DNA of 64,000 nucleotides from Candidatus Limiplasma pullicola. GTDB lineage: Bacteria > Bacillota > Clostridia > Christensenellales > Aristaeellaceae. Under the pieces are notes generated by a model. That model was not told the origin of the DNA. It made no database searches and was given only the letters and a program-made list of their open reading frames with translations. The stretch is taken from positions 1-64,000 of the forward strand of contig DVIV01000027.1 in assembly GCA_018710985.1 (NCBI GenBank), in the 5' to 3' direction. Shown here piece by piece: positions 1-64,000 of the stretch. Made by a program: the position numbers and the translations under genes. Each line of letters opens with the position of its first letter. The first letter of the stretch is position 1.

Positions 1-15
1 GATGCTTAAGAAATG

Positions 16-99
16 TTTGCGCCAAGGGCGCAAACTCCCCGCCCGCCCGGCAAAGCCGGGCGATACGAATTCACTTTGGAGGGCCTGCGGGCCCTCCAA
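16..99. promoter_or_regulatory. Three consecutive perfect hairpins upstream of topB
   Basis: There are three back-to-back inverted repeats: 16-23 with 27-34 (TTTGCGCC/GGCGCAAA), 44-51 with 55-62 (CGCCCGGC/GCCGGGCG) and 76-85 with 90-99 (10 bp, loop TGCG). None is followed directly by a T-run, so they are not typical intrinsic terminators. They may be a structured leader or attenuator of the transfer module. No protein-coding gene is seen in 1-179. Confidence 0.5.
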
Positions 100-129
100 G
101 CCTCCCGAAAGGTTTTTTTGACAGTCTGA

Positions 130-154
130 AGCAGTCCTCCAAGGGCTGCTTTTT
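130..154 (+). terminator. Terminator-like hairpin just before topB
   Basis: An 8-bp stem (130-137 with 143-150, one G-T pair) with a TCCAA loop is followed by a T-run at 150-154. It lies 13-37 bases before the topB ribosome-binding site. It could end transcription of the gene to the left or attenuate topB. Confidence 0.5.
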
Positions 155-179
155 CTTATGCAGATGAAGGAGGAAACTC

Positions 180-2267
180 ATGAAACGGTTGATTATAGCG
201 GAAAAACCCAGCGTTGCCCAGGCCATTACCGCGGTGCTGAACATCCGGGAGAAGAAGCCCGGCTATCTGGAGGGGGCGGACGTCCTGGTGAGCTGGTGCG
301 CCGGGCATCTGGTGGAACTGGCCGCGCCGGAGGGTTACGATGCGCGCTACGCCAGATGGCGGCAGGAGGACCTGCCCATCGTCCCAGGGCCCTGGAAGTA
401 CGAGGTCATTGAAAAGAGCGCCCGGCAGTTTGAAACGCTCAAACGCCTCATGCGCCGCGCTGACGTTTCCGAGGTCGTCAACGCCTGCGACGCGGGGCGC
501 GAGGGCGAGCTCATCTTCCGCCTCGTCTATGATCTGGCGGGCTGCGATAAGCCCGTCCTGCGGCTCTGGACCTCCTCCATGGAGGAAGACGCCATCCGCG
601 AGGGGCTGCGGCAGATGAAGCCGGCCGCGCACTATGATGCGCTGGGGCAGGCCGCCCTGTGCCGGGCGCAGGCGGACTGGCTGGTAGGCATCAACGCCAC
701 CCGCCACTTTTCCCTGCTCTATGGGCGGACGCTCAACGTCGGGCGCGTGATGACCCCCACGCTGGCCATGCTGGTGGAGCGCGAGGCGGATATCGCCGCG
801 TTTCGGCCATCCGCCTATTATCATGTGCGGCTGGACTGCGGCGCCTTCCCGGCCGAAAGCGAGCGCACGGAGGATCGCGCGGAGGCGGAGCGCATCGCCG
901 CCCTGTGCGGCGGCAAGGAAGCAAGGGTCGTATCGGTGGAAACCAGCGAACGCAGGGAACAGCCGCCCAGGCTCTACGACCTGACCGCGCTCCAGCGCGA
1001 CGCCAACCGTCTGCTCGGCTACACCGCGCAGCAGACGCTGGACTACGCGCAATCCCTGTATGAAAAGCAGCTGCTGACCTACCCGCGAACGGACAGCCGG
1101 TATCTGCCGCAGGGCATGACGGAGAAAGCGCGTGAGTTGGTTGCTTATGCGGCGGCGGCGCTTCCATTTGCCGCGGGGCTTTCCCTGCCCTGTCATCCCC
1201 GGCAGCTTGCCGGAAAGGTCAGCGACCACCACGCCCTGCTTCCCACGGCGGCTCTCCGGGACCACCCGCTGGACGCCCTGCCCGCCGGCGAAAGGAGCGT
1301 GCTGACGCTGGTGGCGGCGCGACTGCTCTGTGCCGCCGGGGAGGCGTGCGTGATGCTGGAGACAACCGCCCGGCTGGAATGTGAGGGGGTCTCCTTTACC
1401 GCCAGGGGAAGAAGGACGGTGCATCCGGGATGGAGGGCGCTGGACGCCGCTTTCCGCGCCACGCTCAGAAGCCGGGAACGCGAGGAGGCGGCGGACGGCC
1501 TGCCGCCCCTGAACGAGCGCATGACCTTCCTCCCCGTGACGGCTTCCGTCAGGGAAGGGAAGACCACGCCGCCCGAACGGTATTCGGAAGATACCCTTTT
1601 GTCGGCCATGGAAAACGCGGGCAATGAGAAGCCCTCAAAGGATGCGGAACGCCGCGGCCTGGGCACCCCGGCCACCCGCGCCGCCATCATTGAAAAACTG
1701 CTCAAATCCGGTCTTGCGGAGCGAAGGGCGTTCCGCAGACGCATCTGCCTCGTCCCGACGGACAAGGGGATTTCCCTGATTACCGTGCTGCCGGAGGCGA
1801 TTCAGTCCCCGGCACTGACCGCCGCGTGGGAACAGAAGCTGCGGGAGGTGGAGCAGGGCGCGCTGGGCGGGGAGGCGTTCCTCAAAGACATCACGGACAT
1901 GGTACGGGAACTCGCCTCCTCCGAACATCCCGTTCGGGACGTACACATGCTGTTTGCCGACAACCGCCGGGCCGTGGGCGTATGCCCGCGCTGCGGCGCT
2001 TCGGTCGTGGAAAACGCAAAGGGTTTCGTCTGCACCGCGCGATGCGGCTTCGCGCTGTGGAAGAAGGACCGCTTTTTCGCCGCCATGCGCAAGGAGCTGA
2101 CAGCCTCCGTCGCGGCCGCGCTGCTCAAGGAGGGGCGGGTCAGCCTGAAAGGGCTGTTTTCCCCCAGAACGGGGCGCACCTATGAGGCGGACGTCGTGCT
2201 TGAGGACACGGGGACGCCGTTTGTAAAGTATCGTCTGGAATTTGCGGAAGGGAGGAAACAAAAGTGA
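180..2267 (+). CDS. topB: DNA topoisomerase III (type IA), element-encoded
   Basis: This type IA topoisomerase should cut and pass single DNA strands, and in mobile elements it accompanies transfer or replication functions. The 695-residue product starts with a TOPRIM domain (KRLIIAEKPSVAQA from residue 2; DAGREGE at 104-110). The central catalytic gate carries the active-site tyrosine in TYPRTDSR (Tyr301). The C-terminus holds one CxxC...CxxxC-type zinc-ribbon-like motif from about residue 602 (CPRCG). The length suits the mobile-element TopB class. The start is set by AAGGAGG at 167-173. The stop overlaps the next start as GTGA, so the two are translationally coupled. Family assignment is confident; the role in transfer is inferred from neighbours. 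Confidence 0.93.
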   Translation: MKRLIIAEKPSVAQAITAVLNIREKKPGYLEGADVLVSWCAGHLVELAAPEGYDARYARWRQEDLPIVPGPWKYEVIEKSARQFETLKRLMRRADVSEVVNACDAGREGELIFRLVYDLAGCDKPVLRLWTSSMEEDAIREGLRQMKPAAHYDALGQAALCRAQADWLVGINATRHFSLLYGRTLNVGRVMTPTLAMLVEREADIAAFRPSAYYHVRLDCGAFPAESERTEDRAEAERIAALCGGKEARVVSVETSERREQPPRLYDLTALQRDANRLLGYTAQQTLDYAQSLYEKQLLTYPRTDSRYLPQGMTEKARELVAYAAAALPFAAGLSLPCHPRQLAGKVSDHHALLPTAALRDHPLDALPAGERSVLTLVAARLLCAAGEACVMLETTARLECEGVSFTARGRRTVHPGWRALDAAFRATLRSREREEAADGLPPLNERMTFLPVTASVREGKTTPPERYSEDTLLSAMENAGNEKPSKDAERRGLGTPATRAAIIEKLLKSGLAERRAFRRRICLVPTDKGISLITVLPEAIQSPALTAAWEQKLREVEQGALGGEAFLKDITDMVRELASSEHPVRDVHMLFADNRRAVGVCPRCGASVVENAKGFVCTARCGFALWKKDRFFAAMRKELTASVAAALLKEGRVSLKGLFSPRTGRTYEADVVLEDTGTPFVKYRLEFAEGRKQK

Positions 2268-3313
2268 GTCAGGAAAAGACCATTCGCTTTATTGACACCA
2301 ATTACCGGACGCTGTTTACCCTTCCCGACGGAGGGAACCTCCGGATGACCTTCCCGGACGGCAGAAGCAAGGTAAGCCGGTGCCGGTATGTGGACGAGTA
2401 CCACACGGAGGTGGCCGGGCGTGTGTACCACATCTGCGAGTTTGCCGGGCATATGGAGCGGGGCGGCATCGCCTGTGCGCCGGAGGAGCCCCTGCCCAGG
2501 CAGACGGACAAGCAGGCGTTCCAGGAGCGCCGTTTTCTCCGGGCTCCCTTCGGCGCATATGCCATCTACCAGCTCACACGCGAGGAGGCGACCCATAATC
2601 TGCGCTTTGAACCGCTTGAGCATCTGCGGGCAGCGGGGCTGGCGGTGGACCGTGCCAACTACGATCTCGTCTACACCGGCGCCCTGCCGTCACGTCCCGA
2701 TTTGTCGCGGGAAGCGTTGCTCGAATCGCTGTACGAGCGGTTCAACCTCGACCCTCCACGCGATTTCACCGGCCATAGCCTGTCCGTCAGCGATGTGGTC
2801 GGCCTCAAGGGAAAGAGCGGCGTCAGCTTTCATTATGTGGACAGCTTCGGCTTTGCGGAGCTTCCGGCCTTCCTGCCTGCCCCTGACAGGGCCATGGAGG
2901 AGGCAAGCCGTGCGGCGGAGCTGGCGGAGCAGCCCTTTGAGCTGGTCTCCTTTCGGGGAAAGCCCGCGCTGCTGGCGGACTGGCGCGTGGACAGGAGCCT
3001 GCTGCCCCAGGAAATTTATGCGTATGACCTGCGGTATGGGGAGGAGTGGGGCGTGCCTGTCACGCTGGAAAATCAGGCGCGCGTCAATTTTTGCGGCACG
3101 CTTCTTTTCAATGAACCTCTGACCCTTTCGCCCGACGGGCGCATCACGCTGGACAGGGATGCAATCGATCATCTGGATGGAAAAGCGATCTCCCTTTCGG
3201 AATTTCAAAAGCAGCAGGCGCTTCAGCGCCGGCCGCCGTTGCTGAAGCGGCTCAGGGAGCCGCGCCCCGCGCAGACAGAACGCAAACCGGCAAAAGCAGA
3301 ACAGGAGCGATGA
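2264..3313 (+). CDS. YodL-domain protein of integrative elements
   Basis: This is a 349-residue soluble protein with no signal peptide. The N-terminal 70 residues (RFIDTNYRTLF, then RVYHICEFAG) form a small domain usual at the front of these proteins. From about residue 90 there is a YodL-type region: YAIYQLTREEATHNLRFE, LRAAGLAVDRANYDLVYT, and GHSLSVSDVV with a downstream YVDSFGF. The remaining C-terminal part is basic and ends in a charged tail. The biochemical role of YodL-type proteins is unknown to me. It starts with GTG inside the topB stop codon and ends one base before the next gene, so it belongs to the same operon. The call rests on motif recall. Confidence 0.75.
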   Translation: MSQEKTIRFIDTNYRTLFTLPDGGNLRMTFPDGRSKVSRCRYVDEYHTEVAGRVYHICEFAGHMERGGIACAPEEPLPRQTDKQAFQERRFLRAPFGAYAIYQLTREEATHNLRFEPLEHLRAAGLAVDRANYDLVYTGALPSRPDLSREALLESLYERFNLDPPRDFTGHSLSVSDVVGLKGKSGVSFHYVDSFGFAELPAFLPAPDRAMEEASRAAELAEQPFELVSFRGKPALLADWRVDRSLLPQEIYAYDLRYGEEWGVPVTLENQARVNFCGTLLFNEPLTLSPDGRITLDRDAIDHLDGKAISLSEFQKQQALQRRPPLLKRLREPRPAQTERKPAKAEQER

Positions 3314-3314
3314 C

Positions 3315-3536
3315 ATGTTCAATACGACGGAAATGAATCTCATGATCCTCTACAACCCCGGCACCCGCCTGGGACTGATGGAGGAGCTGGGCAACATGCT
3401 GGGGTATCTGTCCGGGGAGGAAACCGGGCTGCGCCGCACGACGGTAGGCGTCATCCGCAAGCTCCAGACCATGACCGACGAGGACTTTGACCGGCTCGAC
3501 CTCGATCCGTCCGGTCTCTGCCTGAAAGGAAGGTGA
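3315..3536 (+). CDS. TTRAP-like transposon-transfer-assisting small protein
   Basis: This 73-residue acidic protein begins MFNTTEMNLMILYN and contains an RTTVGVIRKL helix and the ending MTDEDFDRLDLDPSG. That layout (a short N-terminal strand, a helix, then LT(D/E)EF-like acidic residues) resembles the putative transposon-transfer-assisting (TTRAP) family of Clostridia elements. It sits one base after the YodL gene and four bases before the giant methylase/helicase gene, so all are probably co-transcribed. Its function is known only by association with elements of this type. Confidence 0.65.
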   Translation: MFNTTEMNLMILYNPGTRLGLMEELGNMLGYLSGEETGLRRTTVGVIRKLQTMTDEDFDRLDLDPSGLCLKGR

Positions 3537-3540
3537 ACGC

Positions 3541-6500
3541 ATGCCCGACAGCAGGACGGACAGCCTTGTGCAGCTTGCGCAGGATACGGCCCGGCGCATT
3601 ACCGGCAGCCATACGGCGTGGATGGCGTATCTTCAAACCGCCGCCCGCCTGTACAAATACCCCTATCACGAACAGCTTCTCATCTTTGCCCAGCGTCCGC
3701 AGGCTACGGCCTGCGCGGGTTATGAGGTCTGGACAAACACCATGCGCCGCTATGTGCGCAGGGGCGCGAAGGGCATTGCGCTGCTGGATACCTCCGGGGA
3801 CGCGCCCCGGCTGCGCTACGTCTTTGACGTGGCGGACACCGGCGAGCTTTCGCAGTCGCGCAGCCTGAACCTCTGGAAACTTTCGGAGGAAAACGCGCAG
3901 GCGGTTTCGCTTTCGCTGGAAAACGGCTACGACGTGCCCGCCCGCGAGGGGTTGGAGCGGCAGCTGCGCGCCATCTCTTCACAGCTTGCGGGAGCTTGCT
4001 GGGTGGACCGCAAGCAGGAGATCTTCGACATCGTTGACGGTTCGTTTCTGGAGGGGTACGATGAAGGTGCGATAGGAGCTTCCTTCCGCAGAGCCGCATC
4101 CGTCAGCCTGGAATACGCGCTGCGTTCCCGGTGCGGACTGGCAAACGAGGGACGCTTCATCCGCGAGGACTTCATCCCCGTGATGGAATGGAACACCCCG
4201 GAGGCAGCCGCCGCGCTGGGCACGGCGGTCAGCGAGATGAGCGGGGAGGTCCTGCGGACCATTGAAATCAGCATCCGAAACCATGAAAGGAGCCTTAGCC
4301 ATGATTACCTACCGGCAGAGCGGAGAGACCCTGATTCCCGACCTGAAGCTCAGCGAAACCGAGAACCGGCCCCTGGGCAAGTACGGACGGATGCGCAGGA
4401 CGTACCTGCAAACGCATCGGACGATGCTGTGGAACAGCCTGCTGCTAAGCGGGACATTGCAGGAGCACCTGCTGGAGACAGACGCGGCGGCACAGAGCCG
4501 TCTGGAGCTGCTGATGCCGGAGCTGATGAAGGACGCGGGCGCGACGGAGGCATTGAAAGCCAGCGACCCGATGCGATGGGTCGGCCTGATGAACGCCTGC
4601 AAGGCGCAGGCCGAGGAAATCATCCTCAGGGAGCTGGTGTACAGCTAAGTTTTCTGGAGGGCCTTGCGGCCCAACCCGGTACGGAAAGAGCGGAGAGCGA
4701 TATGCCCTCCGCTCTTTCCATTCCCCAGGAAGTGGTGGACGAGGTGCTCCGGATGGGCGGGAACACGGCCCATCACCGGGAACGGATCGTCGCTGCCTTT
4801 GAGAAGCAGAAACCTGATACCCCGGATTTCCTGAGAAGCCTCCTACATGGAGGAAACGGTATCGTCACCGATGCAGGAACCTTTGCCGCATGGTACGACG
4901 AGACCGGCATTCGTATCTCACGCGGGCGCTCCGCCCGGCATGCTCCTTCCGCGAGGCTCGTTTCATGGCAGGAAGCCGCAAGCCGCATCGGACAGCTTCT
5001 GGAGGAGGGACGCTTCGCCGCCAATGTGGAGCTGGCCGGGGCCGAAGGATATGAACGCTTCCGGCTTGCCGAAAAGCTGTGGTACCTGCGGCAGGATTTC
5101 AGCGGAAAAGCCATAGACGCCGGGTATCTGCCCAGCCTCGCCAAAGACGGGGGACGCGATTTTTCGGAGGATACAGAATGGCTTGCTGAAAAGCTGACGG
5201 ACCCTGCGTTTCGCGCACGGCTTAATAGCGAGTACCGGCAGTTCCTGTCGGATCAGCAGCAAAGCGGCGATCTGCTTCGGTTTCACTTTCACCGGCTGGA
5301 TGAAATACAGGAAGCCCTTGAAGACCTTGACCTTCCCCGCAGGCGTTTTTCTTCTGAAATGGCGGAAATTCCGCCTGTCCGGCAGTTCATCACCGAAGAT
5401 GAAATCGACGCAAATCTGGCGGAAGGCGGCCTCATGTCCGGCAGCAAGGGACGCATCTTTGCCTTTTTTCAGCAGCCCTACTCCGACAGGGAACGAGTGG
5501 ATTTTCTCAAGCAGGAGTACGGTACGGGCGGACGTTCGCACGCGCTGTCCAATGCGGATGGAAGCGACGAATCGCATAGCGGAAAGGGGATACGGTATCA
5601 AAAAAGGGGTTGCCCTGAGGTGCGTCTTACCTGGCAGAAAGTCGCCGGACGAATCGCCGGACTGATCCGGCAGGGCCTTTATCTGACCAGGCTGGAGCAG
5701 GCAGAGTATGACCGAATCCAGGCGGAAAAGGTCCAGGCTGAAAAAGATGCCCCACAAGCCCCGCAGCCGGACCCCACTGTATGGGAATACAACGGCGTCA
5801 AGGAACGCCACCCGGATGATCTGGTCCTGTATCAGATGGGCGACTTCTTTGAGCTGTATGGCGAGGATGCCAGAGAAGCCGCGCCGGAGCTGGGATTGCA
5901 GCTGGTCTCCCGCGCCATCCCTGGGGGTGGGCGCGTGGAGATGTGCGGGTTTCCGGCAAACCGGCTGAATCAGTACCTGGAACAGCTCCGGGCCAGGCAT
6001 GATGTGACGGTTTCCGCCGCTTCGGAGGGCAGCGCCCAGCGCCGGGAGTATTCGGTTCTTTCTACCGGCCATGAAGCGCAACAGGAGCCGTATGAGCAAT
6101 ACAAGTCCATTGTGCGGGAGGCCGTCACCCAAGACACCGCATACCGCAATGCCTGCGGCCACAGCGACTACGAGAACGCTGTGATCGAGGGCCATGCCGC
6201 TATCCACCGTGCTGTCCTGGGGGCCGGCAATATGGGGTTGCTCCGCGCCTATTCCGATATGCCGGAGTTCCGTCAGCACCTGCAGCGCGAGATTATCAGC
6301 GAGACCTATCCCAAGCTCCATGAGCTGCTGCATCCGCTCTCGCAGGATGACATTGATGATGCTATCAGGACATGGAACGGCGATATTCAAAGCAAACAGG
6401 CCGTTGTCCGTTACATGGAGGCTCATGCGCGGGAAAAAGACACCGCTGCGTGGCTGGCCCATGAATATAGCGGCAGAGACAGCAAGAGTCTGTTTGTGAT

Positions 6501-9500
6501 TCGAGCTGGAAGTCCTGAAGGAATTGAACTGCCCTGGCCGAAGGTACAGCGCCTGATTGCCCAGCTTATCAAGGAGGACCGCTTTCTGACCGAGCAGGAT
6601 CGGCAGTCTGAACCGCAAAGCCAAGAGAAGCGCCCCTATCAAGTGGTGGTCTATCACCATTTTGAAAACGGCTTTGATGAAAAGAAAGAATACCCGACGC
6701 TGGAAGAAGCGGAAAAAGCGGCGAAAAGCTATGTGGACGGCACAATGGAGCCGGACGGCTTTGCCTATGACGGCGCGGCGGTCTATGATCTGGAAGCCAG
6801 ACAATATCTGCGTATCTATGGGGATTACCCGGATGAAAAAGCCCATGAACAGATCAATGAGTTAGCTCACCCCCATGACCTTGATGCAGAGGTGGAAGCA
6901 TGGGAAGCTGAACAGGCCGCCCAAAAACAGACGGTAATTGACACGCTCTCCGAACAGGAACAGCTTACCGTCCGAGCTATGGAAACTGCTGGCTTTATTT
7001 TCAATCCGCAGGCTGCGAAACCTGGCTTAAAAGAAAACCTGGTCTTTACGGCTGGGGAATATGGTTATCCCATTACTTTTGAAAATTGGGAACAGGCTTA
7101 CTTGTGGATTGATGGAGCGGAGCTGCGGGATACTCCCGGTCTGCGTGAACAAGTACAGCACATTCTCCATCCAGAACCCCAGAATAGCGTCCTCACCAAC
7201 GAGGACTACGCTGCGGTCCGTGGCACACTCCGGGAGCGGACTTCTTACAATCCGGCGGTGCCTCCCTACCATGTAGGGGATATTGTCTATCTGGATGACC
7301 TCGCTCACCAGATCACGGGGCTGCGGGATGACACGGTGCAGCTACTGCCCACCGGCATGAGCTACCCCATCTACCGGGCCGAGAGTCGGGAACGGTTTGT
7401 GCAGCTTCTGCGGGAAGATAACCGCAACGACTTCTATACCGAGTTCCTGCCTGCAAACCTGGATACGGTGAACCAGGACCTGCGGGATGTGCTGTCGCAT
7501 GGTCTGATCGGTGAGGCGGATAAGGCGGAGGTATCCGAGCTGCTGCACAGCGGTAAGAGCAACCGGGAGGTAGCCCTATGGTTGAGCCGTGCCTATTCCA
7601 ACATTGTGGAAACGATGGAGCTGGAGACCGGCGACACCGCTGACTACCGCACTACTCCTGAAGGCATTGAGCTGGAAGTGCTGGACGCAGACGAAAAGCG
7701 GCTGGCCATGCTGTTCTTTCGCTGGGACGAGGTTGCGCCTCTGCTGCGCGGGCTGTACGCCCGTCAGCTGGACGGTTTTGGACAGGAGCGCCCGGAACCG
7801 ACTGCTGAAACCCCGGCTTTCCACGCCGAGACCGTGGCTGTCTATCCGGGTGACAAGAACCATCTGCCCTATGATGTGGTGGTTCAGACCCTGCGGACCA
7901 ATGAGCCGGAGCTGCCAGCACCTGCCGCCGAGACGGAAAAGACCCAGGATGAAGTGCTGAACGAACACTCTGCATCCGTTCGGGTCAATGGCGAGTGGCA
8001 GACCTTCTCCAATGCCAGGGCTGCCGAGGAAGCTGCCTTTGGAGAATACAAGGAGAACCTGCGCCGCAACGCCGAGAATTTCCACATCATAGACGATCAT
8101 CTGGGCGAAGGCGGCCCCAAGGCCAAGTTCCAGGCCAATATTGAAGCAATCAAGCTGCTGAAATACCTGGAGGAAACCACCGGGCAGGCAACGCCAGAGC
8201 AGCAGGAAACCCTCTCCCGCTATGTGGGTTGGGGCGGCATCCCGCAGGCGTTTGACGCGCAGAACGAGGACTGGCGCAGGGAGTACGCGGAGCTCAAGGC
8301 ACTGTTGTCCGAGACGGAGTATGCATCTGCCCGCGCTTCCACCCTCAACGCTCATTACACCAGTCCTACGGTGATCCGCGCCATTTATGACGCTGTGGAA
8401 CAGATGGGCTTTCGCACCGGGAACATTCTGGAACCGGCCATGGGTGTGGGCAACTTCTTCGGCCTGCTGCCGGAGAGCATGGCGGGCAGCCGTCTGTACG
8501 GCGTGGAGCTGGACAGCATCACCGGCCGCATCGCCCGGCAGCTCTACCCGGAAGCGGACATCACCGTGGCGGGGTTTGAAACCACCGACCGGCGCGACTT
8601 CTTCGACTTGGCCGTGGGCAACGTACCCTTCGGGAATTACCAGGTCAACGACAAAGCCTACAACAAGCTGGGCTTTTCCATCCATAACTACTTCTTCGCC
8701 AAAGCCATCGACCAGGTGCGTCCCGGCGGCGTGGTGGCCTTTGTCACCAGCCGTTACACGATGGACGCCAAGGATTCCACCGTGCGCCGGTATCTGGCCC
8801 AGCGTGCCGAGCTGCTGGGGGCTATCCGGCTGCCTGACAATGCGTTCAAGGCCAATGCGGGGACCGAGGTTGTTTCCGATATCATTTTCCTGCAAAAACG
8901 GGACCGTCCGCTGGACATCGTTCCGGAGTGGACGCAGACCGGCCAGACCGGAAACGGCTTCACCATGAACCAATATTTTATAGACCACCCGGAAATGGTG
9001 CTGGGGCGACCCACCGCTGAAAGCACCCAATACGGCAAGCAGGATTACACCGTGGCTCCCATCGAGGGGCTGGAGCTGGCCGATCAGCTGCATGATGCCG
9101 TGAAGTACATTCGCGGCACCTACCTGGAAGCCGAGCCGCCGGAGCTGGGCGAGGGCGAAGCCATCCGCGCCGCCATTCCCGCCGACCCGAATGTAAAAAA
9201 CTACACCTATACCGTGGTGGACGGGCAGGTGTATTACCGGGAAAACAGCCTCATGGTGCGGCCCGACCTCAGCGCCGTCGCCGAAGCCCGCGTCAGGGGC
9301 ATGGTGTCCCTGCGGGACTGCGTGCGGGAACTCATCGCCCTACAGATGGACCCCGCCACGCCGGACAGCGCCATTCGGGACCAGCAGGCCGAGCTGAACC
9401 GGCGCTATGACGCCTACACCGCAAAGTACGGCCTGCTCAACAGCCGGGGAAACGCGCAGGCGTTTTCGGACGATTCCTCCTACTACCTGCTGTGCTCGCT

Positions 9501-12500
9501 GGAAATTCTCGACGAGGACGGAAACCTCCGGCGCAAGGCCGATATGTTCACCCGGCGCACCATCCGCCCCGCGCAGGCCGTGGACCATGTGGACAGCGCA
9601 AGCGAAGCGCTGGCCCTGTCCATCGCGGAAAAGGCGGGCGTGGACATGGCGTATATGGAGCAGCTTACCGGCCAAACGCGGGACGAGCTGGCGTCCCAGC
9701 TTCAGGGGGCGATCTACCGCCTGCCGGAATCCGCGGGAGACGAGCCATGCTATGTCACCGCGGACGAATACCTCTCCGGCAATATCCGCTCCAAGCTCGC
9801 CTCTGCCAGAGTGGCCGTCGAAAAAGACGAAGCCTTCCAGATCAACGTATCCGCGCTGGAAAAGGCCATGCCCAGGGACCTGGACGCCTCCGAGATCGAG
9901 GTCCGGCTGGGGGCGACCTGGATTCCACCGCGCTACATTCAGCAGTTCATGCTTGAACTGCTTCAGCCACCCATACAGGCGCGCTACCGGCTCCGGGTCG
10001 CCTATTCCTCCGCGACCGCCGAATGGCAAATCGAGAACAAGAGCAGCGTCCCCGCGCACAACGTGGCGGCCTATACCACCTACGGCACCGGCCGCGCCAG
10101 CGCATACAAGATTCTGGAGGATTCGCTCAACCTGCGCGACGTGCGCATCTACGACACCGTGCAGGATGCGGACGGCAAGGAAAAGCGCGTCCTCAATTCA
10201 AAGGAAACCACCCTCGCCCAGCAGAAGCAGCAGGCTGTCAAGGATGCTTTCCGCGATTGGCTCTGGCAGGACCCGACCCGGCGACAGGAGTTGTGCGCCC
10301 GCTACAACGAGCTGTTCAACGCCACCCGACCCCGTGAGTACGACGGGTCCCATATCCGTTTCAGCGGCATGAACCCGGAGATCACCCTGCGCAGGCACCA
10401 GCGGGACGCCATCGCCCACATCCTCTACGGCGGCAACTGTCTGCTGGCCCACGAGGTGGGGGCCGGGAAGACGTTCGAGATGGTGGCCGCCTGCATGGAA
10501 TCCAAACGGCTGGGCCTTTGCAGCAAGGCCCTGTTCGCCGTGCCCAACCACCTGACCGAGCAATGGGCCTCGGAGTTCCTGCGCCTCTATCCCTCGGCCA
10601 ACCTGCTGGTCGCCTCCAAAAAGGACTTTGAAACCAAAAACCGCAAGAAGTTCTGTGCCCGCATCGCCACCGGCGACTATGACGCCATTATTATCGGTCA
10701 CTCGCAGTTTGAGAAGATCCCCATCAGCCAGGAGCGTCAGGAGCGTCTGCTTCAGGAGCAGATCGACGAGATCGAAGCGGGCGTTAAGGAGCTCAGAGCC
10801 TCCCATGCCGAGCGGTTCACCATCAAGCAGCTGGAGCGCATGAAAAAGCAGCTGGAAACCAAGCTGCAAAAGCTCACTTCCGCCACGCGCAAGGACGATG
10901 TGGTCACCTTCGAACAGCTCGGCGTGGACCGGCTGTATGTGGACGAGGCGCATAACTACAAGAATCTTTTTCTGTACACGAAGATGCGCAACGTGGCGGG
11001 TCTCTCCACCACGGACGCGCAGAAGTCCAGCGACATGTATCTCAAGTGCCGCTATATGGACGAGCTGACCGGCGGCCGCGGCATCGTGTTTGCCACGGGT
11101 ACTCCCGTGTCCAACTCCATGACGGAGCTGTATACCATGATGCGCTATCTCCAGCACGACCTGCTCGCCTCCAGAGGCTTTTCCCACTTCGATTGCTGGG
11201 CCTCCACCTTCGGGGAAACGGTCACGGCCATTGAGCTGGCCCCGGAGGGGACGGGCTACCGCGCACGCACGCGGTTTGCCAGGTTCTTCAACCTTCCGGA
11301 GCTAATGGCCATGTTCAGGGAGGCGGCGGACATCAAGACCGCCGACCAGCTGCACCTGCCCACCCCGGAGGCGGTGTATCACAACGTGGTGGCCAAGCCC
11401 ACGGAAATGCAGAAGGATATGGTTGAGGCGCTGTCCAAACGGGCGGCGGAAGTGCATGCCGGGGTGGTCAACCCCAAGGAGGACAACATGCTCAAGATCA
11501 CCTCGGACGGCCGGAAGCTGGGGCTGGACCAGCGCATCCTCAATCCGCTCCTGCCAGACGACGAGCGCAGCAAGGTCAACCAGTGCGTGGAAAACATCCT
11601 GCGCATCTGGCGGGAGGGCGAAAGCGGCAAGCTGACCCAGCTCGTCTTTTCGGACCTCTCCACGCCAGGAGGCGAGGGCTTTACCGTTTATGAGGACATC
11701 CGCCGGAAGCTGATCGCGGCAGGCGTACCCGAAGGGGAGATCGCCTTCATCCACGACGCAAACACCGAGGTCAAAAAGAAGGAGCTGTTCGCCAAAGTGC
11801 GTGCCGGTCAGGTACGGGTGCTGATGGGCAGCACCCAGAAGATGGGGGCCGGAACCAACGTGCAGGACCGGCTGGCCGCGCTTCACGACCTGGACTGCCC
11901 CTGGCGGCCCGGCGATCTGGAGCAGCGCAAGGGCCGCATCGTGCGCCAGGGCAACCGAAACGACACGGTACACATCTACCGCTATGTGACGGAAAATACC
12001 TTCGACGCCTACCTGTGGCAGACCATTGAGAACAAGCAGAAGTTTATCAGCCAGATTATGACCAGCAAAAGTCCTGTACGCTCCTGCGAGGATGTGGATG
12101 AGACGGCGCTGTCCTACGCGGAGATCAAGGCGCTGTGTGCGGGCAATCCGCTGATAAAAGAGAAGATGGACCTGGATATCGAGGTGGCCCGGCTCCGGCT
12201 GCTCAAGGCCAACCACCAGAGTCAGCGGTTTCAGATGGAGGACCGGCTGCTGAAATACTTCCCTGTCGAGCTGGAAAAGTGCCGGGCGCAGGTTGGAGGG
12301 TTTGAAGCTGATCTGGAAACGCGAAACAGTCATCCCCTGCCCTCGGAGGGATTTGTGGGCATGGAGGTGCTGGGACACACATTTTCAGACAAGGAAGATG
12401 CGGGCAAGGCGATTCTGGAAGCGGTCAAGACCGTGGTGGATATGAAAAGCGTGCGGATCGGACATTACCGGGGATTTGAAATGAGTCTGGAACTAAGCGC

Positions 12501-12894
12501 TTTCGGACGGGAGTACATCCTGACGCTCCGGGGCCGCATGGCGCATTTCACGACGCTGGGCAGCGACCCGCGCGGGAATATCCAGCGCATCGACAACACG
12601 CTCGGCTCCATGGAAAGCCGGCTGAAAACGGTCCAGGACCAGATCGCCACGCTGCAAAAGGAGCAGGAGGCGGCCAAAGAGGAGATCGCAAAGCCCTTTG
12701 CGCAGGAGGACGAACTGCGGGAGAAAAGCGCGCGGCTGATCGAGCTGGACACGCTGCTGGACATTGGCAAGGGCAGCCCGGAGGTCATGCCGGAGGGCGC
12801 CGAGCCGGAAGCGACGGAGGCGGCGGTGCCGGACGCAGCGCAAGGCACACGGGAGCCGGAGAGAAAGGAGCGAAGCCGTGAGGAGGTCCGATAG
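3541..12894 (+). CDS. Giant N6-adenine methylase / SNF2-type helicase of integrative element (3117 aa)
   Basis: This is a single uninterrupted 3117-residue frame. In order it holds: an N-terminal ArdC/LtrC-like region (HTAWMAYLQTAARLYKYPYH); an Arg/Pro/Gln/Gly-rich linker at about 245-370; a MutS domain-I-like segment at about 745-835 (DLVLYQMGDFFELYGEDA); a DUF3849-like segment at about 875-960; an adenine-methylase-like domain with motif I LEPAMGVGNFFG (from 1630) and NVPF at 1694-1697 in place of the usual NPPF/Y; and a helicase with GAGKT at 2307-2311, DEAH at 2468-2471 and EQRKGRIVRQGN at 2794-2805. The C-terminus is predicted coiled coil. Proteins of this architecture are hallmarks of Clostridia integrative elements and may modify or protect transferred DNA. 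The linker is encoded by the same bases as a tnpV-like gene in another frame (see 4301-4648). Confidence 0.9.
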   Translation: MPDSRTDSLVQLAQDTARRITGSHTAWMAYLQTAARLYKYPYHEQLLIFAQRPQATACAGYEVWTNTMRRYVRRGAKGIALLDTSGDAPRLRYVFDVADTGELSQSRSLNLWKLSEENAQAVSLSLENGYDVPAREGLERQLRAISSQLAGACWVDRKQEIFDIVDGSFLEGYDEGAIGASFRRAASVSLEYALRSRCGLANEGRFIREDFIPVMEWNTPEAAAALGTAVSEMSGEVLRTIEISIRNHERSLSHDYLPAERRDPDSRPEAQRNREPAPGQVRTDAQDVPANASDDAVEQPAAKRDIAGAPAGDRRGGTEPSGAADAGADEGRGRDGGIESQRPDAMGRPDERLQGAGRGNHPQGAGVQLSFLEGLAAQPGTERAESDMPSALSIPQEVVDEVLRMGGNTAHHRERIVAAFEKQKPDTPDFLRSLLHGGNGIVTDAGTFAAWYDETGIRISRGRSARHAPSARLVSWQEAASRIGQLLEEGRFAANVELAGAEGYERFRLAEKLWYLRQDFSGKAIDAGYLPSLAKDGGRDFSEDTEWLAEKLTDPAFRARLNSEYRQFLSDQQQSGDLLRFHFHRLDEIQEALEDLDLPRRRFSSEMAEIPPVRQFITEDEIDANLAEGGLMSGSKGRIFAFFQQPYSDRERVDFLKQEYGTGGRSHALSNADGSDESHSGKGIRYQKRGCPEVRLTWQKVAGRIAGLIRQGLYLTRLEQAEYDRIQAEKVQAEKDAPQAPQPDPTVWEYNGVKERHPDDLVLYQMGDFFELYGEDAREAAPELGLQLVSRAIPGGGRVEMCGFPANRLNQYLEQLRARHDVTVSAASEGSAQRREYSVLSTGHEAQQEPYEQYKSIVREAVTQDTAYRNACGHSDYENAVIEGHAAIHRAVLGAGNMGLLRAYSDMPEFRQHLQREIISETYPKLHELLHPLSQDDIDDAIRTWNGDIQSKQAVVRYMEAHAREKDTAAWLAHEYSGRDSKSLFVIRAGSPEGIELPWPKVQRLIAQLIKEDRFLTEQDRQSEPQSQEKRPYQVVVYHHFENGFDEKKEYPTLEEAEKAAKSYVDGTMEPDGFAYDGAAVYDLEARQYLRIYGDYPDEKAHEQINELAHPHDLDAEVEAWEAEQAAQKQTVIDTLSEQEQLTVRAMETAGFIFNPQAAKPGLKENLVFTAGEYGYPITFENWEQAYLWIDGAELRDTPGLREQVQHILHPEPQNSVLTNEDYAAVRGTLRERTSYNPAVPPYHVGDIVYLDDLAHQITGLRDDTVQLLPTGMSYPIYRAESRERFVQLLREDNRNDFYTEFLPANLDTVNQDLRDVLSHGLIGEADKAEVSELLHSGKSNREVALWLSRAYSNIVETMELETGDTADYRTTPEGIELEVLDADEKRLAMLFFRWDEVAPLLRGLYARQLDGFGQERPEPTAETPAFHAETVAVYPGDKNHLPYDVVVQTLRTNEPELPAPAAETEKTQDEVLNEHSASVRVNGEWQTFSNARAAEEAAFGEYKENLRRNAENFHIIDDHLGEGGPKAKFQANIEAIKLLKYLEETTGQATPEQQETLSRYVGWGGIPQAFDAQNEDWRREYAELKALLSETEYASARASTLNAHYTSPTVIRAIYDAVEQMGFRTGNILEPAMGVGNFFGLLPESMAGSRLYGVELDSITGRIARQLYPEADITVAGFETTDRRDFFDLAVGNVPFGNYQVNDKAYNKLGFSIHNYFFAKAIDQVRPGGVVAFVTSRYTMDAKDSTVRRYLAQRAELLGAIRLPDNAFKANAGTEVVSDIIFLQKRDRPLDIVPEWTQTGQTGNGFTMNQYFIDHPEMVLGRPTAESTQYGKQDYTVAPIEGLELADQLHDAVKYIRGTYLEAEPPELGEGEAIRAAIPADPNVKNYTYTVVDGQVYYRENSLMVRPDLSAVAEARVRGMVSLRDCVRELIALQMDPATPDSAIRDQQAELNRRYDAYTAKYGLLNSRGNAQAFSDDSSYYLLCSLEILDEDGNLRRKADMFTRRTIRPAQAVDHVDSASEALALSIAEKAGVDMAYMEQLTGQTRDELASQLQGAIYRLPESAGDEPCYVTADEYLSGNIRSKLASARVAVEKDEAFQINVSALEKAMPRDLDASEIEVRLGATWIPPRYIQQFMLELLQPPIQARYRLRVAYSSATAEWQIENKSSVPAHNVAAYTTYGTGRASAYKILEDSLNLRDVRIYDTVQDADGKEKRVLNSKETTLAQQKQQAVKDAFRDWLWQDPTRRQELCARYNELFNATRPREYDGSHIRFSGMNPEITLRRHQRDAIAHILYGGNCLLAHEVGAGKTFEMVAACMESKRLGLCSKALFAVPNHLTEQWASEFLRLYPSANLLVASKKDFETKNRKKFCARIATGDYDAIIIGHSQFEKIPISQERQERLLQEQIDEIEAGVKELRASHAERFTIKQLERMKKQLETKLQKLTSATRKDDVVTFEQLGVDRLYVDEAHNYKNLFLYTKMRNVAGLSTTDAQKSSDMYLKCRYMDELTGGRGIVFATGTPVSNSMTELYTMMRYLQHDLLASRGFSHFDCWASTFGETVTAIELAPEGTGYRARTRFARFFNLPELMAMFREAADIKTADQLHLPTPEAVYHNVVAKPTEMQKDMVEALSKRAAEVHAGVVNPKEDNMLKITSDGRKLGLDQRILNPLLPDDERSKVNQCVENILRIWREGESGKLTQLVFSDLSTPGGEGFTVYEDIRRKLIAAGVPEGEIAFIHDANTEVKKKELFAKVRAGQVRVLMGSTQKMGAGTNVQDRLAALHDLDCPWRPGDLEQRKGRIVRQGNRNDTVHIYRYVTENTFDAYLWQTIENKQKFISQIMTSKSPVRSCEDVDETALSYAEIKALCAGNPLIKEKMDLDIEVARLRLLKANHQSQRFQMEDRLLKYFPVELEKCRAQVGGFEADLETRNSHPLPSEGFVGMEVLGHTFSDKEDAGKAILEAVKTVVDMKSVRIGHYRGFEMSLELSAFGREYILTLRGRMAHFTTLGSDPRGNIQRIDNTLGSMESRLKTVQDQIATLQKEQEAAKEEIAKPFAQEDELREKSARLIELDTLLDIGKGSPEVMPEGAEPEATEAAVPDAAQGTREPERKERSREEVR
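4301..4648 (+). CDS. TnpV-like transposon protein, overprinted inside the giant gene
   Basis: This 115-residue product is read in the +1 frame relative to the giant methylase/helicase gene that fully contains it. It begins MITYRQSGETLIPDLKLS, continues with PLGKYGRMRRTYL and ends AQAEEIILRELVYS, which is the pattern of the TnpV family of Clostridia elements at its usual length. A strong ribosome-binding site (GAAAGGAG, 4285-4292) sits 8 bases before the ATG, inside the other gene. Over the same stretch the giant protein is a low-complexity Arg/Pro/Gln/Asp-rich linker, as expected when one frame is constrained by another. TnpV function is not known to me. Confidence 0.75.
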   Translation: MITYRQSGETLIPDLKLSETENRPLGKYGRMRRTYLQTHRTMLWNSLLLSGTLQEHLLETDAAAQSRLELLMPELMKDAGATEALKASDPMRWVGLMNACKAQAEEIILRELVYS

Positions 12895-13240
12895 CCCAGG
12901 AAACGCGAGCGAAGTGAGGCGCATCAACCTCATGTTCTGGGTCACGCCCCATGAAAACGAGCTGATCCGGCGCAGAATGGCGCAGGCGGGCACGGCGAAT
13001 CTGAGCGCCTACCTGCGCAAGATGGCCATTGACGGCCTGATTGTCCATCTGGAGCTGCCGGAGCTGAAAGAGATGATCTCGCTGCTTCGCCGCTGCGCGG
13101 GCAGCCTTAACCAGATGGCTAAGCGCATGAACGAAACCGGGCGCGTCTATGAGGTGGACCTGCGGGAAGTGATGGAACAGCAGGAGCGGTTATGGACCAT
13201 GGCCAACGCGCTTCTGACCAGGCTGGCGGGGATTCGGTAG
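12878..13240 (+). CDS. mobC: MobC-like relaxosome accessory protein
   Basis: A 120-residue protein that probably binds the transfer origin and helps the relaxase nick DNA. It has a ribbon-helix-helix-like N-terminus (RINLMFWVTPHENELIRRRM, then NLSAYLRKMAIDG). A helical C-terminus carries the MobC-type stretch LNQMAKRMNETGRVY. I chose the GTG at 12878: AGAAAGGAG lies at 12862-12870, and the preceding codons would give an implausible Arg-rich extension. The gene overlaps the end of the giant gene by 17 bases. It is followed by a terminator and then the relaxase unit. Confidence 0.8.
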   Translation: MRRSDSPGNASEVRRINLMFWVTPHENELIRRRMAQAGTANLSAYLRKMAIDGLIVHLELPELKEMISLLRRCAGSLNQMAKRMNETGRVYEVDLREVMEQQERLWTMANALLTRLAGIR

Positions 13241-13267
13241 GGGCGGCCTGCGGGCCGCCTCTTTTTT
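13239..13267 (+). terminator. Intrinsic terminator after mobC
   Basis: The inverted repeat GGCGGCC (13242-13248) / GGCCGCC (13253-13259) has loop TGCG, is extended by three outer pairs and runs into a T-run at 13262-13267. It starts on the mobC stop codon and should end the topB-to-mobC transcript. Confidence 0.8.
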
Positions 13268-13427
13268 GCGTGAGTGAAAAAAGGACGAAAAACGCCCCGA
13301 AACCCTGCAAAAAGAGAAAAAGCCCATCGGACGACCCACCATCCATCCATCTTTCCCAAGGGGCCTGCAAACGAAAAAAATCCGCCAAAATCATCCCGAA
13401 ACCATACAGAAAAAAAGGAGGAACGCG
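13268..13427. other. Gene-free gap between mobC and the relaxase unit, candidate oriT region
   Basis: These 160 bases hold no credible gene. They contain several A-runs, a CCATCCATCCATC tandem tetranucleotide (about 13339-13351) and the strong ribosome-binding site of the next gene at the end. Transfer origins of mobilizable elements commonly lie next to mobC and the relaxase gene, so this is the best candidate for oriT in the window. I could not recognise a nic consensus. Confidence 0.3.
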
Positions 13428-13604
13428 ATGCCGAGAATGAGCAGGAAGCGGCGGGAGGAATGGGATTTCTTCCTCAACCGCCGAAACCGGATCACCTACA
13501 ACGACCTGTGCCGCAACTGCCGGCATGACTGCAAGCAGAGCTTCCGGGCGCAGATCGTGGCCTGCCGGAAGTACCGGAGCAAGCGGAGCGAAACATGGCG
13601 GTAA
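13428..13604 (+). CDS. Small Cys-containing protein preceding the relaxase (58 aa)
   Basis: A 58-residue basic protein beginning MPRMSRKRREEWDFFLN. It has four cysteines (28, 31, 35, 46) in a CxxC-x3-C-x10-C arrangement with His33 between them, so it may bind zinc. A strong AAAAAAGGAGGA site precedes the ATG, and the gene overlaps the relaxase start by 10 bases. This shows coupled translation and argues that it is a real gene. I recall similar short proteins before relaxases in Clostridia elements but know no function. It could be an oriT-binding accessory protein (inference). Confidence 0.65.
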   Translation: MPRMSRKRREEWDFFLNRRNRITYNDLCRNCRHDCKQSFRAQIVACRKYRSKRSETWR

Positions 13605-14995
13605 CGCGCATCATAGCCATGCACCTGAACAAGGGCCGCACGATTGCCCAATGCCTGAAAGACCGAACGGACTATGCCAAAAACCCCGGCAAGACAATGG
13701 GCGGCGAGCTGATCTCCGCCTTTGGCTGCGATCCCAGGACCGCCGACGCGGAGTTTCTCTTTGCCAAGCGGCAGTACCGGCAATTTACGGGCCGGGAACC
13801 GAAAAACGACGTGATCGCCTACCAGATCCGGCAGTCCTTCAAGCCCGGCGAAGTGACGCCGGAGGAAGCCAACCGCATCGGGTACGAGCTGGCGAAGCGT
13901 TTTCTCAAGGAACGCCACGCCTTTTTCGTGGCCACCCATTGCGATACGGCTCATACTCACAACCACATCATCTTCAACTCCACCTCGATGGACTGCCGGG
14001 GAAAATTCCGGGATTTCCTCGGCTCCGGTAAGGCGGTTGCGCGGCTGAGCGACCTGATCTGTCTGGAACACGGGCTTTCCGTCATCGAAAATCCCAAACG
14101 CGGAGGCACCAGCTACAAGAGCTGGTTGGGAGACCGTGCCCGGCCCTCCCGGCGCGACCTGCTGCGCGCGGCCATTGACGCGGCGCTGGAAGAAAAGCCC
14201 GCGGACTTTGATGCGCTGCTATCGCTCGTATCCGGCGCAGGCTATACCGTCGGACAGGGCCGGCAGATCACTTTCCGCGGTGCGGGACAGAAGCAGAGTA
14301 TCCGGCTGGAGTCGCTGGGCGAAGGGTATTCGGAGGCCGAACTGCGCGCTGTGATCGCGGGAGAAAAGGTGCATGTACCTCGGAAGGGACGCGCCGCGAA
14401 CCGTCCCCGAAACCAGCTGCTCATCGACATTCAGGCCAGGCTCCGCTCCGGCAGGGGTGAGGGCTACCGCCGCTGGGCGACGACCTTCAACCTCAAGCAG
14501 ATGGCGCGGACCGTCGCTTATTTGCAGGAGCATCATCTGATGGACGCTTCGGTCCTGTCGGCCCGCGCGGACGAAGCGGCGGCACACTGCCATGCCCTAT
14601 CCGGGCAGCTTCAGGCAGCTCAAAAGCATCTGGCCGAAACCGCCGTGCTGAAACGGCACATCGTCAACTACGCCAGAACGCGCGAGGTCTACGCGGCCTA
14701 CCGCAAGTCCGGTTACTCGGCGAAATACCGCCTGGAGCATGAGGACGAGATCGCGCTGCACCGGGCTGCCAAACAAGCCTTTGACGCGCTGGGCGTTCAG
14801 AAGCTGCCCTCCGTCAAGAGTCTTAATGCGCAGTACGCGCGGCTGCTTGGCGAGAAAAAGGCGGCGTATGCGGAGTACCGCGCGGCTAGGGAGGAGATGC
14901 GGGAATTGATGGTGCATCGGAAGAACCTTGCGCTGATTTTGCAGGGGGATGAGAAGGAAGGAAAGGGGAAGGAGGCGGAGCGGGAAGGCAGGTGA
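13595..14995 (+). CDS. Relaxase / mobilization nuclease (MobA/VirD2-type)
   Basis: This 466-residue relaxase should nick the transfer origin and stay covalently bound to the 5' end. The N-terminal relaxase domain has a candidate catalytic tyrosine in DYAKNPGKT (Tyr27) and the metal-binding histidine triad in HTHNH (120-124) within CDTAHTHNHIIFNS. The C-terminal half is helical and charged and ends in a Lys/Glu-rich tail. The start overlaps the small Cys protein gene. This is the last transfer gene before the glycosidase cargo, which begins only 87 bases downstream on the opposite strand. Confidence 0.92.
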   Translation: MAVTRIIAMHLNKGRTIAQCLKDRTDYAKNPGKTMGGELISAFGCDPRTADAEFLFAKRQYRQFTGREPKNDVIAYQIRQSFKPGEVTPEEANRIGYELAKRFLKERHAFFVATHCDTAHTHNHIIFNSTSMDCRGKFRDFLGSGKAVARLSDLICLEHGLSVIENPKRGGTSYKSWLGDRARPSRRDLLRAAIDAALEEKPADFDALLSLVSGAGYTVGQGRQITFRGAGQKQSIRLESLGEGYSEAELRAVIAGEKVHVPRKGRAANRPRNQLLIDIQARLRSGRGEGYRRWATTFNLKQMARTVAYLQEHHLMDASVLSARADEAAAHCHALSGQLQAAQKHLAETAVLKRHIVNYARTREVYAAYRKSGYSAKYRLEHEDEIALHRAAKQAFDALGVQKLPSVKSLNAQYARLLGEKKAAYAEYRAAREEMRELMVHRKNLALILQGDEKEGKGKEAEREGR

Positions 14996-15038
14996 GCGTG
15001 GAAGGGTCAACGGCGCTATGCTGCGAACTTGATGCTCT

Positions 15039-15070
15039 TTGTCTATGGGGAACCTGCTGCCGGTAGACAA
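15039..15070. repeat. Inverted repeat between relaxase and cargo
   Basis: TTGTCTA (15039-15045) and TAGACAA (15064-15070) form a 7-bp inverted repeat around an 18-base spacer, in the 87-base gap between the convergent relaxase and GH2 genes. It could be a weak bidirectional terminator or part of the backbone/cargo junction. It is too short to decide. Confidence 0.3.
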
Positions 15071-15082
15071 TGAGTCATGACA

Positions 15083-17491
15083 TCAGATAGTCAGCGTTGC
15101 ATTTTCCCCGTTGCTGGCAGTCACGATGATCGTGCAGGGATCATCCGTCCTGCGCAGGATGATCTGAGCGCGCCCTTTGTAAGTTTCCGTTATTCCTGAA
15201 GGATACGTTCCGGCTCTGGGATTTGCGCTGCCGATAGCAAGAAGCTCTGCGCCGCCTTTTTTGGTTATTGTGAGCACCCGATCTTCCGCGTCGTTCCAGC
15301 GGCCTTCCGAATCGATGAGCATCACGTCTATCCAGACAAGGGGACCGGACGGAGTATCTGATTCTGCCAACAGGCGTACCGCTGCGACAGGTCCGGCGGT
15401 CCGTACGGCGTCCTCCCCGCAAATGTGTTCCCTGCAGCGGGCTACGGCCCGCAGCATCCCCGGACGGTAGATCGTTTCAAAACGGGCAATGCATTCTCTG
15501 GGCTGACAAACGCCGAGGCTTTTCCCATCCAGAAACAGTTCAACCGTTTCGGCATTCGAGTAAACCTCTATTACGGCGGGCTTTCCTTCGCATCCCGGCC
15601 ATGTCCAGCTGTGCGTCGCGTCACTGATGACCCACGGCGTCTTGATCAGCGGCTGCCCATAGTGATGTGGATTTTGTACCGCGATATACGGCGCGGACCG
15701 CAATCCTGCTGCGATCTGCCGGAAATAGGAAGCGGGACGGCGAAAACCGGTAATATCAAAATCCCCCACATAGGCCAGCTGGCAGGGGAACTTTGCACCA
15801 AAGCCTCCCTCTCCGGCATGATAGGCCGGAATCCCTACGCCGGCTTCACCGATGTAGTCCCAGGCCGCCCAGTTGAAATCTCCGACAACCTGAGGCAGCT
15901 TTTGAATCTCTTCCCAGTTTGCCGCAAACTCAGGCGGATACGTCTCGCTGCCCAGCATCACCCGGTTGGGGCAGCGCTGCGCGTCCATGCGATAGCGGGC
16001 GGCCATGTAATTATACCCGGCTACATCCAGAAATGCACAGGCTCTGTCCAAGCGCTCCGTTACAGCGGGATGAACAACCATCTCGTTGAGATGCTGCTCC
16101 ATGATGGTCATGAAAACATTCACATTGCCCTCTTTCTGGCCGGCATCTTTTCCCGGAAGAATATCTCCCAGAATCTGGTCCATCGCGTCCCCAGATATAA
16201 AGATGCCATTGATCCCCGCTGTAATGGGCCGGGTCGCATCCATGGCTCGAATGGTCGCCGTCAGCTCTGCGCTCAGGCGTACACCGGCGCTGGTGGCACA
16301 CTCGGGTATCTCATTGCCGATGGAGTAGAGAATCACACAGGGATGACTGCGAGCCACGCGAACCATCGCCTCAAGGTCCAAAAGCGCCCTGTCCGTAAAG
16401 TGAGCGCTGTAATCAAGCGACGTCTTGGCGCGCGTCCACAGGTCAAACGCTTCATTCATGACGTACATCCCCGTGCGGTCACAGGCCCGCAGCAGCGCAG
16501 GGGAGGCGGGGTGGTGGGATATGCGCACCGCATTGAAGCCAGCCTCCTTCAGGCGGCGTATCCGCCGCTCCTCCGCCTGTTCGTAACCGGCAGCGCCCAG
16601 CAGACCGTGATCGTGGTGTATGCAGCCGCCCAGCAGCTTAACCGACTTGCCATTGATGCGCAGCCCATGGCGCGCATCGACGGAAAGAGAGCGGATGCCA
16701 AAGGGCGTCTCCGCCGTGTCGCATTCTCCCTCCGCGTTCGCAAGGCGGCTTTGGCAGGTATAAAGCGCCGGGATCTCAGCGGACCATGGCGACGGATGAC
16801 TCACGGTGAATCGCTGGGGAACGCTTACACGCCCGTTCGCTGCCAGACTCAATGGAACCTGCGCGCAGGCAATCTGTCGTCCCTCCGGGTCGATCAGCGC
16901 GGTTTCCAGCGTGCAATCATACGTCAGATGTGAACGGTTGACTACTTCAGTTTCAACTCGCAGCACGGCGTATTCCTGATCGAGGCTCTCCGTTACAGTC
17001 CATACACCATCCTGTGCAATATGTGTAAGTGGTCCGGTCAGCAGATACACATCCCGATACAACCCGCCGCCGGAATACCAGCGGCTGCTTGAAGCCGCAT
17101 CACGAACAAATACCCGCAGTTCGTTTTCATGGCCATACTGCAAAAAACCATTCAGGGAAACGGTAAATCCGGTGTAACCATTGGGGTGATCTGCCGCAAG
17201 CTGGCCATTGAGATAAACGAAGGTATTGCAATAGCTGCCCTCAAACCGGAGAAGAATGGTTTTCTCCCGCCATTCCACGGGAACATGGAACCGTTTGCAA
17301 TAGACATAGACACCGCCATCCCGATATCCGGTGTTTCCCCCATTGGGGCTTTCGGCATGAGCAGGGTGTTGCAGCATGGCGTCATGCGGCAGCGTTACCG
17401 GTTTCGCCCCGGCGGGGATATTCCATACCATGGAAAAGGCATCGGTTTCCTGCCATGTCAGCCACCCTTGGTTGAAAAGCGTCTGTTTCAC
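15083..17491 (-). CDS. Glycoside hydrolase family 2 protein (beta-galactosidase-like)
   Basis: An 802-residue enzyme predicted to remove a beta-linked terminal sugar from oligosaccharides. The GH2 order is visible: an N-terminal sugar-binding domain with RFEGSYCNTFVYLNG, an immunoglobulin-like domain, and a TIM barrel with acid/base Glu394 in YSIGNEIPE and nucleophile Glu516 in MLGSETYPPE. The C-terminus is beta-rich. There is no signal peptide, so it is probably cytoplasmic and acts on imported oligosaccharides. I set the start at GTG 17491 because AAAGGAG lies 9 bases upstream; a longer reading has no site. It is the last gene of the minus-strand run. Galactosidase versus other beta-glycosidase activity cannot be told from sequence alone. 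Confidence 0.85.
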   Translation of the reverse strand: MKQTLFNQGWLTWQETDAFSMVWNIPAGAKPVTLPHDAMLQHPAHAESPNGGNTGYRDGGVYVYCKRFHVPVEWREKTILLRFEGSYCNTFVYLNGQLAADHPNGYTGFTVSLNGFLQYGHENELRVFVRDAASSSRWYSGGGLYRDVYLLTGPLTHIAQDGVWTVTESLDQEYAVLRVETEVVNRSHLTYDCTLETALIDPEGRQIACAQVPLSLAANGRVSVPQRFTVSHPSPWSAEIPALYTCQSRLANAEGECDTAETPFGIRSLSVDARHGLRINGKSVKLLGGCIHHDHGLLGAAGYEQAEERRIRRLKEAGFNAVRISHHPASPALLRACDRTGMYVMNEAFDLWTRAKTSLDYSAHFTDRALLDLEAMVRVARSHPCVILYSIGNEIPECATSAGVRLSAELTATIRAMDATRPITAGINGIFISGDAMDQILGDILPGKDAGQKEGNVNVFMTIMEQHLNEMVVHPAVTERLDRACAFLDVAGYNYMAARYRMDAQRCPNRVMLGSETYPPEFAANWEEIQKLPQVVGDFNWAAWDYIGEAGVGIPAYHAGEGGFGAKFPCQLAYVGDFDITGFRRPASYFRQIAAGLRSAPYIAVQNPHHYGQPLIKTPWVISDATHSWTWPGCEGKPAVIEVYSNAETVELFLDGKSLGVCQPRECIARFETIYRPGMLRAVARCREHICGEDAVRTAGPVAAVRLLAESDTPSGPLVWIDVMLIDSEGRWNDAEDRVLTITKKGGAELLAIGSANPRAGTYPSGITETYKGRAQIILRRTDDPCTIIVTASNGENATLTI

Positions 17492-17687
17492 AGATTCTTG
17501 CTCCTTTCTTTGCAGGCATGGATAAACAAAATCCGCTCGATGCAGATTTTTTCCACGCGGGCCGGTGCCGCGTTTGCGTTGGGTCTGCGGCATAAAAGTC
17601 TGCCATCTACTGGCGTGTGCCAGACATGGCGCACAGGTGGAATGACGGGAGAATGCGCATCCGGCAGAAAATATGCCCCAACAAGCA

Positions 17688-17722
17688 ATGGGATCGCAGC
17701 AGACGGGCTGCCGCGATCCCAT
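17688..17722 (-). terminator. Hairpin after the first exported hydrolase gene
   Basis: A perfect 10-bp inverted repeat (17688-17697 with 17713-17722, ATGGGATCGC/GCGATCCCAT) with further inner pairing lies just past the stop codon at 17740 on the minus strand. There is no long T-run. It may be a terminator or an mRNA-stabilising hairpin that separates expression of the GH2 gene. Confidence 0.5.
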
Positions 17723-17739
17723 AAGGGAGTATGTGAGAA

Positions 17740-19173
17740 TTACGCCACCGGAACCCAGGCGTTGGGATCAACCAGTTCCCACATCAGAGGCGCGTCAGCC
17801 TCAAAGTAACCGACGCTGTCATAGGTGACATCAGCCACACGGTCGTTGATCAGAAGCCCCTCGACCATGATGTTTTCACCCCAGCCAAAGAAGGTATACA
17901 GCACCTTGCTATGGTCCGCGTTGGTATACACGTTTACGGTGGTTTCTCCAGTGGGGAACCAGTCAACCAGAATATCCTGGGTCAGCACATATTCCACAGG
18001 AATCTCACCCTCGTAATTGACTTCGGCAAGGCCCATGACCTTCTGCATGTATAGATCCGCAGTGGGAATCCAGGACATGGAACTGGTGCCGGCGTTTCCC
18101 GCGCCGAAGCCATGCCCGTTCTGCGCGTAGATGTGCAGTTCGGGGTTTACGTTGGGAATCTCGCGCATCTGCAGGAACATGTCGATGCACTTATCGTAGC
18201 CGTTCATCTCGCCGATGTTATCGTCTGCGCCAACCGCGGTGAAGATGTGGGGGATGTTGGGGTTGTCGGTCTCAAGAGGACGGCCGCTGTAGATCGGGAT
18301 AGCAATATCCAGATCGCTGTTTACGGCGTCAATTTCGTCACAGACATAGTCGGTGTCGAACTGGTCAGGGGTAATGTCGCCGTAGAATTTCTCCATCAGG
18401 GTGCAAAGGTTTCCGGCACCGCCGGAGAAGCCCGTCGCACCCAACAGCGTGTTCTCAAGGTCGATTCCCCATTCGGGAGCGTGATACTTGATGTAGCGCA
18501 CAGAGCGCTGCAGGTCCATCACGATGTCTTCATTGTTGTAGGGCTCCACGCGCCGTTGCAGCACAAAACAGTTGTAGCCCAGATCCAGGAAAGCAGGAGC
18601 AACGCGATAGGCTTCGTTGGGGTTGCTTCGGGTGGTGTTGCCGCCGCCGGAGAGAACGATCAGCGTGCCCTTGGCCTGGCTCTGGTCGCTCACCAGATAG
18701 GGCACCAGGAAGGGACGGAAGTCGGCATTATCATAGGAATCCACGGTAAAACCGGCCTCGACATTCTCCGTGGTCACGGGCATATCGTCGCCCCAGATAT
18801 ACAGCACCTCGCCGTCGATGCCCTCAAAGGGCTTCAGCTGCGCCTTAGCCAGGGCCGCCACAGCGTCGCGCGCTGCCGCGATCGTCGCTTTCTCCTCGTC
18901 GGTGAGGTTGGCAGGGTCCATGGTCAGCAGCAGATTGCCGGAGGTCTGCGCCAGATCCCAGGCTTCCTCTTCAAAAAGCGTGGGATAATTGCGAACCATT
19001 TTATAGTTATAGATTTCCGCTTCCAGCAATTGTGCATAGTAGTCGGGGTCTGACTCTTCCAGATCCACCGTCTTGAAAGGCAGGTCGTTATAGGCTGTCT
19101 CAGCCACCGCAGAAAACGCCACCATGTTCATACAGAGAACCAGCGCCAAAACGAGCATGACAAACTTTTTCAT
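17740..19173 (-). CDS. Exported alpha/beta-hydrolase (esterase-like), paralogue A
   Basis: A 477-residue protein with a clear type I signal peptide (MKKFVMLVLALVLCMNM, ending AVAE) and no lipobox. The hydrolase fold is indicated by an oxyanion-type GTLIVLSGGGNTTR, the nucleophile elbow GFSGGAGN (Ser250), a likely acid in AVGADDN and the catalytic His in NGHGFGAG. It may remove acyl groups from polysaccharides outside the cell, as carbohydrate esterases in such loci do, but the substrate is unknown. Two paralogues lie at 19433 and 30544 with the same DYDNADF/LQR-type signatures and an extra C-terminal domain of about 100 residues. It stands in the glycosidase run behind its own ribosome-binding site. 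Confidence 0.75.
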   Translation of the reverse strand: MKKFVMLVLALVLCMNMVAFSAVAETAYNDLPFKTVDLEESDPDYYAQLLEAEIYNYKMVRNYPTLFEEEAWDLAQTSGNLLLTMDPANLTDEEKATIAAARDAVAALAKAQLKPFEGIDGEVLYIWGDDMPVTTENVEAGFTVDSYDNADFRPFLVPYLVSDQSQAKGTLIVLSGGGNTTRSNPNEAYRVAPAFLDLGYNCFVLQRRVEPYNNEDIVMDLQRSVRYIKYHAPEWGIDLENTLLGATGFSGGAGNLCTLMEKFYGDITPDQFDTDYVCDEIDAVNSDLDIAIPIYSGRPLETDNPNIPHIFTAVGADDNIGEMNGYDKCIDMFLQMREIPNVNPELHIYAQNGHGFGAGNAGTSSMSWIPTADLYMQKVMGLAEVNYEGEIPVEYVLTQDILVDWFPTGETTVNVYTNADHSKVLYTFFGWGENIMVEGLLINDRVADVTYDSVGYFEADAPLMWELVDPNAWVPVA

Positions 19174-19373
19174 GATTTATCCTCCTGTCCTTTTTTGATT
19201 GCCTGCCGGCTTGTTTTGCAAGATTCCCTCCTTTCGCAGCGCGCACCTGACAGGCCAACTCCTTTATGACTTATATTGTAGTGACCGGAATTCAGGAAAA
19301 ATAGCAGAATAGAGACCAGAAAAATCAGGATAATGACATTTATCCAAATTCAAGATATTTGTATCAAAAAGGA

Positions 19374-19404
19374 GGGGGAGGCATAGCGCCGCCTCCCCCT
19401 TTTG
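19374..19404 (-). terminator. Bidirectional terminator between the two esterase genes
   Basis: GGGGGAGGC (19374-19382) pairs with GCCTCCCCC (19391-19399) around an 8-base loop, with T-rich sequence on both strands (TTTT at 19400-19403; A-run at 19366-19370 on the plus strand). It lies just past the stop of the esterase gene that ends at 19433. Confidence 0.75.
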
Positions 19405-19432
19405 GTTTTCTGTGCTGCTTTGATGCGGAATG

Positions 19433-20875
19433 TTACCGCTGGACCCAGGCGTCCGGATTGATCTGATTCAGGAAGTTCTGGGCATCTCCCGCCATGAAAC
19501 CAGAACGGTCAAACGTGACGATGGGCTCTCCCTCTTCAATGACGCCTTCCAGAATCTGCAGATCATCAAAGGCCGTGAAGTAAAGGTAGAATGCGTCCTC
19601 CGCTTCATTCATGGCGCAGGTGATATGTACGTCGCCAAAGGGCATGGTATAATCGAATTCCTGCATTTTAGTATACTGCTCTGGTACCTCCACGTCCAGC
19701 ACCACTTCCTGCTTCTCAATGCCGCCGGTAGCCATCAGCATGAAACGCGCCGCCATATCGATCCAGTATTCGGTGTTGTTTGAAGTGGAACCGACGCCAA
19801 AGCCGTGCCCAACATTAGCAAAAGTGTGCTCTTCTACTGTAGTCTTATCACGGAAGTACTCGGCCATGAACTGATTTCCTGAACCCACCAGAGTATCGTC
19901 TTCACCAATAGCAAAGAACATAGCCGGCAGATTTGGATTCTCACAGGCGAAATCCTCTGGACCTTCAGCCGTTACACCGATTGCTCCGCCGGGAGTAGCA
20001 CCGTACATGATCAGCGCAACGTCCAGATCCGCACTGACCGCATCTACAGCGTCAGGCTGGTAGTCAGCGTCATAAATCGTCGGCTGCAAGTCGCCATACA
20101 AGTGGTAGATCTGCCCACAAATTGTCATACCGCCGCCCGAGAATCCCACAGCCGCCAGGCAATCCATTCCACCCAGGCCGTAGTCTTCCGCATGATACCG
20201 GATATAGCGAATCGCACGCTGCAAGTCCATCCAGATGTCTTCAGGAGCGTAGGGCGCCACACGGCGCTGGAGCACATAGCAGTTGAATCCCAGCTCGCCA
20301 AAGCGCTGGGCGATCGGCCAACCTTCGCCTGAGTTGTTGCGCTCGGAGTAGCCGCCGCCTGCGATGATGATCAGATTGCCCTTGGCTTCCTCCTGGTTAT
20401 CCAGCAGATAGGGCGTCAGGAAAGGTACAAAGTCCGCGTTGTCGTAAGAGTCCACGGTAAATTCCAGAGAAGAGGGGGTTTCCTCAATGGTTGCGATATC
20501 CTCGCCCCAAATATACCAGATGGACTCCTCCAGCGGCTGCGACTGTACCAGCGCTTCACGCGCTGCGACGGCGTCGTCCACCATTTTCTTCTGTACATCC
20601 GCCAAATTCTCCGCGTCCAGGTCCATCAGCCCATTGGCCAGCGAGCAATAGGCTTCCCATGTGTCCTGCGTAAAGGTTGTGGGCAGATTGCGAACAAGCT
20701 TATAATTGTAGATTTCTGTTTCAATCGCTTCCTGGTAATAGTTGTCTGCCCCTGCCTCAGCTGCAATTTGCTGCAGCGGGACGTCGTTGGGAACGTTTTC
20801 GGCCATAGCGGATGCACTGAGAAGCATCAGGCCTGCCAAAAAACCGGACGCCACTTTTCGAAGAGAACGCAACAT
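19433..20875 (-). CDS. Exported alpha/beta-hydrolase (esterase-like), paralogue B
   Basis: A 480-residue exported protein with signal peptide MLRSLRKVASGFLAGLML...AMAE and no lipobox. It shares the layout of its neighbour at 17740: NLIIIAGGGYSE oxyanion strand, nucleophile elbow GFSGGGM (Ser246), acid candidate in AIGEDDT and His in VGHGFGVG. I chose the second ATG (20875) because AAAGGAGGTCC lies 8 bases before it. The intergenic leader carries an AAGTGC/GCACTT hairpin at 20898-20913. It is predicted to act outside the cell on acylated glycans; this is inferred from the fold and the locus, not from a substrate signature. Confidence 0.75.
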   Translation of the reverse strand: MLRSLRKVASGFLAGLMLLSASAMAENVPNDVPLQQIAAEAGADNYYQEAIETEIYNYKLVRNLPTTFTQDTWEAYCSLANGLMDLDAENLADVQKKMVDDAVAAREALVQSQPLEESIWYIWGEDIATIEETPSSLEFTVDSYDNADFVPFLTPYLLDNQEEAKGNLIIIAGGGYSERNNSGEGWPIAQRFGELGFNCYVLQRRVAPYAPEDIWMDLQRAIRYIRYHAEDYGLGGMDCLAAVGFSGGGMTICGQIYHLYGDLQPTIYDADYQPDAVDAVSADLDVALIMYGATPGGAIGVTAEGPEDFACENPNLPAMFFAIGEDDTLVGSGNQFMAEYFRDKTTVEEHTFANVGHGFGVGSTSNNTEYWIDMAARFMLMATGGIEKQEVVLDVEVPEQYTKMQEFDYTMPFGDVHITCAMNEAEDAFYLYFTAFDDLQILEGVIEEGEPIVTFDRSGFMAGDAQNFLNQINPDAWVQR

Positions 20876-21033
20876 GAAAGGACCTCCTTTTTTTCTAAAG
20901 TGCTTTGGCACTTGACATATTTATATTCTAATCGTCCTTTTTAAAGGGAAATAGTTAAATCATGACCATTTGATTGTACGATCCTGACCTTTCGGGAATC
21001 CAGCTATGGACTGTGTTTTCAGAGCATGGTATG

Positions 21034-22722
21034 CTAAAATCCTTCGGGGTCACTGGGGCTGTGCCCACGGAACGGGGCCTGTCCCAGCAGCTTTTTTACA
21101 GCAGCCTCAATCACGATATCACTGTTGCTATAAGCGTTGATATAGGTTCCAATCATGGGTACGTCCAATAAATGATAGGGATTGCCCAAACTGAGGAACA
21201 CTGTGGGCACCTCGTGCACAAACCAGGGGATATTGTTTCCCAGGCCAAAGAAGGTGTACCAGTTGATGCGGTTTGTGGTGCGATTGCTGACGTTTTCGAT
21301 GTTTCCAACGTACAGTACGGCATCATACTTCGCCTTGAACTGTTCCACCGTATCCACCATTAAAGAACCATCCTGAGCAATGCCCTCACGCACATAGGGA
21401 ATCACGTGGAATCCCTGCTCGGACAGCAGCTGTGTGATCGTCTTTTCCACGCGCGCGTTGCTGGGAAAGTCCCCGAGAACCTCCAGCAGAAGGCGATTGT
21501 GCCTCTGCGGGTGCAGCGGAAGAAGGCTGTCCGTATCCTTGACCAGCGTTACCGATGCATCTGCGCAGTCGCGAGCCAGCCGCATATGTACCGGGCAGCC
21601 TATGACCCGCTGCGCCTCACCGGACGGAATCAGTGCATGTCTTTCCTGCTTTTCGTGCAGGCCAAGCGCCGCTTTCAATCCCAGAATCCGAATGACCGCT
21701 TCCTCCAGACGGGCTTCTGTGAGCACGCCCCGTTCCAGGCCCCGTTTCATGTATACGATGTCTTCCTGCAAATCCTTGTTGAAGAGGAACATGTCGCAGC
21801 CCGCCATGATACAGGACGGTACCGCGTCCTCACGCTTCATGGCGGAGCAAAAGCCTACCATGGGGGTGGCATCGGAGATGACCAGGCCCTGGAAGCCAAG
21901 TTTCTCACGAAGCAGCTGCGATATAAGCACAGGGGAAAGCGTGGCGGGCAGAGCGGCCTCCTGTGCCGTCGCGCCCAACGCCCTGGCATAGGCGGGAAGG
22001 GCGATATGCCCGGCCATGATGCTCAGCGTGCCCTCTTCAATCATGCCGGCATAAACCTTTCCAAAGGTCGCATCCCAGTCCTGTACTGAGAGAGTGTTTA
22101 TGCTGGTCAGCAAATGCTGATCGCGCTCATCCACACCGTCGCCGGGGAAATGCTTTGCCGCAGTAGCGCATCCGGCACTTTGTGCGCCGCGGATATAGGC
22201 TCTCCCGCAGGCTTCCACCCGTTGGGGGTCGCTGCCAAAGGTACGCACGTTGGTAATGGGGTTATGGGCATTCATGTCGATATCCACATCAGGGGCAAAG
22301 GAAAAATTGCACCCAACAGCCGCCGCCTCCTTACAGGCTATCTCACCCAGATGCTCCGCGTTGCGGATGGGATCGTCCGTTGCAGCCACCTGCATATTGC
22401 AGCCGTAAGGCGTGCCTTCCAGCACCAGCCCGTTTCCGCCGCTTTCCAGATTTGCAGCCAGCAGCAACGGCACGCGGGTGTGTTCCTGCAGGTACGTGTG
22501 AGCTTCGCGGATCTCTTTTGCAGGACCGGCACGGAACAGAATTCCACCCACATGCGCCTCCAGAAGGCGGTCCAGATCCTCGGGCTGAGGTGAGTAAGCA
22601 ATGGGGAAAAAGAGCTGGCCTATTTTTTCATCCGTTGTCATCGCATCCAGGGTGCGCCGGACCCATGTGATATCCTGGTAATCCAGATAGAAGGGCGCCT
22701 TTTGCAATTGTTCTATGGTCAT
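21034..22722 (-). CDS. Glycoside hydrolase family 3, NagZ-type
   Basis: A 562-residue GH3 enzyme. The barrel carries KHFPGDGVDERDQH (190-203), which preserves the Asp-x-His dyad (Asp201, His203) used as general acid/base in NagZ-type GH3 enzymes, although the usual KHFPGHG has become KHFPGDG. The nucleophile is the Asp in VISDATPM. A second domain follows (about 370-560). NagZ-type members are often beta-N-acetylhexosaminidases, but related enzymes cleave other beta-glycosides. There is no signal peptide, so it is probably intracellular. The second ATG was chosen: GAGGTGG lies 9 bases before it, while the first ATG has no site. Confidence 0.82.
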   Translation of the reverse strand: MTIEQLQKAPFYLDYQDITWVRRTLDAMTTDEKIGQLFFPIAYSPQPEDLDRLLEAHVGGILFRAGPAKEIREAHTYLQEHTRVPLLLAANLESGGNGLVLEGTPYGCNMQVAATDDPIRNAEHLGEIACKEAAAVGCNFSFAPDVDIDMNAHNPITNVRTFGSDPQRVEACGRAYIRGAQSAGCATAAKHFPGDGVDERDQHLLTSINTLSVQDWDATFGKVYAGMIEEGTLSIMAGHIALPAYARALGATAQEAALPATLSPVLISQLLREKLGFQGLVISDATPMVGFCSAMKREDAVPSCIMAGCDMFLFNKDLQEDIVYMKRGLERGVLTEARLEEAVIRILGLKAALGLHEKQERHALIPSGEAQRVIGCPVHMRLARDCADASVTLVKDTDSLLPLHPQRHNRLLLEVLGDFPSNARVEKTITQLLSEQGFHVIPYVREGIAQDGSLMVDTVEQFKAKYDAVLYVGNIENVSNRTTNRINWYTFFGLGNNIPWFVHEVPTVFLSLGNPYHLLDVPMIGTYINAYSNSDIVIEAAVKKLLGQAPFRGHSPSDPEGF

Positions 22723-22850
22723 GGGGGATAACCACCTCTTCATAGGGTTGCTTGGTTAAAACCGGTTTTTTCGTGCTGAGAATGTGACACTTAAAGGCGT
22801 GAACGTAACGGAGAACGCCACGCAGCCTGCATGTACCTCAAGAATAAGAA

Positions 22851-24308
22851 TTATGAGAAGCAAAAGCACTCGCAGGCAATGCGCACGCCGCTTGCGACCG
22901 TAAAGTACAGCGCATGTACGCCGCTCACCGGCGGGAAGTTGGCTTTACAGTCGGTCCATGCTTCACTGTCAACTGAAATCCGCGTCACTTCTTCGCCTGC
23001 CGGATGATCCAGCCGCATGGTCAGGATGCCCTTCCCCCGAAGACGCATGGTAAGTTGCGTGCAATGCGGCGAAAAGTCCAGGTATCTATATCCAAACACC
23101 GCCCCTGGAAGAAGGTTTTCGATCCAGGTGCCATAGCCGTCGGTGGCTTGTTCGTCTTTCATTCCCGTGTGGTAAGGAAGGGTGCTCTCGCCATCGGGAA
23201 GGGGCTTTAGCGGCAGCTTTTGCGTAGCATCCGGCCCCACCAGACAACAGGCGATGGTTGCCCGATACGTATTGTTGGCGGGCAACGGCCCTTGATTTAG
23301 CCCGCAGCTGGTGATTTCGGCCTGCTCAAAAGTGCCATCCTCCCGCATTTTCAGCTCGTCTGCGCAGCCTTGTCGTGAAAACTGCCCGCCATGCGTGTGC
23401 CGGTGCCAGAATATATAATATTTCTCTCCTATTTTTGCGATGCTGCCATGGTTATTACCAATGTGATTCTGAGGTTCCTCACATCCGGCCCTGCCCAGGT
23501 CGGCGTTGGACACCAGCACACCCCGATAGGCAAATGGACCTTCCGGGGAGCGGCTCATACCATAGCAAAGCTCATGCTCCTGCAAACTGGAATAAATATG
23601 ATAGTACCAGTCTCCATAGTGACGTATGCTGGATGCTTCAAAGAATGGATGCGTTTCATAGGAGGTTCCTTTGCAGGTTTCAATCCCGTTGGCGCACAAA
23701 AAGGGCTCGCCGGTCAGCGTGTGCATATCGTCCGCCAGCCGTATGCCCATGCCTCCCGGCAGGGGAGCATCCCCCATTTCAGGGAAGTGCACGGCTGGAG
23801 CGGAACCCATATAGAGGTATACGCCGCATTCGTCGCAGAGTACGGCAGGATCAAACCAGCGTATATCCGGGGGTAATGTGCCATCGGACCGCTTCACATG
23901 ATCCAGAAATGAAAACGGCCCTTCCGGGCGGTCGGCGACCGCTACGGAAATAACGTTGGAAAAATCCATGGAATAGTATAGATAATATCGGCTGTCCTTG
24001 CCCTGGACGACATCCGGAGCAAACAGGAGATGGGGCAGGCCGGCGGCAACCCGATCGGGAATGCCGGGTATCGACGCATCTTTCTGCAGCGGCTCCTGTT
24101 CCTTGCGGTAAATTACCCCCTCGTAGCGCCAGTTTCCCAAGTCGTCCACCGGTGCGCTCCAGCATACATAATCCAGCAGGCAGAATTCATCTCCTCCATC
24201 CTCGTCATGACTGCCGTAAATATAGACGCGATCGCCAAATACGCGCGGTTCTCCATCGGGTATATGCTCCCACTCCGGCAGATAGGGATTAAAGGCCAGC
24301 TTTTTCAT
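22851..24308 (-). CDS. Glycoside hydrolase family 43 (xylosidase/arabinosidase-like)
   Basis: A 485-residue five-bladed beta-propeller glycosidase. The three GH43 carboxylates are visible: base Asp18 in HIPDGEPRVFG, an Asp in RWFDPAVL and acid Glu in PFFEASSIRHYGDWYY. The C-terminal 130 residues form a beta-sandwich (GTWIENLLPGAVFGYRYLDF) that looks like a carbohydrate-binding module. Family members mostly remove xylose or arabinose from plant cell wall oligosaccharides, which is the main hint to the locus substrate. There is no signal peptide, so it is probably cytoplasmic. It follows the permease genes by about 30 bases with a TAAGGAGGA site, so it is in the transporter operon. Confidence 0.85.
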   Translation of the reverse strand: MKKLAFNPYLPEWEHIPDGEPRVFGDRVYIYGSHDEDGGDEFCLLDYVCWSAPVDDLGNWRYEGVIYRKEQEPLQKDASIPGIPDRVAAGLPHLLFAPDVVQGKDSRYYLYYSMDFSNVISVAVADRPEGPFSFLDHVKRSDGTLPPDIRWFDPAVLCDECGVYLYMGSAPAVHFPEMGDAPLPGGMGIRLADDMHTLTGEPFLCANGIETCKGTSYETHPFFEASSIRHYGDWYYHIYSSLQEHELCYGMSRSPEGPFAYRGVLVSNADLGRAGCEEPQNHIGNNHGSIAKIGEKYYIFWHRHTHGGQFSRQGCADELKMREDGTFEQAEITSCGLNQGPLPANNTYRATIACCLVGPDATQKLPLKPLPDGESTLPYHTGMKDEQATDGYGTWIENLLPGAVFGYRYLDFSPHCTQLTMRLRGKGILTMRLDHPAGEEVTRISVDSEAWTDCKANFPPVSGVHALYFTVASGVRIACECFCFS

Positions 24309-24339
24309 CGTTGTTCCTCCTTAAGTAGGTTCTGCCTGC

Positions 24340-25215
24340 TTATCCCTTCACAGCGCCAACGGCAATGCCTCTGACGAAGTATTCCTGGAAGAAGGGGTAG
24401 ATGCAGACGATGGGCAGAATGCCAATGACCGCAATGGCCATGCGAATGGTGCTGGTGGGAAGGTCTGAAATCTTGACGCCGGAGGTGCTGTTGCTTGCTA
24501 GGAAGGAAATGTTTTCGTTGATGCGGTTAAGAATGTTCTGAATGCTGTAGAGGGAGGTGTCGTTGAGGTAATACAGACCGTTTTGCCAATCGTTCCAGTA
24601 GGCAATTCCCATCAGCAGCCCCACGGTTGCAAGAATCGGCTTGGATAAAGGAAGGGCGATGCGATAGAAAATGTAAAATTCACTGGCTCCGTCGATCCTT
24701 GCCGCTTCGTAGAGCACGGTGGGGACGCCTGTGGCAAAATAGTTGCGGATAAGGATTACGTTGAATCCATTCATCAGCAAATTGGGGACGATCAGGGCCG
24801 CCAGCGTGTCCTTGATGTGAAAAACGTTGGTGTAGATCAGGTAAGTGGGTACCAGTCCGCCGTTAAAAAGCATGGTCAGGGTGACAAAGAAGGTCATAAA
24901 GTTGCGTCCGGGCAAATCGCTGTTGGCAAGCGAGTAGGCCAGCATGACCGAGATCAGCAGCCCCAGCGTCGTACCGATCAGCGTGACTACGATGGTGATC
25001 CCGTATGCCCGCAGCATGGTATCCTTTTCGTTGACAATATATTGATAGGCATCCGTGGACCACTTGGAAGGAAAGAAAGAGAAACCCTCGGTGATGGCTA
25101 CGTTGTTGTCCGTAAAAGAAGCGATAATCAGCAGAACAAACGGCACGATGGCCGCAAGCGTAAGAAGAATGAGCACCGCATGGGCGGATCTTGTCATGGC
25201 ATGGTGATGATTCAT
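24340..25215 (-). CDS. Carbohydrate ABC transporter permease (LplC/YtcP type)
   Basis: This 291-residue inner-membrane permease has six predicted membrane segments. The cytoplasmic coupling loop carries the EAARIDGASEFYIFYRIALPL motif region, the EAA-type signature that contacts the ATPase. The C-terminus FVRGIAVGAVKG is typical of the LplC/YtcP group that serves oligosaccharides. AAAGGAGGT lies 7 bases before the ATG. It lies 15 bases after the partner permease gene, and a solute-binding protein gene is further upstream in the same run. No cognate ATPase gene is present. Confidence 0.9.
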   Translation of the reverse strand: MNHHHAMTRSAHAVLILLTLAAIVPFVLLIIASFTDNNVAITEGFSFFPSKWSTDAYQYIVNEKDTMLRAYGITIVVTLIGTTLGLLISVMLAYSLANSDLPGRNFMTFFVTLTMLFNGGLVPTYLIYTNVFHIKDTLAALIVPNLLMNGFNVILIRNYFATGVPTVLYEAARIDGASEFYIFYRIALPLSKPILATVGLLMGIAYWNDWQNGLYYLNDTSLYSIQNILNRINENISFLASNSTSGVKISDLPTSTIRMAIAVIGILPIVCIYPFFQEYFVRGIAVGAVKG

Positions 25216-25230
25216 GCGTGCTACCTCCTT

Positions 25231-26175
25231 TCAAAACAGCGATGATTCGGGACTCACTTTGCGGATGACACCGTTGGCCGCAAGGATAAACAGAAAGCCC
25301 ACCACGGACTGGATAAAACCGGCCGCAGACGACATGCCGATGTTCGGCGTCTGCAGCAATGCGCGATAAACAAAAGTGTCAATGGTATCCGTCACTTCGT
25401 ACAGCGCGCCTTGATTCATGGGCACCTGATAAAACAGGCCAAAATCCGATCGGAAGACCTGACCGAGCTGCAATATCATCAGCGTAATCATGGTTGGTTT
25501 CAGCAGGGGAATGGTGATGTTGCGGATCTGCTGCCATTTCGTCGCGCCATCCAGCTCGGCGGCCTCATAATAATCCTGGCTGAAGCTGATAATGGATGAA
25601 TAGTACAGGATCATATTGAAGCCCAGGTTCTTCCACAGCTGAATAAACACCAGCAAAAAGGGCCAATATTTTGGCTCGCTGTACCAGTTGACGCCGCTGC
25701 TACCTAGACGGCGGAGGAGGCCGTTGACAACACCTGTGTTAGGACTCAGAAACACATAAGCCAGGTAAGATACGATGACCATGGACATCAGATACGGAAG
25801 CAGGATGCCGGTCTGGTAAACTTTAAGGGCCCGTTTCTGCCGGATCTCATTTAGAAAAATAGCCACTGTAACACCAACCACAATGCCGGCAAAAATAAAC
25901 GCAAGGTTATACAGCAATGTGTTGCGAATGATCCGCCACGCGTTGTTGGATGTAAAAAGAAACTCAAAATTCTGCAGGCCGTTCCAGGGACTGTCCCAGA
26001 TTCCCTTTCCATAGTTGAAACGTTTGAAAGCCACCTGAAGGCCTGCCAGAGGCAGATAATTGTTGATGATCAGATAGACAATGCCCGGCAGGGCCATGAT
26101 GTAGAATGGCCAATATTTGACGACGCTGCGCAATACTTTCCTCCGCCTGGCAGCGGTATTTACCGTTGTTTGCAT
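25231..26175 (-). CDS. Carbohydrate ABC transporter permease (LplB/YteP type)
   Basis: The 314-residue partner permease. It has six predicted membrane segments, the N-terminal signature ALPGIVYLIINNYLPLAGL of the LplB group and the EAA-type loop AAELDGATKWQQIRNITIPL. The second in-frame ATG (26175) was chosen because GGAGGAAAG overlaps and follows the first ATG and is correctly spaced for the second. With the LplC-type permease it should form the membrane channel for oligosaccharides bound by the 26244-27704 protein. Confidence 0.9.
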   Translation of the reverse strand: MQTTVNTAARRRKVLRSVVKYWPFYIMALPGIVYLIINNYLPLAGLQVAFKRFNYGKGIWDSPWNGLQNFEFLFTSNNAWRIIRNTLLYNLAFIFAGIVVGVTVAIFLNEIRQKRALKVYQTGILLPYLMSMVIVSYLAYVFLSPNTGVVNGLLRRLGSSGVNWYSEPKYWPFLLVFIQLWKNLGFNMILYYSSIISFSQDYYEAAELDGATKWQQIRNITIPLLKPTMITLMILQLGQVFRSDFGLFYQVPMNQGALYEVTDTIDTFVYRALLQTPNIGMSSAAGFIQSVVGFLFILAANGVIRKVSPESSLF

Positions 26176-26243
26176 GCTTCTTTCCTCCATTTAGTAAGAG
26201 AGGGACATCTTTCGATGCCCCTCTTTCCCACAAGTCCCAGGGA

Positions 26244-27704
26244 TTACTGATTCGCCATCCATTCATTCAACTGGCGCTGATTCTCTTCGATGATTCGGGA
26301 GAGTCCGGCCTTTTCCAGCTCCTCGTTCAGCGTGGCAATCGCTGCATCCACATCGTCCACCATGCCGCACTCCAGCGCGGGCAGATACTGGGTGATAACG
26401 GTCGTTACGGCGGCGACTTCCGTAGCCACATTCTCACTGTTGAAAGAGTAGCCCAGCGTAAGGGAGTTCATGGCATTTTCGTTGAAAGCAGCCAGTTCCT
26501 CATAGATTTCGGGGGTAGCGGGCTCCCACTGATATACTTTCATCTGGTCGCCGAAGCGGCTGAAGATGCGCGCATAGCCGGGGGCGGCAGGGTCCACACC
26601 GTCCGCGTAGGTCACGATGCCTTCGCCACTGAACTGATAGTTGAGCCCCTCGATACCATTGGAGAGCAGGTTGGCCACATCCGCATTGGCAAACATCAGG
26701 TTCAGGAAGGCCATGGCTTTTTCGGGATTTTCGCAGGTGACGGGGATGCCCCACATACGCTCCTGCAATCCGCTGGTCGAATTCACGGGTTTGGTAATTT
26801 CCGCCATGCCAATGGGGAACGTGTAATTGGCCTGCTGAGTGGGGGCTTCCAGAGGCGAATAATTCGTGGTCATGCCAAACACGGTGCCGGAGGCAATATA
26901 TTCGTTGGCCAGAATGCCGCTGGTCATGGAGTCGTTGGGAACATAACCCTTATCCACCCAATCCTTGTGACGCAGGGCATATTCGCGGAATTGTTCAGTG
27001 GCGAAGAGATTTACGATATCGGTGTTCTCATACTGGTTCAGCGTAACGCCATAGGCGTACATGGCGCTGCCGTAGTTTTCCAGGTTGTAGTCGTAGAGCA
27101 CATTGGAGGTTTCGCCGTTTCCGAAGCAGGTACCGTAGATCTGAGGCTTCTGTGCCTGAATGTCCGCAAAGATTTCCGCCAGCTGATCTACCGTTACGGG
27201 ATTCGGCACGGTGATACCCAGCTCATCCGCCATCTGTTTATTGTAGATAAATCCGCCGGACTGTGCAGGATAGGCATCCGCAGGGATGGCATAAAGCGTG
27301 CCATTGACCTTGCCGGCCCCCAGCTTGTCACCCAGAAGGGCCTGGATGTCAGCGCCCTGGCTGGCCAGCAGCTCATCCAGAGGGAGAAGCATGCCGTCCA
27401 CCGCCATGTTTACCATGGGCATTGTCAGGCCGGCCATTACCAGGTCGATTTTTTCTCCACCGGCAATCATCATGCTGATCTTCTGCGCGTGCTCCGGAAT
27501 ACCCACGTTGAGGATTTTGACGCTTACATTGATAGCGGGAACCGTGATGGCGTTGATGGCTTCCTCAATGGCCGGAATATCGGCATATTCGGCACCAAAG
27601 GTCACGGTCTCAATCACCACTTCATAAGGTTCCTCCGCGTAGGAAAAAGAAACGAGTCCAAAAATCAGGGAGAGGGCAAGTAGCAAAGACGCGAGTTTTT
27701 TCAT
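26244..27704 (-). CDS. Extracellular solute-binding protein of the sugar ABC transporter
   Basis: A 486-residue binding protein delivering oligosaccharides to the adjacent permeases. It has a type I-like signal peptide (MKKLASLLLALSLIFGLVSF, then SYAEEP) with no lipobox cysteine, which is unusual for a Gram-positive binding protein. Features of the LplA-type family include KISMMIAGGEKIDLVMAG, MLLPLDELLASQG and GTLYAIPADAY. The ATG at 27704 is preceded by AAAGGA at 8 bases. A -10-like TATAAT (27740-27745, minus strand) lies upstream, so the transporter operon probably starts here. Confidence 0.88.
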   Translation of the reverse strand: MKKLASLLLALSLIFGLVSFSYAEEPYEVVIETVTFGAEYADIPAIEEAINAITVPAINVSVKILNVGIPEHAQKISMMIAGGEKIDLVMAGLTMPMVNMAVDGMLLPLDELLASQGADIQALLGDKLGAGKVNGTLYAIPADAYPAQSGGFIYNKQMADELGITVPNPVTVDQLAEIFADIQAQKPQIYGTCFGNGETSNVLYDYNLENYGSAMYAYGVTLNQYENTDIVNLFATEQFREYALRHKDWVDKGYVPNDSMTSGILANEYIASGTVFGMTTNYSPLEAPTQQANYTFPIGMAEITKPVNSTSGLQERMWGIPVTCENPEKAMAFLNLMFANADVANLLSNGIEGLNYQFSGEGIVTYADGVDPAAPGYARIFSRFGDQMKVYQWEPATPEIYEELAAFNENAMNSLTLGYSFNSENVATEVAAVTTVITQYLPALECGMVDDVDAAIATLNEELEKAGLSRIIEENQRQLNEWMANQ

Positions 27705-27739
27705 GGCTGCCATCCTTTCTTGGGATTGTTGATGGCCTT

Positions 27740-27745
27740 ATTATA
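27740..27745 (-). promoter_or_regulatory. -10 element upstream of the transporter operon
   Basis: On the minus strand the sequence reads TATAAT, 36 bases before the binding-protein start. No good -35 box sits 16-18 bases upstream, which is compatible with a promoter activated by the adjacent AraC-type response regulator (inference). Confidence 0.45.
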
Positions 27746-27795
27746 GTGAAGCGCACTTTGAAGATATAGAAGAATAATGACCACAAATTTACGGT

Positions 27796-29442
27796 TCATG
27801 ACATCTTTTTTGCATCCCGTTTGCTGCGTGCCCTGGGCAAAAAGATATCCACCTGCGCGCCTCCCTTGGGAGCATTGCAGAAGGTAAGCCCGGCATTGTG
27901 TCCGTAGAGCAGTTCCAGGCGCTCGATGGTATTCTGGATGCCCAGCCCCAGTCCTTCCTGGCGCACCCTGGTCTGCTGGAACAGCCTGATTTTTTCCAGC
28001 ACATCATCCGGATAGCCTGTTCCCGTGTCATGAATGCTGATATGAAGCTGTTCCTTGGCCATCTCAATGCGTACTTCCACGTGGTTCACCATACCGATAA
28101 CCAGCGAATGCTTGATCGCATTTTCCGCAAAGGTCTGGATGACAATGGGTGGAATCAGCATTTCCAGCAGTTCCTCCGGGCACTGGATGTCATAGGTGAA
28201 ATTGTCCGGATAGCGAATCTGCTGCAACTGGAAATAATTTTTCACATGCTCCAGCTCCGCCTCCATGGGCACCAGCGGTTCACTGATGTGCGCGACATAG
28301 CGGAAATAACGTGACAGGCACAAGAGCGTTTTTATCATCAATGGATATTGATCCGGCTCCATGGAGTACACTAAATTTAATGTGTTCAGAACGAAATGAG
28401 GCTGCATCTGCTGGGTTAAATACCGGATGCGGATTCGCTCGCTTTCCAGCTGCGAGGCATAGGCTTTGGATTCTGCGTTGGCCACGGCCTCGATGGATCT
28501 GTTGAACTGGCGGTTTAGTTGGTCAAATTCATAGGAGGTGGCCTTTGCTGGAATGCGGTATTTCGTATTTCCCCTGTCGATTTCCTCAATAGCGGTGGTC
28601 AGCTCCCTGAGAGGAGAAAAAATGAGACGCCGCAGCGCAAGCCAGCTCAGCGGGATGATCAGAAGCGTAAGATAGGCAAGCAGCTGCAAAAGCTGAACCG
28701 TCTGGGGCAGCGCCACGGCCTGATCAGCCAGCGTCTGCCTTATGATATAGCCTGTGTCTTCAATGGGTACGTCGATAACGTGTCCCCAGGCAGGCATTTC
28801 AGCTCCTGCAGGGAGAATATCAAAAGTCCTCATATCGCTTTCGTTGAGTCCCAGCTCGGTCCATAGCGCATCCACCTGTACCCAGGCTCCATAGCACAGA
28901 TCTCGCCGGACAACGTTAAATAGAAGAAGCTGTCCCATGGGACTTTCTAGAAACTGCCAACCCTTTATCTGCGTAAAGGGTTCCGCAGTGCTTTTGAGCT
29001 GCTCTTTGAACCAGGTACTGCTTTGATAGTTTTGGCTCCGAATGCCGAAAATGAAAACATCGGCCGTCTGTCCATAGACGTAATACCCAGTAACTGCCGG
29101 ATACTGAAACTGCCAGTTTTTCATGGCGGTGCTGATTTCGTTCTGACATCTGACGGCCTCATATTGCCGCTCATCTTGCAAAGCTTCGACGCTGGTGCCC
29201 ATATCCACCAAATAGGAGCTTCCCAGAATGGTGATTCTCTCCTGCGCCTGGGCAAGCTGCCGCGTTATCTCATCTGCATACATCACCTGAACCTGCCTGT
29301 ATTCCCTGAGAATGCTGTTTAGCGTGAAATCTTTCAAATAGTTGGTTATGTAAAGCGTTATGACGCTGACCAGCATAAATCCCAATACGATAGTAGAAAA
29401 CAGACGCAATGTGAGTGAGGGTACATGGGATTCTCTGGGCAT
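27796..29442 (-). CDS. YesM-like sensor histidine kinase
   Basis: A 548-residue membrane sensor kinase. It has one N-terminal membrane segment (LFSTIVLGFMLVSVITLYIT), an extracellular sensor of about 240 residues, a second membrane segment, a HAMP-like linker (IDRGNTKYRIPA), the His_kinase domain with phospho-acceptor His349 in QMQPHFVLNTLN, and a HATPase domain (NAIKHSL; DTGTGYP). YesM-type kinases usually sense extracellular saccharides and phosphorylate an AraC-type regulator. That partner is encoded divergently, starting 151 bases away. The start at 29442 follows CGGGAGCG; an upstream ATG at 29480 is possible. Confidence 0.88.
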   Translation of the reverse strand: MPRESHVPSLTLRLFSTIVLGFMLVSVITLYITNYLKDFTLNSILREYRQVQVMYADEITRQLAQAQERITILGSSYLVDMGTSVEALQDERQYEAVRCQNEISTAMKNWQFQYPAVTGYYVYGQTADVFIFGIRSQNYQSSTWFKEQLKSTAEPFTQIKGWQFLESPMGQLLLFNVVRRDLCYGAWVQVDALWTELGLNESDMRTFDILPAGAEMPAWGHVIDVPIEDTGYIIRQTLADQAVALPQTVQLLQLLAYLTLLIIPLSWLALRRLIFSPLRELTTAIEEIDRGNTKYRIPAKATSYEFDQLNRQFNRSIEAVANAESKAYASQLESERIRIRYLTQQMQPHFVLNTLNLVYSMEPDQYPLMIKTLLCLSRYFRYVAHISEPLVPMEAELEHVKNYFQLQQIRYPDNFTYDIQCPEELLEMLIPPIVIQTFAENAIKHSLVIGMVNHVEVRIEMAKEQLHISIHDTGTGYPDDVLEKIRLFQQTRVRQEGLGLGIQNTIERLELLYGHNAGLTFCNAPKGGAQVDIFLPRARSKRDAKKMS

Positions 29443-29569
29443 ATGAATCGCTCCCGTCAGCTTTTTGATTTTTATCATAATCCCTTTTTTCGGGGTTGCC
29501 AAGATCCCATGTCATGATCTTATGAAAAGAGGTCATTTTTGTGCGATTCCGGCAAAACAGGGTCTGTGC

Positions 29570-29575
29570 TATAAT
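29570..29575 (+). promoter_or_regulatory. -10 element of the response regulator gene
   Basis: TATAAT stands 18 bases before the regulator ATG, so the transcript would begin close to the ribosome-binding site AAGGAGG (29581-29587). The matching -35 is poor. The 151-base divergent region is shared with the histidine kinase gene. Confidence 0.45.
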
Positions 29576-29593
29576 GAAACAAGGAGGATGGCC

Positions 29594-30364
29594 ATGAAAG
29601 TTTTAATTGTGGATGATGAAGCCTACGCCGTAAATGCTTTAACGAATCGGATTGACTGGAACGGCTTCGGCTTTGGAACGCCGCTTTCCGCCCGATCCAT
29701 GGCGCAGGCCCAAAGCGTTTTTCTTAATGAAAAAATCGATCTGCTTTTGTGCGACATTGAAATGCCGCAAGGGTCGGGACTGGATCTTTTTGAGTGGGTT
29801 AAGGCATATTATCCCAGGACGGAATGCATTTTCGTTACCTGCCACGACGAATACTCTTATCTCAGGGCGGCCATGCAGCTGGGAAGCTGCGATTATATTC
29901 TCAAACCGGTGGATTACAACCAGCTGAAGGAAACGCTTAAAGAGATCGTCCAGCGAATTGCCCGACGAGAGCAGGCTGCTTCCCGGCAGCGTAACGATGA
30001 TCCCATGCCTTTTCACGCGCCTGGCGCATCATCCAACAACCCGTATATCGCCAGCATTATTGCCTACATTTCAGTTCATCTGACCGAACCGATTGCGATT
30101 GCGGATCTGGCGGAGGTCCTGCATTTGAATCCTCAATATGTAATGCGGCTGTTCAAAAAAGAGATGGGATGTCCAATCCTGCAGTATATTACGGCCCAAA
30201 GAATTGCGCTGTCCGTTCGCTATCTGGAAGAAACCAACATTTCCGTAACTGACGTTGCCGTCTTGTGCGGTTTTGACAATTATTCATACTTTACGCGAAT
30301 CTTCAAACGTTTCACGAACGAAACCCCCTTGAATTACCGTAAAAGCGCTCGCGGCAAGAGGTAA
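29594..30364 (+). CDS. YesN-like AraC-family response regulator
   Basis: A 256-residue regulator: an N-terminal receiver domain (KVLIVDDEAYAVN; phospho-acceptor Asp54 in LLCDIEMPQGSG; KPVDY) and a C-terminal AraC-type double helix-turn-helix (NPQYVMRLFKKEMGCP; FDNYSYFTRIFKRFT). It is the probable partner of the divergent YesM-like kinase and the likely activator of the glycosidase/transporter genes. The ATG at 29594 is used because AAGGAGG lies 6 bases upstream; the ATG at 29588 abuts the site. YesM/YesN genes are more often co-directional than divergent. Confidence 0.88.
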   Translation: MKVLIVDDEAYAVNALTNRIDWNGFGFGTPLSARSMAQAQSVFLNEKIDLLLCDIEMPQGSGLDLFEWVKAYYPRTECIFVTCHDEYSYLRAAMQLGSCDYILKPVDYNQLKETLKEIVQRIARREQAASRQRNDDPMPFHAPGASSNNPYIASIIAYISVHLTEPIAIADLAEVLHLNPQYVMRLFKKEMGCPILQYITAQRIALSVRYLEETNISVTDVAVLCGFDNYSYFTRIFKRFTNETPLNYRKSARGKR

Positions 30365-30543
30365 ATTGCTGCCTTGCAATGCATCTGGTCATGATTCTAT
30401 CAATTTTGGTCATCATTTTACTTTTTGTTTCCGGTACGAATGTTTTATGATAAAGGAAAGAGACGGAAACGCGGCATGCGGAAGATGGCCATTACCTGTG
30501 TATGCGGATCTGCTCTACGATTTTCATGAAGGAGATTTGAAAG

Positions 30544-31938
30544 ATGAAAAAGATCAGCATGCTTTCCTTTATCCTGGTCTTTGCCCTGCTGCTGGCTGCA
30601 TGCGGCTGCGCAATTGCGGAAAACGCGCCGCTGAACGATGTTCCCTGTCAGACGGTCACCCTGGCGGAAGATGATCCCGACTATTTTAAAGAACTGTGGG
30701 CGGCGGAACTATATAACTACAAGATGATTCGAAATTTCACCACCATGTATGAAGAAGCCGGCTGGGATGCTTACCGCGACAAGTGCGTCAATCTGGACCG
30801 CATGGACCCAGAGGCTTTGACCGAGGAGGATCAGCAGGTTATCCTCAACGCCAAGGCGGCCCGCGAGGCGCTGGTGCAGCTGATTCCCTACGACGAGGAA
30901 GTTCTGCTGATCTGGGGCGAAGACATGCCCGTTCTCACGGAGGACGTGGAGAGCCAGTTTACCGCGGAGTCTCAGGACAATGCGGATTTCCGCCCCTTCC
31001 TCATCCCGTATCTGATGGATGATCCCAGTCAGGCCAAGGGCAATCTGATTCTCATCTCCGGCGGCGGCAATTATCTCCGCGGCACGGAGGCTCAGGATGT
31101 GGCCCCCGTATTTGTGGAACTGGGGTATAACTGCTTTTTGCTTCATCGCCGCGTGGCGCCCTATGGCCCCGATGAAATCGCCATGGACCTGCAGCGAGCC
31201 ATTCGTTATGTAAAATACCATGGGGAGGCCTGGGGTCTTGGCGGACTGGATGTGGTCGGTGCTGCGGGTTTCTCCGGCGGCGGCGGAAATGTCTGTACCG
31301 TCATTGAAAAGTATTATGGCGATATTACGCCTGACCAGTTTGATCCCGATTATGTATGCGATGAAATTGACGCCGTAAACAGTGATATGCAGATTGCCAT
31401 GCCGATCTACAGCGCGCGTGCGCTGGAGACGGAAAACCCCAATATTCCGCATCTGTTTATCGCGGTTGGCGAAGCGGACAACTTTGAGGGCAGCATCGCC
31501 ATGTTCCAGTGGGCGCAGGGGCTTGGCCTGCATCCGGAGCTGCATATCTTCGGAAACGTCGTGCATGGATTCGGCCCCGGAACCGTTGGCACCAGCTCCA
31601 CTACCTGGACCGAAGCTGCTGACCTGTACATCCAGCACAACCTGCTCAAGATGGAAAAGTATGAAACCATCCCCGAAGAATACACCTTAAAGCAAACCGT
31701 TCTGGTGACTTGGTTCCCCAAGGATGTAGGCGATGTTCCCGTAGATGTCTATGTCAACAGCGACCATAGCAAGTTCTTCCTTTCCTTCTACAGCTGGGGT
31801 GACGATATTCAGGTGGAAGGAATTCTGGTTGGCGACAATGTGGCGGGCGTGACCTTTGACAGCGTGGGATTCTTTACTGAGGATGCACCTAAAATGTGGG
31901 CGCTGACTGACCCCAACGCGTGGACGCCTGTCAAATAA
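30544..31938 (+). CDS. Exported alpha/beta-hydrolase (esterase-like), paralogue C, predicted lipoprotein
   Basis: A 464-residue paralogue of the 17740 and 19433 products: NLILISGGGNYLRG, nucleophile elbow GFSGGGGN (Ser244), AVGEADN where the others have DD, and His in VVHGFGPG. Unlike its paralogues, its signal sequence contains a lipobox (LLLAACGC), so it may be anchored to the outer face of the membrane. It stands alone on the plus strand behind the response regulator, with AAGGAG at 30530-30535 before the ATG, and is followed by a strong hairpin. Extracellular deacylation of glycans is the working guess. Confidence 0.75.
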   Translation: MKKISMLSFILVFALLLAACGCAIAENAPLNDVPCQTVTLAEDDPDYFKELWAAELYNYKMIRNFTTMYEEAGWDAYRDKCVNLDRMDPEALTEEDQQVILNAKAAREALVQLIPYDEEVLLIWGEDMPVLTEDVESQFTAESQDNADFRPFLIPYLMDDPSQAKGNLILISGGGNYLRGTEAQDVAPVFVELGYNCFLLHRRVAPYGPDEIAMDLQRAIRYVKYHGEAWGLGGLDVVGAAGFSGGGGNVCTVIEKYYGDITPDQFDPDYVCDEIDAVNSDMQIAMPIYSARALETENPNIPHLFIAVGEADNFEGSIAMFQWAQGLGLHPELHIFGNVVHGFGPGTVGTSSTTWTEAADLYIQHNLLKMEKYETIPEEYTLKQTVLVTWFPKDVGDVPVDVYVNSDHSKFFLSFYSWGDDIQVEGILVGDNVAGVTFDSVGFFTEDAPKMWALTDPNAWTPVK

Positions 31939-31988
31939 CTGAGCAATACAGTTGCTGCGGCAAGAGACATCTTTGATTTTCATTGGTT

Positions 31989-32024
31989 ACAAGGCTCGTA
32001 ATTCTTATGAATTATGGGCCTTGT
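31989..32024 (+). terminator. 16-bp stem-loop after esterase C
   Basis: Positions 31989-32004 pair with 32009-32024 (16 pairs, two of them G-T) around a TTAT loop. There is no long T-run after it, but the stability and position 50 bases past the stop suggest a terminator or 3' stabiliser. Confidence 0.6.
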
Positions 32025-32161
32025 CTTATGAAATGGCTCGTTTTATATGCCATGAATACATGTGTGTATATGTCGCCGTCTTCAAATGGCTGGAATTAAC
32101 TATGATTTTTCGTCGCAAGTGGGGTTCACTGGCAGAGCTGCAGAAAAGATGGAAAGTATGA

Positions 32162-32329
32162 ATCAACATATATATAGAAGGCATTTTGTATGTGCGTCAG
32201 GCCGCGTCACGCAAGGCGGGCGGGCAGGGAATCCGCTATGTGTGCGAGGTGGAGGGCAGCATCGCCGTGCTGTTCCACGACGAGCCGTACTGGTTTATAG
32301 AACGGGAAGAGAGCGTGTCGAAAGCCTGA
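32162..32329 (+). pseudogene. GC-rich gene remnant without a start codon
   Basis: An open stretch of 55 codons ends at TGA 32327 and reads like a real C-terminus (IRYVCEVEGSIAVLFHDEPY, then WFIEREESVSKA). An in-frame stop sits directly in front of it and no ATG is available; TTG or GTG codons inside are possible starts without a good ribosome site. Its base composition is like the GC-rich transfer module and unlike the AT-rich flanks. I take it as a leftover of element backbone trapped between the two cargo blocks. The family is not recognised. Confidence 0.4.
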
Positions 32330-32399
32330 CAAAAAGCGATAACAAGCGCGTAGCAGGCACAATGTGCCTATCTGGGGGTTGGGGATGCCCCAATCAGCA

Positions 32400-32438
32400 A
32401 TCAGCCGGTTTTGCGTCAGGCAGAACCGGCTGATTTTT
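32400..32438. terminator. Perfect 11-bp hairpin downstream of agrB
   Basis: ATCAGCCGGTT (32400-32410) pairs perfectly with AACCGGCTGAT (32424-32434) and is followed by TTTT on the plus strand. It lies 40 bases past the agrB stop on the minus strand and could end the agr transcript and the transcript coming from the left. Confidence 0.6.
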
Positions 32439-32478
32439 GCAGTTCCTTATAAGGACTGCCCTGCTTGCTACGATTGTA

Positions 32479-33054
32479 TTAAGCATTGCGCCCCTTAGCT
32501 TTTTGAAAAACAGCGACCAATCGTGACATGGCGCATACACCTGATGCAACGCAAAATGCTTGAAGATATTCGTTTTTTCCCCAAAGCGCAATAGCCATTA
32601 GACATATCCCTTGAACCAGCACCGCTCCTCTCGAGCGTTTGCAAAGGATATCGTGTTTTGCCTGCAGGTATTCTTTATTCTTATGGAGTACAAGCGGGTA
32701 TTTTATCATAAACATCAGTCCGACAGTCCCCAGAATACAGCATATCCATTGGTTGAATGGCAGCAGAAACGTTGCAAGGCAGCCCAGCAGTCCCAATACC
32801 ATTGTTATAAAACAATTCAAATGGGTAGAGGCATGAAAGCCGCCGCCAAGCGTTTGATTGACATAGAATAGCGAGATGATTATCAGCGTTTCAATTCCTT
32901 GCGCCAGCACACAGCCTATCAATACCAACCCTGCTGTACTCAGAAACGTGTATAGGGCAGCATCGAACCCATAAACATACACTTCATGATCTGCGGCAGG
33001 TATGATCGTTCTTTTCTCCAATGCCCTAACGATCATTTCTGCAAATTGATGCAT
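32479..33054 (-). CDS. agrB: AgrB-like peptide pheromone protease/exporter
   Basis: A 191-residue polytopic membrane protein of the AgrB family, which cleaves the AgrD precursor and forms the cyclic thiolactone. The catalytic pair is visible as His74 and Cys81 in GGGFHASTHLNC, with the same seven-residue spacing as in Staphylococcus AgrB. Hydrophobic segments follow. It overlaps the sensor kinase gene by 22 bases, and GAGGGGGA precedes its ATG, so agrA-agrC-agrB form one operon. The precursor is not next to agrB; the likely one is at 35754-35879 on the other strand. Confidence 0.88.
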   Translation of the reverse strand: MHQFAEMIVRALEKRTIIPAADHEVYVYGFDAALYTFLSTAGLVLIGCVLAQGIETLIIISLFYVNQTLGGGFHASTHLNCFITMVLGLLGCLATFLLPFNQWICCILGTVGLMFMIKYPLVLHKNKEYLQAKHDILCKRSRGAVLVQGICLMAIALWGKNEYLQAFCVASGVCAMSRLVAVFQKAKGRNA

Positions 33055-34376
33055 TGCGCATCCCCCTCTCGAAGCGGATAAGGCAGCGTGATCGTAGCAA
33101 CAAAGGTGTCACCCGGTGTTTCAAAAGTGCAAAATCCATCCGCATTTTTAGCGATCATTTCAATGCTGCGGATGCCAAACCCGTGAACGGCGGCGTCATG
33201 CTGTTTCGAGGTTATGAACTTCGTAGAATGACGCCTGATGGTTTCTTTCGCCATTGAGTTTTCACATCGAATGATAAACGTGTCCCACATCCGACAGAAT
33301 TTCAAATGGATCTGCCGTGGCTGACTTGGATCAGAGATTCGGTGAATCCCTTCAATCGCGTTGTCAAGCAAATTTCCGACAATGGTGCAAAAATCAACAT
33401 CGTTGATTGGCAAATCGCTTAGCGGATACTGTTCCAAGAAAAGCTCGATATGGTTTTGTTTGCAAGCCAGCAGCTTCGCTGTCAACAATGCGTCTACGGC
33501 AACGGAACCCGTCACATAAACCTCCGATCCTTCTATCTTATTCTCATATTCCGCTAAATACTTTTTGGCAGTTTCGGAATTTCCCTGCGCAACCAATTGC
33601 TCGATCGCCTGGAGCTGATGCTTCAGATCATGTTGGCGCGCGATGGTATCCTGATAGATGTCAGTGAGCGTCTGTTGATGCTGGCGGGTCATCTGCGCAT
33701 GCTTGAGTGCGATCTGACTTTGATTTTCTCTTTGAACAACGTCCGTCATCGTATGGTATAAAAGGACGGATAGAACGGAGCATGATATCATAGCGCCGTA
33801 GGCGGCGAATATATGCCAATCCGTATTCCACAATGCGGAAACCTGCATTGAAAACAGCATTTCGATCGAAAAGAAAACCGCGATATTCGTGCCAAGGAAA
33901 TAGAGCAACGCCGGAACCGCCAGGGGATAATCCGCCTTTCTCATTATGCGAGAAAATACAAAGAAAACAAGGAAAAGGACCAGATTGGTGGAGAGGACAA
34001 AGATCACGCGAAGAGCGCCTGCTTCCATGAGCATCTCGTGGGTCGCAGAGGTCAACGCTTGACATGCCGCCATCATAAGTCCCACGGTTGTGACAACGAT
34101 TACCTCTTTCACCATGACCCATAGCGCCAGGACATACCAGCGCTTGTCCGATACGCAACGCAAATAAACAAAGAAAATAATGGCGTTTATGCTGTCTGTA
34201 ACAGCGATGTCAAAGAATAAATATAACGTTAGAAACGCGGTGCAAGCCGCCACACAAAGGCAGTCTGCGATCTTAACGGTATTTTCAACAGGAACGCATC
34301 TCTTAAGAAAATACACACAGATAATAGATTGATATAGGTTGATGGAGATCTCAAAGAGCATCCATCCAATTGTCAC
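33033..34376 (-). CDS. agrC: AgrC-like GHKL sensor histidine kinase
   Basis: A 447-residue receptor kinase. The N-terminal 210 residues form about six membrane segments, the usual pheromone-binding part. A coiled-coil with the histidine region (QDTIARQHDLKHQLQ) and a GHKL ATPase domain follow (NLLDNAIEGI; HGFGIRSIEMIA). The start is GTG 34376, preceded by GGGAGGA. It lies between agrA and agrB and should report the mature peptide to the LytTR regulator. Confidence 0.85.
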   Translation of the reverse strand: MTIGWMLFEISINLYQSIICVYFLKRCVPVENTVKIADCLCVAACTAFLTLYLFFDIAVTDSINAIIFFVYLRCVSDKRWYVLALWVMVKEVIVVTTVGLMMAACQALTSATHEMLMEAGALRVIFVLSTNLVLFLVFFVFSRIMRKADYPLAVPALLYFLGTNIAVFFSIEMLFSMQVSALWNTDWHIFAAYGAMISCSVLSVLLYHTMTDVVQRENQSQIALKHAQMTRQHQQTLTDIYQDTIARQHDLKHQLQAIEQLVAQGNSETAKKYLAEYENKIEGSEVYVTGSVAVDALLTAKLLACKQNHIELFLEQYPLSDLPINDVDFCTIVGNLLDNAIEGIHRISDPSQPRQIHLKFCRMWDTFIIRCENSMAKETIRRHSTKFITSKQHDAAVHGFGIRSIEMIAKNADGFCTFETPGDTFVATITLPYPLREGDAQCINLQK

Positions 34377-34403
34377 GATGCATTCCTCCCTTGCGCTCAG
34401 GCA

Positions 34404-35132
34404 TTACCCCTTGTTGCCCATATAGTACCAATCATACTTTTTCTTAAATGCCGCGGCAAAGGTTTGGGAAATAGGGACTGTATCGCGATTGGACAGCGTT
34501 AAGCTGTCTCGTGTGTATCGGCGGATGTGGTCCAAATTGACAATATAGCTTCGGTGACATTGACAGAAAAGCTGCTGAGGCAGTTGCGCAGCAAAGTCGC
34601 GCAGTCTGGCGCGTACTTCCGGTTTTTCCCCGGAGTGCTGAAGCGTCAGATATAAATAATGGGATCGTATCTCAACATAAATGATGTCCGAGAAAGGCAG
34701 AACCAACCGCCGGTCCCTGCAAAGAACAGAGATTTTATCTTTAGACAGCAACGAAAAATGGCGATACGCTATCTCCATACAGTCGAAAATGTCTTCTCTC
34801 AAGACAGGCTTCTTTAGATAGCGCAGCGCACTCACGACGTATCCTTCATATACATAATCCGCGTAATTCGTTACGAATACAATGGAAACGGTTTGGTCAT
34901 GCTGCCGGATTTTCTTTGCAAGCGCCATTCCGCTCAATTCACCTGGAATTTGGATATCCAAAAAAAGCAGTTCCGCTGATAAACCACCCTCCCAGCTCGT
35001 CAAAAGTTCTTCCGACGAATCAAAGCAGATACAAGAAACGTCCTGATGATTTGTGGCTTCTTTCCATTCCTCTATAGCATTGCAAATGGCTTCCTGAAAG
35101 CAGCGCTCGTCCTCGCAAATGATAACACGCAT
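34404..35132 (-). CDS. agrA: AgrA-like LytTR response regulator
   Basis: A 242-residue regulator with an N-terminal receiver (RVIICEDE; phospho-acceptor Asp59 in LLFLDIQIPG) and a C-terminal LytTR DNA-binding domain (IIYVEIRSHYLYLT; CHRSYIVNLDHIRRY). The ATG at 35132 has AAGGAGG 8 bases upstream. It is first in the agrA-agrC-agrB operon, the reverse of the staphylococcal order. Its targets probably include the agrD promoter (35691-35720), by analogy with AgrA. Confidence 0.87.
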   Translation of the reverse strand: MRVIICEDERCFQEAICNAIEEWKEATNHQDVSCICFDSSEELLTSWEGGLSAELLFLDIQIPGELSGMALAKKIRQHDQTVSIVFVTNYADYVYEGYVVSALRYLKKPVLREDIFDCMEIAYRHFSLLSKDKISVLCRDRRLVLPFSDIIYVEIRSHYLYLTLQHSGEKPEVRARLRDFAAQLPQQLFCQCHRSYIVNLDHIRRYTRDSLTLSNRDTVPISQTFAAAFKKKYDWYYMGNKG

Positions 35133-35172
35133 CAGCACAGCCTCCTTGCAATATATTTGCAATCCCGGCTAT

Positions 35173-35201
35173 ACCATATTACACGATAATCATATTGTCA
35201 A
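35173..35201 (-). promoter_or_regulatory. Promoter of the agrA-agrC-agrB operon
   Basis: On the minus strand, a perfect -35 TTGACA (35196-35201) and a -10-like TATGGT (35173-35178) are separated by 17 bases, about 40 bases before the agrA start. Confidence 0.6.
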
Positions 35202-35250
35202 CGTTATGAAAGGCATGATAGCCAAATCGAAAAAGCGAAAACCCCTGAAT

Positions 35251-35562
35251 CTATTCGGAAAGTTTTGAGGCATTGATATACGCTTGAAATATTGCTACGA
35301 TTTTAATTCTTTCAGGTTCGGGCAGGTCATCTAAGACCAGCGCATTATTGTATGTGTTGCAAAGCAGATAATCAGCGTTGACCATAAACAATTCGCAAAG
35401 CTGGATAATATTAGCCGCCGAAGGTGTAGTATCCCCAATCTCCCAGTGATAAACCGTTTTTGGATCGACTTTCAGATGCTTGGCAAGAGATTCTTGATTC
35501 AATCTTCGGGATTCGCGCAGCTCCTTAATTCGTGCACAAATTGCATTATTCATATCTTTCAC
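35251..35562 (-). CDS. XRE-family transcriptional regulator
   Basis: A 103-residue protein with an N-terminal helix-turn-helix of the Cro/C1 type (IKELRESRRLNQESLAKHL, then VDPKTVYHWE). A short helical tail follows. The GTG start at 35562 has GGGGTGA upstream; an internal ATG at 35553 is also possible. It lies between the agr operon and the divergent agrD gene, where it may control the pheromone genes or the element. Which of these cannot be told. Confidence 0.8.
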   Translation of the reverse strand: MKDMNNAICARIKELRESRRLNQESLAKHLKVDPKTVYHWEIGDTTPSAANIIQLCELFMVNADYLLCNTYNNALVLDDLPEPERIKIVAIFQAYINASKLSE

Positions 35563-35690
35563 TTAATTCACCCCATATTATCCTACTTCCTTCCCGATCG
35601 GAATATCTTCCTGTGTGTTACGGAAGTATTTACCGGTTTCGTTACCAAAAATCCCGTTCTGCGCCAAATAAGACCCATTTCGCGCCACAA

Positions 35691-35720
35691 ACGGTTAGGG
35701 CGGTTTTAAGATGATATAAT
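35691..35720 (+). promoter_or_regulatory. agrD promoter with LytTR-type half-sites
   Basis: TATAAT (35715-35720) stands 39 bases before the agrD ATG. The -35 position is occupied by ACGGTTAGG (35691-35699), followed directly by GCGGTTTTA (35700-35708). Both resemble the nine-base half-site bound by AgrA-type LytTR regulators. The lack of a TTGACA box fits an activated promoter. Classic AgrA sites are spaced about one helical turn apart, which is not the case here. Confidence 0.45.
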
Positions 35721-35753
35721 TCAGTTAACACAAAGGAAAAGGAGGGAAACATA

Positions 35754-35879
35754 ATGGAAGCATTGCTGACGCTCATTGCCAATTTCATCTATCAGTATGG
35801 TATAACTTGCGCGGGAGCTCCGAGTTTTCATGGTTCGTATGAAGCACCCGTTCCCAGTCAGCTTCGTAAGCAGGATTAA
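35754..35879 (+). CDS. agrD: AgrD-like cyclic peptide pheromone precursor (41 aa)
   Basis: A 41-residue peptide with the three-part AgrD layout: an amphipathic N-terminal helix (MEALLTLIANFIYQYG), a single cysteine (Cys19) in GITCAGAPS for the thiolactone, and an acidic/proline C-terminal tail (YEAPVPSQLRKQD) that AgrB would remove. AAAAGGAGGG precedes the ATG by 7 bases. The distance from Cys19 to the conserved VP (Pro34) is five residues longer than in S. aureus AgrD-I, so ring size or cleavage site may differ. It is transcribed away from agrB, about 2.7 kb distant, which is unusual because agrB and agrD are normally adjacent. Confidence 0.75.
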   Translation: MEALLTLIANFIYQYGITCAGAPSFHGSYEAPVPSQLRKQD

Positions 35880-36003
35880 ATGAAGCTCTGGGAGCATTCG
35901 TGAATCGCTGAAAAGGGATGGTTCCCTTGGGGGTAGATATTTCATGTTGTCCCAGCGTCAATTCATAACCCTTATTCTTGAAAAGAGAAAGAGGGCTTTA
36001 CGC

Positions 36004-36387
36004 ATGAAGAAACTGGTTGCGGTTGTTTTGGCTCTCGTTCTGGTTCTCTCGGTGACCAGTGCAGCAATGGCTGTTCCGTTCCATATCGTTACCGACAGTA
36101 CTAGCATCTTCAAGGTTGGCACTGCTAAATTTGCAAGGAAGAGCAACACTTGGTACGTCTCTTATGATTTGTCTGCCAGCAACGTCGCGCCCGACCATCG
36201 TGCTGTCGCACGCGTTCATAAAGGCGTAGATGCCGCCAGCGCTACTTGGGTGTATGATGGTGTCAGTTCTTCCCCACACCCGTACTATTCTAACGCTGTG
36301 ATAAACCAAGCAACTCTTGATTTCCGAGGGCGCCTTGACAATACGGCATCAGGTTTGCTGGAGTTCCACGGCAATTTCCAGAACTAA
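36004..36387 (+). CDS. Small exported protein of unknown function downstream of agrD
   Basis: A 127-residue product with a clear signal peptide (MKKLVAVVLALVLVLSVTSA, then AMAVPF). The mature part of about 105 residues is rich in Ser, Ala and aromatic residues (KSNTWYVSYDLSASN; ASATWVYDGVSSSPHPY), has no cysteine and looks all-beta. AAAGAGGG precedes the ATG by 8 bases. It is the first gene after agrD on the same strand, so it may be the output of the quorum system. A secreted bacteriocin-like or adhesion role is possible, but I recognise no family. Confidence 0.65.
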   Translation: MKKLVAVVLALVLVLSVTSAAMAVPFHIVTDSTSIFKVGTAKFARKSNTWYVSYDLSASNVAPDHRAVARVHKGVDAASATWVYDGVSSSPHPYYSNAVINQATLDFRGRLDNTASGLLEFHGNFQN

Positions 36388-36444
36388 ATGCATGTAGTAT
36401 ATAAAGAATACGAAGGCAACCAATTCCTAATTAGGTAGCCGTGT

Positions 36445-36488
36445 AATTTGCCAGAATAGACAGCACAGGCTGTTTATCTTGGCAAATT
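36445..36488. repeat. 44-base long hairpin
   Basis: Positions 36445-36464 pair with 36469-36488 over 20 positions with one mismatch and two G-T pairs, leaving an ACAG loop. There is no T-run. A separate palindrome CCTAATTAGG lies at 36426-36435. The hairpin fills the gap between two exported-protein genes and may end the first transcript, stabilise it, or be a processed RNA. Confidence 0.6.
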
Positions 36489-36530
36489 ATGCATTTGTCT
36501 CTATAACAAGAATACGGGAGTGTGAATAAA

Positions 36531-37541
36531 GTGTTTAAGAAACTGGTCAGTTTGCTCATTGGAATATGCCTGCTGCTGGGAACAACCGCCATGGCGGCGA
36601 AAGAGGAACAACCTATTCCTGAACGATTTGCATCTGTAATGGAAGTGTGCAACGCAACTACCGCTGCAGAAATGCACCAGCATTTGATTGACTATATCAA
36701 CGCAACATGGGCCGACTATTATACAACATCAAATTTACCGTTTCCTGTCCGTTTTGGCGGAACGACAGAAGACCTGATTGCTGATAAGCGAAATTGGGCA
36801 ATGGCAGTCGTGTCCACGAAGGATGTGGATATACAGAAGCTGCTGGACAGCAACATGATCAAGCATTGGAGCTTTTCGTCGTCAGACCCTTCCGTTTTGT
36901 CCTTATGGTTGATCCCACCCGCCCTGAGACCGTATCGACCCAGGGATTTGACACAATCGTATGACATTTTCTATTTTGATTACGATGCCCAGACAGACGA
37001 TGCGACCGTTCTGATTTTTAATGAAAACTATCCCATAACAGAAACATTATTTGCCAGAGCACTACTGGATATGCGCTCAACGGAGCAGAAGCGGGCCATG
37101 GAAGGCATTGCCCGCGTAAATGGCTGGACGGTCGAGGAGCTCATTGCAAAGCCGAAGGATTGGGATGTCGCCGAGGTATTGGTTCCTTATCCTGATGGTT
37201 TGGAACCGCTTGACCAAGCCGGAATGTTGCTTGATTTATCCCAAAGCGATTACTTTGCTTCTCGCGAATCTTTTGAACATATATCGGATTGGTGGACGGA
37301 GGGGCCGAATGGTATTTATAGCGCGGACAAGCGATTCATTGGGGCTCCCGTCTTTCCTTTTACGCTGTTTGACAAGGAGGACCACGCGCTGATACTCATC
37401 GTCAACGCCAAGAGCGACTATGCGGACGCTGCGCTCCGTTATGCGGAGTACTGTATCAAAGGGATGGATGACGTGATGTTTTCTGATATAGATGCATGGG
37501 AAAGTCTCGCCCTGGAGTATTCGACGGAGCTTTGGCAGTAA
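36531..37541 (+). CDS. Exported protein, distantly like a solute-binding protein
   Basis: A 336-residue product with signal peptide MFKKLVSLLIGICLLLGTTA, then MAAKEEQ, and no lipobox. It has a local resemblance to the next gene: VVSTKDVDIQKLLDSNMI here and TTTSFDIKKLMDKGYC there, a segment where many type 1 binding proteins recognise a ligand. Overall it lacks a clear family signature. Start: GTG 36531 lies 10 bases after GGGAG; GTG 36522 is nearer to it. There is no permease gene nearby, so a transport role is doubtful. A host-surface or signalling role cannot be excluded. Confidence 0.6.
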   Translation: MFKKLVSLLIGICLLLGTTAMAAKEEQPIPERFASVMEVCNATTAAEMHQHLIDYINATWADYYTTSNLPFPVRFGGTTEDLIADKRNWAMAVVSTKDVDIQKLLDSNMIKHWSFSSSDPSVLSLWLIPPALRPYRPRDLTQSYDIFYFDYDAQTDDATVLIFNENYPITETLFARALLDMRSTEQKRAMEGIARVNGWTVEELIAKPKDWDVAEVLVPYPDGLEPLDQAGMLLDLSQSDYFASRESFEHISDWWTEGPNGIYSADKRFIGAPVFPFTLFDKEDHALILIVNAKSDYADAALRYAEYCIKGMDDVMFSDIDAWESLALEYSTELWQ

Positions 37542-37646
37542 AGCGTTCAGGTCCTCATCATCCATTTCGACCTTTCTATTGCACATGCCAATCATAGACA
37601 TGTTCGGTGATAGCGCCATACGAAAATAACAAAGGAGGGATCAGCC

Positions 37647-39002
37647 ATGAGAAGAATATGTGTTATGGCAGCAATTTGCCTGACGATCCTCTTTCGATCA
37701 TCTGCGATAGGCGAAACGGAATTGTTTTTTGAAGGAAGTGATAAAAACAGCGCCGCCTACCAAAAGTTTGTAAAATCCCATCCTGAGTGCATTGTAAATA
37801 CGGAAACAAATATCTACCGATCTACCAATGAGATCATCAGCGCTTTGCTAACGGGTGAGTTTCCGTATGATACCTTCGTTATGACAACCACCAGCTTCGA
37901 TATAAAGAAGCTCATGGATAAGGGGTATTGTGCTGCTTTGTCGGAAAGTCCTGTGATACAAAAAGAATTGGAGCAGATGTATGAACCTATCCAGCAGCAG
38001 TTAATATATGAAGGAAAACTTTATGGCGCTCCATTTTATTGTTATATTGGGTACTATGCATATCGTCCAGACGCATGGGCAGCGGCCGGCCTTACGCAAG
38101 AGGATGTGCCAACTTCTTTTACAGAGTTGCTGGATTTTCTTGAAGCATGGGTGGAGCGCATTATAGATGAGCCTGAGGACGACATCAGCGTTTGCAACGC
38201 CTTCGCCAGCGAAGCGTATGGCGAAGATAGTTACATAAGCTATCTTGTTGATCGCCTTATTCAGAATTATATTATGGATTATAATTTTGCGAATAAGCCT
38301 TTGCGTTTCGAAACTCCACTTTTTAGAAGTCTACTGGAACGCTGCCAGAAAATTGGGACAGATTTATACTTATACGAACCAAGGGCCAAAGGTGATCTGG
38401 CGCTCTTTGAGGACTTGCACGGCATGCGAGATCTGGCGTATCTCGTCCCTTTGCGTATGACAAATGAGCAACCTGTTCTGATCAAAGCATCGCTATACAC
38501 AGGGTTTCTCAATGCGCGCAGTCAGCATCAAGAGCTTGCAACAGAATACTTGGAAGCTGTCGTTACCAGCATTGCCCCGGAAATGGGCGCATATTTGTAT
38601 CGAGATGCAGAACCTGTGGAAAATCCTGATTTTAGACGGGCCATGGATAAGCTTCAGGCCGAAATTGACGAGGCTGAAGAAAAACTTGCTACCAGCAAGG
38701 AAATGGAACCAGTTGAGCGCAACACATTACAGGATCAAGTGGATATGATGAAGCGCGAGTGGGAGCAGATGTCCATGTCAGAAGAACGATATCTTATCTC
38801 AGAAAACGATCTGAGGCTGTACCGCAATTATGGTGACAACCTATATTTCCAAGCGCCAAGCATCTTTGACCCGTCCACAGAGGATGGCCAAAATATGAAA
38901 CAGCTGCGGGATAGATTCTGTACAGGCAATCTATCGGCAGATCAATTCATCAGTCGTCTTGATGAACTGGCCTGGATTCTTGAACAGGAAGGCCAGCAAT
39001 AG
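37647..39002 (+). CDS. Exported type 1 solute-binding-like protein without transporter
   Basis: A 451-residue protein with a short signal peptide (MRRICVMAAICLTILFRSSA, then IGE) and no lipobox. The mature part reads like an SBP family 1 protein: TNEIISALLTGEFPYDTFVM, LMDKGYCAALSE and EGKLYGAPFYCYIGYYAYRP. A coiled-coil insertion (about 330-370, DKLQAEIDEAEEKL) is atypical. AAAGGAGGG precedes the ATG. It follows the 36531 gene by 105 bases on the same strand. No permease or ATPase gene is adjacent, so it may be an orphan binding protein or a sensor-type protein. Confidence 0.7.
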   Translation: MRRICVMAAICLTILFRSSAIGETELFFEGSDKNSAAYQKFVKSHPECIVNTETNIYRSTNEIISALLTGEFPYDTFVMTTTSFDIKKLMDKGYCAALSESPVIQKELEQMYEPIQQQLIYEGKLYGAPFYCYIGYYAYRPDAWAAAGLTQEDVPTSFTELLDFLEAWVERIIDEPEDDISVCNAFASEAYGEDSYISYLVDRLIQNYIMDYNFANKPLRFETPLFRSLLERCQKIGTDLYLYEPRAKGDLALFEDLHGMRDLAYLVPLRMTNEQPVLIKASLYTGFLNARSQHQELATEYLEAVVTSIAPEMGAYLYRDAEPVENPDFRRAMDKLQAEIDEAEEKLATSKEMEPVERNTLQDQVDMMKREWEQMSMSEERYLISENDLRLYRNYGDNLYFQAPSIFDPSTEDGQNMKQLRDRFCTGNLSADQFISRLDELAWILEQEGQQ

Positions 39003-39076
39003 CAGGCATCTTTTCGGCATGTTGAGTACAAGTTGGGATGATTGTAAATACGATTGGAAAAAGGGGCGAGAGTCGC

Positions 39077-40048
39077 ATGAAGGATAACAACATCAGGAAA
39101 GTGGCACTGATAGCGATACTTTTGCTTTGCTTGCCATTGGCAGCATTTGCTGCCCCAAATACGAATGCTGATGATGACAGTTATCTTGCCCAGTACATGA
39201 CGCGATATGATTATGTTCTTCCTCAAACGATTATAGAGCAGATCCAAGTAAACTTTACGCCACAGGAAGCAGACTGCGACCTTATACGAGTAAGGTTTGA
39301 TGAAATTCTTTATGATGGGCAATGGATGTATACATCGGCTTCTGTGTGGCCACAAAACCCTGATGAGGTTATCGTCATGCCGGGCGATGTTCAGAAAAAC
39401 GATCTGGTTACCGGCCCATATGATGAAAAGCTGCAAAACGATATGCGTTCGTTCGAGTCCGTTGCAAAAGAAGATGGCAAACAACTTTTGTGTGTATATG
39501 CCTATATGAAAGAGTTTGACGACATAGGTGAATACTTTTTGGATCATTTTCAAAAGGCTAATGGCGAGTCTGTTCTTATGAGTGGCGCACGTATGGCTGG
39601 TGGGTGCAAGGCGATCAAGGCAACGTGGTCGATCAAAGTATACGACGTGGATTTGGAAACTGGTAAATACAGCCTTCTAGGCGAATACCTCTTTCCAATG
39701 AAAATTCTGCCCCTGCAACCATATGCAGAGCGGACATATCGTGTAGTCAGCGGGGAGAAAGACCTGTTTGAGAGCGTTGTGTTGGCTTATACGCCGCTCA
39801 ATACTTATGTTTTTCCCCAGTGGAAAGAAAAACAGGATAGACCGCGTTTTTCGATTGCTCTGGTTGATGCAAATGACACGCCATTTTCTCAAGGGGTGCC
39901 GTTGGCAGCAGACACATATGTATTAGATACCCTTCCTAACGAGATTTTCCTGATCGTCTCGGATTATCATACCGGTGAAATGTTGAGCCGAGTCGCACTG
40001 GTCGCAGATTCATGCTCATTACCAACCGGGCGGCTCGACGATGAGTAG
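39077..40048 (+). CDS. Exported protein of unknown function
   Basis: A 323-residue product with signal peptide RKVALIAILLLCLPLAAFA, then APN. The mature part has two beta-rich halves, with EADCDLIRVRFDEILYDGQW and SALMSG-like strands, and a C-terminal ...PLAADTYVLDTLP region; no known domain is recognised. The ATG at 39077 is 10 bases after AAGGGG. It is the last of four exported-protein genes on this strand. Its stop overlaps the start of a short frame leading into a broken region, beyond which lies an ECF sigma factor gene. It may be the sigma factor's regulated or sensed partner (speculative). Confidence 0.6.
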   Translation: MKDNNIRKVALIAILLLCLPLAAFAAPNTNADDDSYLAQYMTRYDYVLPQTIIEQIQVNFTPQEADCDLIRVRFDEILYDGQWMYTSASVWPQNPDEVIVMPGDVQKNDLVTGPYDEKLQNDMRSFESVAKEDGKQLLCVYAYMKEFDDIGEYFLDHFQKANGESVLMSGARMAGGCKAIKATWSIKVYDVDLETGKYSLLGEYLFPMKILPLQPYAERTYRVVSGEKDLFESVVLAYTPLNTYVFPQWKEKQDRPRFSIALVDANDTPFSQGVPLAADTYVLDTLPNEIFLIVSDYHTGEMLSRVALVADSCSLPTGRLDDE

Positions 40049-40606
40049 GAAGCAATTTATTCAGCCCGTGGAGCCATACGAGGAATGGAGCCATCGTGTG
40101 CTCCGTACCAAAGGTGAGGTGCCTTTGAAACGGTGAAGCTGGAAAAAACGCTGTTGGCTACTTGGCTTCTGGCAGACCAGAGCGCTAGGACAGAACATTT
40201 TGCTGAGCTGGTCGATAAAAATGGTCGGATCCTGGAGCAACACGGCTCTGTTTCTACGGGCATCTATGCAATGAAAGATTTGCCAGATCGAAATTTGGCT
40301 GGCTGTTTCCTGACCGGGCGCAGAACAAACGAGAAGGGTCGAGAAGCCGTCTATGTGCAAGATGAAGTGGTTTCCCAAAGACGAGAATAGCAATGCTGAA
40401 GAGGAACATCTGGAAACGCCCTGTCCCTTGCTTTGGTATCGGTATATCATCACACAGATCAAATTACTGTTCCAGCCGCCTATCCAAACACCGCCCTATA
40501 TAAGCGACCTGCTCAAACGATCGATCGCGCCGTGGAACGTGAGCAAATGCAAAATGATTGGAAAGAGATATGGGCAAAAAACAAGCGGCATGACAAGATC
40601 CAGTAG
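40041..40606 (+). pseudogene. Patchwork of short overlapping frames, probably a decayed gene
   Basis: A 31-codon frame (40041-40136, MSRKQFIQPVEPYEEWSHRV) overlaps the preceding stop and ends in a GTGA overlap with the 40133 frame. After that frame stops at 40390, the same frame resumes behind another stop and ends at TAG 40604 with protein-like sequence (AAYPNTALYKRPAQTIDRAV, then EQMQNDWKEIWAKNKRHDKIQ) but no start codon. Together this looks like one gene cut by stops and a frameshift, or several very small genes. Confidence 0.35.
40133..40390 (+). CDS. Small hypothetical protein, possibly part of a broken gene
   Basis: The longest frame in the decayed stretch: 85 residues from GTG 40133, mostly hydrophilic, with KLEKTLLATWLLADQSART, then EHFAELVDKNGRILEQHG and STGIYAMKDL. 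The start overlaps the preceding short frame as GTGA, which allows coupled translation. It has no signal peptide and no recognised family. A fair reading is the middle part of a gene whose ends lie in the neighbouring frames. Confidence 0.35.
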   Translation: MKLEKTLLATWLLADQSARTEHFAELVDKNGRILEQHGSVSTGIYAMKDLPDRNLAGCFLTGRRTNEKGREAVYVQDEVVSQRRE

Positions 40607-40632
40607 TTGATGGCGGATATGGGGGCCAATGA

Positions 40633-41121
40633 ATGGAGCAGGATGCACTCGTTCAAATCATACAAATGAATTACAAACTGCTCATAGTTCAGGCGTACAG
40701 GATCCTGCGTCACAGTCAGGATGCTGAAGATGCCGTGCAAAACGCTTGCCTGAAAGCGTGGCGGCGTAGCAGTATGCTCCGAAATAGCGACTGTGCGGTT
40801 GCGTGGCTTCGCCAAATTGTTTGTTTTGAGTGCATTGACCTGCTTCGGTCCCGAAAGCGCCAAAGTGCTTTTGTCCATCAGATGGATAGACTTCCCGATG
40901 AAAACAGCAAACAAACGGACAGCCTATTCATGATCGCACTCAACGATGCTTTCCTGTCTGGCTCCAGTCAGCACAGAGAGCTCCTCTACAATAAGTATGT
41001 AATGGGATATACCATTTCTCAGCTGTCTCAAATGATGGGCGTTTCCGAGGGTACGGTGAAAAGCCGATTGTCTCGCGCAAAAAGGCATCTTATAGATGCG
41101 ATGAGCAAGCTATGGTCATAG
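40633..41121 (+). CDS. ECF-type RNA polymerase sigma factor
   Basis: A 162-residue sigma-70 family protein of the extracytoplasmic-function type. Region 2 is seen in QDAEDAVQNACLKAWRR and the following WLRQIVCFECIDLLRSRKR. Region 4 is seen as NKYVMGYTISQLSQMMGVSE, then GTVKSRLSRAKRHL. No anti-sigma gene with a membrane segment is evident downstream, where a 275-base gap leads to the element's own sigma-like gene. It may direct the exported-protein genes upstream, but no shared promoter motif was found by eye. Confidence 0.82.
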   Translation: MEQDALVQIIQMNYKLLIVQAYRILRHSQDAEDAVQNACLKAWRRSSMLRNSDCAVAWLRQIVCFECIDLLRSRKRQSAFVHQMDRLPDENSKQTDSLFMIALNDAFLSGSSQHRELLYNKYVMGYTISQLSQMMGVSEGTVKSRLSRAKRHLIDAMSKLWS

Positions 41122-41357
41122 GCCTCCTTTATAGGGGAGATATAAAGGGGAAGATATGCCTCTTTGATATCGCACAAAGGAGGAAAGCGGCGACACAAAT
41201 GTTGATTAAGCTCGTGGTTTGTCATGATAAATAGGATCAACGTCCGCTGAGAGCGGATGGCTGGCGTATCCATTGGGGATATTCGTTCGCGGCGAATCAG
41301 CGGGTCTGTCTACGCTATTGTTTGGGGCTTTGGACACGTTGCCGTTCTCCTCCTCTC

Positions 41358-41390
41358 TCCTCCCATTCGTCTGAAAAAAGAATGGGAGGA
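41358..41390 (+). promoter_or_regulatory. Hairpin that hides the ribosome-binding site of the 41397 gene
   Basis: TCCTCCCATTC (41358-41368) pairs perfectly with GAATGGGAGGA (41380-41390) around an 11-base loop. The right arm contains the GGGAGGA ribosome-binding site, 6 bases before the ATG at 41397. Translation should be low unless the stem is opened. The rest of 41122-41396 holds no gene that I can support. Confidence 0.6.
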
Positions 41391-41396
41391 TTCTTT

Positions 41397-41816
41397 ATGG
41401 CAACCATTAATTTGCGCGACTATTATCCTTTTTATCACGATGATGCATGGATAGAGATATCAGATGAGCTTGCCAGGGAAATGAAGGCCTGGGAACGGGA
41501 TGAGAACAATTACAAACGCAAGTGCCGGTATCATGGTCATTACTCGCTAGACCGTGAAGATGCTTTGGAACAAAAGATCGCCTACCAAAGCTATTCACCT
41601 GAAGCCCTATATGATGCATACCTTCGATATCATCTGTTTCGTTCCATGCTTTCCCGCTTGTCGGATAAACAGGCCAAGCGCATTTACGCTCACTACTTTC
41701 TTGGCTTAAGCAAAACAGAGATCGCGCAAACGGAGGGTGTTGGAAAAGCCGCTGTATGTGAAAGCATTGATCGAGGATTACAGGAACTAAGGAAAATAAT
41801 CAGGGAATTTTTCTGA
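41397..41816 (+). CDS. Sigma-70-like regulator of the integrative element
   Basis: A 139-residue protein that begins MATINLRDYYPFYHDDAWIE and ends in a sigma region 4-type helix-turn-helix (LSDKQAKRIYAHYFLGLSKT, then EIAQTEGVGKAAVCESIDRG). I recall closely similar proteins annotated as sigma-70 family factors near the recombinase in many Clostridia elements, so it marks the right-hand backbone. The start at 41397 is fixed by GGGAGGA. Its site is enclosed in a hairpin, which suggests post-transcriptional control of element activation. Confidence 0.8.
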   Translation: MATINLRDYYPFYHDDAWIEISDELAREMKAWERDENNYKRKCRYHGHYSLDREDALEQKIAYQSYSPEALYDAYLRYHLFRSMLSRLSDKQAKRIYAHYFLGLSKTEIAQTEGVGKAAVCESIDRGLQELRKIIREFF

Positions 41817-42525
41817 CGGCCCATACATACCCGCAGACAAATCTCCTGATAGATGAGGGGAGTTCCAATGCCTCCTTTTACGCACCTTGACAATCGAATA
41901 CACGGTGTTACAGGTACAATCCCCCGCGCGGCGGAGCGGCGAACGGGGCGGCGCGACGATGGCATAGGCCGGAGCGATCCACGCATCCCGTTGACCCTGC
42001 CGTGGCAGGCAGGTGCGCGACGATGCCGCGCGGGGACAATGAGACTTCCACTACGGCCTCCCACTGACTTGAGGGGGAGTCCCTGCGGTATACGCCCGTC
42101 CGGGGGACGGCGGTACAGGCGGGGCTATGTTGCGGATGGAGCCGTCCGCAGCCTGTGACATCCCCAGGGCCAGCGGGAAGCCTGCCGGGGTGCAGGGCAA
42201 ATACGGCGAATTCCCGCCTCCGATTCATTTGTCATGATTCTGTTTTTGAGAAAAGGGGGATGGTTATGGCCCGAATGCCAGACGGCCGTACCCTTATAGC
42301 GCGCGGGCAGAGCGCACATCCCATACACAGAAGCAGCCAACGCCGTGAGCCGTCGAAGACGATGTGCCGGCTCATCCAGAGGAGAAGCGGGTACGCCGCA
42401 GAGCGGCGGACGCCAATGTGGGCCTGTCAGATCCCCTTGGGTACTGTCTTTTGAGTTTGCCATCAACAAGCAAATATCCTCTCTAGCGCGCATATCCTTG
42501 ACCATCATGCCGCGAAGGAGGCCCT
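41817..42525. other. 709-base stretch with no convincing gene
   Basis: Between the sigma-like gene and the 50-aa protein gene the sequence is GC-rich, with many CGG/CGC runs. Short frames exist on both strands (for example 42274-42454) but have Arg/Pro-rich, unfamily-like translations and no good ribosome sites. It could hold a structured RNA, regulatory DNA or eroded backbone genes. The only clear signal is GAAGGAGG at 42514-42521, which belongs to the next gene. Confidence 0.5.
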
Positions 42526-42678
42526 ATGAAAGAGAAAGAGCTGATCGTGACCTGTGAGTATAACAAGGAACCGCAGGATATCAAAAAAATCATACAGCAA
42601 TCGTTTTTGATTTACATGCAGCGGGAGCTGAAAGACAATGCCCATAACCTTGCGCTGAAATCGGCCTGTCATGTATGA
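42526..42678 (+). CDS. Small protein preceding the serine recombinase (50 aa)
   Basis: A 50-residue protein, MKEKELIVTCEYNKEPQDIK, with a helical middle (IIQQSFLIYMQRELKDNAHN). GAAGGAGG lies 5 bases before the ATG. It ends 39 bases before the recombinase start, so both are probably one transcript. Short proteins of similar look stand before recombinases in related elements. It may be an excision or regulatory accessory protein, but no fold is recognised. Confidence 0.6.
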   Translation: MKEKELIVTCEYNKEPQDIKKIIQQSFLIYMQRELKDNAHNLALKSACHV

Positions 42679-42717
42679 TGAGTATGTTGAATGGCCGCTT
42701 GTTTTCGGAGGGATACG

Positions 42718-44295
42718 ATGTATTTGAAAATAAGCGAACCCATGGCATATCATGTGGCGCTCTATATCAGACTGTCAAAGGAGGATGAGAGCGAGGGGCC
42801 GTCGCAGAGCGTTACCAACCAGCAATCCCTGCTGAACCGTTTTGTCCGCGAGCAGCGCCTGTCCGTTTACGATACCTATATCGATGATGGCTGGAGTGGA
42901 ACCACCTTCGAGCGTCCTGCGTTTCAACGGATGATTCAGGACATCGAGGCGAAAAAGGTCAACATGGTAATCACGAAAGACCTTTCCCGTCTGGGACGCG
43001 ATTACATTATGACGGGGCACTACATGGAGCGGTTCTTCCCCGAAAACCGCGTGCGCTACATTTCCCTGCTGGATGGCATAGATACTGGCGTTGATTCCAC
43101 CGCCAACGATATCACCCCGTTCCGCGCCATCATGAACGACATGTACGCCAAGGATATCTCCAAAAAGATCAAAAGCGTAAAGCATGATAAGCAGCGCAAG
43201 GGACAGTTCATCGGCGGAAAGCCCGTGTTCGGCTATCGGATGCACCCCACGGAGAAAAACCGCATCGTCGTGGATGAAAAAGCAGCGCCCATTGTGCAAA
43301 GGATTTTCGCCATGGCGTTGGAGGGCGTCAGTTGTCGGCAAATCGCCGTCCAATTGAACGAGGCAAATATACCGCCGCCATCTGTCTACGCGGGACTGAA
43401 GCAGGCGCGGCAGGGCGTTTACACGGGGTTGTGGTCCAGCGAACGTATTTCCAATATGCTGCAAAACGAGACCTACATCGGCAATATGGTTCAGGGACGG
43501 AGCGCAAAAATCAGCTACAAGAGCAAGAAGTGTCAGCATCGGGAGCGCAGGGACTGGATCGTTGTAGAAAACACGCATGAGCCCCTGGTCTCCCGCGAAA
43601 CCTTCGATAAGGTACAGATGCTGGTGGCCAGCCGGAAGAACACCCGCTGCCGCACCTACGATTTTCTGCTAAAGGGGTTGATCTTCTGCCACGAATGCGG
43701 CTATCCCCTGGCCGTGCTGAACCGCAGGAACGCCAAGGGTGAGGAAAGCCTGTACTTTGTATGCCGGACGTATCAGCGGTTTACCAAAGCGGGGGTATGC
43801 ACCTGCCACGCCATCAAGGAAAAGCTGGTGACGGACGCGGTGCTGAGCAAGCTTCGGGAGGCATGCCAATCGTATCTCAATGCGGAGGAGTTGCTGCCCC
43901 TTGCCCAAAGATCGTTGGAGGAGGCAAACATGGAGGCGCGGCAAGAGAGCGATGCTCTGGCTGTGGAAAACAAGATTCGCATCCTGACCAACCATTTGGA
44001 CAAGGCGTACATGGATAAGCTCAGCGGCCTTCTGGCGGAGGCGGATTTTGAACGGATCTATGCGCGGCTGAAGGAGGAACGCGCCGTGCTGGAAAAGCAA
44101 CTGACGGCCATGAAGCAGCCCGATTTCTCGCCCGTCAAGCGGCAGCAGCTCGCCAAGGTACTGGTGCGGCGATTTGTGGACAGCGCCTTTGCCAGCAGGG
44201 AGCTTCTGTGCAGCCTGATCGAGCGCATCGAGCTGACGGAGGACAAACGGCTGATTATCCGCTATCGGTTCAGCGCCTTGGGGGAAAGCGCCTGA
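42718..44295 (+). CDS. Large serine recombinase (site-specific integrase/excisionase)
   Basis: A 525-residue recombinase expected to insert and excise the element by serine-mediated exchange. The resolvase domain holds ALYIRLSKEDESEG, DDGWSGTTFERPAFQRM and TKDLSRLGRDYI. The nucleophile should be the Ser in ALYIRLS. A recombinase domain follows (NGxx-like QIAVQLNEANIPPP; WSSERISNMLQNETYIG), then a zinc ribbon (CHECGYPL, later CTC) and a coiled coil at about 400-460. The start at 42718 follows GGAGGG by 5 bases; upstream and downstream ATGs are less well placed. It converges on the interrupted sigK, as the skin recombinase does in Bacillus and C. difficile. Confidence 0.92.
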   Translation: MYLKISEPMAYHVALYIRLSKEDESEGPSQSVTNQQSLLNRFVREQRLSVYDTYIDDGWSGTTFERPAFQRMIQDIEAKKVNMVITKDLSRLGRDYIMTGHYMERFFPENRVRYISLLDGIDTGVDSTANDITPFRAIMNDMYAKDISKKIKSVKHDKQRKGQFIGGKPVFGYRMHPTEKNRIVVDEKAAPIVQRIFAMALEGVSCRQIAVQLNEANIPPPSVYAGLKQARQGVYTGLWSSERISNMLQNETYIGNMVQGRSAKISYKSKKCQHRERRDWIVVENTHEPLVSRETFDKVQMLVASRKNTRCRTYDFLLKGLIFCHECGYPLAVLNRRNAKGEESLYFVCRTYQRFTKAGVCTCHAIKEKLVTDAVLSKLREACQSYLNAEELLPLAQRSLEEANMEARQESDALAVENKIRILTNHLDKAYMDKLSGLLAEADFERIYARLKEERAVLEKQLTAMKQPDFSPVKRQQLAKVLVRRFVDSAFASRELLCSLIERIELTEDKRLIIRYRFSALGESA

Positions 44296-44316
44296 AACTA
44301 AGATTTCAAAAGTATT

Positions 44317-44997
44317 TCAAGCATTTTGACCACGGAGAGATCGCTTACAATACCCGCGCTGCGATACATAGGAGCGCGAAATCCCCAGCATGCCGGCGAT
44401 CTCATGCTGGGGGTGCATCACGCCGTCCCTGAGGCCGTAGCGCAGCGTGACGACGGTGCGCTCCCGCTCGGGCAGGCGGGGAAGCGCCTTTCGCACACGG
44501 TCCAAAGTCACGCGGCGGCGCACCTCGTCCTCCACCATATCCGGGGGCGTCCCCAGCAGGTCGGCGAAGGAAACGGCGTTGCCGTCGCGGTCGGTGCCCA
44601 GCGGCTCATCCAGGCTGATGTCGGCCTGCTGCTTGCGGCTTTGACGCAGGCTCATGAGGATTTCATTTTCGATGCATCGCGCCGCGTAGGTTGACAGCGA
44701 GGTGCCCGTGCGCATGTCGTAGCTGCGCACGGCTTTGATGAGCCCCACCGAACCGATGGAGATCAGGTCGTCAAAGGTGCAGCCGGGCACCTTGTACTTG
44801 CGCGCAATGTGCACGATCAGGCGCATGTTGTGTTCCACCAGCATCTGGCGGGCTGTCTCGTCCCCTTCGCGCATTCTCAGAAGCGCCGAGCGCTCCTCCT
44901 CCGGACTCAGGGGCTTGAGAAAACTCTGACGTCCGGACAGATACCCCAGCAGAAACAGGCAATCCTTGATGATCCAGAACAGAAACGCCGAAATCAA
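44317..44997 (-). CDS. sigK: Sigma-K, 5' part, interrupted by the element
   Basis: This sporulation mother-cell sigma factor is present without its C-terminal end. The 226-residue frame matches SigK throughout: a hydrophobic pro-sequence-like start (ISAFLFWIIKDCLFLLGYL), LKPLSPEEE, LVEHNMRLIVHIARKY, DLISIGSVGLIKAVRSY, LSTYAARCIENEILMSLR and LGISRSYVS in region 4.2. After SYVS the family would continue RIEK; here it reads QRGYCK for a few residues and stops. I set the start at TTG 44997, with GGAGGGG 7 bases before it. The missing end should lie at the left end of the element, outside the window. Excision could restore sigK, as with skin elements, or the gene may be dead. Confidence 0.85.
   Translation of the reverse strand: MISAFLFWIIKDCLFLLGYLSGRQSFLKPLSPEEERSALLRMREGDETARQMLVEHNMRLIVHIARKYKVPGCTFDDLISIGSVGLIKAVRSYDMRTGTSLSTYAARCIENEILMSLRQSRKQQADISLDEPLGTDRDGNAVSFADLLGTPPDMVEDEVRRRVTLDRVRKALPRLPERERTVVTLRYGLRDGVMHPQHEIAGMLGISRSYVSQRGYCKRSLRGQNA
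44356..44377. other. Candidate right attachment site (attR) within sigK
   Basis: The sigK/element junction falls in GCGCT-gcgatacatagg-AGCGC, a 5-bp inverted repeat (44356-44360 and 44373-44377) around 12 bases. The right half encodes the conserved SRSYVS of sigma-K; the left half is element sequence. Serine integrase sites are imperfect inverted repeats with the crossover in the centre, so exchange probably occurs in or near GCGATACATA. The exact core needs the left end or the empty site. Confidence 0.45.
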
Positions 44998-45104
44998 TGC
45001 ACATCCCCTCCTGGGGGAGCGTATGCGCGGTAAAGGGACGCTCATGCGCGGCGCAGGGCAGAAAGATGCGGACAGGGCCCCGCCGCCCATTCCATCGCGC
45101 CGTC

Positions 45105-45133
45105 TTGCCATTTGTCCCGCGGGTTGCTATAAT
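45105..45133 (+). promoter_or_regulatory. Promoter of the M50 protease-scpA-scpB operon
   Basis: TTGCCA (45105-45110) and TATAAT (45128-45133) are separated by 17 bases, 36 bases before the protease start. This is a near-consensus vegetative promoter. Confidence 0.7.
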
Positions 45134-45168
45134 TGAACCGCTACCCCTTAACGCAAGGAGGCGGGCCT

Positions 45169-45966
45169 ATGGGCATTCTTAACCGTTTGCAGAGCTGGAT
45201 GCAGTGGTTCACCAGCGATCCGGCCGGGTTTATCCTGTACTTGCTCTATTTTGCGGCGTCGGTGCTTTTGACGCTGACACTCCATGAAATCGCGCATGGC
45301 TATGTGGCCTGGAAATGCGGCGACCCCACCGCCAAAATGCTGGGCCGCCTGTCCCTGGACCCGCGCAGGCATCTGGACCCGCTGGGCACGCTTTGCCTGG
45401 TGTTTCTGGGCTTTGGCTGGGCCAAGCCCGTGCCGGTCAATCCCCGCAATTTTCAGAACTACCGCCGGGACGATTTCCTGGTCAGCATAGCGGGCATCAC
45501 GGTCAACCTGACGCTGTTCCTTCTCTCGCTGGCCCTGGCGGTGGGCTTCAACGGCCTTCTGTGGAAGCCGGAAGTGATCAGCTTCTATGGCGCGAAGGAG
45601 CTGCTTTCCTCCGACGGCATCGGCTATGCGGTGCTGCTGGGCGGCGCGGGAGCCGACAACATCGACGCCATGCGCTATCCCTGGGTGCAGTACATCCAGC
45701 GCTTTCTGCTGATGTTCTCCACCATGAACCTGTGCGTGGGCATCTTTAACCTGCTCCCCATCCCGCCGCTGGACGGCTTCCATATCCTCAATGACGTCCT
45801 GCTCAGAGGCAGGCTCACGCTCAATCAGAACATGTTCCAGATCACGCAGGTGGTGCTGATCGCGCTGTGCCTGACCGGTGCGCTGACGGGAATCCTTTCC
45901 GCCGTGACCGGCGCCGTGGAGGACGCGGTGCTCAACCTGATGTTGGCCATCGCGGGGCTTGGCTGA
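45169..45966 (+). CDS. M50 site-2 protease family membrane protein
   Basis: A 265-residue intramembrane metalloprotease-like protein. The zinc motif HEIAH (39-43) lies in LTLTLHEIAHGYVAWKCGDP, and the second ligand region is NLLPIPPLDGFHIL. Several hydrophobic segments fit the family. It has a TATAAT promoter and an AAGGAGG site. Its stop overlaps the scpA start (TGATG), an arrangement seen in many Firmicutes where a YwhC-type protease precedes scpA-scpB. It stands beside sigK, but the sequence looks more like this general class than like SpoIVFB, the pro-sigma-K protease. Confidence 0.88.
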   Translation: MGILNRLQSWMQWFTSDPAGFILYLLYFAASVLLTLTLHEIAHGYVAWKCGDPTAKMLGRLSLDPRRHLDPLGTLCLVFLGFGWAKPVPVNPRNFQNYRRDDFLVSIAGITVNLTLFLLSLALAVGFNGLLWKPEVISFYGAKELLSSDGIGYAVLLGGAGADNIDAMRYPWVQYIQRFLLMFSTMNLCVGIFNLLPIPPLDGFHILNDVLLRGRLTLNQNMFQITQVVLIALCLTGALTGILSAVTGAVEDAVLNLMLAIAGLG

Positions 45967-46706
45967 TGGCGGTCAGCATTCATTTGAAGCAGTTCGACGG
46001 GCCGCTGGACCTGCTTTTGCATCTCGTGGGCAAGGCCAAGATCGACCTCAACGACATCTTCGTGAGCGAGATCACCGAGCAATATATCGAAATCGTGCGC
46101 AGCGCGCCGGACTTTGACATGGATGAGGCCAGCGAGTTCATCGCCATGGCCGCCCTGCTGGTGGAAATCAAGAGCCGCCGCCTCCTGCCCAAGCCGCCCC
46201 GCGAGGAAGAGGAGGACCCTGAACAGACCCTGATCGCCCGCCTGACTGCGTACAAGCAGTTCCGCGAGAGCGCGCGCAACATGGCGGAGTTTGAAAAAAG
46301 CGCCCTCAAGCTCTTTGGCAAGCTGCCGGAGGAATACCCCCTGCCCCCGCCCACGCTGGAGCTGGACGGGCTGACGCTGGAGGCGCTGTGGCAGGCGCTG
46401 CTGCGCGTGCAGGGCCGCCGTCCGGCCGAGCCGCGCGAGGTGGATTTCCGCCTGCGCGATATCCGGCGTGACAGCCATACCGTGGAAGGGTGCATGGAGG
46501 CCATCGAAAGCCGCCTGGTGCTGGGCAGCGTCAGCTTTGATGAACTGTTTAGTGAAGAACCGGACCGCGAGGAGGTCGTCACGCTGTTTATCGCGCTGCT
46601 GGAGCTTTTAAAGCTGGGCAAGGCGCATGTGCGTCAGAACGGCACGTTTGACCGCATCATGCTGGCGCCGGGACCCCGGGAGGAGGAAACGGATGGAGCC
46701 GAATGA
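45966..46706 (+). CDS. scpA: Segregation and condensation protein A
   Basis: The 246-residue kleisin subunit of the SMC-ScpAB complex, which compacts and separates chromosomes. It has the typical N-terminus HLKQFDGPLDLLLHLV, the KIDLNDIFVSEITEQY segment, MAALLVEIKSRRLLP and a C-terminal winged helix (FIALLELLKLGKAHVRQNG). It overlaps the protease gene by one base (TGATG) and scpB by 14 bases, so translation is coupled. Confidence 0.95.
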   Translation: MAVSIHLKQFDGPLDLLLHLVGKAKIDLNDIFVSEITEQYIEIVRSAPDFDMDEASEFIAMAALLVEIKSRRLLPKPPREEEEDPEQTLIARLTAYKQFRESARNMAEFEKSALKLFGKLPEEYPLPPPTLELDGLTLEALWQALLRVQGRRPAEPREVDFRLRDIRRDSHTVEGCMEAIESRLVLGSVSFDELFSEEPDREEVVTLFIALLELLKLGKAHVRQNGTFDRIMLAPGPREEETDGAE

Positions 46707-47229
46707 AATCCCGCAGATTTTGGAGGCGATTCTCTTCGTCGCCGGCGAGCCGGTCGCCGTGGCCGATCTGGCCAGGGCGCTGGAAGTCGGGGAAATGGAA
46801 ATCATGCACGCGGTGGAGGCGCTGGAGCGCGAATGCGAGCGCCGCGGCGTGACCGTGCGCCGCTATGGCGACCATCTGCGCATGGAGACGCGGCCGGAAT
46901 ATGCGCCCTATGTGGAACGCCTGCTTCAGCCCGTGCAGCGGCAGACCCTGTCGCAGACCGCCATGGAAACGCTGGCCGTCATCGCCTACCGGCAGCCCGT
47001 CACCAAGGGCGAGGTGGAGCAGGTGCGGGGGGTCAAGTGTGACTATTCCGTGCAGTCGCTTCTGCACAAGGGGCTGATAAAGGAGGCCGGGCGCAAGGAG
47101 GCGCTGGGCCGGCCCATCCTGTACGCCACGACGGACCGGTTTTTGGAGCACTTCGGCATCTCCGACATCCGCGAGCTTCCGCCCCTGCCCGACGTGCAGG
47201 AGAAGGTGGACGAGCCGTTGACACCCTGA
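46693..47229 (+). CDS. scpB: Segregation and condensation protein B
   Basis: The 178-residue ScpB partner of the SMC-ScpA complex, with two winged helices. Recognisable parts are ILEAILFVAGEPV near the start, LSQTAMETLAVIAYRQPVTK, then GEVEQVRGVKCDYSVQSL and GRPILYATTDRFLEHFGI. The ATG at 46693 follows AGGAGGA and lies within the end of scpA. Length and order are normal. Confidence 0.95.
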   Translation: MEPNEIPQILEAILFVAGEPVAVADLARALEVGEMEIMHAVEALERECERRGVTVRRYGDHLRMETRPEYAPYVERLLQPVQRQTLSQTAMETLAVIAYRQPVTKGEVEQVRGVKCDYSVQSLLHKGLIKEAGRKEALGRPILYATTDRFLEHFGISDIRELPPLPDVQEKVDEPLTP

Positions 47230-47314
47230 CAAATGACAGGTATTTTTCCCCCTGCGTCCGGGCATACTTGCACCGGGCGCTTTTCAATGCGCCGATGGAA
47301 GGGGGATACCGCGT

Positions 47315-48040
47315 ATGAGACAGACGGTAGTGATTGTAACGGCCCTGATGATTGCGCTGCTGGCGGTTTCGGGATTCATCGTGGCGGGCAGTGTGGAGCA
47401 GATGCAGCAAATGGCTGAAAAAAACACCCTGATGGACGAAATGGCCGCTCAGGTGAAGCAAAAGACACAGCGCGCGGATGAACTGGAGGAACAAAACGGC
47501 GAGCTTTCCGCCGCGCTGGAGGCGGCTGTCCGCGAACGTGACGAGGCGCTCGAGCAGCAGCAGGCGCTGGCGGAGCGCATGGCGCAGTCGGACGCGCAGC
47601 GCGTCCGGGAGGGAAAGGACCGGGAGACGCTTCTGCAGGAGGCGGAGGCGCTGGCCGGGGAGTATGACGCGCTGGCGATGGAGCGGGACGCGCTCGCCCT
47701 CGACCTGGACAGCCTGACGCAGGAGCGCGATGCGCTTCTTGCGCAGCTTTCGCAGGCACAGGAGGCGCTGGACGACACAACCGCCCGGAGCCAGGAGGCG
47801 TCCGCACGCGCGCAGGAGCTGGAAAGGCAGCTGGAGACGATCATGGAGGAAAGCGCGCAAACGGCGCTGGCCTATGAACAAAAGGCACAGGAGGATGCGC
47901 AGACCATCGAGACGCTTGCGGCACAGGCCGAAAGCCTTTCCCAGACAACGGACGGAAACGATGCGCCCTTGCCCACGCCATGCCTCACGCCGTTGCTTCC
48001 GTCCACGCCCAGCCCCCTCTACATCATTCCCGTGCCATAG
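47315..48040 (+). CDS. Membrane-anchored coiled-coil protein
   Basis: A 241-residue protein with one N-terminal membrane segment (TVVIVTALMIALLAVSGFIV), about 160 residues of heptad-rich coiled coil made of Glu, Ala, Gln and Leu (RADELEEQNGELSAALEAA), and a Pro/Thr-rich tail ending LYIIPVP. AAGGGGG precedes the ATG. No family can be named. Similar proteins can be cell-envelope or division-linked, but nothing here decides. It lies downstream of scpB on the same strand and converges with the next gene. Confidence 0.7.
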   Translation: MRQTVVIVTALMIALLAVSGFIVAGSVEQMQQMAEKNTLMDEMAAQVKQKTQRADELEEQNGELSAALEAAVRERDEALEQQQALAERMAQSDAQRVREGKDRETLLQEAEALAGEYDALAMERDALALDLDSLTQERDALLAQLSQAQEALDDTTARSQEASARAQELERQLETIMEESAQTALAYEQKAQEDAQTIETLAAQAESLSQTTDGNDAPLPTPCLTPLLPSTPSPLYIIPVP

Positions 48041-48051
48041 AAAGGGCTTTG

Positions 48052-49773
48052 TTAGCGCAGGTCATAGATGACCGGCGCCTCGCCGGAGGGCAAAACCGTC
48101 TCCTCGATATAGACCAGCTCCAGCGGTTTGGGATCATAGATGAGGATGGCGTCCGCCTGATGCCAGTCCTCCAAATTCAAAGACAGAAAGGCCGGGTCCA
48201 GCAGGTATTGGAAAATATAGTAGGCCATACCGCCGTCAAGCGTGCTTGCCAGCACATAGCGCTCTCCGGAAGGGATGGCATGTTCCTGGATGGCACGTTC
48301 GATTTTGGCGCGGTCCGACTGGGAATAGAGCTGGTGATGGTGCAGAACGGATGAGTTTGGAAAACCATTGAAAACCAGCAGCGCTCCCACACAGGCTGCC
48401 GTGGCCGCAGCAAGGCAAATCCGTGCTTTGCCCGTTTGAGGCGGGTGGATGGCAAGCGTATTGAGCCAGACGCCTGCCGTCATGTAAATCAGCCAAAGAT
48501 CAATGGTTTCCATATAGCGTGACAGGGCGGACAGACCGGTTGCCTCCCCATGAGACATGGAAAACAGATACATCAACAGCAAGCCCGCCAGATAAGCGAC
48601 ATAGACTGCAGCGCAGGCGCCCAGCGCGGCCAGCGTCGGCAGATGCAGCGCACGGCGGCGCTTTCCGGCAACATACAGGCAAATCGCCATGACGGCAAGG
48701 CAGAGCAGCGAGAGAACCGAGATGCTCGGCAGGGCGGAAAAAAACGCGGAGATGGTTGTCGTGAGCTCTTCTGCCGTTTTTTCCGCGAAGGTGGACAGCA
48801 GCTGCCCCGGGCGCATGGCGTGCTTGGTGGCCGAGGCGTTTTCAAAGACCATCGTGGTGTGACGGTTCCACACATACAGCACCGCTACTGGTGCCAGGCA
48901 TACGCCCGCAATACACCGCCAGTCGCGCCGCGCGGGCGGACGGCCCTGCCGCCGGTTCCACAGCGCAATGCCTGCCAGCAGCAGGGAAATGAGAAGCGCA
49001 AACAGAATCCCGCTGTTTTTGATCAGGTAGGCATAGACGGAAAAAGGAAGCGCCAGCAAAGCGGCCCGGCGGGGATCCCGGGCGCTGGTGAGGGTCAGAA
49101 GCATCCCGGCTGCGGCTACCAGCGGCATCAGCTGATCCACATAAAGGGTCAGCAGCTGCGCTTCCTGAGAGAGGAACGTATAGACCGCCACCGACGCCGC
49201 CAGCAGCACCGTCCATACAGGGTGCCGGCGTGCGATCAGAAACAGGGGCAGAAAGCATGCCAGCATCATCAGCGACTGGGCAAAAAACATCATCCCTTCG
49301 CCCTCGCTGCCGCAGAGACGGCAGAAAAAATAGATCCAGCACGCGCTTCCGGGTGGATAGTTCAAAAAGGACAGGGCGGTATCCCGAAAGGTGGGGAGCG
49401 CATCACGCAGCAGAATGGTGCGCGCAATCAGCGCCCAGTGGCTGAAGTCATCATATTGCAAAACGCGCGCGCCGTTTGTCAGCAGGGCCAGGCCGACCGC
49501 ACCTGCCGCGAAAAAGCAGGTGCCCGGTGTAAGCACGGCGCGGAGGGACTCCCGACGCCACAGGGAGTGCGCCGCTAAAATCAGCCCCGTTCCCCACATG
49601 AGCCATACGGCTTCGCGCAGCAGGTTGAGCATACCCGCCAGCGTAACCAGCGTCGCTACGGACACCATCGTAAGCGGCAGCGCCCCTTCTACCGACAGCG
49701 TCAGGCGCCGCATGGCCAGGCGCGTCAGCCCGTAAAGGGACAGGGCCAGCAACAAAAGCCGGACTGCAATCAT
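48052..49773 (-). CDS. Polytopic membrane protein, possibly GT-C-type glycosyltransferase
   Basis: A 573-residue protein with about a dozen hydrophobic segments. An acidic motif in the first extracellular loop (VLQYDDFSHWALIARTIL) recalls the DxD/ED motif of GT-C glycosyltransferases that use lipid-linked sugars. The C-terminal 120 residues are soluble. GGAGG lies 7 bases before the ATG. It stands alone on the minus strand, between a coiled-coil protein gene and the nucleotidase gene. A role in envelope glycan or protein glycosylation is a guess from topology and the motif. Confidence 0.6.
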   Translation of the reverse strand: MIAVRLLLLALSLYGLTRLAMRRLTLSVEGALPLTMVSVATLVTLAGMLNLLREAVWLMWGTGLILAAHSLWRRESLRAVLTPGTCFFAAGAVGLALLTNGARVLQYDDFSHWALIARTILLRDALPTFRDTALSFLNYPPGSACWIYFFCRLCGSEGEGMMFFAQSLMMLACFLPLFLIARRHPVWTVLLAASVAVYTFLSQEAQLLTLYVDQLMPLVAAAGMLLTLTSARDPRRAALLALPFSVYAYLIKNSGILFALLISLLLAGIALWNRRQGRPPARRDWRCIAGVCLAPVAVLYVWNRHTTMVFENASATKHAMRPGQLLSTFAEKTAEELTTTISAFFSALPSISVLSLLCLAVMAICLYVAGKRRRALHLPTLAALGACAAVYVAYLAGLLLMYLFSMSHGEATGLSALSRYMETIDLWLIYMTAGVWLNTLAIHPPQTGKARICLAAATAACVGALLVFNGFPNSSVLHHHQLYSQSDRAKIERAIQEHAIPSGERYVLASTLDGGMAYYIFQYLLDPAFLSLNLEDWHQADAILIYDPKPLELVYIEETVLPSGEAPVIYDLR

Positions 49774-49917
49774 ACCAAAACCTCCGTCTTCTCCTGCAAG
49801 CGAACATGAGGAAGATAAGAAAGTCTATCATGTTTTTACAGAAAAGTCCATCTGCGGGACCTGCGGAAAAATTCCAATACATTTTTCTTACTTTTCATAG
49901 GAAGATGGGGCCGGATA

Positions 49918-49926
49918 TGGTATAAT
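49918..49926 (+). promoter_or_regulatory. Extended -10 promoter of the nucleotidase gene
   Basis: TGGTATAAT is a perfect extended -10 (TG-N-TATAAT), which can work without a good -35. It lies about 40 bases before the ATG at 49968, which has its own AAGGAGGG site. Confidence 0.65.
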
Positions 49927-49967
49927 ACAAGCGGCAATCGGATCAAACAAAAGGAGGGTATCGTTCC

Positions 49968-51632
49968 ATGAAGAAACTTCTGGCTCTACTGCTTGCCCTG
50001 CTTATGCTTGTGGGCGGCGCGGCGTTCGCGGAGGAAACCGGGCTGACCCAGGACATTGTTGTGCTCTTCACCAGCGACGTGCACTGCGGCGTCGATCAGG
50101 GCTTCGGCTACGCCGGCCTTGCAGCCGTGCGCGACACGCTGGAAAAGACCAACCACGTGCTGCTGGTGGATAACGGCGACGCCATCCAGGGCGAACCCAT
50201 CGGCACCATGACCACCGGCGAGGCCATCATCGGCCTGATGAACGCCATCGGCTACGACGTAGCCATCCCCGGCAACCATGAATTCGACTATGGCATGGAC
50301 CGTTTCCTGGAGCTGACGGAAATGGCCGACTTCCCCTACATCAGCGCCAACTTCAACAAGGATGGCGAGCTGGTGTTCGATCCCTATGTGATCGAGGAAG
50401 TGGAAGGCGTGAAGATCGCCTTCGTGGGCGTGACCACCCCCAAGACCATCACCTCCTCCACCCCCAAGTACTTCCAGGATGATGAGGGCAATTTCATCTA
50501 CGGCTTCATGCAGGATGATACCGGCGAAAAGCTCTATGCGGCCGTGCAGTCTGCCGTGGATGCGGCCATCGCCGAGGGCGCGGACTACGTCATCGCCATG
50601 GGCCACCTGGGCAACGAGGCGACCTGCGCGCCCTACACCTATGCCGACGTGATCGCCAACACCACCGGCATCGACGCCTTCCTCGACGGCCACAGCCATG
50701 ACACCGACCAGGTGGTTATGAAGAACAAGGACGGCGAGGACGTGCCGCGCTCCGGCTGCGGTACCAAGCTGGGCGGCATCGGCTATGCCCGCATCTCCGC
50801 CGCCGACGGCTCCATCCAGACCGGCCTGTACACCTGGACCAATGAGGTCTCCGTGCCTGCGCTGCTGGGCATCGAGAACGACATCAGCACCGCCGTGGTT
50901 GAGGCCACTGAAACCCTGAACGAGAAGCTGGACGAGGTCGTGGCCAAGTCCGATGTGGAACTGACCATCAACGATCCCGAGGCGGTCGATGAAAACGGCC
51001 AGCCCATCCGCATCATCCGCAATGCCGAGACCAACCTGGGCGACCTGTGCGCCGACGCCTACCGCGACCAGGGCGACGCCGACGTGGCGTTTGTCAACGG
51101 CGGCGGCATCCGCGTCTCCATCCCCGCGGGCGACATCACTCTGGGCGATATTCTCGAGGTGCATCCCTTCGGCAACGCTCTGTGCGTGGTGGAGGCCACC
51201 GGCCAGCAGATCCTCGACGCGCTGGAGTGGGGCGCGCGCAACGTGCCCGGTGAGAACGGCGGCTTCCTGCAGGTTTCCGGCCTGACCTATGAGATCCACA
51301 CCTACATCGAGTCCTCCTGCACCGCCGACGAGAACGGCCTGTTCACCGGCGTGGACGGCGAATACCGCGTCAAGAACGTCAAGGTTGCCGGCGAGGACCT
51401 CGACCTGACCAAGACCTATACCGTCGCTTCCCACAACTACATGCTCAAGGACGGCGGCGACGGCTTCACCATGTTCCAGGGCTGCAACCTGCTTCAGGAT
51501 GAGATCAAGCTGGACAACCAGGTGCTCATCGACTACATCACCGGCACGCTGGAAGGCGTTGTGGGCGAGCAGTACGCCGATCCCTACGGCGAAGGCCGCA
51601 TCGTGGGCGTGGCGGAGGCTCCCGCCGAATAA
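49968..51632 (+). CDS. Exported bifunctional metallophosphatase / 5'-nucleotidase
   Basis: A 554-residue exported enzyme predicted to dephosphorylate nucleotides or sugar phosphates outside the cell. Signal peptide MKKLLALLLALLMLVGGAAF, then AEE. The metallophosphatase domain carries metal ligands in VLFTSDVHCG, VDNGDAIQG, GNHEFDYGMD, AMGHLGNEA and DGHSHD. The C-terminal nucleotidase domain (about 330-520) has FVNGGGIRVSIPAG and SHNYMLKDGGDGFTMF. No lipobox or LPXTG anchor is seen. It has its own promoter and terminator, so it is monocistronic. Confidence 0.93.
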   Translation: MKKLLALLLALLMLVGGAAFAEETGLTQDIVVLFTSDVHCGVDQGFGYAGLAAVRDTLEKTNHVLLVDNGDAIQGEPIGTMTTGEAIIGLMNAIGYDVAIPGNHEFDYGMDRFLELTEMADFPYISANFNKDGELVFDPYVIEEVEGVKIAFVGVTTPKTITSSTPKYFQDDEGNFIYGFMQDDTGEKLYAAVQSAVDAAIAEGADYVIAMGHLGNEATCAPYTYADVIANTTGIDAFLDGHSHDTDQVVMKNKDGEDVPRSGCGTKLGGIGYARISAADGSIQTGLYTWTNEVSVPALLGIENDISTAVVEATETLNEKLDEVVAKSDVELTINDPEAVDENGQPIRIIRNAETNLGDLCADAYRDQGDADVAFVNGGGIRVSIPAGDITLGDILEVHPFGNALCVVEATGQQILDALEWGARNVPGENGGFLQVSGLTYEIHTYIESSCTADENGLFTGVDGEYRVKNVKVAGEDLDLTKTYTVASHNYMLKDGGDGFTMFQGCNLLQDEIKLDNQVLIDYITGTLEGVVGEQYADPYGEGRIVGVAEAPAE

Positions 51633-51656
51633 TTCCATTCGATTCCTTGATGACAA

Positions 51657-51688
51657 CCCCCGCCCGGTTTCCGGGCGGGGGCGTTTTT
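51657..51688 (+). terminator. Intrinsic terminator after the nucleotidase gene
   Basis: CCCCCGCCCGG (51657-51667) pairs perfectly with CCGGGCGGGGG (51671-51681) around TTT, then CGTTTTT. This is a strong rho-independent terminator. Confidence 0.92.
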
Positions 51689-51780
51689 GCGCCCTTGGCA
51701 GGCGGAGCCTTCTGTGCTACAATGATCGGGAATGCTGTGACTCTCCCAACCACTCCTCCCCCGGAAAGGAACGCAAACGC

Positions 51781-52467
51781 ATGCAAACGCGCAAGCTGAC
51801 AGAGTATCACATCCACACCGGCAGGCTGACCCGCCCCGTCGATTTCGCCGTGGTCAGCGACCTGCACGACGAGGCCTACGACGACCTGTGGCCCATGCTG
51901 GAAGGCGCGGACGCGCTGCTGGTGCCCGGCGACGTGTGTGACCGTTACCGTCAGACCTCGGCGCGGGGCGTCGCCTTTCTGAAAGAAGCGGCTGGCCGGC
52001 TGCCCACTTTTTTTTCGCTGGGCAATCACGAGACGCGACAGAAGCAGTTCCGCCGGTTGGTCGGCGATCTAGAAAAAACGGGCGCTGAGGTGCTGATCAA
52101 CCGCTATGTGCGCTTCGGCGAATGCTGGATCGGCGGGTGGTATCCCCCTACCATCGTGCGCGAGCCCGACATGATGGATCGGTTTGAATCGCTGGACGGC
52201 GTGAAGGTGCTCTTGTGCCACAAGCCGGAGCATTACATCAAATACCTGCGAGGCCGCGCGCTGGACCTGGTGGTGGCCGGGCACGCGCACGGCGGGCAGA
52301 TTCGCGTGGCCGGACGCGGCGTGTTTTCGCCGGGCCAGGGATTGTTCCCGCGCTATACCTACGGCGTGGTGGATGGCAGGATGGTCATTTCCGCCGGCGC
52401 GGGCAACCCGGTGCATCTGCCGCGCTGGGGAAATCCCTGCGAGGTGCTGCGCATCACGCTGGACTGA
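51781..52467 (+). CDS. Metallophosphoesterase
   Basis: A 228-residue calcineurin-like phosphoesterase. Metal-binding motifs appear in order: VVSDLHDEAYDD, LLVPGDVCD, SLGNHETR, LLCHKPEHY and VAGHAHGGQIR. It is similar to the YkuE/YaeI-type phosphoesterases but has no N-terminal membrane segment, so it should be cytosolic. AAAGGAA lies 10 bases before the ATG. The substrate is unknown. The next gene starts 23 bases on, so it probably shares a transcript with the fumarase genes. Confidence 0.88.
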   Translation: MQTRKLTEYHIHTGRLTRPVDFAVVSDLHDEAYDDLWPMLEGADALLVPGDVCDRYRQTSARGVAFLKEAAGRLPTFFSLGNHETRQKQFRRLVGDLEKTGAEVLINRYVRFGECWIGGWYPPTIVREPDMMDRFESLDGVKVLLCHKPEHYIKYLRGRALDLVVAGHAHGGQIRVAGRGVFSPGQGLFPRYTYGVVDGRMVISAGAGNPVHLPRWGNPCEVLRITLD

Positions 52468-52490
52468 TACCGATGAAGGAGGCCATGACT

Positions 52491-53342
52491 ATGGGACAGT
52501 GCCGGGACATCCATTATGAGGATATCACCCTGGCCGTCGCGCGGCTGTGTGTGGAGGCCTGCACGCTGCTGCCGCAGCCGGTGCGGACTCTGCTGAACGG
52601 GGCCCGTGATGCGGAGCCCTTCCCGCCCGCGCGGGAAACGCTGGAGCTGATTTGCCATAACGCCGACGTGGCGCGCGAGCGCGGCATGCCCATCTGCCAG
52701 GATACCGGCATGGCCGTCGTCTATGCCGAGCTGGGGCAGGATGCGCACATCTGCGGCGGGCTTCTGGAGGACGCGGTTAACGAGGGCGTCAGGCGCGGAT
52801 ACATCGACGGCTATCTGCGCAAGTCCGTGGTGCGCGACCCCATCCGCCGCGGGAACACGGGCGATAATACGCCCGCCGTCCTGCATGTGCGGCTGGTCGC
52901 GGGCGACCGGCTGCGCCTGACTGTCGCGCCCAAGGGATTCGGCAGCGAAAACATGAGCCGCCTGGGCATGCTCACCCCGGCCCAGGGACTGGAGGGCGTG
53001 AAAGAGTTTGTGGTGGAGACCGCGCGGCTGGCAGGCGCCAATCCCTGCCCGCCCATGATGCTGGGCGTGGGAGTGGGCGGCACCTTCGAGCGCGTGGCGG
53101 AGCTGGCCAAGGAAGCGCTGGTGGAGCTGCGCGAGGGCCCGCATCCCGATCCCTATTACGATGCGCTGGAACAGGAACTGACGCAGCGCGTCAACGCCCT
53201 GGGCATCGGCCCGCAGGGCTTTGGCGGAAAAACCACCGCGCTGAGCGTGCGCATCAAGGCCGCGCCCACGCATATTGCAGGCCTGCCCGTGGCGGTCAAC
53301 GTGGGCTGTCACGTCACGCGCCACGCCAGCACGACGCTGTGA
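52491..53342 (+). CDS. fumA: Class I fumarate hydratase, alpha subunit
   Basis: A 283-residue iron-sulphur hydro-lyase subunit that works with the next gene product to interconvert fumarate and malate. Conserved cysteines appear in PICQDTGMAVV, ANPCPPMMLGVGVGG and NVGCHVTRHAS. The RRGNTGDNTPA and KGFGSENMS motifs are typical. Of three nearby ATGs, 52491 is best spaced (8 bases) from AAGGAGG. L(+)-tartrate dehydratase has the same architecture and cannot be fully excluded. Confidence 0.88.
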   Translation: MGQCRDIHYEDITLAVARLCVEACTLLPQPVRTLLNGARDAEPFPPARETLELICHNADVARERGMPICQDTGMAVVYAELGQDAHICGGLLEDAVNEGVRRGYIDGYLRKSVVRDPIRRGNTGDNTPAVLHVRLVAGDRLRLTVAPKGFGSENMSRLGMLTPAQGLEGVKEFVVETARLAGANPCPPMMLGVGVGGTFERVAELAKEALVELREGPHPDPYYDALEQELTQRVNALGIGPQGFGGKTTALSVRIKAAPTHIAGLPVAVNVGCHVTRHASTTL

Positions 53343-53361
53343 GAAGGGGGAGGAAGTGGCG

Positions 53362-53922
53362 ATGATTCATTTGAACGCCCCGCTTACGAAGGAGGATATC
53401 CAAAGCCTGCATGCGGGCGACCGCGTGCTGCTTTCGGGCGTGATCTACACCGCGCGCGACGCGGCGCATGCCCGTCTGTGCGCCGCGCTGGATGCGGGGG
53501 AGGACCTGCCCGTGGATCTGCGCGGCCAGACGGTCTTTTATGCGGGCCCCACGCCCACGCCGCCCGGAAAGGCCTGCGGGGCCATCGGCCCCACCACCAG
53601 CATGCGCATGGATGCCTTCACGCCCCGGCTGCTGCGCTATGGCGTCAACGCCATGATCGGCAAGGGGGAGAGGGGAGAAACGGTGCGCGAAGCCGTGATG
53701 GAAACGGGCGCGGTGTACTTTGCGGCTATCGGCGGCTGCGCGGCCTACATGGCCGCCTGTGTGGAGGCGCTGGAAGTCGTCGCCTATGACGACCTTGGCA
53801 CCGAGAGCATCAAGCGCCTGGTCGTGCGCGATCTGCCGCTCACCGTCGCGCTCGATGGCCAGGGCGGCGACGCCTACGCCATGGGCGCGGCGCGCTACCG
53901 CGAGCTGTGTCCGACGCCTTGA
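53362..53922 (+). CDS. fumB: Class I fumarate hydratase, beta subunit
   Basis: The 186-residue C-terminal subunit of two-part class I fumarase. Recognisable: LTKEDIQSLHAGDRVLLSG, YAGPTPTPPGKACGAIGPTT, SMRMD, MIGKGERG, FAAIGGCAAYMA and YDDLGTESI. The ATG at 53362 is 8 bases after GGAGG; a GTG 6 bases earlier is too close to the site. It lies 19 bases after the alpha subunit. Like the alpha subunit, a tartrate dehydratase role is a minor alternative. Confidence 0.9.
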   Translation: MIHLNAPLTKEDIQSLHAGDRVLLSGVIYTARDAAHARLCAALDAGEDLPVDLRGQTVFYAGPTPTPPGKACGAIGPTTSMRMDAFTPRLLRYGVNAMIGKGERGETVREAVMETGAVYFAAIGGCAAYMAACVEALEVVAYDDLGTESIKRLVVRDLPLTVALDGQGGDAYAMGAARYRELCPTP

Positions 53923-53932
53923 AAATCAAGGA

Positions 53933-53985
53933 TTATGCATTATTCATTCGGATATGCAGAAAAAAGTTGAATATTTATGCATTTA
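53933..53985 (+). promoter_or_regulatory. Pair of ARG-box-like AT-rich sites upstream of the amino-acid transporter
   Basis: Two AT-rich sites, TTATGCATTATTCA (starting near 53933) and TTGAATATTTATGCAT (starting near 53967), resemble the ArgR/AhrC operator (TGAATAATTATTCA type). They lie directly upstream of the promoter of a polar amino-acid transporter. Binding is inferred from resemblance only. Confidence 0.35.
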
Positions 53986-53989
53986 ATGC

Positions 53990-54018
53990 TTGACATCCTG
54001 CATAATCGGTTGTATACT
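53990..54018 (+). promoter_or_regulatory. Promoter of the amino-acid ABC transporter operon
   Basis: TTGACA (53990-53995) and TATACT (54013-54018) are separated by exactly 17 bases, 45 bases before the binding-protein ATG. This is close to the housekeeping consensus. Confidence 0.8.
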
Positions 54019-54063
54019 ATGCACGTTCCCCAACGAACGAGCGATTGAATGGAGGCAACCATC

Positions 54064-54819
54064 ATGAAAAAGATTATGGCTATTGCGCTGACGCTTGCGC
54101 TGACTTTGACCGCCGCCGCCGCGTGCGCGGAAGCTACGGAGACCTTGACCATGGCGACCAACGCTTCTTTCCCGCCGTATGAGTACGTCGAGGGCGATCA
54201 GGTTGTGGGTATCGACCCTGAGATCGCCGCCGCCGTGTGCGAGAAGATGGGTTACAACCTTGAAATCGTGGATACCGAATTTGACTCTCTGATCTCCGGC
54301 GTGGCCAGCGGCAAGTATGATTTCGTGATGGCCGGCATGACCGTGACCGACGAGCGCAAGCAGATGGTCAGCTTCTCCGACACCTACGCCACCGGCGTTC
54401 AGGTGATCATCGTCAAGGAAGACAGCCCCATCACCAGCGTGGATGACCTGCTGGCGGACGGCGCCAACTACACCGTCGGCACGCAGAACGCCACCACCGG
54501 CTACATCTACGCCATGAGCGATATCGAGGATGCCGGCAAGGGCACCGTGGCCGCCTTCCCCAACGGCAATGAGGCTGTGATGGCGCTGGTCAACGGCAAG
54601 ATCGACTGCGTGATCATCGACAACGAGCCCGCCAAGGCGTATGTGGAAGCCAACGAAGGCCTGAAGATCCTGGACAGCACCTATGTGGTGGAGGATTACG
54701 CGGCCTGCTTCGCCAAGGACAACACCGAGCTGGTGGAGAAGTTCAACGCGGCCCTGCAAGAGCTGACCGCCGACGGCACCATCCCGGCGATCATCGAGAA
54801 GTATATCCCGGCCGAATAA
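54064..54819 (+). CDS. Polar amino-acid ABC transporter substrate-binding protein
   Basis: A 251-residue family 3 binding protein. It has a signal peptide (MKKIMAIALTLALTLTAAAA, then C) whose Cys21 sits in a weak lipobox, so lipid anchoring is uncertain. Mature motifs: ATNASFPPYEYVEGDQVVGI, DPEIAAAVCEKMG, ISGVASGKYDFVMAGMT, and ERKQMVSFSDTY. The ATG at 54064 is preceded by GGAGG. Upstream lie a strong promoter and ARG-box-like sites, so arginine or a related basic amino acid is a reasonable substrate guess. Confidence 0.92.
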   Translation: MKKIMAIALTLALTLTAAAACAEATETLTMATNASFPPYEYVEGDQVVGIDPEIAAAVCEKMGYNLEIVDTEFDSLISGVASGKYDFVMAGMTVTDERKQMVSFSDTYATGVQVIIVKEDSPITSVDDLLADGANYTVGTQNATTGYIYAMSDIEDAGKGTVAAFPNGNEAVMALVNGKIDCVIIDNEPAKAYVEANEGLKILDSTYVVEDYAACFAKDNTELVEKFNAALQELTADGTIPAIIEKYIPAE

Positions 54820-54835
54820 TCCAACCGGATGCATC

Positions 54836-54865
54836 GGGGGAGCGGCATCGCCGCCCCCCTTTCTT
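54836..54865 (+). terminator. Intercistronic terminator-like hairpin
   Basis: GGGGG-A-GCGGC (54836-54846) pairs with GCCGC-CCCC-type sequence (54850-54859) around ATC, followed by TTTCTT. Placed between the binding-protein and permease genes, it should lower expression of the membrane genes relative to the binding protein. Confidence 0.65.
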
Positions 54866-54895
54866 CGCACCAAAGACTGATGGGAGGCTGAGCGT

Positions 54896-55645
54896 GTGAC
54901 GCTTCTGACAGACCTTGCGGCGTGGTTTGACGGCGTAAAGGCCGAATTTATCCTCAATTTTGTTGACAAGAGCCGCTGGCGCATGCTGCTGACGGGCCTG
55001 GGCAATACGCTGCTGATTGCGTTTCTTGCCTGCCTGATCGGCATTGTGCTGGGCGTGGTGGTAGCCATTGTGCGCACCACGTGGGACAATGCCGGCTCCA
55101 GCATGCGCAAGGGTCCGGCGCGTCTGGCCTTCGCGTTTTTTAACCGGCTGTGCCTGATCTATACCACCATCATCCGCGGCACGCCAATGGTCATCCAGCT
55201 CCTGATCATGTACTACATCATCTTCGCCACGTCGGACAATGGCGTAATGGTGGCCACGCTGGCCTTTGGCATCAACAGCGGCGCCTATGTTTCCGAGATT
55301 TTCCGCTCCGGCATCATGAGCATCGACAAGGGCCAGATGGAGGCGGGACGCAGTCTGGGCCTGAATTACATCAAGACCATGTGGTTCATCATCGCGCCGC
55401 AGGTGCTCAAAAACGTGCTTCCCACGCTGGCCAACGAGTTCATCACCCTTTTGAAAGAGACCTCCGTTGCCGGCTATGTGGCTGTGAGCGATCTGACCTT
55501 CGCGGGCAACCGCATCCGCGGCGTCACCTATTCGCCGTTCATGCCGCTCATCGCGGTGGCGATCATCTACCTGATTCTGGTCATGTTCCTCACCCATATG
55601 GTGAGCAAGCTGGAAAGGAGGCTGCGTCAGGGTGATAACCGTTAA
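54896..55645 (+). CDS. Polar amino-acid ABC transporter permease
   Basis: A 249-residue membrane protein of the HisM/GlnP family. It has the family start of a hydrophobic segment ([20 protein letters not shown]), [19 protein letters not shown] and the ATPase-contact loop [20 protein letters not shown]. It begins with GTG 54896, with GGGAGG 8 bases upstream. It overlaps the ATPase gene by 14 bases. One permease gene implies a homodimeric channel. Confidence 0.92.
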
Positions 55646-56354
55646 GGGACTGAAAAAATCCTTTGGGCAGCTCGAGGTCCTCAAGGGCATCGACCAGCAC
55701 ATCGCCCCCGGCGAAAAGGTCGTTATCATCGGGCCCAGCGGTTCGGGCAAGAGCACTTTCCTGCGCTGCCTGAACCTTCTGGAGCGGCCCACGGAAGGGC
55801 AGATCCTCTTTGAGGGCACCGATATCACCGACCCCAAATGTGACATCAACCTGATCCGTCGCCGCATGGGCATGGTGTTTCAGCAGTTCAACCTCTTTCC
55901 GCACCTCACCGTGATGCAGAACCTCACGCTGGCCCCCATTCAGACCGGCCAGATGTCCAAAGCAGAAGCTTCCGACAAGGCGACTCAGCTTTTGGCGCGC
56001 GTGGGCCTTTTGGAAAAGGCCTCCGTATATCCCAAGCAGCTTTCCGGCGGCCAGCAGCAGCGCATCGCCATCGTGCGGGCGCTTTGCATGAACCCCGACG
56101 TGATGCTCTTTGACGAGCCGACCAGCGCCCTGGACCCCGAAATGGTGGGCGAGGTGCTGGACGTGATGAAGAAACTTGCTGCCGAGGGCATGACCATGGT
56201 GGTTGTGACGCACGAGATGGGCTTTGCCCGCGAGGTGGGCGACCGCGTCCTCTTTATGGACGAGGGACGTGTGCTGGAGGAAGGCTCGCCGAAAGAAATC
56301 TTTGAAACTCCCAAAAACCCCCGCACACAGGACTTCCTGCGCAAGGTCCTCTAA
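55632..56354 (+). CDS. Polar amino-acid ABC transporter ATP-binding protein
   Basis: A 240-residue ATPase that powers the adjacent permease. Walker [10 protein letters not shown] at residues 34-42, Q-loop in [14 protein letters not shown], signature LSGGQQQR, Walker [15 protein letters not shown] and the switch histidine in [13 protein letters not shown] start overlapping the permease end; GGAAAGGAGG lies in the permease coding sequence. A terminator-like hairpin follows at 56467. Confidence 0.95.
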
Positions 56355-56466
56355 CCAGGACTGGCGCCCTGGACCCAATTCCGCCGGAGGTGGCGGGTGT
56401 CGGGGCGGGCTCCCCGCGTCCGGGGGTACATGGCAGGAGGCGTTTCCTGCGAAAAAAACGGAGAAG

Positions 56467-56525
56467 CCCTGCCGGGCAGGTGGCGATTGTGCAATAAACT
56501 GCGCTCGCCGTCCGGCAGGGATTTT
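56467..56525 (+). terminator. Terminator of the amino-acid transporter operon
   Basis: CCCTGCCGG (56467-56475) pairs with CCGGCAGGG (56512-56520) and is followed by ATTTTT. The long loop contains a second small stem (GGCGA/TCGCC). The 500-base gap 56355-56855 otherwise holds this terminator, a promoter and the ribosomal leader, with no gene. Confidence 0.65.
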
Positions 56526-56611
56526 TCATGTTGGGCAGAGACCACCCCGGCTGCCCCGCCACCTTCCCCTGAATTTCCCAAAATTCTTGAAAAAAATCCC
56601 CGCAAAAAGAG

Positions 56612-56641
56612 TTTACAAGTTGCGCAAAGCTGTGCTATAAT
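56612..56641 (+). promoter_or_regulatory. Promoter of the ribosomal alpha operon
   Basis: TTTACA (56612-56617) and TATAAT (56636-56641) are 18 bases apart. The next 200 bases are untranslated leader before rpsM. Confidence 0.65.
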
Positions 56642-56855
56642 TCAAAAGTTGGAGTATGCCGGGAGCCGTGGGCGGCTGCATGCGCTCAAAAGGCGCGTGA
56701 CCACGGGCCGGGCGGAAACATCATCACTGACAAAGCGCGGCCCCATGAGGCCGTGCGGGGGCTTGGGATGCGCTTCGCTCTCTCTACGCGGACGCGTCCA
56801 ACTTCAAGAGCCCCTTCGGCTCAAGAGAGCACATTACATGGAGGTGTAACCACAC
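56642..56855 (+). promoter_or_regulatory. Long 5' leader of the ribosomal alpha operon
   Basis: About 200 bases of transcribed, non-coding sequence precede rpsM. Small stems are visible, such as GAGCC/GGCTC (about 56803-56818) and GCGGCCCC.../...GGCCGTGC around 56740-56757. In other bacteria this operon is autoregulated through its leader, by S4 in E. coli. Whether that holds here is not shown. Confidence 0.4.
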
Positions 56856-57233
56856 ATGGCACGTATTGCGGGCGTAGACCTGCCCAGGGAAAAGCGTGTG
56901 GAGATCGGCCTGACCTACATCTTCGGCATCGGCCTGGCCACGTCCAAGCAGATCCTCGCCGAGACCGAGATCAACCCCGATACCCGCGTCAAGGACCTCA
57001 GCGAAAACGAAGTCAGCAAGCTTCGTGAGTACATCGAGCATCACGTCAAGGTGGAGGGCGACCTTCGCCGTGAGGTGTCCCTCAACATCAAGCGCCTGGT
57101 GGAGATCGGCTGCTATCGCGGCGTGCGCCACCGCCGCAACCTGCCCGTCCGCGGACAGAACACCAAGAACAACGCGCGCACCCGCAAGGGCCCCAAGCGC
57201 ACCATCGCGGGCAAGAAGAAGGCCACCCGTTAA
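56856..57233 (+). CDS. rpsM: 30S ribosomal protein S13
   Basis: 125 residues, full length. [20 protein letters not shown] at the start, [14 protein letters not shown], then [20 protein letters not shown] and a basic tail ([15 protein letters not shown]). It binds 16S rRNA in the small-subunit head. First gene of the operon; GGAGGTG precedes the ATG. Unlike many Firmicutes, infA and rpmJ are not directly upstream, where an amino-acid transporter operon lies instead. Confidence 0.98.
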
Positions 57234-57266
57234 CCAGACGCAAGCAGCATGGAGGGATGAACAAAC

Positions 57267-57668
57267 ATGGCACCCAAGCAAAAGCTTAAGAAGGTAACGC
57301 GCAAGCGCCGTGAAAAGAAGCTCGTTGAGCGTGGCGCCGCGCATATCCGTTCTTCCTTTAACAATACCATCGTTACCCTGACCGACACCAACGGCAACGC
57401 CCTCAGCTGGGCCAGCGCCGGCGGCCTGGGCTTCCGCGGAAGCAAGAAGTCCACGCCCTTCGCCGCGCAGATGGCCGCCGAGACCGCCGCGAAGGCCGCC
57501 ATGGAGTTTGGCCTCAAGACCGTCGAGGTCTATGTCAAGGGTCCCGGTTCCGGGCGTGAGGCTGCCATCCGCAGCCTGCAGGCCGCGGGTCTGGAAGTCA
57601 ACATGATCAAAGACGTTACACCCATTCCGCACAACGGATGCCGTCCGCCCAAGCGTAGAAGAGTGTAA
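57267..57668 (+). CDS. rpsK: 30S ribosomal protein S11
   Basis: 133 residues. [20 protein letters not shown], then [51 protein letters not shown] and the conserved end [18 protein letters not shown]. It forms part of the small-subunit platform. Follows rpsM by 33 bases behind a GGAGGGA site. Confidence 0.98.
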
Positions 57669-57692
57669 GGATTTCGAGGAGGTACAATCAAC

Positions 57693-58319
57693 ATGGCAAG
57701 ATATACCGATTCCGTGTGCCGTATGTGCCGCCGCGAGGGCACCAAGCTCTTCCTCAAGGGCGAGAAGTGCTTCTCGTCCAAGTGCGCGCAGCAGAACCGC
57801 CCCACCCCTCCCGGCCAGCATGGACAGGCCCGGCAGCGTAAGGCGAGTGAGTACGGCCTCCAGCTTCGTGAAAAGCAGAAAGCCCGTCGCGCCTACGGCC
57901 TGATGGAGGGCCAGTTCAAGCGCACCTTTGTCCGCGCCACCGGCATGAAGGGCATCACCGGCGACAACCTGCTCCAGCTCCTTGAGCTGCGCCTGGACAA
58001 TGTCGTCTACCGCAGCGGCCTGGCCGCCAGCCGCGCTCAGGCCCGTCAGCTCGTCTGCCACGGCCTGATGACCGTCAACGGCAAGAAGGTGGACATCCCC
58101 TCTTACACCGTGAAGCAGGGCGATGTGATCGGCGTCAAGTCCACCAAGAAGGACATCGCCATCTTCAAGGCCGCCAAGGAAGGCTCCGGCCGCGTGGTGC
58201 CCAAGTGGCTGACCACCGACCTGGAAAACCTCACCGCCACCGTCGCCGCCCTGCCGCAGCGCGATGACGTCGATTTGACCCTGCAGGAAAACATGATCGT
58301 CGAGTTCTACTCTCGTTAG
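57693..58319 (+). CDS. rpsD: 30S ribosomal protein S4, zinc-ribbon form
   Basis: 208 residues. The N-terminus keeps four cysteines (VCRMCRREG, KCFSSKC; residues 9, 12, 26 and 31), the zinc-binding C+ form. The S4 domain follows (LRLDNVVYRSGLAASRAQAR, then QLVCHGLMTVNGKKVDIPS) with the normal ENMIVEFYSR end. Assembly initiator of the small subunit and a likely autoregulator of this operon. Confidence 0.98.
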   Translation: MARYTDSVCRMCRREGTKLFLKGEKCFSSKCAQQNRPTPPGQHGQARQRKASEYGLQLREKQKARRAYGLMEGQFKRTFVRATGMKGITGDNLLQLLELRLDNVVYRSGLAASRAQARQLVCHGLMTVNGKKVDIPSYTVKQGDVIGVKSTKKDIAIFKAAKEGSGRVVPKWLTTDLENLTATVAALPQRDDVDLTLQENMIVEFYSR

Positions 58320-58371
58320 GATGAGGCGTTCCTCCCTCAACCCATTGGCTTAAAACAGGAGGGTAAAACGA

Positions 58372-59316
58372 ATGATCGAAATCGAAAAGGCGCGCATCGA
58401 CTGTGCGGAGCTCAGCCCGGACGGCACGTATGGCAGGTTTGTCGTAGAGCCTCTGGAGCGCGGCTTTGGCAACACGCTGGGCAACGCCCTGCGCCGCGTG
58501 CTGCTTAGCTCGCTGCCCGGCGTGGCTGTGACCAGCATCAAGATCGAGGGCATTCAGCATGAGTTTTCCACCGTGCCCGGCGTCACCGAGGACGTGAGCG
58601 AGCTCATCCTGAACCTCAAGACCTTGTCGGCCAAGCTGTATTCCGATCAGCCCAAAACCGTCATGCTCGATGTAAAGGGCCCCGCCGAGGTCAAGGCCAA
58701 GGATATCGCCATTGATGACGAGCTTGAGTTCATCGATCCGGAGATGCATATCGCCACCCTCAACGAGGACGCCCACCTGCAAATGACGCTGACCATCGAC
58801 AAGGGCCGCGGGTACGTGAGCGCGGAAAAGAACAAGTACCCCAATATGCCCATCGGGGTCATCCCGATCGACTCCATCTTCACCCCCATCCGCAAGGTCA
58901 ACTACACGGTGACCGATACCCGCGTGGGCCAGATCACCGACTATGACAAGCTGACGTTGGAGGTGTGGACCAACGGCAGCGTTCAGCCTGACGAGGCCAT
59001 CAGCCTTGCCGCCAAGATTCTCACCGAGCACCTGACCCTGTTCGTCGGCCTGACCGATCAGGTGACCACCATTTCCTTCACCGATCAGGAAGACGACAAG
59101 AAGGAAAAGGTGCTCGAGATGACCATCGAGGAGCTGGACCTGAGCGTTCGCGCCTATAACTGTCTCAAGCGCGCGGGTATCAACACCGTGGCGGAGTTGG
59201 TGCAGCGCAACCAGGAGGACATGATGAAGGTGCGCAACCTCGGCCGCAAGAGCCTTGAGGAAGTGGAGCAGAAGCTCGAAGCGCTCAATCTGTCCCTGCG
59301 CCCCAGCGACGAATAA
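58372..59316 (+). CDS. rpoA: DNA-directed RNA polymerase alpha subunit
   Basis: 314 residues. The N-terminal assembly domain ([20 protein letters not shown], then [10 protein letters not shown]) is joined by a flexible linker to the C-terminal domain ([20 protein letters not shown], then [20 protein letters not shown]) that touches promoters and activators. Normal length and position behind rpsD; GGAGGG precedes the ATG. Confidence 0.98.
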
Positions 59317-59349
59317 CCGACCGATTCCCTAAAAGGAGGATAACATACC

Positions 59350-59859
59350 ATGGCACAACGGAAACTGGGCCGTACTGCCGATCAGCGCAAGGCGCTTTTG
59401 CGCAATCAGGTGACCAACCTGATTTGGTATGGCCGCATCGAGACGACCGAGGCCCGCGCCAAGGAAGTGCGCCGCGCCGCCGAGCGCCTGATCACGCTTG
59501 CGGTCAATGAGTGCGATAACAACGTGGAAGTGACCAAGGAAACCCACAATGACAAGGGCCAGCTCGTAACCCTGAATGTGGTCAACGACGCCCCCAGCAA
59601 GCTGCATGCCCGCCGCCTGATGATGAGCTACCTTTATGAGCTCAAGGATGTGCAGCGCAAGGACGAGGACAAGGCCGACTGGAAGGAGCGCACCAAGGAC
59701 GTCAAGTATCCTGTGGTGGAGAAGCTCTTCCGCGAATATGGCCCCAAGTTCAAAAAGCGCAACGAGGAAAAGAAGTGCGCCGGTGGCTACACCCGCATTT
59801 ACAAGCTCGGACCCCGTCGCGGCGACGCTGCCGAGATGTGCGTGATCGAGATTATCTGA
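59350..59859 (+). CDS. rplQ: 50S ribosomal protein L17, enlarged form
   Basis: 169 residues, about 50 longer than Bacillus L17. Conserved parts are intact (QRKLGRTADQRKALLRNQVT; GRIETTEARAKEVRRAAERL; LHARRLMMSYL; GGYTRIYKLGPRRGDAAEMC). The extra length is in a segment after LITLA (about 53-84, including TKETHNDKGQLVTLNVVND) and a second one near KDVQRKDEDKADWKERTKDV. I recall similar insertions in many gut Clostridia, so it is a lineage marker rather than an error. Last gene of the operon. Confidence 0.96.
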   Translation: MAQRKLGRTADQRKALLRNQVTNLIWYGRIETTEARAKEVRRAAERLITLAVNECDNNVEVTKETHNDKGQLVTLNVVNDAPSKLHARRLMMSYLYELKDVQRKDEDKADWKERTKDVKYPVVEKLFREYGPKFKKRNEEKKCAGGYTRIYKLGPRRGDAAEMCVIEII

Positions 59860-59877
59860 TGCGCTGGCTTTGCAAAG

Positions 59878-59904
59878 GCCCCGCCTGAAACGGCGGGGCT
59901 TTTT
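59878..59904 (+). terminator. Terminator of the ribosomal alpha operon
   Basis: GCCCCGCC (59878-59885) pairs perfectly with GGCGGGGC (59892-59899) around TGAAAC, followed by TTTTT. Confidence 0.92.
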
Positions 59905-59910
59905 GCACAC

Positions 59911-59939
59911 TTGTGTGGTTGGCGGGCATGGGGTATAAT
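59911..59939 (+). promoter_or_regulatory. Promoter of the 59969 gene cluster
   Basis: TATAAT (59934-59939) has a weak -35, TTGTGT (59911-59916), 17 bases upstream. It precedes the ATG by 30 bases. Confidence 0.55.
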
Positions 59940-59968
59940 GGGAATATCTGACCAAAGGAGGGCGGGAG

Positions 59969-60547
59969 ATGCAAAAGCGGGAACGGCGCCTCACCGCGCT
60001 GCTGCTGGGATGTCTGGCGCTGGTTTCGGCGGCTGTAACCGCCTGGGTGTACCTCAAGGAACAGCCGCAGAGGATCGCGGCGTTTGAGACGCGCTTCCTG
60101 GATGTGAGCGGGATGGGCTTTGAAGCCGGTGAAGGGCTGTCAGCGGAGGCCCTGCCCGACACGCTGACCCTCCGCTGGGAGGCGGGGGAGGACGTGGAGC
60201 GGAGCGCCGTTTCTGCCGGCATACCGCTGGAGCCGGGCGTGCGCGAGGCCACGCTGACGGTCTATGCCTCCGGCGCGCAGAACGCGCTGGCGAAGGCGCG
60301 CCGGGGCTATCAGATATGGCTGGAATGGGCGTGCCTGTCGCAGACGGACGGGCGCGTAATCGACGCCGCGCGCATCGAACTGCCGCTGGAGAGCGATCAG
60401 GAACGCGCCCGCGCCTGTGCTCTCAGCGTGCGCGCGGAGCCGGATGCGCCCTGCCAGGTGCAGGCAAGCGTATTGGTGACCCCTCTTGAGGGGGAAATGG
60501 ATGCCGGATATCTCACGCTGGCGGACTGGGAGGTGAGCATGCGGTGA
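59969..60547 (+). CDS. Membrane-anchored extracellular protein of unknown function
   Basis: 192 residues: one N-terminal membrane segment (LTALLLGCLALVSAAVTAWV) and an acidic, beta-rich extracellular part without recognised motifs (LPDTLTLRWEAGEDVERSAV, ending YLTLADWEVSMR). AAAGGAGGG precedes the ATG. Its stop overlaps the GTG start of the glycosyltransferase gene by four bases, so the two are translationally coupled and probably act together at the envelope. Confidence 0.65.
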   Translation: MQKRERRLTALLLGCLALVSAAVTAWVYLKEQPQRIAAFETRFLDVSGMGFEAGEGLSAEALPDTLTLRWEAGEDVERSAVSAGIPLEPGVREATLTVYASGAQNALAKARRGYQIWLEWACLSQTDGRVIDAARIELPLESDQERARACALSVRAEPDAPCQVQASVLVTPLEGEMDAGYLTLADWEVSMR

Positions 60548-61827
60548 ACACAATCGCGGACGCTGACCGTCTCTCACCCCGCCGCGCCGCCCTGGTACTT
60601 GCCGTGCTGCTGGCGGTGGGGCTTGCGCTGCGCAGCGCGGCCATTTTGCCCTATGCCATGGGACCCAACACCTATTCCGATGACAACGGCTATCTCACCA
60701 GCGGCGTCACCTTTGCCCGCACGGGCTACATCGCCTACGCCGACCCGGGGCTTCAGACCACGGCTATCGGACCGGGTATGCCCGTGCTGCTGGGCGGGCT
60801 GATCGCGCTGCTGGGGGCAGACCCTGGCGGGCTGGTGGCCACGCATATCGCCTTTTCCTGCATCGGGCTTTTGACGGCCATCGCGGCATATCTGCTTGGG
60901 ACGCTGCTGTGCTCGCGCACCGCGGGGCTGATCGCGTCGGCGCTGTGCGTGCTGGAGCCGGCGCTGCTGTCCGTCAACATCGTTTTTCTGACCGAAACGC
61001 CATATATGTGCCTGAACCTGTTCGCCATGTATTTTCTCCTGGCCAGCGTGCGGGAGTGGCGGTGGAGCCGGTATTGGGCCGGGGTGCTGTGCATGTGCGG
61101 CGCGGCCTTTTTCAAGGGCCTGGGGCTGCTGGTGCTGATCGCACCCGTCGCCCTGCTCGCTCGCCGGGGAACAAACCTGCGCCCGTGGCTGCTTCGCGCA
61201 GGCGCCGCACTGGTGGCCTTCGTCCTGCTGTTTATCCCCTGGTGGGTGCGAAACGGTTTGCTTACGGGCGAATTTGTCCCCTTTACCGCCAATCGGGGCG
61301 ACATACAGCTCATGGGGTCCTACATAGGCTTTGGCTATCCGGAGGGAACCTATGAGGAAGCTGTGCTCCAGTCAGACCGCGAAGCCTGGGAGCAGGGGTA
61401 TCAGGATGACATGGAGCGCCGCTTTGCCCGGCGGGGCGAGATGGGCAAGGAACGCCTGTGGCAGTGGTTTACGGAAAATCCACTGGCCTTCGTGGCGAGC
61501 CATCTGATCTACAAGCCGCTGACACTGACGGTTTCCCACCTGCGCACGGTGGACCTGATGCCCGACAGGTTGGTGTCCCTTGTGTGGTGGGGTTGTCTGG
61601 CCCTGGCGGCGTGGGGGCTTCTGTGCCCGCGCGCAGGGGGATGTGCGCAGCGCGGATATTACGCGCCGGCGGTCTATCTGCTCGTGGCGACGCTGGTCAC
61701 CGCCATCTACGCGCCACTGCCGCGCTATGGCGTGTCACATGTGCCGATCTGGCTGGTATACAGCGGCGCGGGCCTGTCGGATCTGGGTACGCGGGCGATG
61801 CGCCTGCTGAAAAACAGAATCGGTTGA
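60544..61827 (+). CDS. GT-C-like membrane glycosyltransferase
   Basis: A 427-residue protein with about ten hydrophobic segments. It has the family 39 / PMT_2-type layout: an acidic first loop (PNTYSDDNGYLTSGVTFART) and a second-loop FLTETPYMCLNLFAMYFLLA segment. Proteins of this type transfer sugar from a lipid carrier to proteins or glycans on the outer face of the membrane. GTG start, coupled to the upstream anchored protein. Confidence 0.7.
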   Translation: MNTIADADRLSPRRAALVLAVLLAVGLALRSAAILPYAMGPNTYSDDNGYLTSGVTFARTGYIAYADPGLQTTAIGPGMPVLLGGLIALLGADPGGLVATHIAFSCIGLLTAIAAYLLGTLLCSRTAGLIASALCVLEPALLSVNIVFLTETPYMCLNLFAMYFLLASVREWRWSRYWAGVLCMCGAAFFKGLGLLVLIAPVALLARRGTNLRPWLLRAGAALVAFVLLFIPWWVRNGLLTGEFVPFTANRGDIQLMGSYIGFGYPEGTYEEAVLQSDREAWEQGYQDDMERRFARRGEMGKERLWQWFTENPLAFVASHLIYKPLTLTVSHLRTVDLMPDRLVSLVWWGCLALAAWGLLCPRAGGCAQRGYYAPAVYLLVATLVTAIYAPLPRYGVSHVPIWLVYSGAGLSDLGTRAMRLLKNRIG

Positions 61828-61835
61828 TGGTTTCA

Positions 61836-61866
61836 CCACCTCCGGTACAAACTACCACGGAGGTGG
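61836..61866 (+). promoter_or_regulatory. Hairpin that hides the ribosome-binding site of the 61872 gene
   Basis: CCACCTCCG (61836-61844) pairs perfectly with CGGAGGTGG (61858-61866) around 13 bases. The right arm is the GGAGGTG ribosome-binding site, 5 bases before the ATG at 61872. Upstream translation or a factor would be needed to open it. Confidence 0.5.
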
Positions 61867-61871
61867 GATGC

Positions 61872-62267
61872 ATGAACGCAAGGCTTTGGCGGCGCTGGCG
61901 CAAGGAAACGCCCTGTGTCAGCCCGCCGGACAGCGAGGACCGTGCCCAGATGGACATGGAGCCTTCGGGAAATGCGATGACGGAAGGCGAGAAAGCCAAT
62001 CTGATCGTCCGGCAGATCGACCGGTGGATCGCCTCGATGGAGCGGCTGCGCCTGGCGGATTACGTGCGCTACGTGGACGACCGCAAGCGCCTGTTCTGGA
62101 CCAGCTTTTTCAGCGGGGTGGCGCGTGGGGTGGGCATGGCGGTAGGCTTTACCATTCTGGGCGCCATTCTGATCATTGTGCTGCAGGACCTGGCGCGGCA
62201 TAACCTGCCGCTGATCGGGGATATGCTGGCGCAGATCGTCAGCGTGGTGCAGAAACGATTGGAGTAA
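61872..62267 (+). CDS. DUF5665-like small membrane protein
   Basis: 131 residues. The N-terminal half is hydrophilic, followed by RLADYVRYVDDRKRLFWTSF, FSGVARGVGMAVGFTILGAI and a membrane segment ending LIIVLQDLARHNLPLIGDML. That pattern is the DUF5665 family, whose function is unknown to me. The ATG at 61872 follows GGAGGTGG enclosed in a hairpin. lspA starts 10 bases after its stop. Confidence 0.8.
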   Translation: MNARLWRRWRKETPCVSPPDSEDRAQMDMEPSGNAMTEGEKANLIVRQIDRWIASMERLRLADYVRYVDDRKRLFWTSFFSGVARGVGMAVGFTILGAILIIVLQDLARHNLPLIGDMLAQIVSVVQKRLE

Positions 62268-62277
62268 GGGGTGCCGA

Positions 62278-62727
62278 ATGAAACGGATCATGGGGGTCCT
62301 GATGGCAACGCTCGCGCTGGACGCGGGGACCAAATGGCTGGCCTCCGTGGCGCTGACCGGGCGCACGGTGTCGCTTGGCTGGCTGCTGGAGCTGCGCCTG
62401 ACCCGCAACGACGGCATGGCGCTGGGGCTGTTTGCGGGCAACCGCGTTGCCGGCATGCTGCTGCCCCTCACGGTGATTATCTGCGGCTGGCTGCTGCTCA
62501 GGCGCTACCGGCTGACCCCCTTTACGCAGACGGCATGCGGGCTGGTGCTGGGCGGCTTCCTGGGAAACTTTCTGGAACGGCTGTGGCACGGCTGGGTGCT
62601 GGACATGATCTATTTTCCGTTTTTGCCCTGGTTTGTGTGCAACATAGCGGATATCGCCATCTGCGCGGGCGTTGTGCTGCTGGCGGCAAGCCTGCTGTTT
62701 CGCCCGCAGGACTGGAAGGAAGCGTAA
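62278..62727 (+). CDS. lspA: Lipoprotein signal peptidase (signal peptidase II)
   Basis: 149 residues with four hydrophobic segments. Conserved LDAGTKW (Asp15), TRNDGMALGLFAG, and the two catalytic aspartates in GWVLDMIYF (Asp109) and NIADIAI (Asp125). The usual GN..DR motif reads GNFLER. It cleaves lipoprotein signal peptides. It is followed within 6 bases by an rluD-type gene, the standard lspA-rluD order of Firmicutes. Confidence 0.93.
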   Translation: MKRIMGVLMATLALDAGTKWLASVALTGRTVSLGWLLELRLTRNDGMALGLFAGNRVAGMLLPLTVIICGWLLLRRYRLTPFTQTACGLVLGGFLGNFLERLWHGWVLDMIYFPFLPWFVCNIADIAICAGVVLLAASLLFRPQDWKEA

Positions 62728-62732
62728 GATAT

Positions 62733-63671
62733 ATGCAAAAGATCACGGCGGTAGCCAGGGAGGAGATGCGCCTGGATCTGCTGGCCGCAGAGGCCGGCGA
62801 TGCCAGCCGGTCGCAGGCGGCCCGGTGGATCGAGCAGGGTTTGTGCCTGGTCAACGGCACGGCGCGGCAGAAGCCCGCCTTCAAGGTCAGCGCGGGGGAC
62901 GTGGTGGAGCTGACCGTGCCCGATGCCGGGGAAGCCCCCGTGGAGAAGGAGGATATCCCGCTGGACATCCTCTATGAGGATGCGGATCTGGCCGTGGTGG
63001 TCAAGCCCTGCGGGATGGTGGTGCATCCCGCCGCGGGCAATGAAAGCGGAACGCTGGTCAACGCGCTGCTCTACCACATGGAGGACCTCAGCGGCATCGG
63101 CGGGGTGAAGCGGCCGGGCATTGTGCACCGGCTGGACAAGGATACCAGCGGCCTGCTCATGGTGGCCAAAAACGACCTGGCGCATCAGGGACTGAGCGAC
63201 CAGCTGCGCGCCCGCACGATGGAAAAACATTACCTGGCCGTGGTGGACGGGCGCATGCGCGAGCCGTCCGGGCGGGTGGAAAAGGCCATCGCCCGCAGCA
63301 CAAAGGACCGCAAGCGCATGGCCGTGGACCCCGCCGGGCGCGAGGCGGTGACGGAGTGGACGCTGCTGGAAAACCTGAAAAATGCGGCACTGCTGGACGT
63401 GCATATCCTGACCGGCCGAACGCACCAGATCCGCGTGCATATGCAGAGCCTGCACCATCCCGTGGCCGGCGACCCCATCTACGGACAAAAAAACGGCGTG
63501 AAGGCGCCCAGACTGATGCTGCACGCCTACACGCTGTCCTTTACGCACCCCCGGACGGGCGAGCGGCTGACCTTTACGGCGCCGCCGCCGGAGGCATTTA
63601 CCGCTGCCCTGCAAAAGTGGCGGGAGAACCCCGCCGCGCCGCTGCCCTATCAGGCGTCCGTCTCCGGCTGA
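62733..63671 (+). CDS. RluA/RluD-family pseudouridine synthase
   Basis: 312 residues. An N-terminal S4 RNA-binding domain (RSQAARWIEQGLCLVNGTAR) precedes the catalytic domain with the HRLDKDTSGLL motif (catalytic Asp135), VVKPCGMVVHP and TGRTHQIRVHMQ. It modifies uridines in RNA, in RluD-type proteins the 23S rRNA. The ATG at 62733 lies just after lspA. Its last 22 bases overlap the end of the convergent thymidine kinase gene. Confidence 0.94.
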   Translation: MQKITAVAREEMRLDLLAAEAGDASRSQAARWIEQGLCLVNGTARQKPAFKVSAGDVVELTVPDAGEAPVEKEDIPLDILYEDADLAVVVKPCGMVVHPAAGNESGTLVNALLYHMEDLSGIGGVKRPGIVHRLDKDTSGLLMVAKNDLAHQGLSDQLRARTMEKHYLAVVDGRMREPSGRVEKAIARSTKDRKRMAVDPAGREAVTEWTLLENLKNAALLDVHILTGRTHQIRVHMQSLHHPVAGDPIYGQKNGVKAPRLMLHAYTLSFTHPRTGERLTFTAPPPEAFTAALQKWRENPAAPLPYQASVSG

Positions 63672-64000
63672 TCCGGCGCCAGCTTGCCCTGCGCCCAATG
63701 CCGGCGGCACAGGCTCACATAGCTTTCGCTGCCGCCCAGCACAATCTGCTCGCCCTCCCGCACCATTTTGCCGTCTACCACGCGCGCGTTGCAGACGGCT
63801 TTTTTGCCGCACCAGCAGATGGTTTTGACCTCCTCGATGGTGTCGGCCCAGGCCAGCAGCCATTGGCTGCCCTCGAAAAGCTCGTTTCGGAAGTCACAGC
63901 GCAGGCCGTAGGCGATCACCGGGACGTTGTCGATATCCACCACCCGCACCAGCCGTTCCACCTGCGCCCGCGTGAGAAACTGCGCCTCATCCACGATCAG
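63650..64000 (-). CDS. tdk: Thymidine kinase, C-terminal part
   Basis: The visible 116 residues form the C-terminal half; the start lies beyond the window edge. Present are LIVDEAQFLT, the lasso-type segment AYGLRCDFRNELFEGSQWLL, and the zinc ligands in TICWCGKKAVCNARV and SLCRRHW. It phosphorylates thymidine for salvage. Type II kinase by these motifs. It converges on and slightly overlaps the pseudouridine synthase gene. Confidence 0.94.
   Translation of the reverse strand: MIVDEAQFLTRAQVERLVRVVDIDNVPVIAYGLRCDFRNELFEGSQWLLAWADTIEEVKTICWCGKKAVCNARVVDGKMVREGEQIVLGGSESYVSLCRRHWAQGKLAPDQPETDA

Follow-up and report, generated by a model that had tools for sequence, protein, structure and literature searches.

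Organisation of the interrupted sigK locus

The window analysed here is a stretch of 64,000 nucleotides at the start of a contig of 93 kb (C63) in a MAG-like genome. On its minus strand lies the 5' part of sigK (44378..44997), which begins at a TTG at 44997 in a frame that is open up to 45111. The encoded protein has a hydrophobic N-terminus, by its sequence presumably of the pro-SigK kind, and remains SigK-like until LGISRSYVS, where the frame meets an attachment core and continues into element sequence, as a preliminary description of this DNA had noted. The closest relative, G007, carries an intact sigK that is 97.4% identical, and the SigK proteins are 99% identical across residues 1-251. 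Matches to sigK (E ≤ 1e-30) were obtained in 48 of 60 genomes, our own included. In the other genomes the best matches extend as far as residues 251-259 of the protein encoded in the window, so the gene is broken at a single exact place. The cut separates the SYV-S codons from the R codon, near the 3' end of the gene and, we assume, within the DNA-recognition helix of region 4.

Converging on sigK from the plus strand is a large serine recombinase of a sigK-associated clade (42691..44295; 534 aa, or 525 aa if translation begins with the ATG at 42718), in which Pfam recognised Resolvase, Recombinase and Zn-ribbon domains; here too the description was correct. This site-specific recombinase sits inside the element, beside one of the sigK junctions. 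It is preceded by a gene for a 50-aa protein that is conserved beside the recombinase and is a candidate recombination directionality factor (42526..42678, plus strand), and, ahead of that gene, by GCAA-N17-CATATCCT, a promoter pattern of mother-cell type whose upstream part is overlapped by AACAAGC (42465..42498, plus strand).

Beyond the break point, the intact SigK of G007 continues with RVEKHAIELLREEIMQPD. A pattern derived from this tail had one perfect match in our genome, at 6489-6511 of contig C39, and one other match with two mismatches. The C39 tail reads RVEKHAIELLREEIMQTD and directly follows 18 bases identical to window positions 44361-44378. This 18-bp direct repeat is the attachment core (44361..44378, with its second exact copy at G000:C39:6469-6486), and its exact recurrence beside the only perfect match to a SigK tail in the genome is more than would be expected by chance. 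The core is flanked by inverted arms, TTACAATA and TATTGTAA, of which the recombinase-side arm lies at 44342..44355 and its inverted-repeat partner beside the C39 copy. A core between inverted arms is typical of the attP sites of serine integrases, and arms resembling those of the window site were found at related elements too. The preliminary description had placed an attachment site near 44356-44377 and had expected a sigK 3' fragment of the RIEK type at the other end of the element. Both exist, but the repeat is shifted to 44361-44378, and a RIEK-type pattern found nothing in our genome because the tail in this genus reads RVEKHAIELL.

Joining the two flanks in silico at the repeat gave a SigK of 268 aa with the reading frame restored exactly. 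The joined gene differs from the intact sigK of G007 by 21 nucleotides over 807 bases, 18 of them at third codon positions, and by two amino acids in the product. There are therefore two complementary sigK halves, each beside an element end. They lie on two contigs (the window contig and C39), and we infer that both ends belong to one element. No second sigK was found in the genome (66 contigs totalling 2.78 Mb, with completeness rated at 95% and contamination at 2%), an absence on which the skin-type reading had been made to depend beforehand. The next best match in the genome, on C29 (46% identity), was rejected as a second intact sigK as it has a complete tail of its own; from this tail we take it to be sigE, and it has a counterpart in genus genomes with intact and with split sigK alike.

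A conjugative-type passenger

The right-hand 44 kb of the sigK-intervening element (1..44360) lie in the window, and contigs C16 and C39 presumably carry its continuation. Pfam supported TopB, a type III topoisomerase (180..2267, plus strand; Topoisom_bac), a YodL/LPD28 protein (2264..3313, plus strand), a MobC/NikA-like accessory protein (12764..13240, plus strand; NikA-like over the cut-off, MobC just under it) and a MobA/VirD2-type relaxase (13595..14995, plus strand; PF03432). The ICE backbone also includes, beside TopB and the YodL/LPD28 protein, a 3117-aa protein of the SNF2-helicase/methylase type (3541..12894, plus strand), which had only partial NCBIfam matches, all under the cut-off. 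The cargo consists of a glycan locus (15083..31938), with a GH2 enzyme and a sensor kinase recognised by Pfam, and an agr-type system of AgrB, GHKL kinase and LytTR regulator (32479..35162, minus strand; Pfam). The relaxase, MobC, TopB and agr genes had all been named previously from inspection, and the domain searches bear this out. The glycan locus further encodes a sugar ABC transporter, additional hydrolases and esterase-like proteins, as judged by sequence only.

The element end on C39 carries genes for ParA, ParB, a DUF6017 protein, DUF3801 and the N-terminal half of a CD1115-type VirD4. ParA is the first gene inside the attachment core (its mechanical ORF start is 31 nt away, its likely start by domain ~180 nt), and no integrase was found between the two. 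Within the genome, a match to CD1110-type VirB4 was found once, on the 16.2-kb contig C16 (NF045971, 1089 bits against a cut-off of 325). C16 would contribute a VirB4-type ATPase and mating apparatus, with neighbouring genes assigned by sequence only, which we take to be Maff2-like, VirB6-like, NlpC/P60-like, sortase-like and surface-adhesin-like, and its placement follows gene order. The order and direction of the genes on C39, C16 and the window fit one ICE, and this gene order is usual for such ICEs. The three pieces would form one element of at least 6.5 + 16.2 + 44.4 = 67 kb; overlaps of at least 12 bases between the ends of the three contigs were not found.

The traG (VirD4) gene on C39 is represented by its N-terminal half only (241 bits against a cut-off of 250) and is interrupted by other mobile DNA; the second half was not found in our genome. 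This makes present transfer ability doubtful, and as the intact coupling protein (VirD4/TraG) expected of an ICE was not found, the passenger is classed as ICE-derived and not as a proven functional ICE. The sequence inside the break is presumably the start of another serine recombinase with a TnpV-like protein. A group II intron known to Rfam was considered as the cause of the break and rejected, as Rfam returned nothing at the gathering threshold for the window and C39.

Relatives of the recombinase are associated with sigK

A scan of genome contigs yielded 174 relatives of the recombinase, of which the best 80, 69-74% identical in their best segment, were analysed. In 76 of these best 80 a sigK half abuts the recombinase: the 3' tail follows it in the same direction in 66, and 10 share the arrangement of the window, with a converging 5' part. 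The four without a sigK half nearby are one at a contig end (L070), one at an attP junction (L083), one with the 5' part 7.6 kb away (L103) and one that is unexplained (L112). Both sigK halves, 2.4-9.8 kb apart, were found with the same recombinase at 14 loci. All 66 tails, 16-41 residues long, are in frame to a stop. Over tail codons 5-10, which lie outside the codons fixed by the search pattern, differences were 0.31, 0.21 and 0.53 at first, second and third positions, and 0.34, 0.23 and 0.56 for 49 dissimilar tails. These values indicate constraint on a fragment that has no evident use unless it is rejoined.

The loci come mostly from records labelled Oscillospiraceae or other Clostridia. 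Cultured carriers of this recombinase next to a sigK half include Butyricicoccus pullicaecorum ET57 (L054), Marasmitruncus massiliensis (L132), Caproicibacter fermentans EA1 (L107) and Flavonifractor sp. An82 (L069). Among phage or plasmid records none matched the recombinase at ≥60%, and 676 and 471 records, respectively, matched more weakly. Three relatives are on viral contigs (L134-L136), which end too soon past the matched stretch for the site to be judged. A recombinase tree of 61 sequences (our own, G006, G012 and 58 of the 80 loci, leaving out 22 loci and the three viral contigs) grouped our recombinase with that of G012 (support 100/100) and that of G006 with L090 and L118 (100/99). 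Blautia and Choladousia lie at short distances from loci labelled Oscillospiraceae, which points to horizontal spread. When the ICE proteins of our element were used as queries in 94 loci, our own included, few matches were seen in the fetched flanks of the relatives.

At L083, on a metagenome contig, the recombinase end (91% identical over 1.7 kb to the element of G069) runs across the core into the arm from the other end of such an element (94% over 66 bp to that of G069). No sigK piece was recognised in the 14.3 kb searched of this 18.6-kb contig. By its sequence the junction is an attP, as in an excised circle; it could instead be a tandem copy or a chimera.

A conserved small gene behind a mother-cell type promoter pattern

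Upstream regions were compared at 79 loci, namely 83 (the 80 and the three viral ones) less seven with 320 bases or fewer upstream, plus our own, G006 and G012. By a mechanical rule, a small ORF ends close to the recombinase in 78 of the 79, and in 77 these ORFs are of one family, with a profile built from 31 of them; the ORF of L126 does not match. No Pfam match was found for five of the proteins, nor an NCBIfam match for four. Conserved beside the recombinase, the small protein is a candidate for its directionality factor.

The sequence CATA is present 25-48 nt before the start of the small gene in 72 of 77 regions (shuffle mean 7.75, maximum 15; control ORFs 51/570), and GCAA-N15-18-CATA in 56 of 77 (shuffle 0.2; control ORFs 2/570). 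With similar sequences removed, the counts were 46/48 and 34/48; the patterns were picked after inspecting the sequences, and the loci are related to each other. The consensus core of SpoIIID sites is RACARNY. A box of this form was found upstream in 26 of 71 segments (shuffle 4.6, maximum 13), so that most segments (45/71) are without a SpoIIID-like box. SpoIIID itself was matched in all 17 genomes of the genus and exceeded the cut-off in seven, our own among them. The -10 element of the putative small-gene promoters reads CATANNNT, and the -35 zone has neither a clear ATA nor a clear AC. SigE and SigK have very similar -10 elements, with ATA and AC at -35 (PMC3789822). A plain sigma-A promoter was rejected, with 0/77 matches to the one strict pattern tried. 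These patterns suggest that the small gene and the recombinase may be under cell-type control.

Split and intact sigK genes in the genus

Among the 17 genomes of the genus, sigK is split in six (our own, G002, G006, G011, G012 and G016) and intact in 10, and G004, which is 65% complete, has a sigE-like match only. All six split genes agree in the place of the cut and in the kind of arm they carry. Four of them have a recognised 3' tail; none was found in G002 and G016. The recombinase (E ≤ 1e-100) was present in three of the six split genomes (our own, G006 and G012) and in none of the 10 intact ones. At this threshold it was not found in G002, G011 and G016; the sigK contig of G011 ends ~150 bases past the break, that of G002 is 5 kb long and ends close to the junction, and in G016 a decayed ICE end (ParB 67%) adjoins sigK. 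In G006 the recombinase lies between the two halves, which share a contig and are separated by 6.9 kb. In a comparison with the empty site of G007, meant to link the contigs, the 5' flank proved syntenic (95% over 2.26 kb), but past the C39 3' tail synteny was lost and only 78 bp match.

Discussion

Taken together, these results suggest that the locus is very probably a skin-type sigK-intervening element with an ICE passenger, which is excised in the mother cell to rebuild sigK. In growing cells, the gene would be split near its 3' end and no complete SigK would be made. Mother-cell transcription, of the SigE/SigK type, would yield the small protein, as candidate directionality factor, together with the adjacent large serine recombinase. 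The two could then recombine the attachment sites, releasing the element as a circle and restoring the sigK frame, while the forespore would retain the element. From the arrangement of the locus we infer that such excision takes place in this host. The element would have arrived horizontally, and we propose that it persists because its target gene is not destroyed. What weighs against this account is the spread of the pieces over three contigs, the lack of synteny of the 3' flank with G007, the broken traG and the split relatives for which a recombinase or a tail was not found.

A simpler account, that an ICE recently inserted and broke sigK, with late sporulation lost and the halves intact only because little time has passed, appears unlikely to us. 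G007 has an intact sigK and no such recombinase, so the insertion may indeed be young. However, the locus shares its site, recombinase, small gene and promoter pattern with elements in which the tails of split sigK genes have diverged widely at third positions while keeping their frame; the promoter pattern of the relatives is present in the window, and spoIIID is matched over the cut-off in this genome. Loss of SigK from the lineage, which the preliminary description had offered as its alternative, is likewise the less probable outcome, given two intact halves here and the conservation of split sigK genes elsewhere. Still less credence is due to an artefact of assembly or binning that brought the C39 tail and the 5' part in the window together from different strains. 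The genome is MAG-like, with 66 contigs and no contig overlap, and synteny with G007 is missing on the 3' flank. Against an artefact, a single sigK was found at a rated completeness of 95% and contamination of 2%, its halves complement each other to the base and share the 18-bp core with matching arms, and in G006 both lie on a single contig, 6.9 kb apart.

It is also conceivable, at perhaps one chance in several, that a compact skin element was in sigK first and that the ICE inserted later as a guest, the recombinase then not being the ICE's own integrase. Such a history is compatible with the developmental switch proposed above. The compact element of G006 (6.9 kb) fits it, as do the 14 compact loci with the same recombinase (2.4-9.8 kb), where our ICE proteins match weakly in L101 only (ParA-like, 30%), and the fragment of another serine recombinase inside traG on C39. 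On the other hand, ParA is the first gene inside the C39 core, without an integrase between, a decayed ICE end stands beside sigK in G016 too (ParB 67%), and the named homologues outside the recombinase clade include TndX (34%), which we take to be the integrase of a conjugative transposon. A repeat search of C39, C16 and window positions 40000-45200 gave no clear second attachment pair (for C16, 20 of 34 direct-repeat families were covered).

Beyond the single locus, we put forward a wider proposal with some reserve, holding it a little short of an even prospect. Part of the gut Clostridia may complete sporulation by means of horizontally spreading, sigK-targeting modules, each pairing a small protein with a recombinase under a single mother-cell promoter and open to passengers of any kind, from 2.4 kb up to conjugative elements of 67 kb and perhaps 100 kb. 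Here a conjugative element might have taken the developmental switch of its host as its excision trigger, making element release and SigK formation one event, and in some species two elements in one sigK might both have to leave. Should excision proceed in this way, many commensals would depend on the recombinases of mobile elements to form spores and hence to be transmitted, and sigK may be called wrongly when sporulation is predicted from MAGs. Cultured species would then allow a test of the tension between moving horizontally and being inherited through spores.

Comparison with known elements

The passenger resembles CD1110/CD1115-type ICEs (NCBIfam NF045971, NF045973) in its VirB4 far above the cut-off, its VirD4 half just under it, TopB, the MobC-like protein and the relaxase, and differs in being joined to a sigK-associated serine recombinase and in its broken traG. 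TndX of Tn5397-type elements is also a large serine recombinase and is among the best named plasmid-borne homologues; however, at 34% identity it lies far outside the sigK-associated clade (at least 69% in the best 80 of 174 loci). To our knowledge TndX does not target sigK. A 22-kb insertion in sigK has reportedly been published.

The skin element of B. subtilis is inserted in the middle of the gene, whereas sigK is cut here near its 3' end. Both genes are split with the recombinase, SpoIVCA in B. subtilis, inside the element, and in that species excision occurs in the mother cell; its passenger of 48 kb is described as prophage-like (PMC5025042, PMC10747680, PMC13141910), unlike the ICE passenger here. 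In C. difficile, the recombinase CD1231 lies just upstream of the sigK 3' part, and the directionality factor CD1234 is controlled by SigE and SpoIIID and is needed for excision (PMC5025042). Of the best 80 relatives, 66 have this layout of the recombinase and 10 the converging one of the window. The skin-like layout with a conjugative-type passenger that had been proposed for our locus holds, but not the claim that its geometry is exactly that of C. difficile. The two systems share a large serine recombinase beside a sigK half, a small protein, the precise rejoining of sigK (here in silico) and strains without the element (PMC5025042). That element is given there as prophage-like with 19 genes, with a constitutive recombinase gene and a mother-cell-specific small protein (PMC5025042), whereas here the passenger is an ICE and both genes lie behind one CATA-type promoter.

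Sporulation genes other than sigK are interrupted as well. The gin element in gerE of Bacillus cereus is a non-phage element of 28.6 kb, excised in sporulation by the serine recombinase GirC with the helper GirX; it differs in its target gene and in having three serine recombinases (PMC5595907). The yin element in yabG of Clostridium botulinum likewise pairs a serine recombinase with a candidate directionality factor, and its authors remark that some of its genes occur in ICEs as well; it is a putatively functional prophage in another target gene (PMC10747680). In these sources, elements that intervene in sporulation genes are prophages or resemble them, gin being the non-viral case (PMC5025042, PMC10747680, PMC5595907), and in 2016 the presence of a skin element was described as exceptional among clostridia (PMC5025042). 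The accessible parts of the open-licence literature cover prophage-like skin elements, sigK-integrating phages, gin and yin; in them no element in sigK is presented as an ICE, and this recombinase clade is not reported (including PMC7438776, PMC12946183 and PMC11536998). Set against these cases, what stands out at the present locus is a passenger of conjugative type, and a single recombinase clade that stands at sigK in 76 of the best 80 of 174 loci with signs of movement between families.

A probable excised form and both orientations of the sigK element

The two ends of an element related to that of the window were found joined through the core, as an attP junction, at positions 11575-11700 of L083, a metagenome contig. 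No sigK piece was recognised in the 14.3 of 18.6 kb of L083 that was covered, and the junction probably represents an excised circle captured in the metagenome contig. The core TATGTAT is almost palindromic (44361-44378 of the window, and loci L015, L016, L020 and L021), and sigK elements were found in both orientations within the gene. The tree of 61 recombinases requires six changes of orientation, at least four of which are forced by well supported branches.

Variation in size and surroundings

Very small sigK elements were seen at L090:9230-11620 (∼2.4 kb) and L126:7839-11642 (∼3.8 kb). In Flavonifractor sp. An82 (L176-L181), ∼103 kb of a single contig separate a sigK piece at 259716-260156, itself without its front part, from the 3' tail at ∼363.5 kb; the predicted content of this stretch includes numerous ABC transporters together with an LtrC-like gene and an incomplete VirD4-like one. 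On C39, the contig of the window's genome that bears the sigK 3' tail, traG is interrupted at L042:1-658 by what is, by its sequence, a nested mobile element, with the start of what is presumably another serine recombinase gene and a gene we take to be TnpV-like. A few kb past the sigK tail, L042:11051-14858 encodes collagen-like GXT-repeat proteins, which are perhaps spore-surface proteins.

In the genus genome G012 (L046, L045), the sigK halves are split over different contigs, and the recombinase adjoins apparently chromosomal genes, a SurE-like gene among them. The L112 recombinase, from a bin labelled Spirochaetales, has the usual arm and core, and no sigK piece was found downstream of it.

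A sigK gene apparently cut twice

At four loci (L055, L066, L084 and L100), sigK is apparently cut twice, leaving a middle exon (VANEILM...SRSYV). A recombinase of the window's sigK-associated family lies on the 3' side of this exon, while another, distinct large serine recombinase of 582-652 aa, with IAIYSRKSKFTGKGESI or a similar sequence, runs into it from the 5' side. Fragments from the first third of sigK are located elsewhere in the same genomes.
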